The position numbers were made by a program, and so were the translations under genes. A stretch of DNA of 64,000 nucleotides from Struthio camelus (taxonomy: Eukaryota; Chordata; Aves; Struthioniformes; Struthionidae): the NCBI RefSeq assembly GCF_040807025.1, contig NC_090953.1, forward strand, positions 23,482,997 to 23,546,996, in the 5' to 3' direction. This document shows positions 1 through 64,000 of the stretch, in pieces (the stretch's first letter is position 1; each line of letters opens with the position of its first letter). Below the pieces are notes generated by a model. That model did no database searches. It was not told the DNA's origin and worked only from the letters and a program-made list of their open reading frames with translations.

Positions 1-1745
1 TTAGTGGTCCTGCAGTTGGAGACAGCTGCGATCTGCCTTCCTTTCTTGCCTCCGAAAGAAACTCATCCAGATGCCATGCAAACCTTGTGTTTTACTTCAT
101 GTGTCATCCTGTTTCCAAATAATCATGAAAATGAACATGAGGCACAGGCTCCTGAAGTGGGAGGAAGCCTGTTGGTAGGTTTCTGCATTCTCACTGCTTT
201 TTTTTTTTTTTTTCTTCAGCCGCTCTTTGGAAAGGGCTGTTGAACATATTATCTTAGATGGTTGACTTAAGGGCTTCTTCTTTACTTCTGTGTCCCAGAA
301 GCGGAAGCGTCTTTTGGGTCAATAACAAAAGAGGTTTGTGTCTCTGCCTGCTGGGAAAATTAGCTTTGTGCAGATGAAACTCAAGGCAGATTTAAAAAAA
401 AAAAAAAAAAATTCAGAATTTCTGTGAGCTGATCCTTGTGTAGTAAAAAATAACCCCCCCAAACAAACCCCTAAACTTTTCCTTTGATTTTATGTTACAG
501 TTTAAAGATGTCAATAAAAACAGAAGTCAGCTAGTAAAAACACACACACACACACACACAGTTTACTTCTGCACAATGTTAAATCATCTTTTAGATGTCT
601 ACACCTAAATTGGTGTAGACAATATTTTACTCTTTGAAGGGCCCAATTTGATAGAAGGCTAGGGTGCACTTCCTCCTGTTTGCACGGATATATGGGCAGC
701 CTCTTTTGCAGAGGTCTGCTCTCTGCATGCACTTGTTGATGTGGGCAGGCAATTGCGCATGTATTTTATGTCGTTAGATGCTCCAAATAATTTGTTCTTT
801 AAATGGAAGCTAAGCCTTAACAGTCTCCAGCTGTTCTAGCAGTAGTGTTTTATCTGCAGTCCAGGATCTGATCACTTGACTGAAAGCAGGAAGCAGTAAT
901 GTGCCAGGCTGCACTGACCCTATCAACTGAAAATATTAGTGTAAACCACCCTTAATGGCTTACAGGTCATGTAAATCAAAATAAATCAACTTTTATTTTG
1001 CAGTTGGTAGGGCTTAGGGAGAAGTTTGGGGTTTTTTAAACCGCAATTCAGCTGATGGGGTAGCTCACAGGGTATTTCTAAGGGTGTATACGTAGCGTTC
1101 CTAGCGTCTAACAGACGCTTACCTAGGCATTGCGTTTCTCTTGACTGCTTAGCTCTTGACCTGCTAGCCAGGAGGAGAGAAGAGAAATCCATCCAGTCTT
1201 GCTCTTGCACCTGAAACTTGTGATGTGCGGAATTAGTTACTGAACCATAAATAGTTGGTGGAACAGTTCCTGCGTGAAAACCTGCTGCCACGAGTTTGGG
1301 TTTTTTTTCTTTTGGTGACAGGATCAAGCTGCAAGCAGAGCTGATTCATCCCTTGTGCTGGGTTCAGAGCACTCCCTGTTGCTTATGCTGTGCTGCATCA
1401 AGCTACTAGTTTTCAGTGTTGTCCTTCTAAAAATCATAGTGATGGGGAGAGGGAGCCTCCTAAAAGTGAAACTGCACAGAATCCAGGCTTGCTGCATGAC
1501 CAGTAAAAATGCTGCTGCTTTGAAATGTACAGGCTGACCATAAAAGTAAAAAAGTTTTCAAGAGAACCTGCAAGCAGGGCAACTGTCTAGTGTTAGCGGC
1601 ACAAAAGGATGTGGTTCCTTTTTCTCCAGAGACAACGGAAGATTTGCAAAGTCCCTGTCAGTTTGCATCTTACTGATTTTTGTCTTACAGGAAGAAGGTA
1701 ACAGCTTATTAACATGCCCCTTTTGTCTGCGTTTCTGCCATTCAG
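1..1745 (+). other. EDC3: EDC3 intron (3' part), no exon seen
   Basis: No frame here resembles EDC3 or another known protein. It holds a (CA)n microsatellite at about 540-560 and T- and A-rich runs near 200-212 and 393-411. An acceptor-like TTACAG at about 1685 is followed within 10 bases by a donor-like GGTAACAG; the intervening bases are too short to call a microexon. Confidence 0.75.
540..560. repeat. (CA)n microsatellite
   Basis: About ten perfect CA units in the EDC3 intron. Confidence 0.9.
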
Positions 1746-3051
1746 GCTCAACCCAAAGAACGTGCATCAGCGACCCACGGTAGCCCTGCTCTGCGGCCCC
1801 CACGTGAAGGGGGCCCAGGGGATCAGCTGCGGACGGCACCTCTCCAATCACGACGTCCACGTCATTCTTTTCCTGCCCAACTTTGTCAAGATGCTGGAAT
1901 CCATCACCAACGAGCTGAATCTCTTCAGCAAGACCCAAGGCCAGCAGGTGTCCAGTGTCAAAGGTAAGTGAGGAGCCCATCCGCCCACCGCCCCCTCTGC
2001 AGGGTGCAGAGACCTGCGCAGTTCAGTTCCACAGTGCCTGCCTGGTCGAGTGGCACCACCTAGTGGCACCGTGGGCTGAAGCCTGGTTTGAGGCTGGTGA
2101 TACGGCAGGGACATCGGGTGCTCCAACAGCAGAGCAGTTGTGCTAGTAGGATATTTCCAGTATAAATAAATAATGAGCTGCTATATGGACCTGTGTCAGA
2201 CCAGCCATTGTCTTAGGATAGTTGCCTTCTGTCTCCAGCATCTCAAAACTTGAAGTAAGTGAGCATCAAACTAACGTTTCAAACCAAGCAAACTTCCTTG
2301 CTACACTAGTCTCAGTAGCTATCAGAATTCAAGTATCTTGGGATACCCCAGTATGCACTGAATTTCCCATCTTTTGTGAGGGAGCTGCCTTGTATTTGTC
2401 CTTTCACCAGCATTATTTTCAAAAATGAGTTCATTTAAACTTTCTGGGAGAAACAAACCTGGGAATTAGGGCATTGCGCAATATGTTTTTTGTGGTGACA
2501 GGATGGGGGGGTGCTCTGTTGTGCTGGCCTTGCTACTTGCCCGTTATAAAATAGCAGTCCTTGCACCAAGGATTTCATGCTGCATGTGATAGGTGAGTGC
2601 AGCAGGCGTGGTGCAGAGCAGATGAGCACCAGCAGATGGGTGAGACAGGCTGCAGCACACCAGCTGCCCTTCTGTAGCACAGGTGATCAACGTGCTCCGG
2701 AACAAAGTGCCTTTTTTCAGCTTACAGATTGCAAAATGCCCTTTTTCTTTTTTTTTTTAATAGTTTTTATTGGAGAGTGAGCTTCTCTGCTTCTGTGTAT
2801 TGTTCATAGCTGCCAGACTGGTAAGCCGGCTCAGCAGGTGGCATCTAGGGCAGGGCTGCCCAATTGCTGACTACTTGATGAGATGATTTTTTTTTTTTTT
2901 TTTAATCCCGGTATCTGAGTCTCTGTGGATGTTCTCCAGCAGTGTTAAAGAGCTGTTGAATATTGGCATGAGCGTTTTCTGCAGAAGGACAGCAGTAATG
3001 TTATGTAAGGCCAGACTGTGCACAGTGAGACAGTGGGTGCTGGAGGTTTAA

Positions 3052-3083
<32 letters not shown>

Positions 3084-3523
3084 CAGCTAAGAAAATCTCT
3101 GCTGGCTGTGCGAGGAGAGAAGGGACTGAGCCTTAGTTCATGGTTTCAGTCTGGTCCTGAATGCTCGCAATTTCTGTGTTTCTTTCAGATCTTCCAGATA
3201 CTCCTGTTGATCTAGTGATCAATTGCCTGGATTGTCACGAAAATGCCTTTTTGAGAGATCAGCCTTGGTACAAAGCAACTGTGGACTGGGCAAACCAGAA
3301 CCGGGCCCCCGTCCTCAGCATAGACCCTCCAATAAATGAAATGGAGCAGGGCATTGATGCCAAGTGGTCACTGGCCTTGGGCCTGCCTCTGCCCCTGGGT
3401 GAGAGGGCAGGGCGCGTGTACCTCTGTGACATTGGCATTCCCCAGAAGGTCTTTCAGGAAGTGGGAATAAATTACCACTCGCCCTTCGGCTGCAAATTTG
3501 TCATCCCCCTGCACTCCACTTAG
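1746..3523 (+). CDS. EDC3: EDC3, enhancer of mRNA decapping 3 (last two coding exons)
   Basis: Partial gene; upstream exons lie before the window. Coding exons are 1746-1963 (AG acceptor, GTAAGTG donor, ends in phase 1) and 3189-3523 (TTTCAG acceptor, TAG stop). Joined, they give about 184 residues of the C-terminal YjeF_N Rossmann-like domain, including PTVALLCGPHVKGAQGISCG, LFLPNFVKMLESITNEL, LVINCLDC, APVLSIDPP and the terminal SPFGCKFVIPLHST. Known role: EDC3 is a P-body scaffold that binds DDX6 and DCP1/DCP2 and stimulates decapping; the YjeF_N domain dimerises it. The match to recalled vertebrate EDC3 is nearly residue for residue. The intron 1964-3188 has only low-complexity runs, including 30 A at 3053-3082. 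It is convergent with CLK3. Identity is close to certain. Confidence 0.96.
3053..3082. repeat. Poly(A) tract, about 30 bases
   Basis: Pure A run in the last EDC3 intron, about 100 bp before the final exon. No flanking duplication or retroposed body is visible. Confidence 0.85.
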
Positions 3524-6500
3524 AGGCCATCCAGCCATATGGCTCTGAAGGGAGAGAAGAGGAGGAGGAATTCTTTTGAATAAGCTGTCCAGTGGATCCT
3601 GACTAGTAAACTCGTGACGCCTTAAGGATGTGAAGTTCTGGAGAGTTTCCTTCAAGAAGAAACGTTGTGTATTTAAAAAAAAAAAAATCATAAAACGAAA
3701 CAAAAAAAGAAGGAAGCGAATGTTCCTGCAAAGCTGTTTTCATTCTCTTGTGCCATTGTATGAAGGAACGTGCAGGAAGAGAGCATCTCTCCTTGCAGAA
3801 GGTGAAGGCAGCTATTGCTGCCCCGACCCAGGCTGGGGGCTGTTTCATGGGGGGGGGTGTGGGGGGAGGTTCTGGTACAAGTGACGGATGGTTTGGAGAT
3901 TTGAGACATGTTTTTTCAGCCCTTCTGGGCAGACAGACCCAGGAAGGGCGCCCCTGTGGGAACAGCACCCCTTGATTGTGTAGAAAGGCCTTTTGTTGCA
4001 GTCTTACTGGGAGGGGAGGGTTTGGTTTTGTTCTGTTGTTCTTTTTGATTCCTTCTCCTCTTTTTATGTTCTTGAAGGCAATTGTAGCTGACACTCCTTC
4101 TTGGACCCTCCATCCCCTTGAGGAGAAAGTTCCCTTTTTGGAAAGCTTGTGTCAAGAGCCGGAAGTTCTCAAGGAGTACATGCTCTGGGAACATTGGTGC
4201 CCTAAGTTGGGTTTGCTTGCTTGTCCTCTGGCTCTTTTTTGTTGTTTTTGTTTTATTTGCTTAATGAATGACCCCCATTTTGTCTGGGGGAGCAAAGTGT
4301 GTTTTGGAAAGGAGCTCTTCCGGGGTATGTTTGGTGCTTTTTTTTTTTTTCTTGTTTTTTCTCCTTTCCTCCTCCCTCTTTCTGGCACAGTGACTGAATG
4401 AATCAGGGAAAGCACAACGGAGCAGGGTAGTGTTGCTCTGACTTTTTGTTTGTTACTTGGTGTATGGTGCAGACGGTGTTGGGGTGAGTCCCTGGAAGCA
4501 CTGGGGCACTGCAGTATTCCTCCCACGCTCCAATGTGGCTTGGGAAGGAGATTCCCCAAGATCCGTTGGGAAGTAAGTCCCAATAGATCCATTGGTTCCC
4601 TTTGAGCACAAAGCCTGCATGAAGAAGGGAAGGTGTGCCTGTCTGTACCCATGTGCTGAGAAGCAGGTTTAAGAAGGCCTTAGGTCCTCAGCTCCCATCG
4701 CTATTAATGGTAGCTGGGTACCTATCACACTTCTGAAAAGAAACAAAATTCTCTGGCCTTTAATATTGGCAGCCAGGGCTCACAGTGAGCTTGAGGTGGG
4801 AGCATAGGACAGCTGCCCACCTGGTAGTGTAGGCAGTGAAAGGTGGACCAGAAACTGTTCACGTTTTAGAATTAATTTTCATGCATATGCAAAGGGGAAG
4901 AATGAACACGCCGTTTTATATCCCTCCATGCCTGCTTGGAGAACTAGGATGAGGGTCTGCACTGGCCTTGTGCCCATGTGATGAGGGCAGGGCTGCAGCC
5001 CAGGCACTGCTTAGGCTGACTACAGCGGTGTTTGCAGTGTCGTCCCCTGAAATCTGGTCCCTTCTGTTCCAGGCATTGCTATTTGTAGTGATCACTGTCC
5101 TATTTTGCCTTCAGAAGATGTTGCTGTGAGAGCTGCTCCCCCCCTTTTGGAGGGGTATGGCAGGAGGGTCTCAGCTGAAATACCATAGGGAATCTGCCCC
5201 GTGGTGCTTTGCTAACCAGCCTCGTGCTGCATTGACTTCTCACATGTTGCTAGAAAGTGTTTTGGGTAGCTGTTTCTGCATTTGTTGTGCTGTCCAGGTG
5301 GAGCCTTGCTCTGGTGCCTAGAGCAGAGACAAGCTAACAAACTGTCGGCTGGCCTTGGAAAGCTAGCGTGCTGGATCTGCTCTTGCTCTCTGAAGGTGCT
5401 GAGTTAGGCTGCACGCTATCCCCAGGGCGAACGCTGACCCTGGGGTGACATAGGAGGCTCTGTACGTGCGAGCAGTTCCTCTGGGAGAAACAAAGCAGAT
5501 GCAAGGCCAAAGGCCCTGCTCCAGCAGACAGGTGCTTGGCTCCTTTTCCACTTGCTCCTGTTAGCATAGGCAGTGCTTGAAGTTCTGCCTCTTTTTTCTG
5601 GTACCTTACCTGCCCCCAAAGCTTTGGCTGGTACCTAAATGTTCTGGCAGCTGTGGAGAATTTCAGAGCTTCAAATGGTGCCTTTCCTCTGGGGGAGCTG
5701 GATTTCTTTTAAGGTTGAAGGTGTAGGGGCAGCTGGTGTGTGTGTGAAAATAGCGGACCTACTGTTTTAGCTGTTCTGTAACTGTTCATGCGAGTGAGAA
5801 GCAGGTAGGGAGGGAGTCCTACTTACTTAATAAAACTGTTGAGCCATTTGTGCTATAAGTAATGATTCTGATCTGTAGAGCAGGGACTTGTCTCTACCCT
5901 TCATCTGCTTAGAACAAAGGCCGAGTGTATCAAAAGAGGAGGGGAGAGGCCTCCCTGGTTGAAAAGACTCAATTAAGTCATTTGCCTAAAAACCTGGAGT
6001 TATGGGGGAAGATTTCTCACCCATGTTACTCTCTAGTACCACTGAACTGTCTCTTCTGAGAACGTGGCAGCCAGCTGCTTCGTGCTACAAACGGGAGACG
6101 TGTGAGCATTGGGCTAATCCCTGCAGTGTGCAGGTGTGTAAGGTCTCAGCTACAGCTCTTCCCCTGCCAAACTGCGTGGAGCATGTCATATCTACCTCAG
6201 CAGGATGAAGGGCTCTGCCCGTCTTGGTTTCTGTGAGCTTCTTACCCAGCTGAGGGTTAGACTACTGAACCATGTCCCCTGGCTTATGCTGAGTGGCCTT
6301 AGTGCTCACGCTGAGCCTCTCGCTGAGTTTTTGTGAATCGTCAGTACTCTGACAGGGTGTAGCTCTGCCCTCGCGTTGGTGTTCCTCTTCCCATAGGAAG
6401 GACAGAGCAAAACTTTAAGCACCTATTCCTCAGGTGACCCATGTTTCAGCTTGAACCGTAATGACATTGACTGAGCTGTGGTTCTGACTCAACCCACATT

Positions 6501-7500
6501 GGTAAGAGACAGCAATTTGGGGGGGGGGGTTGTTGGTTATTTAAAATACACATGCAAGGCTTTTCTCTGCCTTTTATTTCTTGAACTGTTTGAGGTAGGT
6601 CTAATCTTAACTGGGCAGAGGAGCAGCAGCTAGGTTAAACAAGGTGGAAGAGCATCCACTGATCATTTTTGTAGCAATGTTAGTTCTAATCCCCTAATTT
6701 TTAACGTTCCTTGCTCAAGCCACTTGGTAAGAGACCCTGCTGTTTCAATTTTCTGCTTTCCTTGAACCAGGCTGTGAGCTTTTCTGGCTCGTCTGGATTT
6801 GGCTATTAAACTGCAGACTGTACACTTAGAGCAGTTGAAGTGTAAAGCAGTCAAGGCTGAAGCACAAGGGCCTTCTATGCAGCAATATGGTTCCAGAAGT
6901 TTAAGCAAAAATAAAGTGGGCAGTTTTACACAATGGGGGGGGGGGGTAAGCCTCTCGTGTAAGGGAAATGTTTCCTAATACTTAACTCTGCAGAGTGCTC
7001 ATGGCACAGCAGGGAGCTTTGGGTTGGGTTCTGCACAGTTAAACTTCACGTTGTGCTCACGTTCCTAGGCTGAGAGTAGATTTGAGCACTTGACTGTACT
7101 TTTCCTCTGAGACAAAAAGCTTACTTGAGGAAGGAAACACAGGCCTGGTCCCCAGGAACTGCATCTCATGTGTGGGTAGGAGTGCTTCTGGGGGAACATT
7201 CTGCAAGACCAAGAGCTAGGTCTGGCCCCTGTCTTCTCCCTTTCCCCCTCCACTATTGCCAGAGTTAATTTAAAGAATGCAACACTTTTTTTAATCAATG
7301 TTTGAGATAGATAGTTTCTACCACAACCTTAACCACCATCATAGGAACTGCCCCTGAGTGCTGCTCTGGTCACTAACATGTGAAGATCACTGCACTATGT
7401 AACTAACTGCTTGATATTCCATTTGTGACCTAATGTTTGTAATGACTAATTCCTGCCACTACCGGGGGATGCCCTGAAATAAAGTGCAACTATTCATGTG
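3524..7500 (+). other. EDC3: EDC3 3' UTR (likely extent)
   Basis: There is no gene-like coding sequence between the EDC3 stop and the CLK3 3' end. Short frames are scattered and unlike proteins. Three AATAAA hexamers on + are candidate ends: 5829-5834, 6910-6915 and 7478-7483. The last has a TG-rich stretch just downstream (about 7496-7515), as expected of a cleavage site, so the longest UTR would be about 4 kb. Poly(G) runs occur near 6520 and 6935. The extent is inferred from signals only. Confidence 0.55.
7478..7483 (+). terminator. EDC3: Candidate EDC3 distal poly(A) signal
   Basis: AATAAA followed by a TG-rich downstream element. It lies about 310 bp from the opposing CLK3 signal, so the two transcripts end nearly back to back. 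A proximal alternative is AATAAA at 5829-5834. Confidence 0.5.
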
Positions 7501-7793
7501 TGCTACTCCTGTGCAACTATTCATTTGTCTGCTGTGACTCTAGAGCCTGATAACACATCTGGAACAAGCCTTCCCTCTGCTCTACACAATTCAGGTAGGC
7601 AAGGACAGAGACCAGGCAGAGGTTAGTCTGCTCATCCTCACTTTTTGCCCTCCACTGAAACAAAGATTTCTGCTACTTACACTCCTGATTATTTTTCTAT
7701 AACACCACCTTTCTTTGCAGAAAAGGGAAGCAAGCTGGGAGCAAAACAACCCTATGTGTGCCTACAAGGGAAGTATCAAACAATAAGAAACAC

Positions 7794-7799
7794 TTTATT
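7794..7799 (-). terminator. CLK3: CLK3 poly(A) signal
   Basis: AATAAA on the minus strand, about 205 bp past the CLK3 stop codon at 8002-8004, giving a short 3' UTR. The transcript should be cut near 7770-7785. No other minus-strand AATAAA lies nearer the stop. Confidence 0.7.
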
Positions 7800-8001
7800 T
7801 TAACTTTACAACATATAAATAGACAAATCTGTGCTTTCCAATGTAGCTTTTCTTCCTCTCTGCTATCCAGGGTCCATGTCACAGTGTGCACCAGTACCTC
7901 TGAACTCTGTGAGAGAAGAGGGTGACCAGAGCTGAACTGCAGCATCTAGACCAATCCAGTATATACAAATCCAGCAGGCAATCACCCACCCCAGCTGTCT
8001 G

Positions 8002-11000
8002 TCATCTGCTCAGGTCCCGGCTTGCACTTCGACCGCACAACATCCTTTCCTCTGCAGACAGGCCAGCAAAAAAGGGATGAAGGAGAGCTTCAGAGAACGT
8101 GATCCTTTGGGAAGGGTCAAATTCTAGCATCCTTCTCATCAAGTCAAAGAGTTGTGCATGTTCCATTGAGTCATGCAGCATGTATGTCTGAAATAGAACA
8201 GGGCAAGAGAGAGATGTAACACTCCACTAAGACAAGGCATTGGGACAGCCCTGATCTGCTTCTACCTCCTAAAGCTTGGAGAAGCCTGTGGCTGCGGTTA
8301 TGCTGTCAAGAAAAGCCCTTAGTGCGCTACTGCCTGAACTCTGCAATGGAGGTGATTTGATGCTGTAGGAGATGCCAAAACAAAGATTCTCCGTTCTGCT
8401 GCAGCATGGCAAACTAACAGTGGGATATCACCACACTGACCAGGAAAGGGACCTGCACAGCAGTTCCACCCCCTGGAACACACCCACACACACACACACA
8501 CACCCACACACACACCCCTTCAACAGCATCACAGGCCCACTGGAAATTCACACCTGGCTGTGGCAGGGGCTAGCACCCACCCACATGCCAGCCTGAGAGC
8601 ACAGCCCAGCTGTCACCTGCTCCAGAGCTGTTCTCCACCAGCAGCTGAGCAATACCTACCCGCAGGGGCTTGCAGTTCTCTTGGACGTATCTCCCATCGG
8701 ACGTGTTCTCATCCCACACCAGGTTCCCATTGTGGAAGTATTTTTGTTTCCTATAAGCAAGGGAAAGTGTTTAGTAAGGCTAGCTGGGGGACATATGCAG
8801 AAAAGCTTAGCCACACAGGCAGAGGGAAAGCAGCAGCCTGTAAGACTCGATGACAATGCCTTCCCAGCCTCTGTACCTCTTCGGAGCACCTATGCTAGGG
8901 TATTTTATCCATCTCAGGAGACAAGCAAAATGGTTTCTGAAGAGGAGCAACAAAAAGCCAAGCCAAACTCCCTAGTTCCTGAAGAATAAAACATTTCATC
9001 TATATGCTTTAGAGTGGTAAAAGGAGGAAAGTTGCTGTTTCTCAGCGTTGCAGAGGAAGAGCCACAGAAACAGGGACTTGTTCCCATGATCCAAAGAAGC
9101 CATGAGCAAGACAGAAGTACAGCTCACCCAGTTCCCTCACAGTGCAAACTACAGACAGTTGCTACACTAAAAAAATTCCTGTTTGGCTTGAGAAGGATCA
9201 AGAACTGATGGACAGCTATTGCAGAGAAGCCCATCTCAACATACAGACAGCACCATAGCTCCCTTTAGATTAAGCCTTACAGGCTGAACACTATCAATCA
9301 TCTCTGCAAAACATAAGCCGCTCAATCATTTCCCCCTAAACCCTGTGATCAAGCTTTTAAAAAAACCACCCTCCACCCCGTAACTCTTTTCTTGACTCCA
9401 TGAAGTCTCCCCAGGGTTATAACCACATAGCTAAGAGTTAGTGTGGGCACAGATGGTGGCTAATTAGCCACTGCAAGCAGTTGACTGGACAATCAAAGAG
9501 TTCAGGAACAGATTCTTACCGGGTTTTATGAATCATATGAGATGGAATTGGCCCGAGGATTTTTTCCATCATGACAAGATGTTCACGATTCTCATGGGTC
9601 TACAAAAGAAAAGAGCAATGGTACGTTACTTAAGAAGGTGGAGATCTGACAACAGGTCTGTAACCTGTACAAGTACACAGTGAGATGAGACAAGCTTCAG
9701 TCAGGTCCTTTCAAACTTTACTCTCCCATTTTCTACTCTTCACAGGTACAGTAAAGAAACTGAAGTGATCTGAACCTTATCCTTTCAATAAGTAAGTCAT
9801 AAGTCCTCAACCTACAGGCTTTCCTGTGCTTATTTTAGCACACAGAAAGTCAGTTTCTGATTTTCAGTGCTTGGTCTGCGTTTCCCTTCCCTCCATCTAA
9901 GTGCTAGCCTTTTTAGATATTAAGGCTTCTTAGTTGGGTTAGAGGGTACAAAGCTTTTTGCAAGAGTCATACCTGAAAGAGCGTGAAGCCACGGTAATAC
10001 TCAAACAAAATGCAGCCGGTACTCCAGACATCACATGGCTGTGCCCAGCCCAGCTCTGCAAAGAGAATAAAGCTAGCTTTCAGCTCCCAACGGATCCCAC
10101 CAGATTTCTCCTATTTTATTTTTAGGACTGCAGGCATTGGATGAAGACGTACCTAGAAGTTTTCTGCGCGCTCTGCAGGGCTGTACACTAGCAAGTGGTC
10201 TCACAAGAGACAGGCACTTCCATTTCAGCTTGTGCTGAGCCCACGCTCCCTTGGAGCTAATCTGAGCACCTCACAAGTCTTACTGGTATTTCTTAGCCCT
10301 CTGCACTCCCAGTCAAGGTCATCGGCTATCCATGGATAATTTCCATGCAGTCGGGGCCTTGGGACCACTGGGGTAGTGGGGTACCTTGTCTCCCACAGAG
10401 GTGGCATCACAGCAAGTTTACTTTTCTTTGCATGGAACAGGTTGTCCCCAAGCCATGTTCCAGAAAAGGAGCTCTTTCAACTGATTTTCCTATAGACAGC
10501 ATCATCCTACAGCATCCCTGAGACAACTGTTCTCCTCCACCTGGCTAAGACTTCCCAAATCCCAGCACTACTCACCAAGGATGACTTCTGGTGGACGGTA
10601 GTGCCGGGTAGCAACAATAGTGGTGTGGTGCTCGTGATCGAACGTGGCACTTCCGAAGTCTGCCACACGGATGCTTGTGTTCCTAATAGATTTCTCCTCA
10701 CAGCTCTGCAAAGAAACAACAAGTAGTAATTAGTGCTTCCAAAAGGTGGTTCAGGATTAAGGTAGGCTTTGAGAGGAGTCCCAGAACTGCCGTGTGCACA
10801 TTAGTAATAAGAAAGACTAGAACTGTGAAGGTCTGAGCTCTTTACATCTCTGATCAGCACTAAGGAAAGCAGCTGAACGCTCCACTTTACTGACTAGAGC
10901 TGCTGGAAGACATGGGAGAAGGAAAAGACCAAACTTCCAGTTTGTTCTAACTGAACAGACCTTTGAGGCCCCTTAGGGCATGGGCAGAACAAGGAAGATC

Positions 11001-12535
11001 CAATTTCTGCAAGGAGAAAGAGGCAGGGTACTCCTGGCCTATTCACCTCTCTTTGAGGCATAACTCACCTTTTTCTCATTGTACAACGTGTCAAAATCCG
11101 AGTTGACAAACAAGATGTTTTCTGGCTTGAGGTCAGTGTGAGTCAGCTGGTTGTCATGTAAAACTGCACAGGTGGGGAAGAAAAGAGAAAAAGGGATTTA
11201 TAAGAACCACACACCAAACCATCCCTATACAGCTCTGCCCAGCAAGCCAAGCAAAGCTCCCTTCAGCCCCCAGGGGGGCTCCGGCTCCAGACTAGAGCAG
11301 CCACAAACTGGACACCTGGACAAACCAGCTCCTCAGCTCCTCCCAAACTGTTCTGGTGAGCACATCCTAGCCTAACTAGGTATTTCTGACATGGCAAAAG
11401 GCACCTTTTGCCAAGGAGAACTTACAAGTCTCCCTTCCATTCCTTTCAGAAGGAAAAGGAAGCACATCTAAAGACTGCCGCTCCAGACCCCTTCCCTGCG
11501 CTTCCTCCAGCCACCAGCATCTCCCATCTTTTCATAAGCTTCACACAAGGGGAAAAAAGTACCTAGAACATTCAGCTACTATTTATGCCTGGGCAGAAAA
11601 AGCAGGTATTGAAGAACAACGAGCTGCTGGCAAGCCCAAAGGCCAGCCCTGGGTAACTTACATCTCAAGGCATGGCAGAGCTGGTAGGCCATGTGCCGAA
11701 TCTGAGGAAGAGGGTATGGCTGGAAGTTATTCTCCTTCAGGAATTCAAAAGTGTTCTTGCCTAGAAGCTCGAAGGCAATGCACATGTGGCCATGGAAGTT
11801 GAACCAGTCTGACATCAGGACACACAAGCTGCAGAGAGAAAAATGCGAGGATTAATCATCATTCGGGGACCTGGCAGAACAGTGATTTTCCCAGCCTTTG
11901 CCTGCTTCAGAAGTGGCTAGTAAGCAAACGCTCTGAGCCAGCAGATTCAGTAGCACAGCAATGCTTCTTGTTCCACAGGAGTGACCTCCCCTTGCTCAAA
12001 CACCTTTATATAAAAGATCTCTAACTCAAGTGGGACCAGGCAGCAAGCTCTTCTCAGAAGAAAAACTTACCCTTACTATGAACTGGCATATCAGTTGATA
12101 CAGTTACACATGCAAATACTCAGTAGGAAAACTAGAGAAAGGCTTTCTTCTTCCAAAAGGCAAAAGACAGGCAGGTTTTTTTTGTTGTCTGTTTTTTTTT
12201 TTAAATACACAGGAAGCAAGTAGTGGGTGTTCCAGTCCTCAGCCCAGCACTACTCTGCACAGTGTCCACACAGATGGCCTGCCTCTAGAAGGCAGTACCG
12301 ACTACCTGGAAGCCTCTATAGGAACTTACAATTTGTTCTCCTTGTCCTTCTCTTTGATTTTCTTCAGGACATTGATTTCCAGCCTGGCTGCTTCTCGGTA
12401 CTTGCCAACATTTTTTATAATTTTCAGTGCCACTTGAGAGTTGCCTCTGTAAGGGAAGAGGCAGAGAGATGAAGTCAAAGAAAAGGCCAAGATCACCTCC
12501 ACAGACACATCCTCAATCCACTGAGAGTGCACATC

Positions 12536-12577
<42 letters not shown>

Positions 12578-15500
12578 CGACGAGTAACTGGGAGGAAAGA
12601 GGTTTAGCCAGTTCTGGGTCCCAACTGTTCTCTTGAGATTCTTGAGATACGCCAAGGATTCACATCATTGTCTAGGGATGTTCCCCCATTTATTTTGGGG
12701 CAGAGAACGACCGCCCCCGGGCTTGATGGGAGACCCACACGCAAGAGATGGACGTGACACACCCTTAGTTTTCCCCACCTGCCTTCGAGAGCTTCCATCT
12801 CTCATTTGTTTCAAGACAGCTTTGGCCCAGATCTGAAGCAGCCACAGGCGTGATGGGGGTTAGGTGCCCGGGAGGGAATATGCACAGAGAAGGAACTTCA
12901 CTCATGTAGTCTTTGGTAGGGACAACAGCTTCCCCTTGGCCAAAGTCCAGCTTTGCTATGAGGTGGTCCATGGCTGGGAGTCCCAACCATTACCAATATT
13001 TCAAGTTAGCCAAAACACACCTGTGATTTGAGTCTATATGAACCAATGTGGAAAACCAAGAAAATGAGAGGTAGTTCATTTCTCCTGCAACAAGTTACAG
13101 AGCTACACAAATTGCCACCAAAACCCTATTGCTGCCTTAGTAGAGGCCAAGGCAGAAACACACTGGCATGAAGGGGAACACTCAAACAGCACTGGAAGTA
13201 CTGAGACAGTGAGGAGGACATTGCAGTAGCCTTTAGGGCTGTTAAGGAGTTTCCCAAGAGTACACAACAGACCATGTTCCCACTAACTTCCTTTAGTTAA
13301 GCCATGCCACCCTGCACATGCCGTTCAGAGAGACCTCTGAGCAAGCACGTGGCAATCACTAAACAAGAAATACTAACAAGCAGAGGGAGGAGGTAACCTT
13401 CAGCAAGCTTAGGATGAGCATCTGATAGTGTGGGGGGGGGAAAAACAAAACAAAAACCACAACACACAGGTCACTAGATAAAGATGGGAGGACGGGATGT
13501 TCTGCCCTCACGCCAACCTTGTCCAGTAGTGAAACTGAAATTCAAAGTGAAAGACTATTATTGCTCAGCAACATTCCTAAGAGAGCTGCAGAAAGCCCTG
13601 CAAATACAACACATACTGATGCAGCCGCTGATAAGGTCACTGTGACTCCAGCAGACACCTCCTCTCTCCAACTGTGCCAGAGAGATTTTGGAAGAGGCAG
13701 GAGGATCCCACTAGCTCTTGCACTACACTCATCCCACGGCTCAGAGCCAGACGGAAGGTCAGGAATAGACAAGGGTCAAGTGTAATCACAGGACAGGAGA
13801 AAAGAAAAGTAGTACTCTGGCAGATTAAGAGGTCACTTTCCCCAGCTGAGCGTCCCATTCCTCTGCCAAAATTCACTGCTTCTACAGCAGGGCAACAGAA
13901 CAGAGTCTGTATCTAAGCGCTTAGCTGCTGAGCTCCCCCGCTTGGCTTAACACATCAGTTTGCAAACTTGGATGGCTGAGGTATGAACAAGGCCACTTTC
14001 TGTTTGCTGTGAGAAATAACTTCTACTGTGGTGACAAGTGGGAGGTGACAACACTTCAGTCCAGCAGAGTCCCAAGAGCCCCCACAAAACTGGCGACATT
14101 AATCCTGCCACGCTTGCGAGCGCCCGAGCTTGTTCCACAAAAGGCAGACAAGTCATGTGGAAGTGAAAGATGCCTACCTGGCGTGGTCCACACACTCCAC
14201 AACTTTGCCAAAAGTGCCTTCACCAAGGCTGCCGACAATTTCATCTAGGAGAGAAAACAAGAGCGGATGTGAACTTCCAAGGCTTGGCGAGAGCTGAGGT
14301 CCTGCAATTTCACAGCAATAAAATATCGAAACAAAAAAATGTCTCTCACGGCTACACTCTTTAAAACTCAAGTGTCTTATTGTCTGCCTCAGGCAATTAC
14401 TGGTCAGTCCATTTATAAGCAATAAACACTAGAGACCCCTCCAGTACAAAAAGAGAGATCTCGTCTAACATGGGGATAGAAAGTAGAGAGGTAAAGTTTT
14501 ACGAAAGGTGGCTGTACATCGCTCTTGGAGCCAATCGCCGATCCTGCACACCAGGTGGCCTTCCTTGTCATCTTCCACGCTTCTGCTGCGCTTACTGCTC
14601 TGTTGGCTTCTCTGTACACACCGCCCCCCGAAACGGCATACGACCAAGCGCACACAGCGGGCAGTTCCGAATGGCAGATTGTGTTGTCATTCAAAGGTGG
14701 AGACGACGGTGCGTCGGTGGTTGGATTTTCCAGATCCCAGCATTTCATAAGGCACACAGCATATATAACGATAGGGATATTGCAAGGGACACGTCAAGAC
14801 ACAAACTAACTTCAAAACAGAAAAGTAATCAACAGCTACAGGTATGTAAAGAAAACTCTCTCATTAGCTACAGCGTCTGATGCAGCAGCCTCTAAGCAGG
14901 AAAACGCCCCCCTCTTCTCTGAAGGGAAGCAGCAGCTGGGGAGCTCCAGTCACTGGTTTGGCACCACCATTCCCCACAAGATTTGCCACAGAGGAGCAGC
15001 TTCCTCCATAGCACCAGAGGGTGCTACCAGAGGAACGAGGTGCAAGAAGAACGAGGGCTTTGCCAGAAGAACGTCATTTTCTCCGCTGGCAAACATGACG
15101 ATGGGTATACAAGTTGCCAGTTTGGACAAGCTGTCCAGTAGAAGCCAGAGTAGCAGTTCTCCCATTGTGTAGTCTGCTCTTTTGTACCTCAATTAATGGA
15201 TCGCCAGCTACACAGAGACGTATCCTGCCCCTGCTATGAATCGGCCCTTCCCGTCTTCACAGAACCAACAACAAGACTGATCCTATCTCTACAAGCCTGA
15301 CTGAATGCAAACAGACCTAGTATTGCATGTCTTCCTTAGGATGCAATTTTAAGCCTGGAAGAACTTTAGGAACAGGACAGGGAGTGTTTCACTCATAACT
15401 TCCAGCGTCCGCTAAAGGCAAGAGGTCACAATCACCCCTGCTACTACTAGCTTCTACTGGAAAACCAGCCGAACGTTCCCAGAAGGATCCAGCGTCCACA

Positions 15501-18500
15501 AAGCAAACTGTCCCAATACCTGCACTTTTCTATTTAGCCTTAAAAAAGTTACAGTCTCTGCAGCCAAAGAAATGCTAACAAGGCTCTACACTTCCATGCC
15601 CGAGTTCTATACATCTTTTCTCCTACACCCCTCACCCCCCTTCCAGTCCAAAATAATGACCTACGAACAAACCCTAAAAGGTCAGCTGAAACGGAGAAGA
15701 AGGTGGAAAGAACAGTTGAGACAGCTGTGAGACTTCAAAGGATCTAGATCACACCAGTCAAAACCTGCACACTGTACCACCACACTCACACATGCAAACA
15801 GTCTTGGAGTGTTTTAATCATAACCTTGACTTTTTAAGTTGAGCCTTAGAAGAAGGCAACTGGAAAGAAATAAAAGGAGGAAAGCAACAGACCACCAGAA
15901 GTTCCAAGCCATGCAGCTATCTGGTATAACTGCAGGGATCAGGACTTGGTCACTTGGTTGAAATAATATTTGAAAACAATGAACTTGTGAACGACAGAAG
16001 CGTTCCTTACTGGAGCGAGAGAAGCAGTGAAGCAGAGACATTTGGTCTGATACCTCACAGCGCTTCCAAGGCGTTCCAGGTCCAGGGACGAGTCTCCCCA
16101 CCCAGTGCCAAACATTCCCTGCTAATCCTTCAAATATCTAAGGCCGAGGATAACATGTTGCATTATACTCAGAGTGGAAAACACTTAAATTTTCAAAGAA
16201 GCTGAAGTCTGAGGACACTTGTGTGAAAACAGGCAAAGAGGACACGTGCATGTTCTCAGAAGGTGGAAGCCTCTAAATACTGTGGGACAGGGGTAAATAA
16301 CCACATGGCTAATGTCTCCAGAAGAGTAAGGCTTGATATAGCTGATTGATCCCATACAGTACAGGATCCTGGCACAAGCCAATCAACATGCCTTCACAGG
16401 AGTGCTTCGTACCATCACCGCATACCAAAAACCCCCAAAGCAGCATCAATATGCAGAAGTGAAACCCTTGTCACGTATAAACCTTACGGCAGCCCGGCTG
16501 GCCTGCATCCACGACTCACCCTTGTTATCGCATCATGCGTTTGCGCCATTTGAAGCTTTCACCGGTCCCCACCCCTGGCTCTAAGAACACAGCTTAGTTT
16601 CCTCATGTATTAGAGCTACAGGGGCTGGACTAGTAAAACCTAATAGTTACAAATGCTTCCAGCTTAACAAGACACAGATTTGGGACTATACGTTCCACAT
16701 AAGCAAAACAAACACAAAAATGGGATTAGAGGTACTCACCCAGAGTGTTCTGAGCTGAAAGGAGGTAAAAGAACAGTTAAAAACCTGAAACAATCCTGAA
16801 CTCGTGCTGGATGCTACTCACCGAGGAGGCACTGCTACAAGACCTGGTCCTGCGTTTCCGGCAGTGATGCTGATGCTTCTTTGCGCGGTGCTGCTCTCTG
16901 CCTCTGGATCTCCGCCAGTTTCGTGCGCGGGCCGAATAATAGTCCTCTCCAAAAGACGGGCTTCGGTCTTCAAATCTGTAGGTGTCGCTGTCCCGTCTGT
17001 ATCTCCTGTGGTAAGGCATCCTGTCATGGCTGCATTGCAAACAGAAAGCCCTTTACAAGCCTGAAAAGCGGGAAAACCAAACCAGAGCCCTGCTGGCAGT
17101 AAGCACTCTTGTTCCCGCTACCTGGTGGCAAGGAAACAACAGCAACATCCTAACTTCGAACCACCATGCCAGTACAGCTCAAACGCTGACCTCTTTTCAG
17201 GCGAGTTTCTCCGATAAGGAGGAGGAGAAGGTTAGCTAAAGAAAATGGTGTGGCATCGCCACAATTCAAGGAGCCAGGGGAAACACCACCCACATACTCA
17301 GAACTAGATTTGAGCCACCTGCCTCCTCTGAGCCACCTCCAAGTATTTTTCTAACATCATTTCTCTTCCCCCAGGAAGGACTCTCATTAGTTTTTACACA
17401 AATGAGAACTGAACGCAGCAGGGGCGCCCCAGTCATCACCCTGGTGGGGATCAGAGTCCCCTAAACACTGAGTCTTCAGTATACTCCTGCACAACAACTC
17501 AACAGATCATTTGTGAAAGCCACAAGGAAAGTTTAAGCTCTGCAGTTTAGTCAAACCGCTTCCTCCAGTGACAACCAAAGGTTGCAAACACATAAGGTCA
17601 AACGTGCATTATGAAGAGCCACAAGACAAAAGTTCCCCTTTGTCACCAGTTGTAAGCTGTTTTAGGTACTGTGCGCGCACATTAACTGAAGAACTAAGCA
17701 GCTTCTCTGTGCTCAGTTAGAGAGCATCTGTGAGCTGGAAGTGCCTCAAGTTAGAACCACCATTCTATAACTCCTGCTTTTTACTCTGCAGGTCGCAGCT
17801 TAATCCCACGGGCTTTCTTGGCAGAACTGTTACGGTTACATTTTTAAACAGTACAACAAATATGGCATCACTTAACCACGGTTGGCTTGTACGCTCAAAA
17901 GCATGACTGTCTTCCCCCCACCCCAACGGTTATTCTTTATCTCATAAAATACTGCCTTCAGTGCAAGTCTTGCTTCACACGTCATTGAATGAGAAGCCAA
18001 GGTTTAGGTAGGAGATGTTGTAACTCACAGAGGAAGAACAGCATATTGGCTTTCCATGAAAGATGATAATCAAAGCGTGATCAACAGTGGCATTCTGGGC
18101 ACATGGCTGGCCAGCTTGATGCTGTCTTATGTACCTAGCTGAGACCAAAGAGCAACTGTATCTCTGACCAAGACCTTGTTGCAACTGCTCCACTCTGGAA
18201 ACAGGAGCTTTCGTTGTTTCCTCCCTCTCTACTTTGGCAACAGTCAGCCCTCTTGCTGACAGCTTAACAGTACACAGATGTGCGCGTGGTAAGCAGGTGG
18301 TTCATTTCATCTTGGATTAAGAACAAACAGCTTTACACAGCCTGCCAAGCCAGCAGCAGCTTTAGGTCATCACTAAAGTATCCAAAAACAAACAAACAAA
18401 AAAAATACAGCTTTATACCAACACCAATACTCCACTCGAAACATACCCTTGTGAAACTTCAGGGTGGACTTTCAAGACACAGAGGATTCAGAAACAACAA

Positions 18501-19726
18501 TGGAGAATTTGAAGGGCTCAGATAGTGAGGAGACCAACAAACCTGTAAGAAGCTCACAGTCTGAGCCTAAAGGGGCAAAAAGGTTTTCACCCAGCAAAAG
18601 ATGTTTTTCATCCAAATCTGTTCTATATAATCCACTAGATGAAAAAGAAGAAGTCCACTGCGTGCGTCAGTTGTATTTCACAATGCACTTCTTCCAAGTA
18701 AACACAAAAGAGATCCAGAACAGAATTTAAACAACAGAACAATTAAGGAATTTAAAGATGAACTCAATTCCCTTTTAGCCGTACCTGTCCTGTTAAAACC
18801 GCAGCTGAGCCAGCGCAACAGCACCTGGACAAGCTCCAACACCACCGAGCAGTGAGGACAGCCAACCTATTTCAGTTTCAAACCATGAAGTATCAGCACA
18901 CAGCTCTCTATTAACACTCCTATCTCTGTTCCAGAACCCTCACCCCAGACCCTTTTATCAGATGACAGTTATCTATTGCGCTTTCAGCACCTGTGTGCTA
19001 ATTTGTCAGTTCCTGGGGAAACAACGAACAAAAGGATCAAAATTAAAATCCAGAGCCAGAACAGTAAAGCTCAGTTAAACTTATGGTATAACAGAGCAGA
19101 GATTTATAATTCCTTTCTGACAGTATAAGTGAGGTAAAAGTTTCTTTTTTGTTGTTTTTAAACTTTGAGTTGTAATTTCAGAAGAAAACGGGTTGTCAAG
19201 AGACAAAGACTTTAATGGCTCCGCAGCATTAGAGCTGGGAAACATGATTCCAGGGCAGGCTGTTCTCTCTCATTAATATTAAAAACGTGCCATTATTTTG
19301 GGAAGAACTTTTGGCTAGATATAGAGGCAGAAGCGCATAGGAGAAGGCAAACAAATAAGCCATTTACTTCCATCTCTGGGATTTACAGTTTTAAAGCTTA
19401 TCCACAATCAGGAAACACAACGCGTCACCACTCAGTGCTAGCTTGGAAACATGACCGGGATCAACGACAAGTATATATTAAGAGCATAATCTTGCCCACA
19501 CCTCACCTGTAGCCATGTGCAGATGCCAGAGTAGCTGCCTAGCAGAGGTGCCAACCTTTGATGAAACCGGCTCTTACCTTCTAGACCGTGATCTCCTTGC
19601 AAGATCCCTCCGGGGAGGGTATCGCAATCTTCCATCATAGTCTCTGCTGCGAGACCTCTTCCTCTTCCATTTGTGACCCAAGTAGGTCTCTTGCTCGGGC
19701 GACCGGTATCTCTTACAGTGATGCAT
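8002..19726 (-). CDS. CLK3: CLK3, dual-specificity CDC2-like (LAMMER) kinase, complete CDS
   Basis: Twelve coding exons on the minus strand: 19726-19578, 17029-16822, 14611-14518, 14244-14178, 12446-12330, 11828-11662, 11163-11069, 10705-10576, 10055-9973, 9599-9520, 8750-8660, 8187-8002. All have GT-AG edges and agreeing phases, totalling 1467 bp or 488 residues; the recalled short human form is about 490. The start is [12 protein letters not shown], directly after an acceptor. Residues 1-130 are Arg/Ser-rich, typical of the nuclear-speckle CLK N-terminus. Kinase motifs follow in order: [10 protein letters not shown] (P-loop), VALKII (catalytic Lys), [30 protein letters not shown], and the LAMMER-type [12 protein letters not shown]. 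CLKs phosphorylate SR proteins and thereby control splicing. The C-terminal tail ([10 protein letters not shown]) differs from recalled human sequence. The promoter is GC-rich and TATA-less. Identity is very secure. Confidence 0.97.
8479..8517. repeat. (CA)n-rich microsatellite
   Basis: CA repeats interrupted by CCCA units, inside the last CLK3 intron. Useful only as a polymorphic marker. Confidence 0.9.
12538..12575. repeat. Poly(A) tract, about 38 bases
   Basis: An almost pure A run on + (T run in the sense of CLK3) about 90 bp upstream of a CLK3 exon in transcript order. The preceding 70 bases show no recognisable SINE or processed mRNA, so it is called low complexity. Exact length is prone to assembly error. 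Confidence 0.85.
14518..14611 (-). other. CLK3: CLK3 94-bp exon, likely the conserved CLK cassette exon
   Basis: This exon encodes [20 protein letters not shown] and the start of the pre-kinase region. Its length is not a multiple of three, so skipping it shifts frame before the P-loop and gives a kinase-less protein. Skipping of the equivalent exon is a known autoregulatory event in the CLK family. The intron after it (14245-14517) is only 273 bp, making retention possible too. Use of the event in this species is inferred. Confidence 0.7.
14612..16821 (-). other. CLK3: CLK3 intron, no other gene seen
   Basis: Non-coding between the Arg/Ser-rich exon and the cassette exon. I see no strong repeat or RNA gene. 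Short frames here lack protein-like composition or known motifs. Confidence 0.7.
17030..19577 (-). other. CLK3: CLK3 intron, no other gene seen
   Basis: AT-richer intron separating the first and second coding exons. No coding exon, CRISPR-like array or structured RNA is evident. It holds minor A-rich runs only. Confidence 0.7.
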
Positions 19727-19932
19727 CTAAAAACATTAGAAATTTCCAGTTTAGCACCTGGAACACACGCTGGTTCGTGCTCTAACCACTTCCTGAAAGA
19801 GTCACAAAGCTTCTTATCCCATCAAAGAAGAAAGACGGAGACAGAGACTGCCCTACACAGGAACGGGTGCAGGAAGGGGCTGCGAAAGCCACAGCAAAGA
19901 TTCCCACAGACTTAGGACGAGTCCTTCGCAAC

Positions 19933-20075
19933 AGGATCACGGAACGGCCGGGGCTGGAAGGGACCTCCGGAGAGCACCTAGGCCGACCCCCCTGCTCGGG
20001 GGGAGCCCCCCTGCAGCAGGTAACCCAGGACGGCGTTCAGGCTGCTTCGGAACATCCCTAAGGACGGAGGCATCC
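19933..20075 (-). mobile_element. CR1 LINE, 5'-truncated 3' tail
   Basis: The + strand reads like the inverted 3' end of CR1, the main LINE of birds and reptiles. It starts GGATCACGGAACGGCC, then GGGCTGGAAGGGACCTCC, an 'AGCACCTAGGCC' block, a C-rich core with CTGCAGCAGGTAACCCAGG, then 'GAACATCCCTAAGGACGGAG'. This ordered set matches the recalled CR1 tail (AGAATGG...TTGGAAGGGACC...CCAACCCCC...CAGGTTGCCCAG). CR1 sense is therefore minus, the same as CLK3. Only about 140 bp remain, lying in the first CLK3 intron. CpG-rich substitutions fit a long stay in a GC-rich site. The subfamily is not assigned. Confidence 0.85.
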
Positions 20076-20519
20076 AACAGCCAAACACGCAGCCAACGCC
20101 ACCATCGTTTAAGGTATGCCGTCGTTGCACCCTTCAGGCCTCCTCTCAGGAAGCAAGAGCTATCATCCAGTTTTCCAGTGCCCTTTACAATAATCTCTAT
20201 ACAAATCCGTGCCACCGCGTCTCCTCTGCGGCCGTGCAACCGACCCCCCTGGGGCCTGAAACCGGGCGGGGGTGGGAAAGTGCCTTGCGGGACACGCAGG
20301 GAGACGCCAAGGCAAACGTCCGAGGACAGGCACGGGACCAGACACCGGACCTAAGGCAAACTTGGTACAAACGTTCTCCTGAAGGGAGCAAAAGCCCGAG
20401 CAGCTGACGCACCCAAGCGACACCCCAGGGGCTGGGAGCCAAGCGCAGCCAGGCGGCTCGGGCCGGCGAGGCGCCGAGAGCCCCGCGCGGCCTGCGGCAG
20501 CCGCAGCGGCCCGGCCCCG

Positions 20520-20712
20520 AGCCCGGCCCCGCTCCCCGCCGAGCCCCGCGGCCCGGCCCGGCCCGGCCCGCCCGGCCGCTCACCGCCCCTCCGCTCCGCT
20601 CCGCTCCCCGCCGAGCCCCGCGGCCCGGCCCGGCCCGCCCGGCCGCTCACCGCCCCTCCGCTCCGCTCCGCTCCCCGCCGAGCCCCGCGGCCCGGCCCGG
20701 CCCGGCCCGCCG
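20520..20712. repeat. Tandem 67-bp repeat across the CLK3 first-exon donor
   Basis: Two nearly identical copies start at 20574 and 20641 (offset 67 bp), and a partial third sits at about 20520-20573. Each full copy carries GCTCACCGCCCCTCCGCTCC, which on the minus strand is a G-rich exon end followed by GGTGAGC, a strong donor. Surrounding CCCGG/GGCCC runs make it prone to slippage. The duplication is seen directly; its effect on splicing is inferred. Confidence 0.85.
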
Positions 20713-20940
20713 CGGCCCAGCAGCGCCCGCCGCTCCCGCTCCCGCTTCCGCTTCCGCCGCTTGCCGGCCCCGCCCCTCTCCCCTCCCCTCCTCTCCTCTC
20801 CTCCCCTGCCCGCGCCGCTCCGGCCGCCGCCTCGGTGGTCCGGAGGAGGCGGCGGGTTAACCCCTTCCTCGCCGCGCGGCGCCCCGAAGGCAGAGAGGCC
20901 CCGCGGGGGTCCTAGCGCCGGGCAGCCGCCGGGCCTCGGG
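20560..20940 (-). promoter_or_regulatory. CLK3: CLK3 promoter and noncoding first exon
   Basis: GC-rich, CpG-dense, TATA-less region upstream of the CLK3 start-codon exon. On the minus strand it has paired ETS-type GCGGAAGC sites (20745-20758) and Sp1-like CCCCGCCCC at about 20767, and then GGTGAGC donors at 20584/20583 and again at 20651/20650. I infer a noncoding exon 1 from about 20740 to one of these donors, splicing to 19726, where the AG is directly followed by the start ATG. The TSS position is approximate. Confidence 0.65.
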
Positions 20941-20955
20941 CCTCGCCCTGGCCTG

Positions 20956-21870
20956 CCCCCGCCCCGCCGTGGCCTTCCTCGCCCTGGCCCGCCTCGCCAT
21001 GATCTTCCTCGCCGTGGCCTTCCTCGCCCTGGCCCGCCTCGCCATGATCTTCCTCGCCCTGGCCTGCCCCACTGAGGCCTTCCTTGCCGTGGCCTTCCTC
21101 GTCCTGGCCCGCCTCGCCATGATCTTCCTCGCCCTGGCCTGCCCCACTGAGGCCTTCCTTGCCGTGGCCTTCCTCGTCCTGGCCCGCCTCGCCATGATCT
21201 TCCTCGCCCTGGCCTGCCCCACTGAGGCCTTCCTCGCCGTGGCCTTCCTCACCCTGGCCCGCCTCGCCATGATCTTCCTCGCCGTGGCCTTCCTCGTCCT
21301 GGCCCGCCTCGCCATGATCTTCCTCGCCCTGGCCCGCCACACCATGGCCTTCCTCGCCATGATCTTCCTCGCCCTGGCCCGCCTCGCCATGATCTTCCTC
21401 GCCCTGGCCCGCCACACCATGGCCTTCCTCGCCATGATCTTCCTCGCCCTGGCCCGCCTCGCCATGATCTTCCTCGCCCTGGCCTGCCCCACTGAGGCCT
21501 TCCTCGCCGCGGTCTTCCTCGCCCTGACCCGCCTCGCCATGATCTTCCTCGCCCTGACCTGCCGTGCCATGATCTTCCTCACCCTGGCCCGCCTCGCCGC
21601 GGTCTTCCTCACCCTGGCCCGCCTCGCCCCGGCCTTCCTCGCCCTGGCCCGCCTCGCCATGATCTTCCTCGCCCTGGCCTTCCTCGCCCTGGCCCGCCAC
21701 ACCATGATCTTCCTCGCCGTGGCCTTCCTCGCCGCGGTCCTCCTCGCCCTGACCCTCCTCGCCGCGGTCTTTCTCGCCCTGACCTGCCGTGCCATGATCT
21801 TCCTCATGCTGGCCCGCCTCGCCGCGGTCTTCCTCACCCTGGCCCGCCTCGCCGCGGCCTTCCTCGCCCT
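20956..21870. repeat. 15-bp-unit minisatellite (about 60 units, no indels)
   Basis: Roughly 900 bp of tandem 15-mers of two main types on +: GATCTTCCTCGCCCT and GGCCCGCCTCGCCAT, with variants such as GGCCTGCCCCACTGA and GGCCCGCCACACCAT. Every unit is exactly 15 bp, so the phase never slips. Higher-order repeats are visible: a five-unit 75-bp block recurs at 21061, 21136 and 21211, and a 75-bp block is shared around 21346 and 21421. Because 15 is a multiple of three, long frames stay open on both strands (460 codons on +; 514 and 262 on -). These frames are best read as a by-product. It lies 200-1100 bp upstream of the CLK3 promoter, and nearly every unit carries CpG. Confidence 0.93.
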
Positions 21871-23800
21871 GGCTGCCGCTGGCCGGCGGGAGCTGTCTGG
21901 CTGCCCGTGTCCCGTGCGGGCAGCCGGGCGGGAAGGGGCCGCCGGGCCCGGGCTCAGGGCGAGCGGTCCCCCGGGCCCGGCCGGCGGGGCCTCAAGCAGG
22001 TCGCTCCTTGCCGCGGCGGTGACGGTGCCCGAGGGCACGGCCGGGCTCGCCAGCAGCCGGGAGGCCTGCGGGACAGCGCGCCCGCAGGCTGGCAAGGGGC
22101 CGGGTGCCTTGGGCATTTTGCACAGGCTTTTTTTAAGCACAGATTTGCGGTTTAAACAGTTGCTTTTTGAGCGCGCGGCGCCGCCGGTAGCGCACCTTCG
22201 GTCGGGGGGCCGACGAGCGTCACTGCTCGTCCCTGCTGGCGTGCGCAAGCGGTGCCGCCGGTGGGCTTGGGTGTCCCCTCCTCTTCTCCCCTTGATGTTC
22301 TCCCCGGAGCTGCCCCGCCAGGACGCCTCGGGTCCCTCTTTGTCGCCGTGAGAGGAAGGCCGTTTTGGGAACCGTGCCGTAACGGCAGAGAGGAAAAGCA
22401 CAGGTCTCCGTTTTATCGTTATCCCGCTCCGGAGGAACCTGAATTGCCGCTTTCGGGCCGTTTAGAGAACAAAGCGCTTGTGGGTTGGTTGGGTTTTTTT
22501 TAACCTTGCAAATTGTTTTAACGCCCCAAACCCGGCAGCCTCGCAAGGGCCGGCAAGGGGAGGCCGGCGGCGGACGATGGAGTCCCACCACGGGGCCGGC
22601 GTCCCCCTGCGCGCAACCGCCCCCAGCGGCGAGCAAGGAGCAGCCGAGAGAGGAGCGGAAGGCAGCTGCTCGTAGCCGGCGCGCGGGGAGGAAAAGAGGC
22701 GATGGCCGTGCCCTGCGAAGGCTCGGGACGGGGGCGAGGGGCGGGGGGGCCGGCGGCCTGGGGGCGCGGAGCAGGAGGGAGGGGAAGCGACAGCAGGCGG
22801 TGGGCAAGCGGGCTGTAGGGCGGCGGATTGGCGTCCCTAGCGGTTAGGGCAGCAAAGCGGCAAGGTGCTGAAGTGCCGCTGGCGTAACGTGGAAAATACT
22901 CAGACCGGGAACGGGTTCCCGGAGCCGCGGCGCCGCCCGAGTTGCCTTGGTGCCGTCCGCAGTGTATTTCCTGGCTCCGGCGGCGAAGACGGGGAGCTGC
23001 TCGCTCCCTGGAGGCTCAGCGCGCCGCCGCGCCGCGGAGCGGGCTCGAGCCACCAGCGGGGCGTTCGCCGGCCCGCGCGCCCGACGAGGCTCTGTCCTGG
23101 GGGGTCCAGGTGATGCTCTTCCCTCTCCTGGGCGCCGGTAACGCTGTGAACGTGTCTCCTTGTTTTCTTTCGGCCACTTCCTGGATCGCGTTGCCTGGCC
23201 CCGCGCCCTCCTCGCTGCCTGGTGGGCGCTCGCCGGGGCGGCTGGGCTGCGCAGTTGCTCACGGCGGGGACCCGGTTGGCGTTCCTCGAGGTGGGACCTC
23301 CACGTCCACCGTGGGGCCGCCGGTCTCTCCTGTGGGCCCTCCTTGTCTCCTGAGCCGGCAACTCGGCGCCCGCTGCTCAGCCAGCGCCCTGGTCCCGCCG
23401 CGTCCCTTCCCAAAAGCAGCAGGGAACGGGCTCCGGCGGCACGGCGTGGACAGACGGCCCCTAGGGCTTCTCACCCGCCGTCCCCAACCTTTCGTCTTGC
23501 AGCTCGGGCTCGTGCCCGCGCCAGGCTCCCTCTTGCCCGTCGTGTGGGGTGATTGCCCTGGGAGCGTGCGGCGGGATCTGCGGCAGCCGGGACGTGCCTG
23601 AGCGCCGGCGGCGCTGACGAGCGTCCCATGTCGTGCCGGAGACGGAGCAGCTTTGCTGCTCTGCCCTCCCGATACAGCGGCGACGGGTGCTACCAGCTCC
23701 GTGTCGCCTTGGGGCCTCCCAGCTGGGCCAGGCTGGACGCTGGGAGGCAGAGGAGAGACCTCTGGGCATCTCGGCACCCGTCTGTCTCAACGCTGCACAG
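21871..23800 (+). promoter_or_regulatory. CpG island; likely 5' region of the coiled-coil gene
   Basis: Very GC- and CpG-rich unique sequence between the minisatellite and the first supported (+) exon. Many overlapping open frames exist on both strands, as expected of such composition, and none has a convincing protein. By position it should hold the start of the downstream (+) gene, divergent from CLK3. No TSS or start codon could be fixed. Confidence 0.5.
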
Positions 23801-26800
23801 GAGCAACAGAAAACCCCTCTCCTGGGACCCCTTCCAGGCGGAGGTAATGGTGCAGAGCATCCTCTGCGGGGTTTCAGCACGTCGGCTTCGAAAATGCCCT
23901 TTCCACGCGGCGTTATTGCATGGTGCAGCCCACGCGTGGCTGGACTGCATCCCGCGGGCTGGCCTCGGGCTGGGTTTCTCGGCGCCTCCAAGCCGTTCAG
24001 CGCAGCGTGCTGGCACGTCCCCCACCACGGGCCCCTCTTGCCGAGCAGCCTGCACCATCGCTCCCGCGCTCTGCCCAGCCTCGAGTTACCCTGAGCACTT
24101 GTGGGGTGATGTGAGGGTGACGTTCCTTGGGCCCTTGTGGTATCCCGGCAGTGATTTGGGTGCAAAGGGGTGGAGGGTGAAGGGGATAGAGCAGGTGCAG
24201 TTGGGTTTCCTCTGCCCTTTGCCTTCAAACCACTGTCCCTTGCCTTGTTCAGACACTCCTCAATGCATCAGCCCCGTTCCTCAGCCCGCGGAGCGGCGGC
24301 ACCGGCAGATCCACGAGTCCCATCCGCGGGATCCCCTCTGCAGGGACTGGGAGGTGAGGTCAAATGGAAAATGGGGCTGCAGAGCCCGAGGGGAGCAGGG
24401 CAGGGCCCTGTCCCTCAGACCACGAGCCCTGCCAAAACTTCACCCTGCTGGAAAGGACAGATATCTTTGAAAAGAGACACACACAGCGGAGGGGATGCCT
24501 TGTCCCAGCATGCTCTGCCCCAGCGCTCAGTGCTGTGTGTAGCCCACCCAGAGGTGCCTGAAGTGCCCGCGGGACCCTGAGCATTGCTGCAAGGGCCCTG
24601 ATGCCTCTCCAGAACAAAGCGAGGCTGCTGGGTTTCATCTGCGCCTGGAAGGGCCGGCCACGTTTCGATGCCGTGGCTGCCTCTGTCACAGGAGCTCGTT
24701 CCTGCCGAAATAACACCGTGTGGGTGGGACGTTCACCAGTGGGAGCCTTGGATGCCTGAGGGAGCTGGGTGGAGAGCTTTCCTAGCCTCCCCCGAGTAGG
24801 CTGGGGGCACCAAATAGCCTGGCTGCTGGGCAGAAGGCTGGGGGCCCTGAGCCACCCTCCCCTCCCGACATCCCACGCTCTGGGCATGGCTGAAAGCAGC
24901 TCCCAAAAGGGGAGGGAGGCTGGAGGTACCCGCCAGATCCTGGGGCTCATAGTGCCCAAATGGGACCCATGGCCATACCAGTCTCTGTTGCCTGTAGCTA
25001 TCTCTTTGGTGTCTTCAAAGGCCACCCAGAACCTATTTAACAGGCAAAAGCGGCCAGGAGCTCTGGAGGTGGATGGGGAATACCGTGGTCAGTCCTATGG
25101 CCTCCATTAGCCATACAGGGGCTCTGATTTCTCAGGTCCTTATTGCAAACAGAAACCCAGGATCTCCTTTTCATGGTAGCTTTTGTGCCAACAGCTCAGA
25201 CCATGCTGAGGATCACGTGAGCCTGTCCGTGGGGAGGAGACATTCGCTATCCCATCTGCCCGAGTGGGGCACGGAAGGAGACGGTGTCCCACAGCCCCTG
25301 GATCAAAGGGTGCAGGGTGGATTTGTGCTGGATCTGCGAGCTGAGCTGGCGACTTCTCTGCGAGAGCCTTCGCAGGTGCTGGGGAGGCAGAAGGAAGAGC
25401 TGGTGGAGGGGGACCAGGAGGTGGATCTCAGCAGGGTGAAGTCTGAGCTGCTGTCCCTCAAGCTAAAGGTATGTGGGCATCCCTCTAAAGCCAGGAAGGC
25501 AGAGAAGGCTGCTGAGAAATGGGAGTCCTTGAGGCTATCTCTTAAGAGACATCTACCCTCCCCATGTGGGGCCAAGAGGGGAATGAAGTGCTGGCTGGTT
25601 TTGTGCCATCCCTTTCATAGGGCTCAGGATCAGATGTGCCCAGCTTGAGGTCTTCCGATTTAGCCCAGCAGCCTGGCTAGCCTTGTGCTTGTAGGGGAGA
25701 CTCACTCGTGAGGATGTCCCTCCTTTAGAGACCAATTCCCAAACAGCTGACTGTCCTCTTTCCTGAGGGAGAAAACTCTGTTGGTCCTTACTGCCGTATC
25801 TCCTGTGGCAGATGCAGAACATGCAGGCCCACCTAGAGAGGGAGAAAAAGTGGCTGGAGCTGTCTCGCCGTGAGGACCAGGAGCAAAAGGGGGATATGCA
25901 TGATAGGTGAGTGGCGACCTGGAGCAAGGGCCTGTAGGCCGTCCAGAGAGACTGAGCAAGGCAAGGGCCACCTGCATGCCTGGAGCACTCTGCTCAGGCC
26001 TGGGGTCACTGCTTCTCAGCGGTGCTGGACAGGGGGTTTCATAGGAGCCAAAGGTTTAGGCACCGACTTTGATTGGGAGTCAGGTCTTTTCTGCCTTTGG
26101 TGCTTCTGAAAACCCCATCAGCACCTGCGGGTCCTGGCTCTGGACCAGATAGCCCCAATCACTACCCCGACTGCGGGCTCGAGGCCAGGAGCGCTGCTCA
26201 CCATCCCGTTCCAGTCTGGCCGGGGCAGCCTAAGCGTTGAGCCCATCTACTGCCTACTTGGCAGTCAGTGTGAAGAGTTGCTGGGTGAAAGCACCCTCCC
26301 TGGAAACTGCCTTCTCCGGCTGGTACCTCTCACCTCCAGCTCAGCATCACCAAATTAACCCCTGTCCTGGCCACAAGATCCTGCGTGTTGGGGTTACACA
26401 TTTTACTGTGCAACCGGGGCAGGTGGGGCATGTCCCGGTAACCCAGAGCAAAGGGCCAGCCGTGTACAGGCAGGGGAGGGAATGGCCAGAAGGGCATTTG
26501 GGATGGTGCTGGGGAAACCAGCCCGCGATACGAGGGCAGAGCAGCCTGCAGAGGCAGTGCAGGGTCTCTGCTCTCTCATGGTCACTACGTGGCTGCCTAC
26601 ATGAGCATGAATGTGTCCTTCCAGGATCCTTGGCCTGGAGCTGGAGGTGGCAAGAGCCAACACAGACCTGCGCGGGATGAGCTGTTGCCTGGGCTTGTCG
26701 GATCCCAGCCGGATGGCAGCAGGGGTAAGGGAAGCGTTGGGAAGAGGAGGTGTTTCCCATCTCAGAGGAGGCATGGCAAGGAGAAGGGCACCAGAAGGGC

Positions 26801-29800
26801 CCTGTTCCCTCATGGCAAGGGGTGGATGCTCTGCTCTTGCCTCCTCTCAGGCTCTTTGACCCCATGTGTGAGTCACTGTGGGCTGCAGAGCAGGGCAGAG
26901 GGACCCCCTACCACCTCCTTGCCTAGGAGACACCCCTGCAGGACAGCATTGGCAGGGACAATCCCTGACCAGCCGTCATCCCTGCCAAGCAGAGTGACTC
27001 CCAAAACCATGTTGCCTGGGGAGTTGCTCCTCTTCGGTCGCTCCAGGGAGGTCCCACAGTCGCATCCTGCACCAGTGCGTACTGTCTGCCTGGGAGGTGG
27101 CAGGAGCTGGTGGCTGTGGCTGCAGTAGGTTTCGAGCCACCCCACAAAAAGTATTTTGGTGTTCGATTCCCGTTGAGATCACGTGGAGCCAGAGGGGTGA
27201 GGAGGGTTAATTCTCTTCGCGGCTCTGGGCCTTTCTTTGGCTTGCAAGGTGGTCCAAGTTTGTCCCTTGCCTTAAAAATCAGGATGGAAACAAAAATCCT
27301 ATCTGCTTTCTTTTATTTGGGTTGGAGTTTCAGGGTCTTCAGTGCACACTTGGGTCCCATAGTTCAGCTTTTGTCTGTAGCGCTCATTGCCGCAAGCTCG
27401 ACCGTCATACAAAAGACTGTTCTGTGAGCGTCCAACCCAGAGAAGCCCAGCTGGGTCTGCTCCTTTCCTCCTTCCACCTCATCCCCAAAATAACCCTGAA
27501 GAGGGATGCTGTGCCGTGTGTTCGCTCGCGGCACCTCTGCAGGGTGACCATCACCCTCACACGAGGGAATCTCCAGCGCTGATGCTGCCAGCAGGAGACC
27601 TCCTGGTGGTGGCGACTCCTGCTAACCTTGGCTGGGCGGAAATTGTGAGTGTCTTCCCTGGCAGTGTCCCTGCCATGGTGAAATCACAGCCGGCCCTTTC
27701 CTTCGCGTCGCAGGGCTGGCGCCTGGCTCGCCACCAGCGCGGCGCGGATGGCTGGCGGGTCACGGGCCTGCTGCAGGCCAACGAAGCCCTGCACGAGCCC
27801 ATCGGCAGGGTGCAAGAGGCCGCCAGGAGCATCGATTTGGTACGTCCATGGGGCGAGAGCCACAGGCTGAGACGCTCCTTCCCGCTTAGCCCGCGTCCCC
27901 CTACGGATCTGGGTACCAAAGTCTCCTTGAATTACACAAGCAGTGGAGGAGTTTCGCTGTCAGTGGGGCAGATCCAGGTCCATTTTCCTGCATTTTTTTT
28001 GACGTTGGAAATGGAAATGTTTCATTATGAAAATGAAGCGTTAAACAGGCTCGGGTTCCTTGAAATGCTAGCTCTGGAAAAAAAAAAATTCCTCATCCAA
28101 AATTATCTACCAGACTTGATCGAAACCTGCGACCAGCCAAGGCAGGCTGATGTGAGCCCTTCCCCTGCTCACGCTGGCACTGGAGGACGGGACGTTGGGC
28201 CTTCCCCTGCTCACGCTGGCACTGGAGGACGGGACGTTGGGGTGGGGAACAGATGGGCAGAGGGTGACAGCCAACCCAGGCGGGGACGCAGGTAGCTCCT
28301 CGGTCTCTTGACCCTGATGCACCTGCTGGCACCCGGCAAACCACCCTGTCCCTCCTCTCCTGGCCCTGCTAGGAGAGGGAGCAGCTCTCCCGCGAGGTGG
28401 CCTGGCTGGAGCGGAGGGGGTCTGAGCTCGGCGCAAAGCCAGATCCAGCCTCGAGCGACAGCGCGAGACTCCCCAAGGTAGTGCGAGGCGAGCAGAGGGC
28501 GTGCAGGGGATCGACCCCGTGGGCTGGGTGCTGGGTGCTGGGGGTGAGGCACCTAGAGGTCCCTGCTGGGGATGGCACGACAGGGAGGAAGGGGATGCCA
28601 CCGGCTCGCCTGGTTTTCAGGAGAAGGAGCAGCGTCATCAGCGAGCGGAGGAGCTCTCGCAGTGGCTGGCGCCTGCGCTGGGGAGCCAGGGGGGCTTTGG
28701 GGACTGGACGCTGGACCTCCAGCCGGAGCTGCCAGCAGGCAGGTGATGTCCTGGGGACCGAGGCATGGGAGCCCTGGGGTGTTTCGATCAGAGGAGCTCT
28801 CTGTGCTGGCACTGCCTTTGCATGCGGGGCTGGGTACGTGCACCCACACACCAGCCAGTCCGGAGAGCTGGGTACGCACACGCTCTGTGGCAGGAGCTCC
28901 GGGGCCAAGACTAGCAGGAGAGGAGAGGGCTGTGATGCACTTTCAGAGGCAGGGGCTGGCACTGCAGGGGAGGAGGATTTTGTGCCAGCAGGAACTAGAT
29001 GAGCAGGAAAGACCAGGAGGTTGCAGAAAGGTCTAGGAGATGCTGGGGGTGTCTCTCCGGGCTTGCCAGGATGGTGCTGTTCACAGGGAGTTGCTGGCTT
29101 TGGAGCAGAGGGAAATGCGGGTGCTGCGGCTGCATGGCTCCGATCTGGAGGAGGCTTTGCAGGGCCACGGGGAAGACCTGCAATGCCGGCCGGGAGAGCA
29201 GCGGCAGGTGAGCCCGCACGGGAAGGACGGGCTACCAGGCTTGGCCTGGCACCTCCCTCTGGGCCTTTAGATGTGCCATTGCTTCCCTAAAAAAGCTAGA
29301 AGCCTCCTCTCCACTTTGCCACTGACTTGTTCTTAGACCTTGGACATGTCACAGTGTGCATGCCTCAGTTTCCCCATCCAGAAACTTGTGTTAATGCTGG
29401 TGAAACTCTGCAGTGCCCAGAGGTTAGGCGAGGAGGATGCTGGAGATGCACCAGCACGTCCTGAGCTGCTGCTGCAGAGCTCTAGGTCTGGGCAGTCCAG
29501 GAGAGAGGAGGAGGTATGTGGCCTATATGCAGGAGGAACATATCTAACAAGGTCTTATACATGCATTTTCTAGCAGACTGAGGTCCCAGCAAGATCCAGC
29601 GACGTTACAAGCCCTGGCCTACAACAGGGTCATCCTGTGGCTTCCCTGGCAAGGTGGGTCTCGTGGCACGGGTCAGGAACCTCTGCTGCCTGAGAGCCGC
29701 TACCCGGCTCTGCCTGCTGCAGTGGGAGCGGGGAGCAGATGGATGCAAGGACGTCTGAGGACCACAGGGTTGCCGCTGCTGAGCATCTCCTCCTCACACG

Positions 29801-32800
29801 GCAGGGCCGGCAGCAGTGTTGCATCCCCCGCGCAGGAGAGGCTCAGCCCTCTCCAATCTGTGCAATGCAGCCCTCAGGGCTCAGGCCCTCCGAGAGAGCC
29901 GTCGGAGGAGGCTCCTGCGGACTTCGTGCCTCCCGGGCGTCTGTCCGAGGTGGAGAGGCTACGGCGAGAGCTGCAAAGAGAGATCACTGCCCGCCAGGAG
30001 AAGGAAGAGCTGGTGCAGACTTTGAGAGCGGTACGTCCAGAAAGGGTTATTGGAGTCCCTTCAGGGAGACAGCGTCCGGGGCACGACCCAGCTGAACCAC
30101 GTTAGATGGCCGTGACCCTTCAGCTGCCTTGGGAGAAGTGCACCATGGACCTAGAGGCCTGCCGAGATGCTCTGGGTTTTAAAACTGGCCCTGGGTGGGG
30201 AACGTGTTGTGTATCAGATCATTCAAGCTCTAGGGAGGATTTATGAGGACGCGCACACCCTCCAAACCTACGTCTGCAACAGTGCAGCAGAGTTCCAAAA
30301 AGGAAGAAAGAAGGGACAAAGGCACTAGTGGGATTGCACCTAGCCCCAAATGCCTCCCGCGCCTGCTTCCGCACCCCTCGTTTCTTCCACCCAGGCTGCG
30401 CTGTATCTCCTCCCTTATCTCAAGATGGACTTTCTGTGTCTGGGGTGGTGCTCTTTTTTCCTTCCTTGTCCTCCCCCCCTCCGCCTCCCTCACTGCTCTC
30501 GTTATCATTTCTTGTGCATGGCTCAGTCAGCAGCTCCTGCCCCCAGGCCGTGCGGGGAAGGAGGCTTTGGCTCCCTTGCTGCCTTTGCCATGCAGATCCG
30601 GCTCTCTTTGCGGGTGCTGGGGGGAAATGGGCACTTGGGGCCCCAAAAAGCCTCACCCTGGGGCAGCCCTGGAGGAGGCAAAGCAAGGGTGCCCTGCATG
30701 GACCTGAAGGGAGCTGAACCCCAACGAGACCTGTCCTAGCCTTGCTCCCCCCAGCTCTCCTTCTTCTTCCTCAGGGGGTAACTCGGGGCATAGCTGGGGT
30801 GAATACAGGCCTTTCTGGAAAGGCTGGACACCCTCTGGGAGCTGGTGCGTGTCCTCTGGACGGAGAGAGGCAGGGAGGAGGTCGGTGGTGGCCCCAACTC
30901 TCACACTGCCCGCTTGGTCCTAGGAGCTGGAGGAGCTGAAGCAGAAGAAAGCTGGAGAAATCCAGGTGAGAGGGGCTGGGTGCCACCGCCACGTGCTAGC
31001 CTGGGGTGCCGACGGGCGAGCCCTGTTACCCAGCCGTCATCCCTGCGGGTTTCCCTGGCCACCCTTCCTTCCTGGCGGGGACGTGGCAACAGAGACGTGG
31101 AGACTGCTAGCAGAGCAGTAGGTTTGGGGTACCCCCGCGTACACAGCGGCGTTGGCTCTCACTCTCTCGCATACCGCAGCATCTGCCCCCGTTTACCCAC
31201 GCTCATTTAGAGGATGCAGCTATCAGGGCTGATAAAAGGCAGCAAGGGCCTTGTCTGTTCCAGGCTCTCCGCACTTTCAGGCGGAGAGAGCATGGTGCTC
31301 TGCTCCCTCCCGAGGACCCTGGGAGGCGGGCTACGTCTCGCACGAGCCCTCGTAGGTCACCAGGGATCTCACTGCACAGTCCAGGCATCAGGGCTTTGCA
31401 GGGTGTTGGGGAGCATCTCGCAGGCTCTGGGGATGCATCCCTGAGGAGCCAAGATTTGGTCTCATGGTCTGAAAGCACCCTTGGGTGCTGGCTGGCTAGG
31501 GAATGGGCAAGACACCCACTATCAGCTGAGGTCTCTGTGTTGTGTTGGCTGAGCCTGTGATGAGCTGGACAGACTCAGCTGGAGATGGGCTGTGCGCTGG
31601 CTGCTGTCCCAGCGTCAACCCTGTGCCCCTCCTGGCCCAGGCCTCACTAGGGCAAGCTGACGCTGAGCTAGCTCTGGTGCGGGAAGAGCTCCAGAAAGTC
31701 TGGCACATGCTGAAAACGCGGGACACGGAGCTGGAGCAGCAGCACCTGAAGCTGGAGCAGGCCAGACACCAGGTATGACACCTGCGTCCCAGCAGGTGCC
31801 AGGGCCTCGAGGTCCCCCAGAGAGCTGCCTGCACCGCACTCGGCACTGCACGTGGGGAGAAACTTGTCCCAGCCCTACTGTGGTCACCACAGACGCAGGG
31901 TGCAGTAGATGGGAGAGGCATGGAAACGATTTGTCCGGTGCCCACAAGGTCACCCCATATGTCCACCCCCTGCTTCCCTCTCTGCCGGCAGAGGAGGCCT
32001 TGCAGCCCCTCAGGGTGTCCCCAGCCCACGCGGGCTGGACCCATGCCCAGCCGAGAGCAGGGCTCTCTCCCCGTTCCCCTGGCCTGGTTTTGAGCACACT
32101 GGAGACATCAGCTAGCCCAGGCCAGGACCAGATTAACAGGGCAGTAGCGTTTAGCCACGGGGCAACGGAGACAGCCCAGGGTCAGCAACGCTTTGGAGGC
32201 AAGAGACAGAGCTTTGGTGGGGGAGCCCGGCTGAGGACAGGGCAGCCTGTTCGGAAGCAGGTACCGCTGGCAATAACCTCCCTCCTGTGGCTGTTGGCAG
32301 CACGCAGAGTGCAGCTCCGAGAAGCAGAGGCTGGAACAACTCGTTACAACCCTGGAGCAGCAGCTGGCCGAGAAGTAAGGCCTGACAGGGTCCAACGGGC
32401 CGGAGTAAGGGATGCGCAGCACAAAACTGGCTGCTTGGAGGTGCAGCAGTGGCTGCGACGGTCTGGGAGGCGTGTGGAGGGGCTAAAGTGCCCCAAACGC
32501 TTCCCTTGAGGTTGCCCTCGAGGGAGTCCAGCGCTGAGTATCTTGCAACGGGTGCAAGCACTGAGAGGGGGAAAGAGGCCCCCGTGGGCTGGGGACGAGG
32601 TGTGCAGGGGCCCTTGGGTGTGAGGCTCTCCTTCGCCCCGAGCGAGTCTGCAGCGTGGGGCGCTCTGTGCTGGGGAGGGGGGTTAGTGCCCCCGATTCGG
32701 ACCTGGCAGGGCCAAGTCTTGGGGTTGAAGGGGCTCCATGGGCCTGGGGGTGTTTTTTTAAGCTCAGTCTTGTGTCCCCCAGAGACCAGGCCTTGAGGCA

Positions 32801-35800
32801 GCTCAGACAGGAGAAAGAAAGGGAAAAAACCGAGCTGGAGATTAAAGCATCCTCGCTGGACGCAGTGACGGTAACGCTGGAGAGGGACGCGGGAGGGACG
32901 CGGTGCAAGGCTGCCGCCGGGGCAGAGACGGAGTCTGTGCATGGGCGCCGGAGGCAGCTGGCCTCCGTGGGTGTCCCCGTCCCGCTCCCCGGCTTCGGGG
33001 CATGGGCAGGGCCACGTCTCCGCTCCCGGCTGCTCCCCAGCAGCTCCGCAGGACCTCGGGACCCGAGGGGGACGTTTCTGATGAACCGGCACGCAGCACG
33101 GCTGGCAACAGAGGTTGTCACGGCTCTTCCATCAGCGCTCGAATAGGAACCTTTGACAATGTGGCTGCTGTTTGAGTGAAAGCTGTTAAGCAGTCCGCCA
33201 GGCAGCAAACCCACGGGAAGTGCCAGTCTCAGCGGGATGCTCCTCCGGCTGAGGGTGCTGGCACGAGCGTGGGTGAGGGCCCCCTCCCGGGTCCTGAAGG
33301 CTGTGAGCTGCGGTCCGCAGAGCCACGCTGCCGATGCTGTGTTTTCTCTGCTGGGCAGGATACGTGCCAGCGGCCGGAGCAGCGTCCGCGGTGCGGGGCT
33401 TTGAGAGCCGCCGCAGGACCGGTCTCCTTGCGCGCAGGCGTCCAGGGGCTCTGCAGCCTCTCCCTGACCTCCTTGGCAGCTTAATCCAAATTGTCCGGCT
33501 GACTTGGTCTGCATTTTCCTGCAGCCCTTCCAGGCTGCCCAGACCTGTTACATCACCCTCCCCGGAGCTCTCCTCCCTGGATGGATTTGCTCTTGCTTTA
33601 TTTGTCAGCTCTTATCTCATCCCCATCTGCCTCCTGGGACTTTTTGGCATGTCGACGGCCACGCCGGTGCCCCAAGCCTGACCAAAGCCCTGCTTGCTTG
33701 TGCGCAGAGAGGGCTTTGCTGGCAGAGAGCCCCTGACACCCCTCTGTGTGTCCTCCCCAGCCTCCCAACACGGAGGTCCCGCGAGATGCTGCCCCTCAGG
33801 TCCCTGCAGCTCCCAGCCCGGCAGAGACACCCAGCAGCGACCTCAGCCGGGGCCGCTGCAGCCTCGCGCAAGGCAAGTGCTTTTATGCTTTTCTCTGCCC
33901 TCGCTGGCCCTCACAAACCAAAGGAGGCTGTTGTCCTGCTCAGATGCTTCACCGCTCGCAGCCCGGCGGGACGAGTCACACACTCACTTTGGAAATGGCT
34001 GGAGGAGGCGCTTTGGAAAGCTGCTGCTGCCAGGGGGCCCTGTGCCGGAGGGCTCGCGGGAGCGCTCCCCACCCGCTCCCGCGCAGAGTTGCTGTCAGAG
34101 GCTTGGCACCGGCGCAGGTGGGGAATTGTCCCTGTGAGCCTTTCTGCCAGCTCCACCGATGGGGAGATGCCTCCCCCGGGGGTGTAAGGGAGTTAGGAGC
34201 AGCGAGGGGTGATGTCTCCAGTGGCTCCAGCTTTGCTCTGCCTGCCCTCGCGGTCAGGGGCCCTGGTGTCCCTCTCTCGGCTGGGTCTGGCAGCGCTGGC
34301 TGGAGGGAGTCCCCCTCACCAGCCCTCCCAGGGTCTCCTCCCAGCACCTGAATGTCCCCTGCCTCCTAAAATCAGGCACACAAGGCAGCCAGCTTGCATT
34401 GGTGATGCCAGACTGCCCGAGCGGGACGATGGCCCGGGGCTGCTCCCAGCCATCATCCCCTCTGCCTCTCACCTGCAGGCGGTGCGGACCGAGGCGCTGA
34501 GCAGCAGGACGAAGAGGTCTTCTCCTCCCCAGGTGGATGGCGGGACGGCACAAAGGTGAGGAGCCGGGGAGTGAAGGAGCTCGGCCATGCGCTGGGCCGG
34601 GTCGCTGCTCTGCCACCATGTCCCCGTTGGACCCTGGGCTGGTCCCTCCAACCCTGCTCCCCGTGGGGCCGTGCACACCCGGCTGCCCTGGGTTTAAGGG
34701 GCAGTAAAGCAGCAGGCGGGCTGGGAGCCAGCTGCATCCTTAGACCCCTTGTCAACTCCTGCCCTGGGCTCCCTTGGGAGTTTTTAAGCTCTGCTGTCCC
34801 CAGCATCTAAGTGACTTAGGAGCATGAGAGCGGCCTTCGAAAGGCAACGGAGTGCTTGGGGTCCTGAGATGCAGATGCTCAACCAGGCAGGCTTCTGCAA
34901 GTCTCTCTGGGTGGGGAATCGCCCATTACTGCTGTTACAGCAGCAGGGAGGGGTTGGAGCCCCTGCGCCTGCCCGCCGCTCGGTCCAGCCCCGTCTCCAC
35001 GCTAGAGATAGCTCGATGCGGTTCCCCAGCGATGCCGCCGGCACCTCTCCGTCTCCTGCTGCCCACGGGGTGAGGAGGGAGGCCAGCACCGTCCCCGACT
35101 AGCCCGGGGAAGCGCCGAGCGCTGCCCGCGTCCCCCTCTGGCTCGCAGGCTCTGCGTCAGCGCCGGGACGGACGAGCCGCCGGCAGCCCCGCCGCTGCGC
35201 TCCGCAGCCTGAAACAGCAGCAGCAGCGAGTGACCGAGCAGGTAACGCGGCGCGTCCCGGCGCTCTGAGTCATCCCCTCCTTGCCACTGCCTGCGGAGGC
35301 GGCGGGGGCAGGTATTTGGGGAAAGGCCTGGGGCTCTCAGCCCCACGTCCCCCCAGCCAGCAAGAGCTGGGAGAGTCCCGAGCATCTGCTTTCTGCCGCT
35401 CCTGCAGCTCAAAGGCTTGTTCAGGCAGAGGCAGCAGCTCCCAACGGACCTCTGGACGCTGCTGGGAGAGCAGAGAGCTAGGACGTCCCGCGGGGTAAGA
35501 AGCGCCTTTCTCCTTTCCCCTAGTTTAATCCCATGGGGTGGGAGCTGAGGTCGGTTCCTGGCAAACCAGCCAGGTGGCCATGGGACTGCGGCTTGCATTG
35601 CAACGGAGACTTGTCGGACATGGGGTCCGCGCTGTGATACCCGTTCCCTGCCACGTGTCCCAGGAGCCTGAAGTGCCCCCGTGCTGTTACGACCCCCCCC
35701 CCCCCAAAATCCCTCCTGCGCTGGGTTTTGCAGCCCCGGGTGAATGCAGGGGGAGCTGCCAGCGCCCCAGGGAGACCTGCACAAGAGGCAGCCGAGCGCA

Positions 35801-36761
35801 CGGGGCTGCCGTGCGCAGGGCACCCCGGCCCTCCCGCGCGGCAGCGACGGCAACCGGAGCCCGAGGGCGCAGCTGCGGGAGAAAGCCCCACGGGTAGGAG
35901 GGGAGGGCGGGCGGCCGCATCCTTGCAGGGGCTCGGCGTCCCCCTCCCACAACGTGGGCGCTGTCGGGAGGCTGAGCAGCCTGCCCAGGCCTCCTGGAGC
36001 AGCCTGTGCCCCAGCGCCCCTCCGCCTGTCTGCTCTCCTCTCTAGATTTCCAGCCCGGCCTTCGAAATGCAGGAGCTGCAGCAGAGGAGTGAAGAGGTAG
36101 CGTGGCCACGCTCCGCGGCTCGCTGCCGGGGAGCTTGCGGCCCAGCTGGAGGGCACCTGGGGGGAGGCAGGCAGGATTGGCCCATAGGGGTGCTGAGCAC
36201 ACCCCAACCCAGCTGCATAACAAGTATCCGGGGTGCTTGATGGAGAGAGGCAGCATCTTTTCAGCCCGGGGCTATTGCAGGGACGGCCAAGTCTGGAGCC
36301 CCCGGGGGACGTGACATGCTGTCGCCTCCAGAGCCTGCGTCCAGCTCTCTGCCCCAGACGCTGACCTGATGACATCGCTTCCCCAAAAAGCTTGTCTTCC
36401 CACCACCGTGGTGTATGTGAGTGCCTTCCCCATGCAGCCAGCGGCTGGGCCCCCGGAGAGGAGGCAGCTCAAGTTCCCCGGCACTGCTTCGTCTGGAAAG
36501 CGCCAGCACCCTGCACGCTCCAGGGTGGGCTGGGGTGAGACACCCCTGCCCCGCAGTGGTCACAGGGCCACCGCAGCTGAGGACGGTTCCTGCTCCTAAC
36601 AGCGGGGCATGAACGTTGCTGGCCTGCGGCTGAGCAGCGAGCACCGGGATGGGAAAAGGTTTCCGCTACACAACCACAGCCACGTGCACACGTGCAGGCA
36701 TGCTTTGTGTCGACCTCTCTATCTATTTAACGGCCACCCATTTAGGCTGGTAATGAAATAA
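23801..36761 (+). CDS. Unnamed multi-exon coiled-coil protein (5' end open)
   Basis: Reconstructed exons: 23801-23843 and 24253-24353 (tentative), 25316-25468, 25812-25906, 26625-26724, 27714-27839, 28373-28477, 28621-28742, 29087-29207, 29421-29513, 29836-30030, 30809-30880, 30924-30965, 31641-31772, 32301-32374, 32783-32870, 33761-33872, 34479-34555, 35149-35241, 35408-35494, 35750-35893, 36046-36096, 36438-36524, 36603-36761. Splice signals and phases agree throughout, mostly phase 0, giving at least about 820 residues. Coiled-coil heptads recur: QKEELVEGDQEVDLSRVKSE, MQNMQAHLEREKKWLELSRR, EVERLRRELQREITARQEKE, VREELQKVWHMLKTRDTELE, EKQRLEQLVTTLEQQLAEK. The C-terminal third is less coiled, Arg/Gln/Pro-rich, and ends HPFRLVMK. 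No enzyme motif, signal peptide or membrane span was seen. The exon at 33761-33872 uses a GC donor. Function is unknown; a structural, centrosomal, ciliary or Golgi role would be a guess. Confidence 0.72.
28158..28241. repeat. Perfect 42-bp tandem duplication
   Basis: Copies 28158-28199 and 28200-28241, starting CCTTCCCCTGCTCACGCTGG, are identical. They lie in an intron of the coiled-coil gene, so they add no residues. Identity suggests a recent event. Confidence 0.92.
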
Positions 36762-36762
36762 A
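36757..36762 (+). terminator. Poly(A) signal of the coiled-coil gene, overlapping its stop
   Basis: AATAAA at 36757-36762 contains the in-frame TAA stop (36759-36761) of the last exon as reconstructed. The mRNA would then have a 3' UTR of only about 15-25 bases. If the true stop lies in another frame, the UTR is longer. Confidence 0.6.
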
Positions 36763-37479
36763 ACCACTGGTATATTATGGGTTGGGCCTGCTGCTTGGGA
36801 CCCAGCTTGGGAGTGGGCAGCAGCAGAGCAGCTCCGGCCCTCCCCCAGCTCAGCCGGCCGTTCCTGGTCTCCCCTCCAGGACTGACCCACGCGAGGGTCT
36901 GGGAAGTGCCTGCTGGTAACCTGCTGCTCTGTGTCTTAGCGCTGGGGGAAGCTCTTAGCTGCTGCAGGATTTGATGAAGAGAGAGAGGTGGGCTGATCAT
37001 GGTCAGCTACGTGGGCTAGAAGGGGCATAAAATACCCCCACAATGGCCAGCAGTGGAGCGCTCCGGGCAGATCTCACAGCCTAGGGGCTTCCCACCCATC
37101 TCTTTCCACTGCCAAGGTTTAACCTGGGCAGGGCTCTCCCTCTGTCCAGACGCAGAGCAGGCATCTAGCAGATGTAGCAAAGAAAGGCTCTTGCTGTGCT
37201 CTGAGCCACTTGTTTTTCTCCATTCCCCAAGGCTGAAGCCATCTCAGACTGGCACGTTTCCCTCTGGAGCAGTTCGGAAGGGGTTTGTGCTGACCAGAGC
37301 TGATCTCTAGCCCTGGAGATGGACTTGAGGCTTCTCCCACAGCAATGTGCACACTGACACCTCAGTTCTCCAACGCTTGGAAATGGCCCTGTTCATGCAC
37401 AAAGCACTGAGGTGCCCATTCGCTTGCTCCAGTGGGCAGATGAGTCCTGGCAAGCCCTGCTGATGGGTTGTAGGGAAGG
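36763..37479. other. Region between two convergent 3' ends
   Basis: Lies between the coiled-coil gene poly(A) site and the stop of the C2 gene. It should hold the 3' UTR of the C2 gene (minus), but no minus-strand AATAAA was found, so a variant signal or read-through toward 36.8 kb is likely. No coding exon seen. Confidence 0.5.
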
Positions 37480-38545
37480 TCAAGGGAAGGGTCTGAGAGC
37501 TTCAGGCTGGATCAAGTGCCACCGCGCTGATTCCACCTGGCCTCGGCCGCACATCTCCTTCCAGTGCACCAGCCCTGCCTCGGGGGCGCTGGGGCCGACC
37601 TGCACCCGGCCCAGGGTGTAGCTGCGGGTGTAGATACGAGCCTGTGGCAGGAGAGGAGGAGAAGCGGTGTGGAGCACAGCTGATGGCTTTCAAGGGAGTT
37701 AGAAACACCCATTACCCCAAGAAGAACCAGCCCAGCCCAGCAGCCTCCTGCCAATAGCAAGAAATAGTTCCTCTGACCTTGCCTGTACCCCTCCCACAAA
37801 TGTCGGCTGACCCCACATGGCAGGCAGCACCAGACCCCTGGAGATGCTCCTGAGCACAAACATGCCCTTGATGAGGCAAGCCACCTTCTATGCACAGGGT
37901 TACCAGCGTTTACCTCTGACCACAGTCATGGGCGCAACCACACCTCCATCCTGCGCACCTGCATCACGGTGAACTCCAAGGAGAGCTCTTGCTGCTGGAT
38001 GTCCCCAGCAGGGATGTTGAAGAGGAATGGTGTGTTCCAGACGGGGTTGTAGCCAGCGATGGACTTGGTCTCCTTGGTGTCGATGACCTGACCGTTGTGG
38101 TAAAGGTGGATGACGACATAGTGGTCTGGAAACAGAGACAGAGTCTTGGTAAGAGGAGCCTGCTTTGGACATGCGCAAGGGATAGAGGTTGGAGGTTAGC
38201 CTGTCAGGCTGCAGGGGGAGGCCAGTTACTGCACTGTGTGGGCAAGGCTTGCAGCAGCCAGAAAGGGGTGCCCAGAGAACTACAAGACCTCCGCTGGGCT
38301 CCGTGGAGCTGTTAGGATAGGATGGAAAGATGCTTTACTGTCTTGGTTGCACCTACCCACCCCTGGTCAGGAAGCAGGGACCTCCAAAGTCCTCTGATTG
38401 CATCCTTGCCCACTTCCCAGGCTACCCCAGGTAATGGCCTTGGTGGAGGTTCATCCATGGGCTGGGGCAGCAACGCATTACAACAGACAGCAGGACAGAA
38501 AATTCCACGTGCTATTTTTTTTAACATATACAGATACATATATAC

Positions 38546-38581
<36 letters not shown>

Positions 38582-40713
38582 ATGTTTTTTTGGACGTACT
38601 GGAAATATCTACACCCTAAGTGTGTTAACTGCACTTGTTTGGTTTAGAAAAGAGAAGTTCTAGAGGAAATAAGAGCATCTTCCAGGTACCTATTAAGAAA
38701 AGAGTATAAGCCATTCCCACTGTCCCCATGGGCTGATGGACAGCAAGAGAGATCACAGCTAAATACGAGGGGAAAAACCTGCTAATAGTGGGAGACCTGA
38801 GCACAAGATGAACAGTCTGGGAATGGTGGGGTTGAAATGGTGGGAGTCTTTAAGAATAAATTGAGAAGTGTCCATATGGATCAGGTTAGATGCTAGATTT
38901 GCTTCTGCGAGGGAGAAAACTAATCTGGGCAGCAGCTCTGAGACCCTGGCAGATGCAAGTGGATGTACTGCAGTTGACACTGCTGGTCAAGGCTTTTGCT
39001 AGTCTTTTGTGCTCTGCCATCTCCTTCCTGTCCATCAAAGCTTACCAAGCCTGGGCATCCCCTTGGCCCTACTGTCCATGCACCGTGTCCTACCTGGCGT
39101 GCCTGGCATGCGAGTGAGCCGGCCCAGGTTCTCTGCCTTGCGGACCAATACCTTGATCCGGTTGGCCAGAGCTTGGTACTGGAGGAGAAGGAAGAGTTGA
39201 CCAAGGGATTTAGGCTGGGAGGAGAGGACGCTGCAGCTCATGTCATGGGAACTGAGACACTGCAATGAAATTAGAGAGCAGGAAAGCCAGTTAAAACCTC
39301 TCCGACCTCATCCAGCCACTCCACCTCAAGGGTACTTGGCTCCCACCTAGAAAATTATGATGGGCAGGTCAAGCCAGGTCAAAAATGAGTGAGGAAGGTG
39401 AAGCTGGAGCTTGTAATTGCTGTAAGGATAGTGCCCAGCTTCTCTCTCCTCTGTGTTCCTCCCTTCCCCACTCAGCATCCAGATCTGCAGCAGTTCCCCT
39501 TCTGGCTGAACTAGGGTACGTTTTGTGCAACTACCTGTGAGATGCTCCTGAGCAGGCTGGCTACCGACCATTATGATCAATAGGTATTAATTGTAGCTAG
39601 TTTGCGAACCTGAACATGGGGCCACAAGAGACAACACCAGGGAAATGTGGGACCTGCTCTCTCAAACCCTGCAGTACCACCTGCTTGGGGGGATGATTTT
39701 CACCAAGCGGATCAGAGTTCCTGCTCTTGCTCTTGCAGCAGCAGGTGGAGTTTAAGGCTCTGAAAGCAAGCAGACTTCAGTCAAAACATGAGGATTTCAA
39801 TCAGTGCTGGAAACCCCTGTGTTCCTGACCTTTTTGAGCTTGGTTTTGGTGGTCGACAGCTCTCGGCTGTAGCTAGAAGATGACTCTGGGCTCCAGGTAG
39901 CTTGAGCACAGGGGAAGACGACCTCTCCCACAAATGAGTCCTTGAGGCTATGAAACTTCATGTAGACAGCAAAGCGCAAGGTGAAGCTCTTTAGCTCTTC
40001 TAGGCCGTAACGGCCAAACTGGAACTGCTCCTGAAACATGGGGTTGAGGCTTTTCCTGCGCGCTGCCGTGCGCTGGGGCTTGATGCACTGTGGCAGAAGG
40101 TATACTTTGACGTAAGAGTCGCAGGTGCCCCGGAGCCCCTTGGGCAGGTGGGAGATGCTGATGACCGTCACGGTGAGCATGGCCTCAGCCAGCGAGTAGA
40201 ACAAGTCGAAGTGGAGCTGGGGCTGCTGCTTGGCACCTGCGCTGGAGAGGCTGCCCGGTGCTGTGTAGGACTGTGGGATGCTGGCTCCCAGGCTGGGCCT
40301 GGTCAGCTGGCTCTTCTCGTTGCAGAGGATGTTGGCCCCGGAGATGGGGCAGCGGCGCTGCCAGGCTCCCATCAGCTTGGAGGGTCTGCTGAGCCTCTGG
40401 GGCAAAGGGAGGCTGGGCAAGGAGACCCTGCCGGGGAGAACGTCTGTGCCGTGGGTGGGTGATGCTGGAGAGCTTTCTTCAGCCTGGGCACCCAGCACCT
40501 CTCCTGTAATATCCTTGTACTGCCGTTGGATTGGCACCACTGCGGTCTTGGAGGGCAGAACAGGTGCCAGGTCCACCAGCGTCTGCTCCAGCACCTGCTC
40601 TCGGCCAGTGTGAGGCCTGAGCCTCCTGTGTTGCCTCCAGCATACTGCGCAGCCCAGGAGAAGGCTGAAGCACAACAGGGCCAGCCCCACTCCAAGGAAA
40701 ACCTGCAAGTGTG
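37480..40713 (-). CDS. Synaptotagmin-like protein, one TM and two C2 domains (N-terminal exon not found)
   Basis: Exons on minus: 40713-39830, 39259-39094, 38125-37959, 37641-37480, with GT-AG edges and matching phases, 459 residues to a TGA stop. The first exon holds a membrane span (VFLGVGLALLCFSLLLGC) with nearby Cys, a linker (QRQYKDITGEVL), and the whole C2A domain (HFDLFYSLAEAMLTVTVISI, DSYVKVYLLP, KSLNPMFQEQFQF). C2B follows: GQLFLLLQYQALANRIKVLV, DHYVVIHLYHNGQ, YNPVWNTPFLFNIP, and a WHLIQP end matching the synaptotagmin WHXL motif. In both domains the loop-3 aspartates are replaced (AVYMKFHSLKDSF; TVMQARIYTRSYTL) and C2B lacks the polybasic strand, so it should not bind calcium. It likely tethers or traffics membranes. 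The frame is also open upstream to an ATG at 40775-40777, but a strong TTTTCAG acceptor precedes 40713. Which SYT paralogue it is remains unresolved. Confidence 0.85.
38126..39093 (-). other. Intron within C2B, with a (GT)n tract
   Basis: Separates two C2B exons. It carries a TATA/(GT)n microsatellite at about 38520-38580. The stretch 38640-38960 is AT-richer than its surroundings and may be an old repeat, but I could not assign it. Confidence 0.6.
38548..38580. repeat. (GT)n microsatellite
   Basis: About fifteen GT units after an alternating TA/TACG stretch, in the C2B intron. Confidence 0.92.
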
Positions 40714-40777
40714 CTGAAAAGAGGACAGCGGCATTAGCTCCTCGCGCATCTCCAAAGGGGCTGGAAACTGTGCTCAA

Positions 40778-43700
40778 CTAGCAAGGGGAAGCAGAGGTGC
40801 GAGTGGTGCCCAGCCGGTGAGCAGGGCCACTGCTTCAGGTGGACATGGCACATGGACTGGTGAGACTCCAAGAACCATCACCCACTGCAGCACTGCACAG
40901 CCCAGAGGCATCACCATGGTCCTTCACGCCCCCGGGGGTTGTGGAGCAATCGACAACAAGATCTTGGTCACCACCTTCTGCCATGCTCACTGCCCTGACC
41001 CACATCTCATGCTGGTGATATTTGGGCCTGATTCAGTCGAACTTGGTTGAAGCGTATGGGGAAGGTCACCACTTTGCAAGCACGGGTTGAACACAAAGTT
41101 GTGCAGCCGGAAACAGGCTTGCCTGGGAAAGGGATAAGAGCCAGCGACAGAGCAAGGAGCAGGGCCAGAGCCATGCTGGGAGGATCGGCCTGTGCAGCCC
41201 AGAGGTCTCCCCCAGCCCCGCTTGGCAGGCAGCGTGACATCGGCTCAGCTGCAGCGAGGCTAAAGCAAACCCAGCCTCAGCCGGGGCACGATAAGGGCTA
41301 TGGAAAAAGCAGCACTTATCAGCCCCACTGCTGGGCTGACGTAAATTAGGGAAGCCACACGATTAGATGCCTGTTCAAGCGCTCGGCCAGGGGGACAGGA
41401 CCCGCAGGAGTGCATCGGAGCCTCTGCTTTCCACGGAGGGGAGCGAGGTCCCGCTGCTCCCCTGCGTGGGGGCGCAGGGAGCGTCGGGGCCGCGGCCAGG
41501 CCTGGGTGCAAAGTGGTCCCTGCGGCCTTGCAGACCCGATCCTGTCCCCCGCGCTCTGGACTCGGTCTCTGCTGTCCTGCTGCCCGGACCTGAACCGCCT
41601 GCTCGCCCCGGCGAGCCGTGCTGGCTGCCGGCCGCCGGCTGCGCCGCAGCGTCTGGGCCTTGCTGGCTTCGCTGCACTGACAGAAGCCACAGAAAAGGCA
41701 CGAGAAAGATTTAAACGCGGCCAATATGCTGAAAGCGTCGCTGCAAACCCCACTGCGTCAGGGCAAAGACTCCCTGCGCCTGTGCCGGGCTTTGGCTACA
41801 GCCCTGCAGCGAGGGATTACAGAGAACTGGCTCTGGGCAAAGCTCTGCTGGGACCGAAACAGGTTTGATAAAGGGGATCTTAATGTCAGAGAGAAAAAGC
41901 AAGCAGTGTCTCGTGCCGTGGGACTGCTCCGAGGCTGGGCTTTAATACTCAGATGCTTTAATCTGGCCTGTGCTATCTTTAGCCCTTTGTTATTTGTTCG
42001 GAAACTAAGCAGCTTTTGAAGGCCAGGTTGCTGCAGGGATGAGCAGTGAATGGCTGCATTTAGGGGAGGAACGGAGGGGAGGGCTTGGATCTGTGTCGCC
42101 CCAGGATTGTATTCCAGCCGAAACAAGGGCGGCCAACGCTGCAGCTGGCCAGTGCCAGGGAGGCGAGTTAGTAGGGCTGGAGCGTGGCTGCCCGGGGCGT
42201 TTGCTCTTGCAGACCCATCTCTAGGGCTGAGGAGGAGGTGGGAAGGTCTTTCGGAGCCTGCTGCTTTTGGGTGCCCGCAACGGGTCACCCGGCTGCCTCT
42301 GCCCAGCTTGGGGTGCGCCGGCCGGCCGGCCGGCCAGCGGGGAGGACGCTGCACCGGGGCCTGGCTGCACCCGGCAGGTAAAAAGGGGTTGGAGGCAGGG
42401 GGGGGTTGCGGGGCTGCAAGGTCAGGACCGTTCCCGGCTGCCGGGAGCCCTGGGGGTGGGATCGGGGTGGCCCCGCACAGAGGAACCTGCTTGAAGGTGG
42501 GTCACCGAGCACCCCGGAGCCGGGCGGGAGGAGAGGGGCCGGGGGTCCGTGCCCAGAGCCGGGCAGCGGGAGACACCGCAAAGGAGCTTTCCTTTACCCG
42601 GCTCCGTAGACACAGTTGGGAGCGGACGCCGGCGCATCCCCAGCACAGGCTTCAGGTTCAGAAAAACCCTGATCCGCGGGAGATGCAGCCCCTTGGGGCA
42701 CCCGGCCTGTCCCAGACACCCCGTTACTGAGTCCCCGCCGGCCGTGGGGGCACTCGGGTGCCTGCTGCCGTCCCCCCTCACCCCTCGCGTGGGCCAAGGC
42801 CTGCGTCCTCCCGCACCCGGGGGGCACAAGTGACCTCATCCCTTGGGACCGGTCCCAAAAACCTAAATACTGGCTGAATCCCACAGCAAGCTCTCCGCTA
42901 AGCCAGACCCAGGCGACGCCGAGCTCGGTGCCTCTCTGCATCTTGCACGGCCGCCTCCTGCCTGGCTCCAGCGACTCCCCTCATCCAGCCCTGCCCCGAT
43001 ACATGCCCTTTCCTGCCTCCGATTTTTAGGCTGCTGGGGGACAAACCACATGCCCACACCAAGGGCATTTCCACCCTGGCTTTTTGCAGAACCCGCTTTA
43101 CCTGCTTCAGTCATCTGGCTTTGAAGGTGAGCGGCGAGGGCAGGCGAGTCCTCGGGCAGCCCCGGCTGAGCTCGCACGGGAGAAGTTGGAGCTGCGAAAA
43201 CCAGGCAGGATCACTCTCGGCCAGGGGAGGAAACGCGAAGGGGAAGGCTCTGCTTTCACCTGCGCGCTGCCCAGATAGGCTGGGATCGGAGCCCAGGTGA
43301 GCCGAGCGGCAGAGGAGGGATCTGGCAGCCCGCGCTCCCCTGATAGACGGGGTTGGCTGCGCGGGGAAAGGTGGGAAGGTCCCCTGGTCCCAGGGAAGGG
43401 CAGGAGGGATGATGCAAGGCAGCATTGGCAGGACCAGGGGAACTGTGCTCCTAAACCGAGCTGAGCTGCAGGGGCATCTCAGCTCGGCTGGGAAGGGCAG
43501 CGAGGGTGTGAAGATGTGCAGCTGCTCACAGGATCAGGCGGGCTGAAAGCAGAGCCCCCGGGCTGCCCTGCTCCAGCACCTCTGGCTGCTGCTCACCCGG
43601 GGCCCCCCACACTGTGGAGGGCTGTACGCACCTACCTTCTCCCCCAGGAGCATGGGGCCAGGCGCTTCGGGATGGCAGCGGGGCCGTAAAATGCAGGCAG

Positions 43701-45930
43701 ACTCTTTTCGCATGCTGCGGTGCTGAAATCAGCAGGCTGCTATGAGAGGCGGTTGCATTTTGGAGCCCTTGCGATGGGCGCTGTGCAAAACAAGCTGCAG
43801 AGAGATGCGGAGGTTGCCGCAGGGCTCAAGAGCCTTCACGTCCTGCTTCAAGCAGACACTGAACGAGCTCGGCTCCCTGAGACCCCTTTGCGCCAGCTCT
43901 GCTCCATGTCTGCAGCTATAAAGCAGGGCAGAGGACTAGTGAGGCAGGTAGAGGCAGGCAGAGCTGCATGGGTTAACCTGAGCTGCCACCGGCCGTGTCC
44001 CTGCCTAAAGTGAAAGTGTGTGGCAGCCAGGACCGCAGGTCCCATGGTAAGAGCTTCAGGGACGCTGGCTTGCAGAGAGAGATGGGCTCACTACGCTGAT
44101 AAGCCTCCATTCCCACGTCACCTTCGGTGCCGCTTTGGGCAGCGCGTTCGCAAGCAGGCAGCTCCTCGGCACCCATCTAGCGGTGAGAGCCGAGAAGGGG
44201 AAGCGGCCGGAGCTCCTCGCCCCGAGGAAGGCCTGCGAGAGCCTCCTGGCCCCTTGCGGGGAGCCGGCCAGCGCAGAGCCCTCCGGCTCAGGCGGACGAG
44301 GAGAGGTCTGGTGCTCTGCAGGCTGGCGCTGGCGCGGATGAGGCATGGTCAACGGGTCACAAGGGCCAAGGCGGTGGGGAACCTCGCAGGTGCGCGCGCC
44401 TTGTCCCCATCCCAACGTCAAGCTTATGCAGATGGGCCACCAGCCAAAACAAACCGCGGCAGAAACCGAGGCCTCGGAAACGCTGATCCAAAAAAAGGCC
44501 TGGAAACCAGTTTCTCTCCAACTGCCAAGCTGGTGCGACGACTAGAAAAACAACTTCGGTTGCTGTGTCAATATCAAAACTGCTGGGAAGCATTAAATGT
44601 TCTTTTGTTCAGAGACAGAGTAAAAAGTAGGAGGGATTTGGAGAAACAACTCCTGCCCTTCAGGTTTTCATTCTCCCTGCGCCAGTCCGATGCTCCCGAC
44701 CGTCCGGCAGGTGATCCTAACCAAGGCTGCGTACAGGAGAAACGGCAGGTACCGAGCTGCGTCCCACTCCAGCACGACTACCCGTGACTTCCACAGAAGA
44801 AATTCTGCATTCAGCTAAAGCCTTAAACTAGTTTTTCAAAAATTCACAGATCGTTTAGAGCATCTTGTAAATGCCCGGCCTGAGCGAAGGAGAGAGACGA
44901 ATTCAAGGCTATCGCAACAAGGAGCGTCCACGTTTCTGCACTGACAAATATATAGTTACTGAACTTGCTCAAATCTCCCTCTGCCCTCCGATAGCCTGTT
45001 GGCACATAACTCACTCAGCTTAATCCTCTGCCAAGGCCTAAATAAAGTAAGTGTGGGGACAGACCACTGCAGAAGCAGTTCCCACTGCAACTGAGAGTCC
45101 TTCAGAAAAATCTGTGAAAACTGCGGTGTGACTGTGTCCACGGAAGCGCGTGGACGATGCTTTTCACTTGCCACAGTGTTGGACCTAGAGGTCAGAGCAT
45201 TTCTCACCGCAGATACCCAGCTCCTTTCTAACTGCCACTCTAAAACCATGAGACCAAGCGCAGGTCTCATGCCCACTGGGGTTACCAGCCCACGTGCTCT
45301 CCACCCAAGATACAAGGTAGGAGCATAAAGACCTGCAAAGACACGGCTCTCACATGGGCCGATTCAGCCTCTGGGAACACTTTCCAGGGATGAAGAAGGG
45401 GCCCAGAAACCTCCAACTCTTAATTTCAGGTATCTCACCGAGGTCGTTTTACCTAAGAAGCAAAACGAATCCAAGTATAAAGGTGCGGATCCTTTCTGTG
45501 ACGCCCTTTCTGGCATCCGCTGTGGGAGAAGCTGGAGTCGCCCCGGGGGATGGTGCAGTTCGCAGTCAGGGCTGGGAGCCCGAGCGCCAGTCCCAGCTCT
45601 GGTTGCAGAGGGGTGCGTGAGTACTTGCACACCCCCTTCCCCGCATGCACCAAAGGAGGAGCCGGCAAAATCAAAAAACTGCTCCTTGGCTGCATACACC
45701 TGCCTCAGGGCCTCGTGTTTGGAAGTCCTTCGATAAACTCGACAGAAAGATGGATGGCACTGAGCCGGCACAAAGCCCCTTGCCCTACACTGACGGGAAA
45801 AGCAGCCCCGTTCAGTCCAAGGTGTTCGGACGATGCAGAAACGTGGAAGGTGCCAGCACGGATGGTTTGCTTCCCGCCAGCGAAACGGCGCTGCCACAAA
45901 ACAAGCTTGCAGGGTCACCATATGAAGAGG
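40778..45930. other. Intergenic / 5' region of the synaptotagmin-like gene
   Basis: GC-rich from about 41.3 to 44.4 kb, with a (CCGG)n run at 42318-42337. Open frames up to 255 codons occur but none has domain-like sequence. The missing first exon(s) and promoter of the C2-domain gene on minus probably lie here. The remaining exon must end in phase 1 to join 40713; I could not pick it out. Confidence 0.5.
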
Positions 45931-45936
45931 TAGAAG

Positions 45937-45942
45937 TTTATT
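45937..45942 (-). terminator. ARID3B: Candidate distal poly(A) signal of ARID3B
   Basis: Minus-strand AATAAA about 5.2 kb past the ARID3B stop. Another AATAAA lies at 46891-46896 (minus). Nothing between the stop and these sites looks like another gene, so either could end the transcript. Confidence 0.45.
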
Positions 45943-48900
45943 GGAATATAAACATTCAGATAACGTGTAAGATAGAAAAACCCAACAACAACATATACAG
46001 ACACTTGTTGGAAGGAGACGTTGAGGTATTTATCCACCGCCTAGGCTATCACATTTCTTTTTTTTTTTTTTTTATCTATTTATTTAATTTTTTTAAATAG
46101 GTAAGAAAACTAGTAGCAAGGCTGCTGCAGCTGTTTGGTGAAAACGTCTTCTGATCTGAATCCATTTGGAGCACGTATGCAGCGGCCAAAAAGACTTGGT
46201 GTAACACGTTCACATTCACTTTGGGAGCTGAGCAGTAACACAGCCTCCCCCTCACCTCTTCCCCCTGCCCTACATGGTTCCTTTGAGAGCCCCGTTTGCG
46301 AGCTGGTGCCTGCCCTGGCCATCTTCGTGCCTTCCCAGAGCAAGCTGGGATCTGCTGGAAGAGGACAAGCAGGTTTTTTTTTCCAACTGGGCATACAACC
46401 CAGATAGCAAATCTGCACCCGCTACACGTAAAACAGGAGCGTCTAGCAGCTGCTAGGCCACTGCTGCCTATATCTAACCAGCTGGGGGCTTTTTTGGCTG
46501 CTCATTGTGAAACCTTAGCTGGTCTGGAGTTCAAAGAGAATTAGACGCACTACAAAGTGGAACACTTCACCCAGGAACAGTCCTACCTGCAGTATCAAAA
46601 CCCCTGAGTACTATACAATCGAACACGTTCCGAGTGAAATGAGTCGGAGCTGGGGAGCGGTAGCTCCTGGGCCTTCGTGCAACCTTCCTCCAGCTCCCAG
46701 CTTCTCCACCCCATCTCTGCTGCTGGTTTCTATAACCCTGTCCCTACAGCCTGGCAGCTCAGTAGGAGATCTGCAGCTTAGCAAAACATGCATTGAGCCA
46801 ACTGCCAGTATCAAACCCAGGCTAGGGAAAGGGTTACTCTTCACAGTCTGAACGGCTGATCCTTGTCACCGTGTAATGAAAAAGGACCAGTTTATTGTTG
46901 CAGCTTATTTTACTGAGGTATCTGTTACGCATCCCGACTTGATTCTTTCCCTGAATTGGATACAAAACAATCTGTTAGTCCCTGTCTACTTCCAGTCTAG
47001 TTGTGTAAAGCTTATAAACATTAATACTCTAGTAGTGTCAAAGCTGTTTAGCAGTTCAGTGATTCGAGTGCCTTTCTGTGCAAGAAAACACAATGTTAGC
47101 ATGTGATATATAAGCAAAACCACCCATTACTAACCTCTGCTCCCCAGGACCAGAGAAGAAAGCATAAGGAAAAGGCAAAAGTCCCCCAGTCCCACTCTTA
47201 GGAAACAGCCCCCAAGCCCACCCCCCCCCCCCCAATCTCCAAAACAAAACAAAAACAAAACCAAAACCAAGGGGCGGGGGGAAAGAACAATTTGAATGAG
47301 TCACAGAGTCTGGAAAATCATTTCCGAGTCTGAGACAGTGAAATGCCTTGGAGGCCTGCGTTATCCGCCAAGCAAAACGCCCTGCAGCCAAAGAGCAGCT
47401 CTGCTTCCCCATAAGTATCGGGGTGGTTGTTACTTTTCCACTAAAAGCAGCTGGAGATGGGACATCTCGGAGCAGAATCTATCTCAGGACATGTGCATTC
47501 CCAGCACTTTATCTCTTCCTCTACCAAGTCATCACAATGTCTGCTAGCAACAGCACTCAAGCTGTATTATATAAACTAACATATAGAGAGTGCAAGGCCT
47601 CTCGCAACAAGGAGGTCCCATCTGTGGTTTACACAAGCCTGAACATGAGGTATGAGACCACCCCTGTTACTTGAGCTTCAAACAGAAGGAAAGGAAAATT
47701 GACACATCACAGATCTCGGCTGTGAACACAACATTTCTGCCCATCAGTACAGGACCGAAAAGAAGCCCTGCTGAGTAGTGCTGTGGGAGTAAAAGGGAGA
47801 ACATGTAGTCTGTAAGTTTAACAAAAGGATTATTCATTTAGTTTTCTATATACACTTTAGGCCCAATTGTTGGGCTGCTGACAGGGCTTTTCCTGTGGCA
47901 GTATCTGGCTTCGTATTTTTTAAAGCTACGTTCTTTTCAGCAGTACGAAATGAACAGCCTCAGGGAGCCGGACGCGCTGGGAACACAGGGAGCGTGCCAG
48001 CGGCTCGCAGCCTCTGCAGCTCACCCGAGCGCACGGCAGGGCTATGGGAGCTGCTCTGTGGAGCCTCCACACAGACAGGCCACAAAGAGTCACTCGCAGT
48101 ATATCCCAGGAAGGACACGAACTGCATCAGGCAGCTGTGCTCCCACCCTCTGCAGATCAACTTAGCGTATACAAGCGCTTGGGGACCTGAAGGCTGGATG
48201 TGGAAGTGAAAGATGCTTTTAGACTGGTGAAAGAGTTCAGTGGCTTTGGCCCAGCTCTGCAGGCAGAAAGGCATAGTCTATACTTGTAGCAGTGCTTCCA
48301 AATTCTTGTCTTTCACAGAGCTAAATGCTCCCAACAGCTCAGCTCACCTTGGAAAGCAGTTCCAAGGCTACGTTCCCATCCTGGTATGACACCACATTCA
48401 TTCAGAGATAACTCTTGGTCTCTGCTCATCTAATTGTGGGCTGAAATTCCCTACAATAGTGTGGCTCAGCTCCACTTACTGAGGTGAGAACCTCTGGAGC
48501 GGTAAGATGGTGGGTAACCACCTTCCTTTGTCTCCAGTTGAAGAGAGAAAGATCTTCATTCACTGGGAGAAGAAACATAGCACTGACAGCTAATGGGTGA
48601 TTAGCGTCAGAGGTCTCAGACAAAGACCAGTTAAAGGAACTGCTAGAAACTTGAAGGCAGCAAAAGAGCAACAAAAGTCCACAAACATGGTGGTAGTACA
48701 GACATCCAGAAGGACCAACTACCTGTCCGCTTGCTGGGGAGCATGTGATGACTCTCCAGCCACACTCCTGGCTTTTAAAAACTAGTTTTTAAAGCAAGCC
48801 GAATCTCTGGAGCTCTGATACGGTTTTGACTTAGATTGTAATAAATTTACTAGTTAGGACAGTCATTACACAGTTTGGTAACTGGCCCCTACATATAGGT

Positions 48901-51128
48901 GAAAACTGAAACTGGAGTAACTTCTGTTATTTTGGTGACTCTCACAGCTGCTCTCGCAACGGCTCCAGTAATGTAGCACCCAACACAGCTTGGACTTGTA
49001 GAGTAGACAGAATTGAACTGTGTTGTGCCTGCGCATCTAATGACCCCAGAATAACACAAACTTAGCTGAGGAGGTTGGTCCTGTGCAAAGCCACCAGATC
49101 AAACTGTGCTTTCAGCTGTCAGAAACCACTTTGCTGTGAGAGGCCTGGCAAATCTGTGGTGTAAGCAGTGCTGTCATGTTCCCGCTGCACTAAGAATTTT
49201 TGCTAAAGACACAGATTATGAAGTACTGAAACAAGAATGGGGACCCTGGAGACCTCCTGATGTCCAACAAGAAGGACAGATTCTCTAACTCAGCAGTCAG
49301 TCTCGTCCCTTTTTCCTACCTCTACCTGTCCTCCTGCATCATGCGCATGTCCTGGGACAATACTGTTCAACTACTCTCCTGGCTAGCCTAAAGGCTGGGG
49401 AAGCCACTGCTCCTTCACTCAGCTTTGTTTTTTTGTTTGTCTTTGGTGCTACAATTAAAAATAAAAAATAAACACAATGTCAGCAAAACCACATATAAAA
49501 AAAACCCAAGCGTTAAGATATGCCAATACTTCCTGAAGAGGTAAAAAAAAACACCCCCCAAACAAACAAAAAACCCAACAAGTACATATCTGAGGTATTT
49601 CATCTGCTCAAAAAAACCTGACTTGGGCCTGGAGGATGGAAAGGACGTCACCAGGGCAGGATGGATGGTGCTTGGAGCTGATCTCCAGGCTGGGGGAGAT
49701 GTGCGTGGGAAAGGCCAGCCCAATACACAGCAGGAGAAGAGAGGACAGGGTGAGGCCACGTGAGCAGGAGCTGGGTTCACGGAGCCACAAAGTTAGCTTG
49801 GTTGGCTCCAGAAGAACCATGGCCAGTTTTAGTTTGCTTTAAATTGGAGGTTTGAAGGGAAACGGCAATGATTTAGTTTTTTCTGCTTCCATCCAGGAGA
49901 GCAAAAGGTCTTATTTGACTGAGAGCTTCTTTCTTTTTGCTCCCAAACAATCTGAAGGGGACCGAGCTTCCGGAGGCTTGTTCAGAGAGCAACTAAAAGA
50001 AGTGTTATACGTTAACCATAATATATACATACACAACACAGCCCCACTTAAGTAGATTTTAAATATCACCTTCTGTTTTCTCAGTGCATGGATGTGGAGA
50101 ACTTCCAGGGGCTACTGAAATACACCTTAAAAGAACAAAGTCACTCCAGGAAGCCTAGATCAACTAAAGTGACAGCCCTTTTGTGTCAAGCGGCTGAGGA
50201 TCAAAACCGAGCAAAAGTAAGTTCAGGCTTTCAGGGTAAATGTCACAGTGGATGAATTTCCTATGGGGAGAGAGACAGGCTCTAGAGCATTTAAAACTTT
50301 GCTGGAGGCCTGCAGAAAGCAGCAGGAGGAAACAGGCCCGCACCAGCCAGAATGAAGCAGCTGATCAGTCTTTTTTCTGTCTCTGTGGATCAAACATAGT
50401 GGTGGGAAAGTCCTCCCTGTGGTGCCAAGACCTCACAGAGGGGGAAAGAGGCTCATAAAGTCTCTCGTGACTCCACAAGCAGGGGCCATGTGCTCTAGCC
50501 AAGTCTGGCACCCAGGGGAGAACATACGAACACTGGACCACGATGCAGGTTGAAGAAAAGCGAGGAAGCTCGCCTGCTCTACAGCTGCGTGACCTTCTGC
50601 AGCAAAAGCCAACGAAGGACAGGGGCAAGGCACCCTGCTGGCTGTTAGGATTGTCAATACACGGAGTTGTTTTACGGGAAGAGTCTGTGGGGCTACTGGT
50701 TCAAGGAGAACCCCATTTCCTTGCCCCAACTCCAGCTCTTTCCACCTGCCTTGGTGACGTCTCAGCCATCTATCAGCCCACAGCTCCTAGAGACGATCCC
50801 TGATTGAAAAACGCCAGGTGTGCCCCCTTCTCCGTGTCCCACCCCCCATCAGGAACACAGCAAACCCTGGGAGGAGGAGGAAGAAAACAAAAGTAAAAGG
50901 GAGGAAGAAAGGGGAGAACAAAGAAAAGGGCTGGACAAACAGATGATGAGGAAAAACTCGCTGGCATGGAAAGGTTTCAGTATCATCATCTTGCCGTTGG
51001 CCAACCACAAAGCAGGTTCCTTGAGATGAGGTAATCTGTGCGACTCCTTCCCGGCTCACTCCCTGCCGTGAGCAGAGAGGACTGAGCTGCCGGAGGCCAG
51101 TGTGAGAGACAGCAAGCTCTGCCGTCCA
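45943..51128 (-). other. ARID3B: ARID3B 3' UTR (likely extent)
   Basis: About 5 kb without protein-like frames. It contains a long poly(C) run on + at about 47220-47234 and A-rich stretches near 49440-49580. No clear mobile element was recognised. The extent depends on which poly(A) signal is used. Confidence 0.5.
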
Positions 51129-54100
51129 TCAGAGAGACCAGCTGGTGGAGGGCTCTGCACTGGGGGTTCCCCGGGATGAGGTAGGGCTGGGAGAGCAGTG
51201 GGAGCTGCTGCTGCTGCTGCAGGAACTTTGGGTGCTGGAGCCTGCAATGAGGTGGACGACTGGCTTCTGGGCAAACAGCACTCCTGCAAGGCACAGACAG
51301 GGAAATAAAATGGTTACTGGGACTATGGGGTGACACAGCTGAGAAGGATACGGTACAGAGCAAGGAACGGTCTATCTGACCCCAGAGACCTCAGAGGGGA
51401 GCTCAGCGAAACCTAAGAGCATGAGGCCCACTGCAAAATAAGCAGGCTTGGAGATGGATCGACAAGGAAATAAGAAGGGATGCCCAGGGACTTGCTCTGG
51501 CTGCCTCTGCCACAGGGGCATTTTGCCTACAGAGAACTGAAAGATTTCTAATTGCTTCAGCACCTTTGGAGGTGAGAAGCATCTTTGTGTGCTACTGCAC
51601 TGCACTGCCAGGCCTCCCACGTGGTTTTTGTTCAAGGAAGCATAAATGTGACCTGCAGAGGTCAAACAGCTCTAGCAGAACACATGGGATAACAACAATT
51701 CATGCTTTATAATGAAGTGCAAGGAAACGCTGAGGAAAGTTGCTCCTCAGAAGGTGAAGAGGGATAATTCCCCTTCCTGCTAACACTTAAACAGAAGTCC
51801 CTTCCCTGTCAAAGGTGAATTTCCCACCAGGTTCCTTTTTCTCTGCCACAGCAAAACACCGCTTGTGAACTGTTAATATAATGGTTCCATTAGGAAACTC
51901 AAGTGTAGAGAGATCATGGCAGAAAGCTGAATAAAAATATAAAAATATCTCCTTACACAAATAAGGAGTCACCAAGAAATGGCATTCAGATGCGTCCTAG
52001 TTTAAAAAAAAATACTATCCACCACAACGAAAAGGAAAGGACACTATCCTGACAGACTGGAACCAAAAAAGAGAGAAGAAATCCTCTCCCACTGAACTTT
52101 AAGTAGGCCAAGTTTTGTGTGCTGGGTTTTGGCAAATGACCAGCCCCAGGGAGCACACCACCCTCTCCGCATCCTACTCTGCATTGCGAGTCCGGCTCTC
52201 TACACATCCCCAGAACCCTGGTTCTTTCTCACCAGCATAGATTGTGCCGTTAATCTCCACCGACATGTTAATACTCCCAATGCCGTTAGGTGACAAATTC
52301 AGTGCTGCTGCTGCCGCCGAGTCTGGTTTATCTTCTTTTGAGAAAGAAGAGATGCAGAGTTAGATTATAACTGTCCTGTTTCCAGCGCTATCCAGAGATG
52401 GTCAAGGGTTTACACAGTCCTCCTTTTGTCTCTTTTTTTAACGAGGAGATCCCCACATGACCTGTACTTCCAATACCCTTAAAGGACAAGTCAACGAAAG
52501 CGATTAGGTGCCTAAATGCGAATTGAGTAGGGGTTGGGTTCCTACTGACGTTTTTGAATCTCTTCCTGATTCAGGCACCGGAGAACCAAGTTTGTAGAGA
52601 GAAAGGGGGAGGAACTAAAGTCTTGGCAGACAGATAATCCCCAACACGGGCTATGCGTTTTCTATCTCAAGTAGGTTTGTCAGGGTTAACAAAACCCCCC
52701 AAGATAAAGCTGTCAGCAAATAAGACATGCCCATATCTAAATCAGCTGGATTAAGGTAGTATTTGCAGTAGACTAGGAGCACATGCACAGTCCTTTCCAC
52801 AGCGGTGGCAGTTCCTCAGGGGGCTGGTGCATTACTGGTGTGCAAAGCCCAGGCTGCAGCAGCTACAGTGGCCCCTGGAGGGAGGGGGACAACCCAAGAG
52901 CCAAGGACTCCAAGCTAGAAACAGTATGCTTGGCTGCTCCTGTGGGATGTGAAATCTGGTTCTTCACTGTCCTCAGCCTGGAGACTCTTTTTTAAGCCAT
53001 TACAGGCAAGATTTCCGCAAAGGGCAGGCAGTATTTCTGCAAATGCCAATGCACAGCAGGTATGCAGTTTGCACTGAAGTCTCAGGGGAGCTGAATGTCA
53101 AACTCTCCTGGACGTTTCTGAAAACTCCAACCTAAGCAATTTTTAACTGTGAATCGGGGATGTAGGATTCCTTCTCTGTGCTCCTGAATTCATGCTTACA
53201 GTTTGCACAGCAGTATCATGGTTACCGGCCCACTCAATGTTGGTTTTGGGGCACTGTGCTATTAAAACAGAGAGAGACAATGGAGACGGTTTGCCCGGGC
53301 TCTGACACTGCACACGAAGTGCATGTTTTTAGCTCCTTTCCAGCCTGCTGGGATAGCAAGGCCACTGTCCCTGTAAAGATTGCTAAGGACATTGTTAACA
53401 TGCAGCCTAAAAGTTGCTGTCAAGTTATAATAATCTCACGTAGTGCTTTCCAAACGTGCCTCTCAAAGCACTTTACAAAGAAGCACAGCATTATTTTTAT
53501 TTTGCAGTTGGGGAAATTAAGGCACAAAATACAGAACGGACTTGCCCATAGTCCCCTAACAAAGGTGAGAACAGTACTGTTGAATCCTGTTTAGGGTTCA
53601 ATCTTCAAGGACGTTCCATTTCTATCAGTATGTTACTATCTGTAGAGACGAAAACAGTTCCTAGCATTTTTATTTAGGAAGTTCAGGGTGGAAAGATAAG
53701 AAAAATAATAAAACAAAATGAGAGGAAGTGAACATTACTTCATAACATTTGTATTCTCTTTTACTCACTTTTTTTTTTTTTTTTTTAAATGCAAACGTGA
53801 AATTTAGGTGAGTGCATAATTGTCAGAACAGGTAATGTGAAGTCCTGATCTCATCTAACTCGGCAACAAACTGCTACTGCCTTGAAGGAGAACTTGCTTT
53901 GACCCTTTGCCATACTTATGTTGAGTTAACTGTCTCAATGAAGCATTACCAACATTGCTAGCAACAGCCTCAAGAACAACTTTTCCTCTAAACAATGCCA
54001 AACTTGCCTGGCCTTGTGCCTGCATCCAAATGTACAATTAATAGGGGTCTCAGCCCTTTAATTTTAATGGATCAAAAGGATTGCAGGAAACAGCTGTTGG

Positions 54101-57100
54101 GACTGAAATCTGCTGAGGCTTTGCTGTCCAGTGAAGTGCACCCCCAGGACAGGTAAGGGAGTCATTGTGTTTAATCAGCTTTTGAAGTCATTATATAAAG
54201 TATTGATTCTGACAATGTGACCTTTACAGGGTGACTCCCCTTTTACAAAGCATTTCAGGAGTGCATTTCCCAGGCCATGAATGCTGCTTATACATGACCT
54301 TCTAACCCAGCCTTGCCAGGAGTTCTTTGCCTGGAGGCTGCGAGCAGGGTTGCAGCAGATGTTGGCCAAAATCACCTGACTTGCTAAAAGCTCTGGGATA
54401 TGGTGGGCCCCTGCAGATACACAGATCTTTTGTAGCCTCCTCCTTACACCTGACAAATGATTCCTAAAAGCTGGGCATCTCTCTCCCCTAACTGCCTCCT
54501 GCAGTGCCATCCTTCCAAAACAAGCTGTGACTTCAGTGATCAATTAAGAGAGTTCCCTAACCAGGAAAGGGCAGCAATAATTCCTTGCAGCTCAGTGCTG
54601 GCATCAGGCTCCAAGGAGAGCAGGGCAAAGCAGAGGAAAGCACACTCTGGTTGATGGGCAGCACATCCGGCACGTAACAGGGCTTCCTCTCCAAAAGTCT
54701 TCTTATAGACTACATAATCACAAGACTGCCTTTGGCTAGGCTAAATCAGGCTCTCTGCTCTGAAGTACACGCAAGATATTAAACACAGAGCTGTGAGGTA
54801 TGGGGCCCAAAGCAATGTCATCTGACTCACGTGTTTTCCGTGAATGAAGGAGCATGCTTATAGCACGCAAGGGCACCGAATGCAAAGAAAACTGGGCTAA
54901 CATTAACTGAAACCGGCAATTCCCCAAAGTGCAAGTCCTGTGAAGGTGCAACAGCTTGAATCCTGAAGTAATCTGACTGTGGTCAACCCACACACAAACT
55001 AATAAGTTCACTCAGAGTGAGGGTCTTGTTTGAGGGTCAAGCGGGATTTATTAGCTTAGAGGCAGAGCTTCCCGAAGGCAGCCAGGTTGCTTCTGAATCC
55101 AGACTGGGTCACGTGTCAACAGGAATAGAAGAAAAATAGCAGTGGTAAGTAAAAACTAATGAAATGTTGCTACAGTTTAGCTTTGCAGTTATAGTGGTCC
55201 ACTCCAATAACTTATTGGCAGTGACCTCTGCCCAGTGTCCAGAGAGATGATCAAGCCTGTGTGTAAAGATGTGTTTGACGCTCTAGATTGGGAACAGTTC
55301 CCTCCCTGCTGCAGCTTGCAAAGACCTTTTGTTTATCTAGAGGCACAGCTTACCCTTGCCATTGATTTTGATCTTCATGGGAATCTGCCGTGCCATGCTG
55401 AACAGGTTGCGCTGAAGAGCCTGCTGGACAAGCCGCTGCTCCTCCTCTGTCATTCGCGAGACCTTCTTCTCTGGAGGCTCTCCAGACTCCAGTCTCTCCC
55501 TCAGCTGTTCCAGAGTGGCTGTTCTTGCTGCCACAGTTGCCTGCTGGCTAGCCAAGGTCACTGGCACAGCAATACGATTTGGCATAGACACAGTCAAGGG
55601 CACACTCTCACCTAAAAAAGGAAACAGTCACTTAGTCCCTCCCACAGCCTGCTCTAAAGCAAGCACACAATGCTCAGAATTCACAATAGACGAGGAACGG
55701 CAGGATGCGTGAGAGGGGCAAAAGGAGAGATCGCCAACACTGCAACTGCCTTTGCATTAGGAGTCAGGTGACTCTTCTGAAACACCCCTCTCCCAATAGC
55801 TGCCTAATACTCTTCGTAGCAGCCACGATGGTGGGCTGGGAACTATGCCACAGTCTCCAGAAAACCATTCAGTTTTGCTGACGCTGAGGAATTAAGATCA
55901 CTACTACCATCCACTGGATGGCAGCTGATTTTCTCCATAGAAAGTTTTCTCTGCTACCATCACATCACATTTCCAGGGCATCCAAATGCTCCACCACTCG
56001 TAACCAAAGTTGCTGCTCCTAGAATAAAATCACTTTACTCTCCCTTTCACTGGCAAAATATTGAATTTCAGTCTGTCTGTAATTCCAAAGTGACTCCCAC
56101 TGCACTCTAACTTCTTCTTAAGGATACTTCTGTAAATAATGAATACTTGTTTTTACAGCTTCCTACAGCATCACTCCAAGCATTTCTCCCTTCCAGGAAA
56201 ATAACAAAGTTTCTTAAACCCTTGCAAGTAGCAGCATTATCTATTTCACACACAAAGGAGGATGGATGAAGATAGATTAAAAGCCTCGCCAAAGGCCACG
56301 TGAGAATCAGCAGCAGAGTCATGTCCAAAGCCACAGCAATTCCCAGCTACACCAAAACCTCTGTTTGCTCTGTTATTGTTCCTTCTTCCCCAAAGCTACA
56401 AGCTCCTTAAGACAGTTTTGGATTCAAAGCAAATCTAGTATGAGCATGAAGAGGTTAAACTGCAGTCAGAATATTCTGCAGCTCCTTAGCTACCCGAGTC
56501 CCATTACTCTCGAGTCCAAACTAGACAAAACGGAAAACAACTGAGTTCCACCGCCTACACCTCTAACCGAGCCACCCGCTCTGATGTGGGCACAAATAGC
56601 TGACCTTTTCTGACAGCTGCTGCTGGAGACACGCGAGGATTGCTGGTCCCACTGCCTGGTGCGACGCCGATGATTGGGAAGCGGATCTTTGGGGGAGAAA
56701 GGAGGGAAGGAGGCCCTGTAGTGGTGGGTGAGTAGCTGAACAAAGAGGAGCTGTAGCTGGGCCGTCTGCCTTCCCGCCTGTTGCCATCGATTGCAGCCTG
56801 CAGCTCAGCAGGAGAACTGAGGGATTTCTTCTCGCATTCATAGGCGTATAAGTACTTCATATACCTGAGAGAAAGGTGAGGACAGGGAAATTCAAGCAGG
56901 TATACTCAACAGAACATGAAAAAGAGACTGTAGCACCGAGCGTCACACTCAGGAAGACTATCAGACTGAGGTCTTCCACAGATCTGGAGTCTTTGTTGGC
57001 ATACCACGATCACTGCTTTGCTTGATTCGGTGAACACGACAGTTCTGGTGTGAGGCACAGCTCTCTCGGAGAAACTTTCAGTCAACCCAGTGTTCGCAGG

Positions 57101-58693
57101 GAAGCACGTGCCTACCATACTGCTGTATCCACAGGGGCAGAAAAGCATCATCAAATATTCCTTTACAACTAAGGAGCTATCTATAGTTATAAGAATTAAG
57201 ATCTTGAACCATAACACATATCTACAGTGAGGGAAAACTGAGGAGCTATCTTGTCTTACTTGTGGTGGGAAGCATCGGTCTGTATAAAACCTTACTGCTC
57301 TTGCTGAAATCTGGCACAGAGCTTTGCAGGAGACAGTCTGTTTGTGCCAAAGGCTGTAGAAATGGCAAGGAGCTTCCCTCTCTGTGACTCAGAGGCTCTA
57401 ATAACTTGCAGGAAAACTGGTATTCGCAATGGCAACTACCAGTTTGTAACTAAGCACCCAGATCACAGCTAAAGCCTAGCCTGGGCCCTCTTGGAGGCAA
57501 TCCCTTTGGCCAGGGGAAGAGGCCATCGGAGTAGCCAAGAGCCTGAATTGCTGCCAAGTTCCTGAAATACACTGCCCCCAGCTGTACACCCACTGCATTA
57601 CACAGCAATCATTCACGCCTCCTTCTGCACCCAGGGTTTGCAGTGACACAGAGAACATGGCTCCCGTGGAGTCCTTGTCTGAAACCATGATCTACTGATC
57701 ACAGAGCTCAAGGCCTCATGCAAGCCACTGTACCAGGGTACATCACTGCAGCCTAAAAACCTTCATTTTATAGACGGTTTGTTCCACAGCCACAGAACTA
57801 ACTGGGGGTGGAGCTGGGTGTGGGTTCCCAGAGCTCAGCTTTCCATGCTTTAGTCACTAAGTGCAGCTTAACCCTGTTGCTTAAACTTTACAGTACATTT
57901 ATTTTTACTATTCCTCTTCTGCTTATTCTACTCTTTTTCTTCCTTAAGAGTGTCTTTTTTTTTGTAACTTGTCTAACCAATGTGAGATACTACAGGTCAG
58001 AAAAGCAATTCTCACAGTGACCAGGTGCTAAATACACATTTCCGTAGCTTAATAGTGATAACAGACATTAAATGATCAAGTTTATACTTGATACCTACAC
58101 ATCAGTAGGCCTCTCTCCCTCCCTCCCTCCCTCCCCATTGTGCCAGGTGCTCTACAGAGCAGGAGTCACTCCTTGCCCTGAGGAGTTTAACTTCTAAACA
58201 GGCAAGGCAGGCACAGGATGGAGAGCGGCAGAGATCACACAGAGCAAACACGGCCACAGCATATTAGTGCTAGGATTGTAGGGAGGGAGAGATCGCAACT
58301 GAAGAAAAACAAGGGGAGAAGGAATATACAAGGAAGACTGCAAGCTGTGGGAGAGATGGAAGGAGAGGGCTAAATAAAGCAATTCATCAGCTCCTCTCTT
58401 TCCAAAGAGCAGAGCTTACTCTCTCAGTTTTTCCTTCCCAGCCCCTGTTTTGCACTCCCAACTTCCTGCTTTGTGTTCACATCCATGCTTTCAGATGTTC
58501 TAGACTCACTGGGTTCGAAGCGTGAAGGCGGCACTGGTGATGGAGGTGGGCAGATTAAGGCCTTTGGTGATCTCCCGCCAGATCTTCTTGTTGATGATTT
58601 CTACTAGCCCTCCCTTCTCAGTCACCAGTTTGTAGAGCATGTAGAGATCCAGGATCTGTTTTGCCATGATGGGGATCCGATTGATGGGAGTTC
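51129..58693 (-). CDS. ARID3B: ARID3B, AT-rich interaction domain 3B (last five coding exons)
   Basis: Exons on minus: 58693-58510, 56864-56605, 55611-55354, 52334-52233, 51283-51129, all with GT-AG edges and agreeing phases, about 319 residues to a TGA stop. The first two encode the second half of the ARID DNA-binding domain (INRIPIMAKQILDLYMLYKL, GGLVEIINKKIWREITKGLN, YMKYLYAYECEKKSLSSPAE). A Ser/Pro linker follows, then the REKLES region (ATLEQLRERLESGEPPEKKV, MARQIPMKIKINGKG; NGIGSINMSVEINGTIYAGV) used for dimerisation and nuclear traffic. The tail is Ser-rich and ends PSTSWSL, as in recalled mammalian ARID3B. The earlier exons, including the start of ARID, lie beyond 64000. The fourth exon listed has a tandem AAG/AAG acceptor. 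Identity is very secure. Confidence 0.96.
53440..53600 (+). mobile_element. Ancient MIR/L2-type repeat fragment
   Basis: Ordered matches to the MIR/L2 tail: CAAAGCACTTTACAAAG, then ATTTTGCAGTTGGGGAAA, TTAAGGCAC, and GGACTTGCCCATAG followed by a degraded end. This is the 'CATTTTACAGATGAGGAAACTGAGGCAC...CTTGCCCAAGGTC' pattern. It sits in the ARID3B intron between the 55611-55354 and 52334-52233 exons and is strongly diverged. The exact family cannot be set by eye. Confidence 0.6.
56215..56370 (+). mobile_element. Ancient MIR/L3-type repeat fragment
   Basis: Reads AGCATTATCTATTTCACACA, GATAGATTAAAAGCCTCGCC, AAAGGCCACGTGAGAATCAG and CAGCAGAGTCATGTCCAAAG, in the order of the MIR/L3 tail (ATTATCCCCATTTTACA...TTAAGTGACTTGCCCAAGGTCACA...GGCAGAG). 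Heavily diverged, intronic in ARID3B. Confidence 0.55.
57690..57875 (+). mobile_element. Ancient MIR-type repeat fragment
   Basis: Contains CATTTTATAGACGG, a short middle, then GGTGGAGCTGGGTGTGGGTT, CCCAGAGCTCAG and GCTTTAGTCACTAAGTGCAG, in line with the MIR end (GCAGAGCTGGGATTCGAACCC...CTCTAACCACTA...CTGC). Intronic in ARID3B. Confidence 0.5.
58112..58136. repeat. (CCCT)n microsatellite
   Basis: About five CCCT units in an ARID3B intron, next to an old LINE fragment. Confidence 0.9.
58130..58290 (+). mobile_element. Ancient L2/L3-like LINE fragment
   Basis: TGTGCCAGGTGCTCTACAGA, then CACTCCTTGCCCTGAGGAGT, TTAACTTCTAAACAGGCAAG match the known L2/L3 block 'GGCGCTGTACAAA...TCCCTGCCCTGAAGAGCTTACAATCTAAA'. 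Preceded by a (CCCT)n tract at 58112-58136. It lies about 220 bp from an ARID exon, in intron. Confidence 0.5.
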
Positions 58694-60584
58694 CTGCAGT
58701 GAAACAGCCAGGAAGGGAACACAGAGTCAGACAGAGAAAACGAGGCCAAGAAAACCAGCAGGTTGGTGCTACTGATCTTCTTTCTAATAGGAAATTCAGG
58801 CAATTCTATTTGTAGCCTGACTTGAGGCCTCTCTGTGGGCAAGTAAATGAGCCAGAGAAGTGTAGCTACACGGCACGTCCTTTTCATGAAAAACCCCTTC
58901 CTGTAGGCAAAAGCAATTATCAGACAAATAATAACCTGCAGCTAAGAGCAACTTCTAAAATAGAAAGAGGGGAAGTAGGGTCTATTCAATCCTTGGGGCA
59001 AGGCAGCAGCACAGAGGAATCATTTTTTATGAACTCCCAGGGCAATCTCAGATAAAAATCTGTACCACTCACACTCAGGAAGGGGCTGAACAGTCATGCA
59101 GTATGAGCTACTCGTACATCGGGATTTCTCTCCCCAGTATTTGCTACGCTGTACGCTTGGGAACAAAAACGGAAAGGGGCACATGACACTTGGCAGCATT
59201 CTCTCTCTCTCCCACATACATTTGCTCTCTGTCCTCTCTCACAAACATAGGTATAACATTTTGCTACGGCTTCTGCTCATACAAAGCATTTTCTTCCTCC
59301 CACTTTTCCCTAAAGCAGCTCCTAAATGCTACTTCCCCTACTTTAAAAGCTCTTTCAGTCCTCATGCGATACCAACATGAGGTATTTCTCTCTGCGTTTG
59401 GGCACGCAGAGAGAAATTAGATAACAGCTGGTTTTAGTCTATTAACAGCCATACTGACCTAGGTCCTTCCAGCTCAGCACCCCTTCTCTGCCAGAGACTT
59501 ATATGTGGCAGGAGCAGTGTTGGGCAGGAGAACATGGAAAAGCTTTCCGGCATCATCAGCCAAGACAATTCTCCTGTGGAGATGTTAGCAGGATGTTGCT
59601 TCACCACTTCCCACTCATGCAAAGGCTAAACTAGTGAGCTGAATGCTGATCCTGTGCATTATCACATCTCTGCTCATCCTGGCTCTTCTTTGAGGTGGGC
59701 AAAGAAGGGGAAGGAGACTGAGGAATTGTCTCAAAACCTTCTGTCTCCTGCACTTAGGGACCACCTTCCATTAAAAAGGAAGCCTTCCCCTCCACCATGA
59801 CCAAACTTCTCCCAAACGCAGGAAAATATTGAAGCTCTTTTCTGCTTTGCTTATGTTTAAAGAGATACTTGCTGGATGCACGTAGACCTTCAGCTACAGT
59901 TTCTAAGAGATCAGAAACCTACAGAAACCTACAAATCAAACCCCAATCCATTACTAAATGGGACTTGGGGGCAGATAACAGGGCAACGTGAGATGTGTGG
60001 ATGAGGCTACCTATGTACCTTGGTTACAAGCGCAACCCAACTGCTGGAGCAATCGCTTGCTGCAAGAGAGCTAGAAACATGGGGTTGATGTTGTAGGTGA
60101 ATAAACAAATGGCACAAGAGCGCATCAGAGCATCTCAGTTCAGACACTGACTGCTTCCCCATCATTATCGCACTCAGGGTTAGGAGATGGAGATACAAAC
60201 TCGCTTTAGCCTAGCTAGAGAGAACTAGATCATACTGCTGGACAACAACCCAGTTTTGCAAGTCTGCTGCAAAGCCAGGCATCCTCACCAGTGCTGCACT
60301 GCTGAGAGAAGCACCCAGGCATCCAAATGCACAAAACAGGGGACGGTTCTATCCTTGCTTGCACAGGGCAGATGCTGGGAAACAGCTTTGCCCTTCCTCT
60401 TCAGTTTTGGTCATCTTATGGGTTAACATAGGTACGAAAATCTGACTTTTAACCTGATAGCGCGCTTTTAGCAGCACCTTAGAGTGATAAAGTGTAGGGG
60501 GTTTTAAAAGGTCAAACTAATGAGATTTAGGAAAGGAAAGGAAGAGGAAAAAAAACGCTGATGTAGCAAACCTTTTATTCCACA

Positions 60585-60800
60585 TAGGAAATACTGTCGT
60601 GGATCAAAGAGCAGTCCATCTGAGGTCAGTATCCTGTCTACGACAATGGTCAGCACCAGTCTTTACAGGAAAGCCTACGAGATGCCGTAATGGACAATTA
60701 TGGAATACTCAACCCACAGGGGAGACTTCTGCCACCGCTCATCAGCGAGTGATTCGGTTAATGCCCTGAAGCAGAGCAGTTTATGGCCCTTATAAATGGG
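60585..60800 (+). mobile_element. Old dispersed amniote repeat ('CAGTATCCTGTCT' family)
   Basis: Carries GTCCATCTGAGGTCAGTATC, CTGTCTACGACAATGGTCAG, CACCAGT, TAATGGACAATTATGGAATA, CCCACAGGGGAGACTTCTGC and TTAATGCCCTGAAGCA. I recall the same ordered words from a repeat abundant in turtle and crocodilian genomes. The family name is not certain. Intronic in ARID3B. Confidence 0.55.
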
Positions 60801-63167
60801 TTTTATTCTGTTTAGTGAAAAGGAGTTCAGCTCAGCTCTGCAGATGTTCTCATTATATGTGTAACTGTGTAATTTTTTTTTTTTTTGAAGCCTATTATGC
60901 ATTAGCCCATGGCAACAATTCCCGCAGGTTAATGAGATGCCGGATAAAAAAAGTAAACTTCTAGAGTTTTAAAGGGCTGTCTTCAGTTTCACTAAGTTAG
61001 TAACTCTTAACTATAAGAAAAAGTAAACAGCAATCTCATCAGGCTTCATCTGTACTCTCTGCTCTTTTATATCTACCCTATCTTCTTTTACTTGCCTTCT
61101 GTCTAAACAATCCCTTCCCTGTCGACAACAGAAAAGTCCATAAAACAGTAATTTCCAAGCTATCATTCATAAACTGCATCAGATCCTCTTCCTGCATTTC
61201 ATATGCTACAGTTCCCTCAGGAAGCAGAGAGGGAAACGTTCCCAAATTGCCCGAACGCCTTCTGGCTCCGCTCATTCCAGCCAGCCGGCCCATGCCAGGA
61301 ACCGGTCCTTTCCCAAAGATCAGCACGTATGAATGCGATCCTCCGTTTGGTTTGGTTTTTCCTCGCCCACCATTTCGCCTTGGTGCGCGCGGTTATAACA
61401 AAGATTAAGAGCACAGTAACAGTGTCATTTCAGACCCACGCGGCGGGCTGGAAGCGATCATGTTACCAGCCTTAAGTTATCATTCATCAGCTGAGCCATA
61501 GTAACCAGGCAGGCACGTCCAGCCCTCTCCAAATGCAAAAGCAGTAAAGTATTTATCTTGGATACCCCCTAGCAAAGAGGTAGGGGTAGCTCTTCCTACC
61601 CTCCTCCCCCTGCCAAAGAAAACCACAAATCACAAAAAAAGGCCCTTCACTGGCAGTTCGTCCTTTCTGCCCCAGCAGCGACAAAAGCCAAAGTGTTCCA
61701 ACACGGTAAATCGCTAAGAAAGCTATTAGCACTACCATGCTGCTAGGCAAAGCCTTCGCATTGCTAGGGCAGGACTGAGACCTTCTCCCCCTGCTCCCGC
61801 AGCAATCCCGTGCAACCCCAAGCCACCCGCTTTTCCCCAATCCAATTTAGCGAATGGTATTAACTTGTCCAGCAGGGACTTTCACCCAGCTCTCTCCTTG
61901 GGCCGCGAGCAGATGGGGTAGCTGGAGAGTGAAAGGGAAGGGTCACGTGTAAGGTTCCTCCGGCAAACAAGCCGCTAGTACGGAAACGTAACAAAACAGC
62001 CACTTTCCAAAACTCTGCATTTGTCCCAAGGTTTCACCCTTCTCTAGACTCTCCCATCTCAGGATCTGAAAACACATGCAAGGAAACTTATCCAAACACC
62101 GCTGTGATAAAGACAAACATCGCCTACATTAGAGAGAAATAAAGGCTTAAAACGCATTTCCAGGGAGCCTGTTCATAGCTGGAGCCGAAACAGCAATCAG
62201 ATCTGACCTCCAGGCCTCATGTTACCACCCTTTTGACACCTTCCCTTCCTGAAGTTTTCTTTTAAACAAGACCTCCAGATTGAAGTGCCCTGGAATTTAA
62301 TTAGCAACTCTATAAACTAAGCTAAAAGCTATGTTTTCTTTCCCCCCACTTCTTTTTCCCCTCCTGTAAAATTTAAGCAGGCAGAGAAATTTTACAGCAG
62401 GGACAAAACTAATTTTATCATTCTAGCATTTATAGGGGGAGATGGGGTAATTTTCCTTTTATACTTTTGCATAACAGAAGGCCTCTCTAAGCAACGTTCT
62501 CTGAAGCGGGACGGGCCAGGGAACGGGAGAGGGGCTGGGGTTTTGGACCTGGCGAATTATCTGTACTCTTCATCGAGTCGGCCAGAGCTCAGCCCGTTTC
62601 AGAGGGGCTCACGGAGAGAGAGAGATGGGAAGTGGGGAAAGGCTGCTCTTCCAGCCCCCTCCTCCCCCAGCCCATCTCCGAGGAAAAGCAAGGCGATAAA
62701 GTCTTTATTGGAAAACCCCAGCGCCTGAACAGGAAAGGCTGAAAAACGAGTATCAGGGGACGATTGGATGCTGAAGCAGAGCGGATCCTTTCACAGGCGG
62801 CTGCAAGGCTTGTCAGGGGCCATGATGGATTACTGTCATCTGGCAGCATCAGGATTAATGATCCGCAGGTCAGAGGGGAGAATTCCAGAGGGAAAGGTCA
62901 GCAGCCGGGGGCACAGCATAAGACTTGTTGCCTTTTGATGGCAAACTCATTTTACTGTACTCTCAAGCTTGCCTCTCTCCACTCTGCCAGCTCACGGAAA
63001 TGCTGTACGTACCACACTTACAGAAAGTTGGAAGCCTTGCCCAGCCCAAAGGAGAGGGTGAGGAAGACGACTGGCTCCTCTCCTCCTTGTCTTCTTGGTA
63101 AACAATTTTTCTTCCTCTTAGTAGAGCCCCAGCCACGCAAGCCCTGGCCACCTCTCCTTGAAGGCAT

Positions 63168-63190
63168 CACACACACACACACACACACAC
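63168..63190. repeat. (CA)n microsatellite
   Basis: About eleven perfect CA units in the ARID3B intron. Confidence 0.9.
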
Positions 63191-64000
63191 AAAAGGGGCA
63201 AGGAGGCTGTCTCCACTGGAAAAGGGTCGCTGCATAACTGATCCACAAGCTCTGGGACAGGTATATGCGCTGTGCCTTTCTGTTGCGTTAACCACGGGGC
63301 AAACGGAGCAGCAGGCAGCCTCCTGCTCCTGAAGACCCAAGGCCGGGAGAGCACAGCCCAGGGGTAAGAGGCTGCTGACTCCAGAGAACCTACCTCCCCC
63401 TTTGCTAACTGGAAGGGCTGCGAAGAGGACAAAAAGCCCCAGTATGACACTGGAAGGAGGAGGAGGAGAAATCATCCCGTAGCCCATGGGCTAAGCAGCT
63501 TTCTGAAGGGGAAGACAGCTGTAAGTACAGTTCAGACTTGTGGAATAAAGAGTTTCCCTGGAGGAAGTCTGACTGTAGCTATAAACATAGCTGTCCTTCA
63601 AGGGAAATAAGCAGCCCCTTCTGCCAAGCTGTTTCACCCCTTTCAAAAGCCTCTTCTGTTGCAAGGAGACATAATAGAAGTCTAAAGGGCTCATGTGGAT
63701 AGGCTTGAATGTCCCCTATGTCTCCTACACCAGAGAGGCAGATAAAGCAACTGTATGATTTTTACCCTTCAGGAGCTTTTTAAGAAGAAACTGAGCAAGA
63801 TGTGAACCCCAGATAATCTTTGAATGACTATTTTTACATCTGTTGGCAATGAAACAACGCCTGAGAAAGAGGTGCTGGCTGAGCAGTGAAGTTATCTGAG
63901 CTTTGCTCCCCTGCTCCTTTCCGACGATAGCCACTGCTCACTGCTGTGGAGCCTTCCTATCTGTCGAAACGGACCTGTACTTTGGGCTGAAGTCTTCCTC

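Follow-up and report, generated by a model that had tools for sequence, protein, structure and literature searches.

A 61-unit minisatellite upstream of CLK3 in Struthio camelus: very probably an ordinary, locally born repeat of the promoter CpG island

Minisatellites have been surveyed in chicken as a class of head-to-tail repeats with variant units of 11-60 bp (PMC4992247, as far as its available text goes). A second avian phenomenon, "sequence stuttering," also consists of local GC-rich tandem expansion; in the accessible part of its description (PMC12954441), it is placed mainly in introns on dot chromosomes, with exon fragments, and intergenic stretches are mentioned once, and its authors discuss conversion in repetitive stretches. 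In humans, a survey has reported 163 eVNTRs, over 6.1% of the 2672 VNTRs tested (PMC8024321, from the portion at hand).

The array described here lies in a window of 64,000 nucleotides from one contig of the Struthio camelus genome, and it is another member of the known minisatellite class. Its units fall within the 11-60 bp range, stand head to tail, differ by substitution (22 variants), and are spread by block duplication in 75-bp blocks; set beside the avian class as available to us, no tested feature sets the array apart, and its one-register tidiness is shared by another array of this contig, with units of 23 bp. With sequence stuttering, it shares local GC-rich tandem expansion. Unlike stuttering as placed in the accessible description (dot chromosomes, mainly introns), it belongs to a 26.9-Mb contig and lies upstream of the putative CLK3 first exon, the point relative to which its position is judged, and it contains no piece of a CLK3 exon detectable by a CLK3 protein search. 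Its proximity to a promoter recalls the eVNTRs, for which length variation and an effect on expression are features of their own, going by what we have of that survey. Our search of titles and the beginnings of abstracts returned no literature on a minisatellite or tandem repeat at the CLK3 promoter.

We consider it very probable that the array is an ordinary GC-rich minisatellite that was born locally, in the CpG island at the CLK3 promoter, and that grew by whole units. In the proposed mechanism, a 15-bp unit would have been amplified locally inside the CpG island; unequal exchange or conversion would then have spread and homogenized the array in whole-unit steps, often of five units (75 bp). 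Length slips would be rare because such exchange works in register. The features on which the argument draws are collected in Table 1.

Table 1. Coordinates, in the window, of the array and of the features that surround or overlap it
Feature	Position	Strand	Remarks
Minisatellite	20960..21874		61 x 15 bp; consensus TTCCTCGCCCTGGCC on +
Unit-like copy	20939..20953	+	2 mismatches; offset from the array's register by 6 bp
Recent 75-bp (5-unit) duplication	21028..21234		132 bp exact, offset 75 (21028/21103)
Second recent 75-bp duplication	21298..21484		112 bp exact, offset 75 (21298/21373)
FLALA/RLAMI hydrophobic open frame	20999..22351	+	From ATG, 450 aa; matches no family; regarded as a by-product of the unit
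ARARK basic open frame	20857..22461	-	Judged a by-product; Pfam HC2 match also obtained from the bare repeated unit
GQGEE acidic Gly-rich open frame	20912..21991	-	Without ATG; judged a by-product
CLK3 coding exons	8005..19726	-	First coding exon: ATG at 19726 directly after AG acceptor
Two GCGGAAG motifs	20745..20757	-	Motif scan; about 200 bp from the array
Two candidate CLK3 splice donors GGTGAGC	20578..20651	-	Starts 20651 and 20584; motif scan
Second, shorter GC-rich tandem repeat	20526..20731		About 67 bp x 3; holds the putative CLK3 exon-1 donors

The minisatellite is made of 61 whole units in one register. All of the inner units fit best at offset 0 (59/59), and base identity at a lag of 15 is 0.67, versus 0.35 (sd 0.014) in 200 letter shuffles; at a lag of 75, it is 0.82. 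An earlier note on this DNA, made from the letters alone, had described sixty 15-bp units whose phase never slips. The steady phase is borne out for every inner unit, with 61 units counted, whereas there may be one length change at the left margin because the unit-like copy there sits 6 bp off register; that copy is possibly an old edge unit and possibly a product of chance. CpG, which was said to occur in nearly every unit, is present in 52 of the 61. The 75-bp higher-order blocks claimed at the same time stand on firm numbers: 18 of the 56 pairs of units five apart are identical, while 5000 shuffles of the unit order averaged 4.6 such pairs and never exceeded 12. Tandem Repeats Finder reports 0% indels for the array at periods of 30 and 75. 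Divided into thirds, the array is homogeneous on the left and in the middle but divergent on the right, with best identities five units away of 0.95, 0.96, and 0.72, respectively, and with singleton units numbering 1/20, 0/20, and 8/21. The suggestion that the array expanded in whole units is supported by these homogeneous and divergent thirds and by the two long exact repeats (132 and 112 bp) at an offset of 75 bp.

Where did the unit come from? When a 24-bp stretch of the array was compared with the whole genome (1.45 Gb) at up to 3 mismatches, 28 matches were returned, 21 in the array and 7 elsewhere; the reversed stretch, used as a control, gave 6. Outside the array, the motif therefore occurs only at the control level. 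Six weaker matches were found by genome BLAST, and the four inspected (L002-L005 of L002-L007) are GC-rich arrays with different units. A dispersed family or mobile element was rejected on these two grounds, and the array most likely arose locally; one array locus was found in the single assembly searched. The RNA family search gave 0 matches at the gathering score, and one 30-mer of the array had 0 exact matches in viral contigs. At 26.9 Mb, the contig is larger than dot chromosomes usually are.

The absence of indels was among the features that had raised the question of constraint. In forward simulations matched for the number of variants and substitutions, zero indels resulted in 23% of runs at an assumed indel:substitution ratio of 0.05, in 5% at 0.1, and in 2% at 0.15. 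Since the applicable ratio is not fixed, the lack of indels stays the one mildly unusual feature of the array. For chicken LINEs, rates of 0.255 substitutions per bp and of 0.047 bp inserted or deleted per bp have been reported (PMC3342960, seen in part); to arrive from these at an event ratio near 0.05, one has to assume, as we do, an average indel of about 4 bp. Tandem Repeats Finder, run over the adjoining 200 kb of the contig as 20 loci of 10 kb each, returned 11 rows with periods of 9-80 and at least 5 copies, some of which describe one and the same array; 10 of the 11 rows carry 1-9% indels. A 23-bp array about 100 kb away (L019, 6971-7289) has 0% indels at 68% matches, with 12 of 12 inner units tested in register, a 69-bp higher-order unit, and an identity of 0.94 at a lag of 69. 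On another contig, a 20-bp array shows 0% indels over 16 copies, or alternatively 15-bp units with 3%. Based on these 23-bp and 20-bp arrays, phase-locked divergent arrays with a higher-order pattern do occur in other sequences, though they are in the minority. No arrays were present in two more 10-kb stretches taken from the other side of the window.

Large minisatellites are present on the same contig within about 200 kb: L018:8504-9700 (17 bp x 69) and L011:6435-7414 (53 bp x 18.5, 98% matches) each have exactly three open frames, as does the L019 array just mentioned (23 bp x 14).

Three frames are open through the array, as the earlier note had stated: FLALA on the + strand and GQGEE and ARARK on the - strand, with 19, 4, and 5 stops in the other three. 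We posit that no selection is needed to hold them open, given a unit that is GC-rich, has a period divisible by 3, and contains few near-stop codons in these frames. Single changes of the consensus unit that create a stop number 0 of 45 for FLALA, 1 for ARARK, and 3 for GQGEE. In a null simulation that placed random mutations on the real tree of units, 1907 of the 3000 runs ended with at least three open frames and 1300 with exactly three, so that three open frames are the commonest outcome of random mutation on this 15-bp unit; with the letters of the unit permuted, at least three were open in 2206 of 3000 runs. Shuffling the letters of the whole array, which destroys the repeat structure, left three frames open in 1 of 1000 cases and never more. 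Repeat structure, rather than selection, is thus enough to account for the open frames, since null runs often keep at least three of them and structureless shuffles rarely do. Frame by frame, the chance of openness in the null runs is 0.86 for FLALA, 0.59 for ARARK, and 0.18 for GQGEE, and the openness of the last is mildly lucky. Other GC-rich arrays of the genome, with units of 17, 20, 23, and 53 bp, have exactly three of six frames open in 4 of 4 cases, these four having been picked from those in view and not at random; the 17-bp array keeps its three despite 4% indels. We dropped the argument that its period, not being a multiple of 3, bars the 23-bp array from coding: the 69-bp higher-order unit is such a multiple, and the array has three open frames, which means that the period by itself is no ground for dismissing coding there. 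The array at CLK3 shows that GC-rich tandem repeats give long open frames without a sign of selection, and near CpG islands such frames can mislead the prediction of genes and small ORFs.

Could the array nonetheless encode a repeat protein in one of its open frames, for example, on a divergent transcript of the + strand or on one that comes from upstream on the minus strand? The length of the + frame (an ATG at 20999 followed by 450 codons) invites the idea, and so does a match of the ARARK frame, taken with its flanks (534 aa), to Pfam HC2 (PF07382) at 79 bits and 5.3e-22. This score exceeds that of every control, of which the best is 59. However, the consensus unit simply repeated 61 times (304 aa) reaches those 59 bits, above the family cut-off of 40, so that the basic pentad pattern alone suffices to pass and the match is no evidence of homology; simulated neutral arrays gave 57 bits in one of three cases and no match in the other two, and residue shuffles matched in 0 of 2. 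The FLALA and GQGEE frames have no Pfam match at an E value of 0.1, and the FLALA frame has no PDB match at 0.01. Nor do the codons argue for selection. The 33 substitutions inferred from a minimum spanning tree of the unit variants, a count that runs too high if conversion mixes variants, include 6 synonymous changes in FLALA, 12 in GQGEE, and 8 in ARARK, against expected fractions of 0.32, 0.28, and 0.30 (p of 0.13, 0.34, and 0.57); with the limited power of 33 events, a synonymous excess is absent in all three frames. The minus frames also stop, at 20857 or 20912, ahead of the putative CLK3 exon 1. With openness expected from the unit and common to null runs and to the four other arrays, the coding constraint that had been suggested is rejected, and we regard a protein product as extremely improbable. 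Does some DNA structure (an R-loop, a G-quadruplex, or a hairpin) keep the register instead? The minus strand is strongly asymmetric, at 49% G and 73% purine, and the array holds 34 two-tetrad G-run motifs versus 20.3 in shuffles. Against this, a canonical three-tetrad quadruplex is missing from the array (shuffles average 3.7), mean G4Hunter is 0.77, under the 0.92 of shuffles, and the one 300-bp stretch examined (21110-21409, folded as DNA) folds no better than shuffles, with z of -0.47 and +1.04 for the two strands. Structural constraint, the other cause that the earlier note had offered, was rejected on this quadruplex and folding evidence, and we judge it very unlikely.

If the array is a locally born minisatellite, as we think, then does it matter to the gene next to it? 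CLK3 lies on the minus strand, with the array upstream of it; a human CLK3 sequence used as the query gave 12 matching blocks from 19726 down to 8005, and the nearest PDB chain to one of the exons is CLK3 itself. The two GCGGAAG motifs, which we take to be ETS-like, probably mark the putative promoter core, and the GGTGAGC sites are candidate donors of an untranslated CLK3 first exon, roles that we infer from motif and position. The statement that the array stands some 200 bp from the CLK3 promoter is right relative to this inferred core. The array sits inside a CpG island of about 4 kb, with GC of at least 0.56 and CpG o/e above 0.5 across 19.8-24.4 kb (200-bp steps). An eVNTR could arise in such a place, with unit number altering CpG content, spacing, or divergent transcription and, through these, the expression of CLK3; the idea is compatible with an origin by local whole-unit exchange. 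Human VNTRs at most 100 bp from a transcription start are twice as likely to be eVNTRs, yet most of those tested were not (PMC8024321, in its available part), and the human rate is a prior rather than evidence for this array. Among 11 promoter-type motif patterns, a short GCCAT core is the only one found repeatedly along the array, at 14 sites on the + strand. We consider a length effect on CLK3 possible and the eVNTR reading unlikely; the array is probably neutral and would have little effect on CLK3. A bolder version, in which a divergent + transcript translates the 450-codon hydrophobic frame and unit number sets both the length of the peptide and the output of CLK3, strikes us as barely credible. 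If unit number does vary, the array would offer a convenient marker and would be a candidate for modifying the expression of CLK3.

Several observations concern the surroundings of the array. The 67-bp GC-rich repeat at 20526-20731 has duplicated the putative CLK3 exon-1 donor, so that two equal donors now stand 67 bp from each other. A degraded CR1-like 3' end lies a short way upstream of the first CLK3 coding exon (19936-19962, minus strand); the motif matches there with 3 mismatches and in none of 100 shuffles, and its presence agrees with DNA of a bird or another sauropsid. For a second CR1 motif, matches stayed at chance level (2 versus 0.86). The flanking genes in the window are EDC3, a synaptotagmin-like C2 gene, and an ARID exon whose nearest PDB chain is ARID3A and which, from gene order, presumably belongs to ARID3B. 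The synaptotagmin-like gene (37950-40777, minus strand) lies between CLK3 and the ARID3-type gene and has two C2 domain matches and, by eye, a membrane-like segment; we know of no synaptotagmin-like gene at the matching place in mammals. Finally, exon-like pieces on the + strand at 25200-33000, for which no Pfam match rose above the cut-off, have a coiled-coil character by eye and suggest a + strand gene divergent from CLK3.
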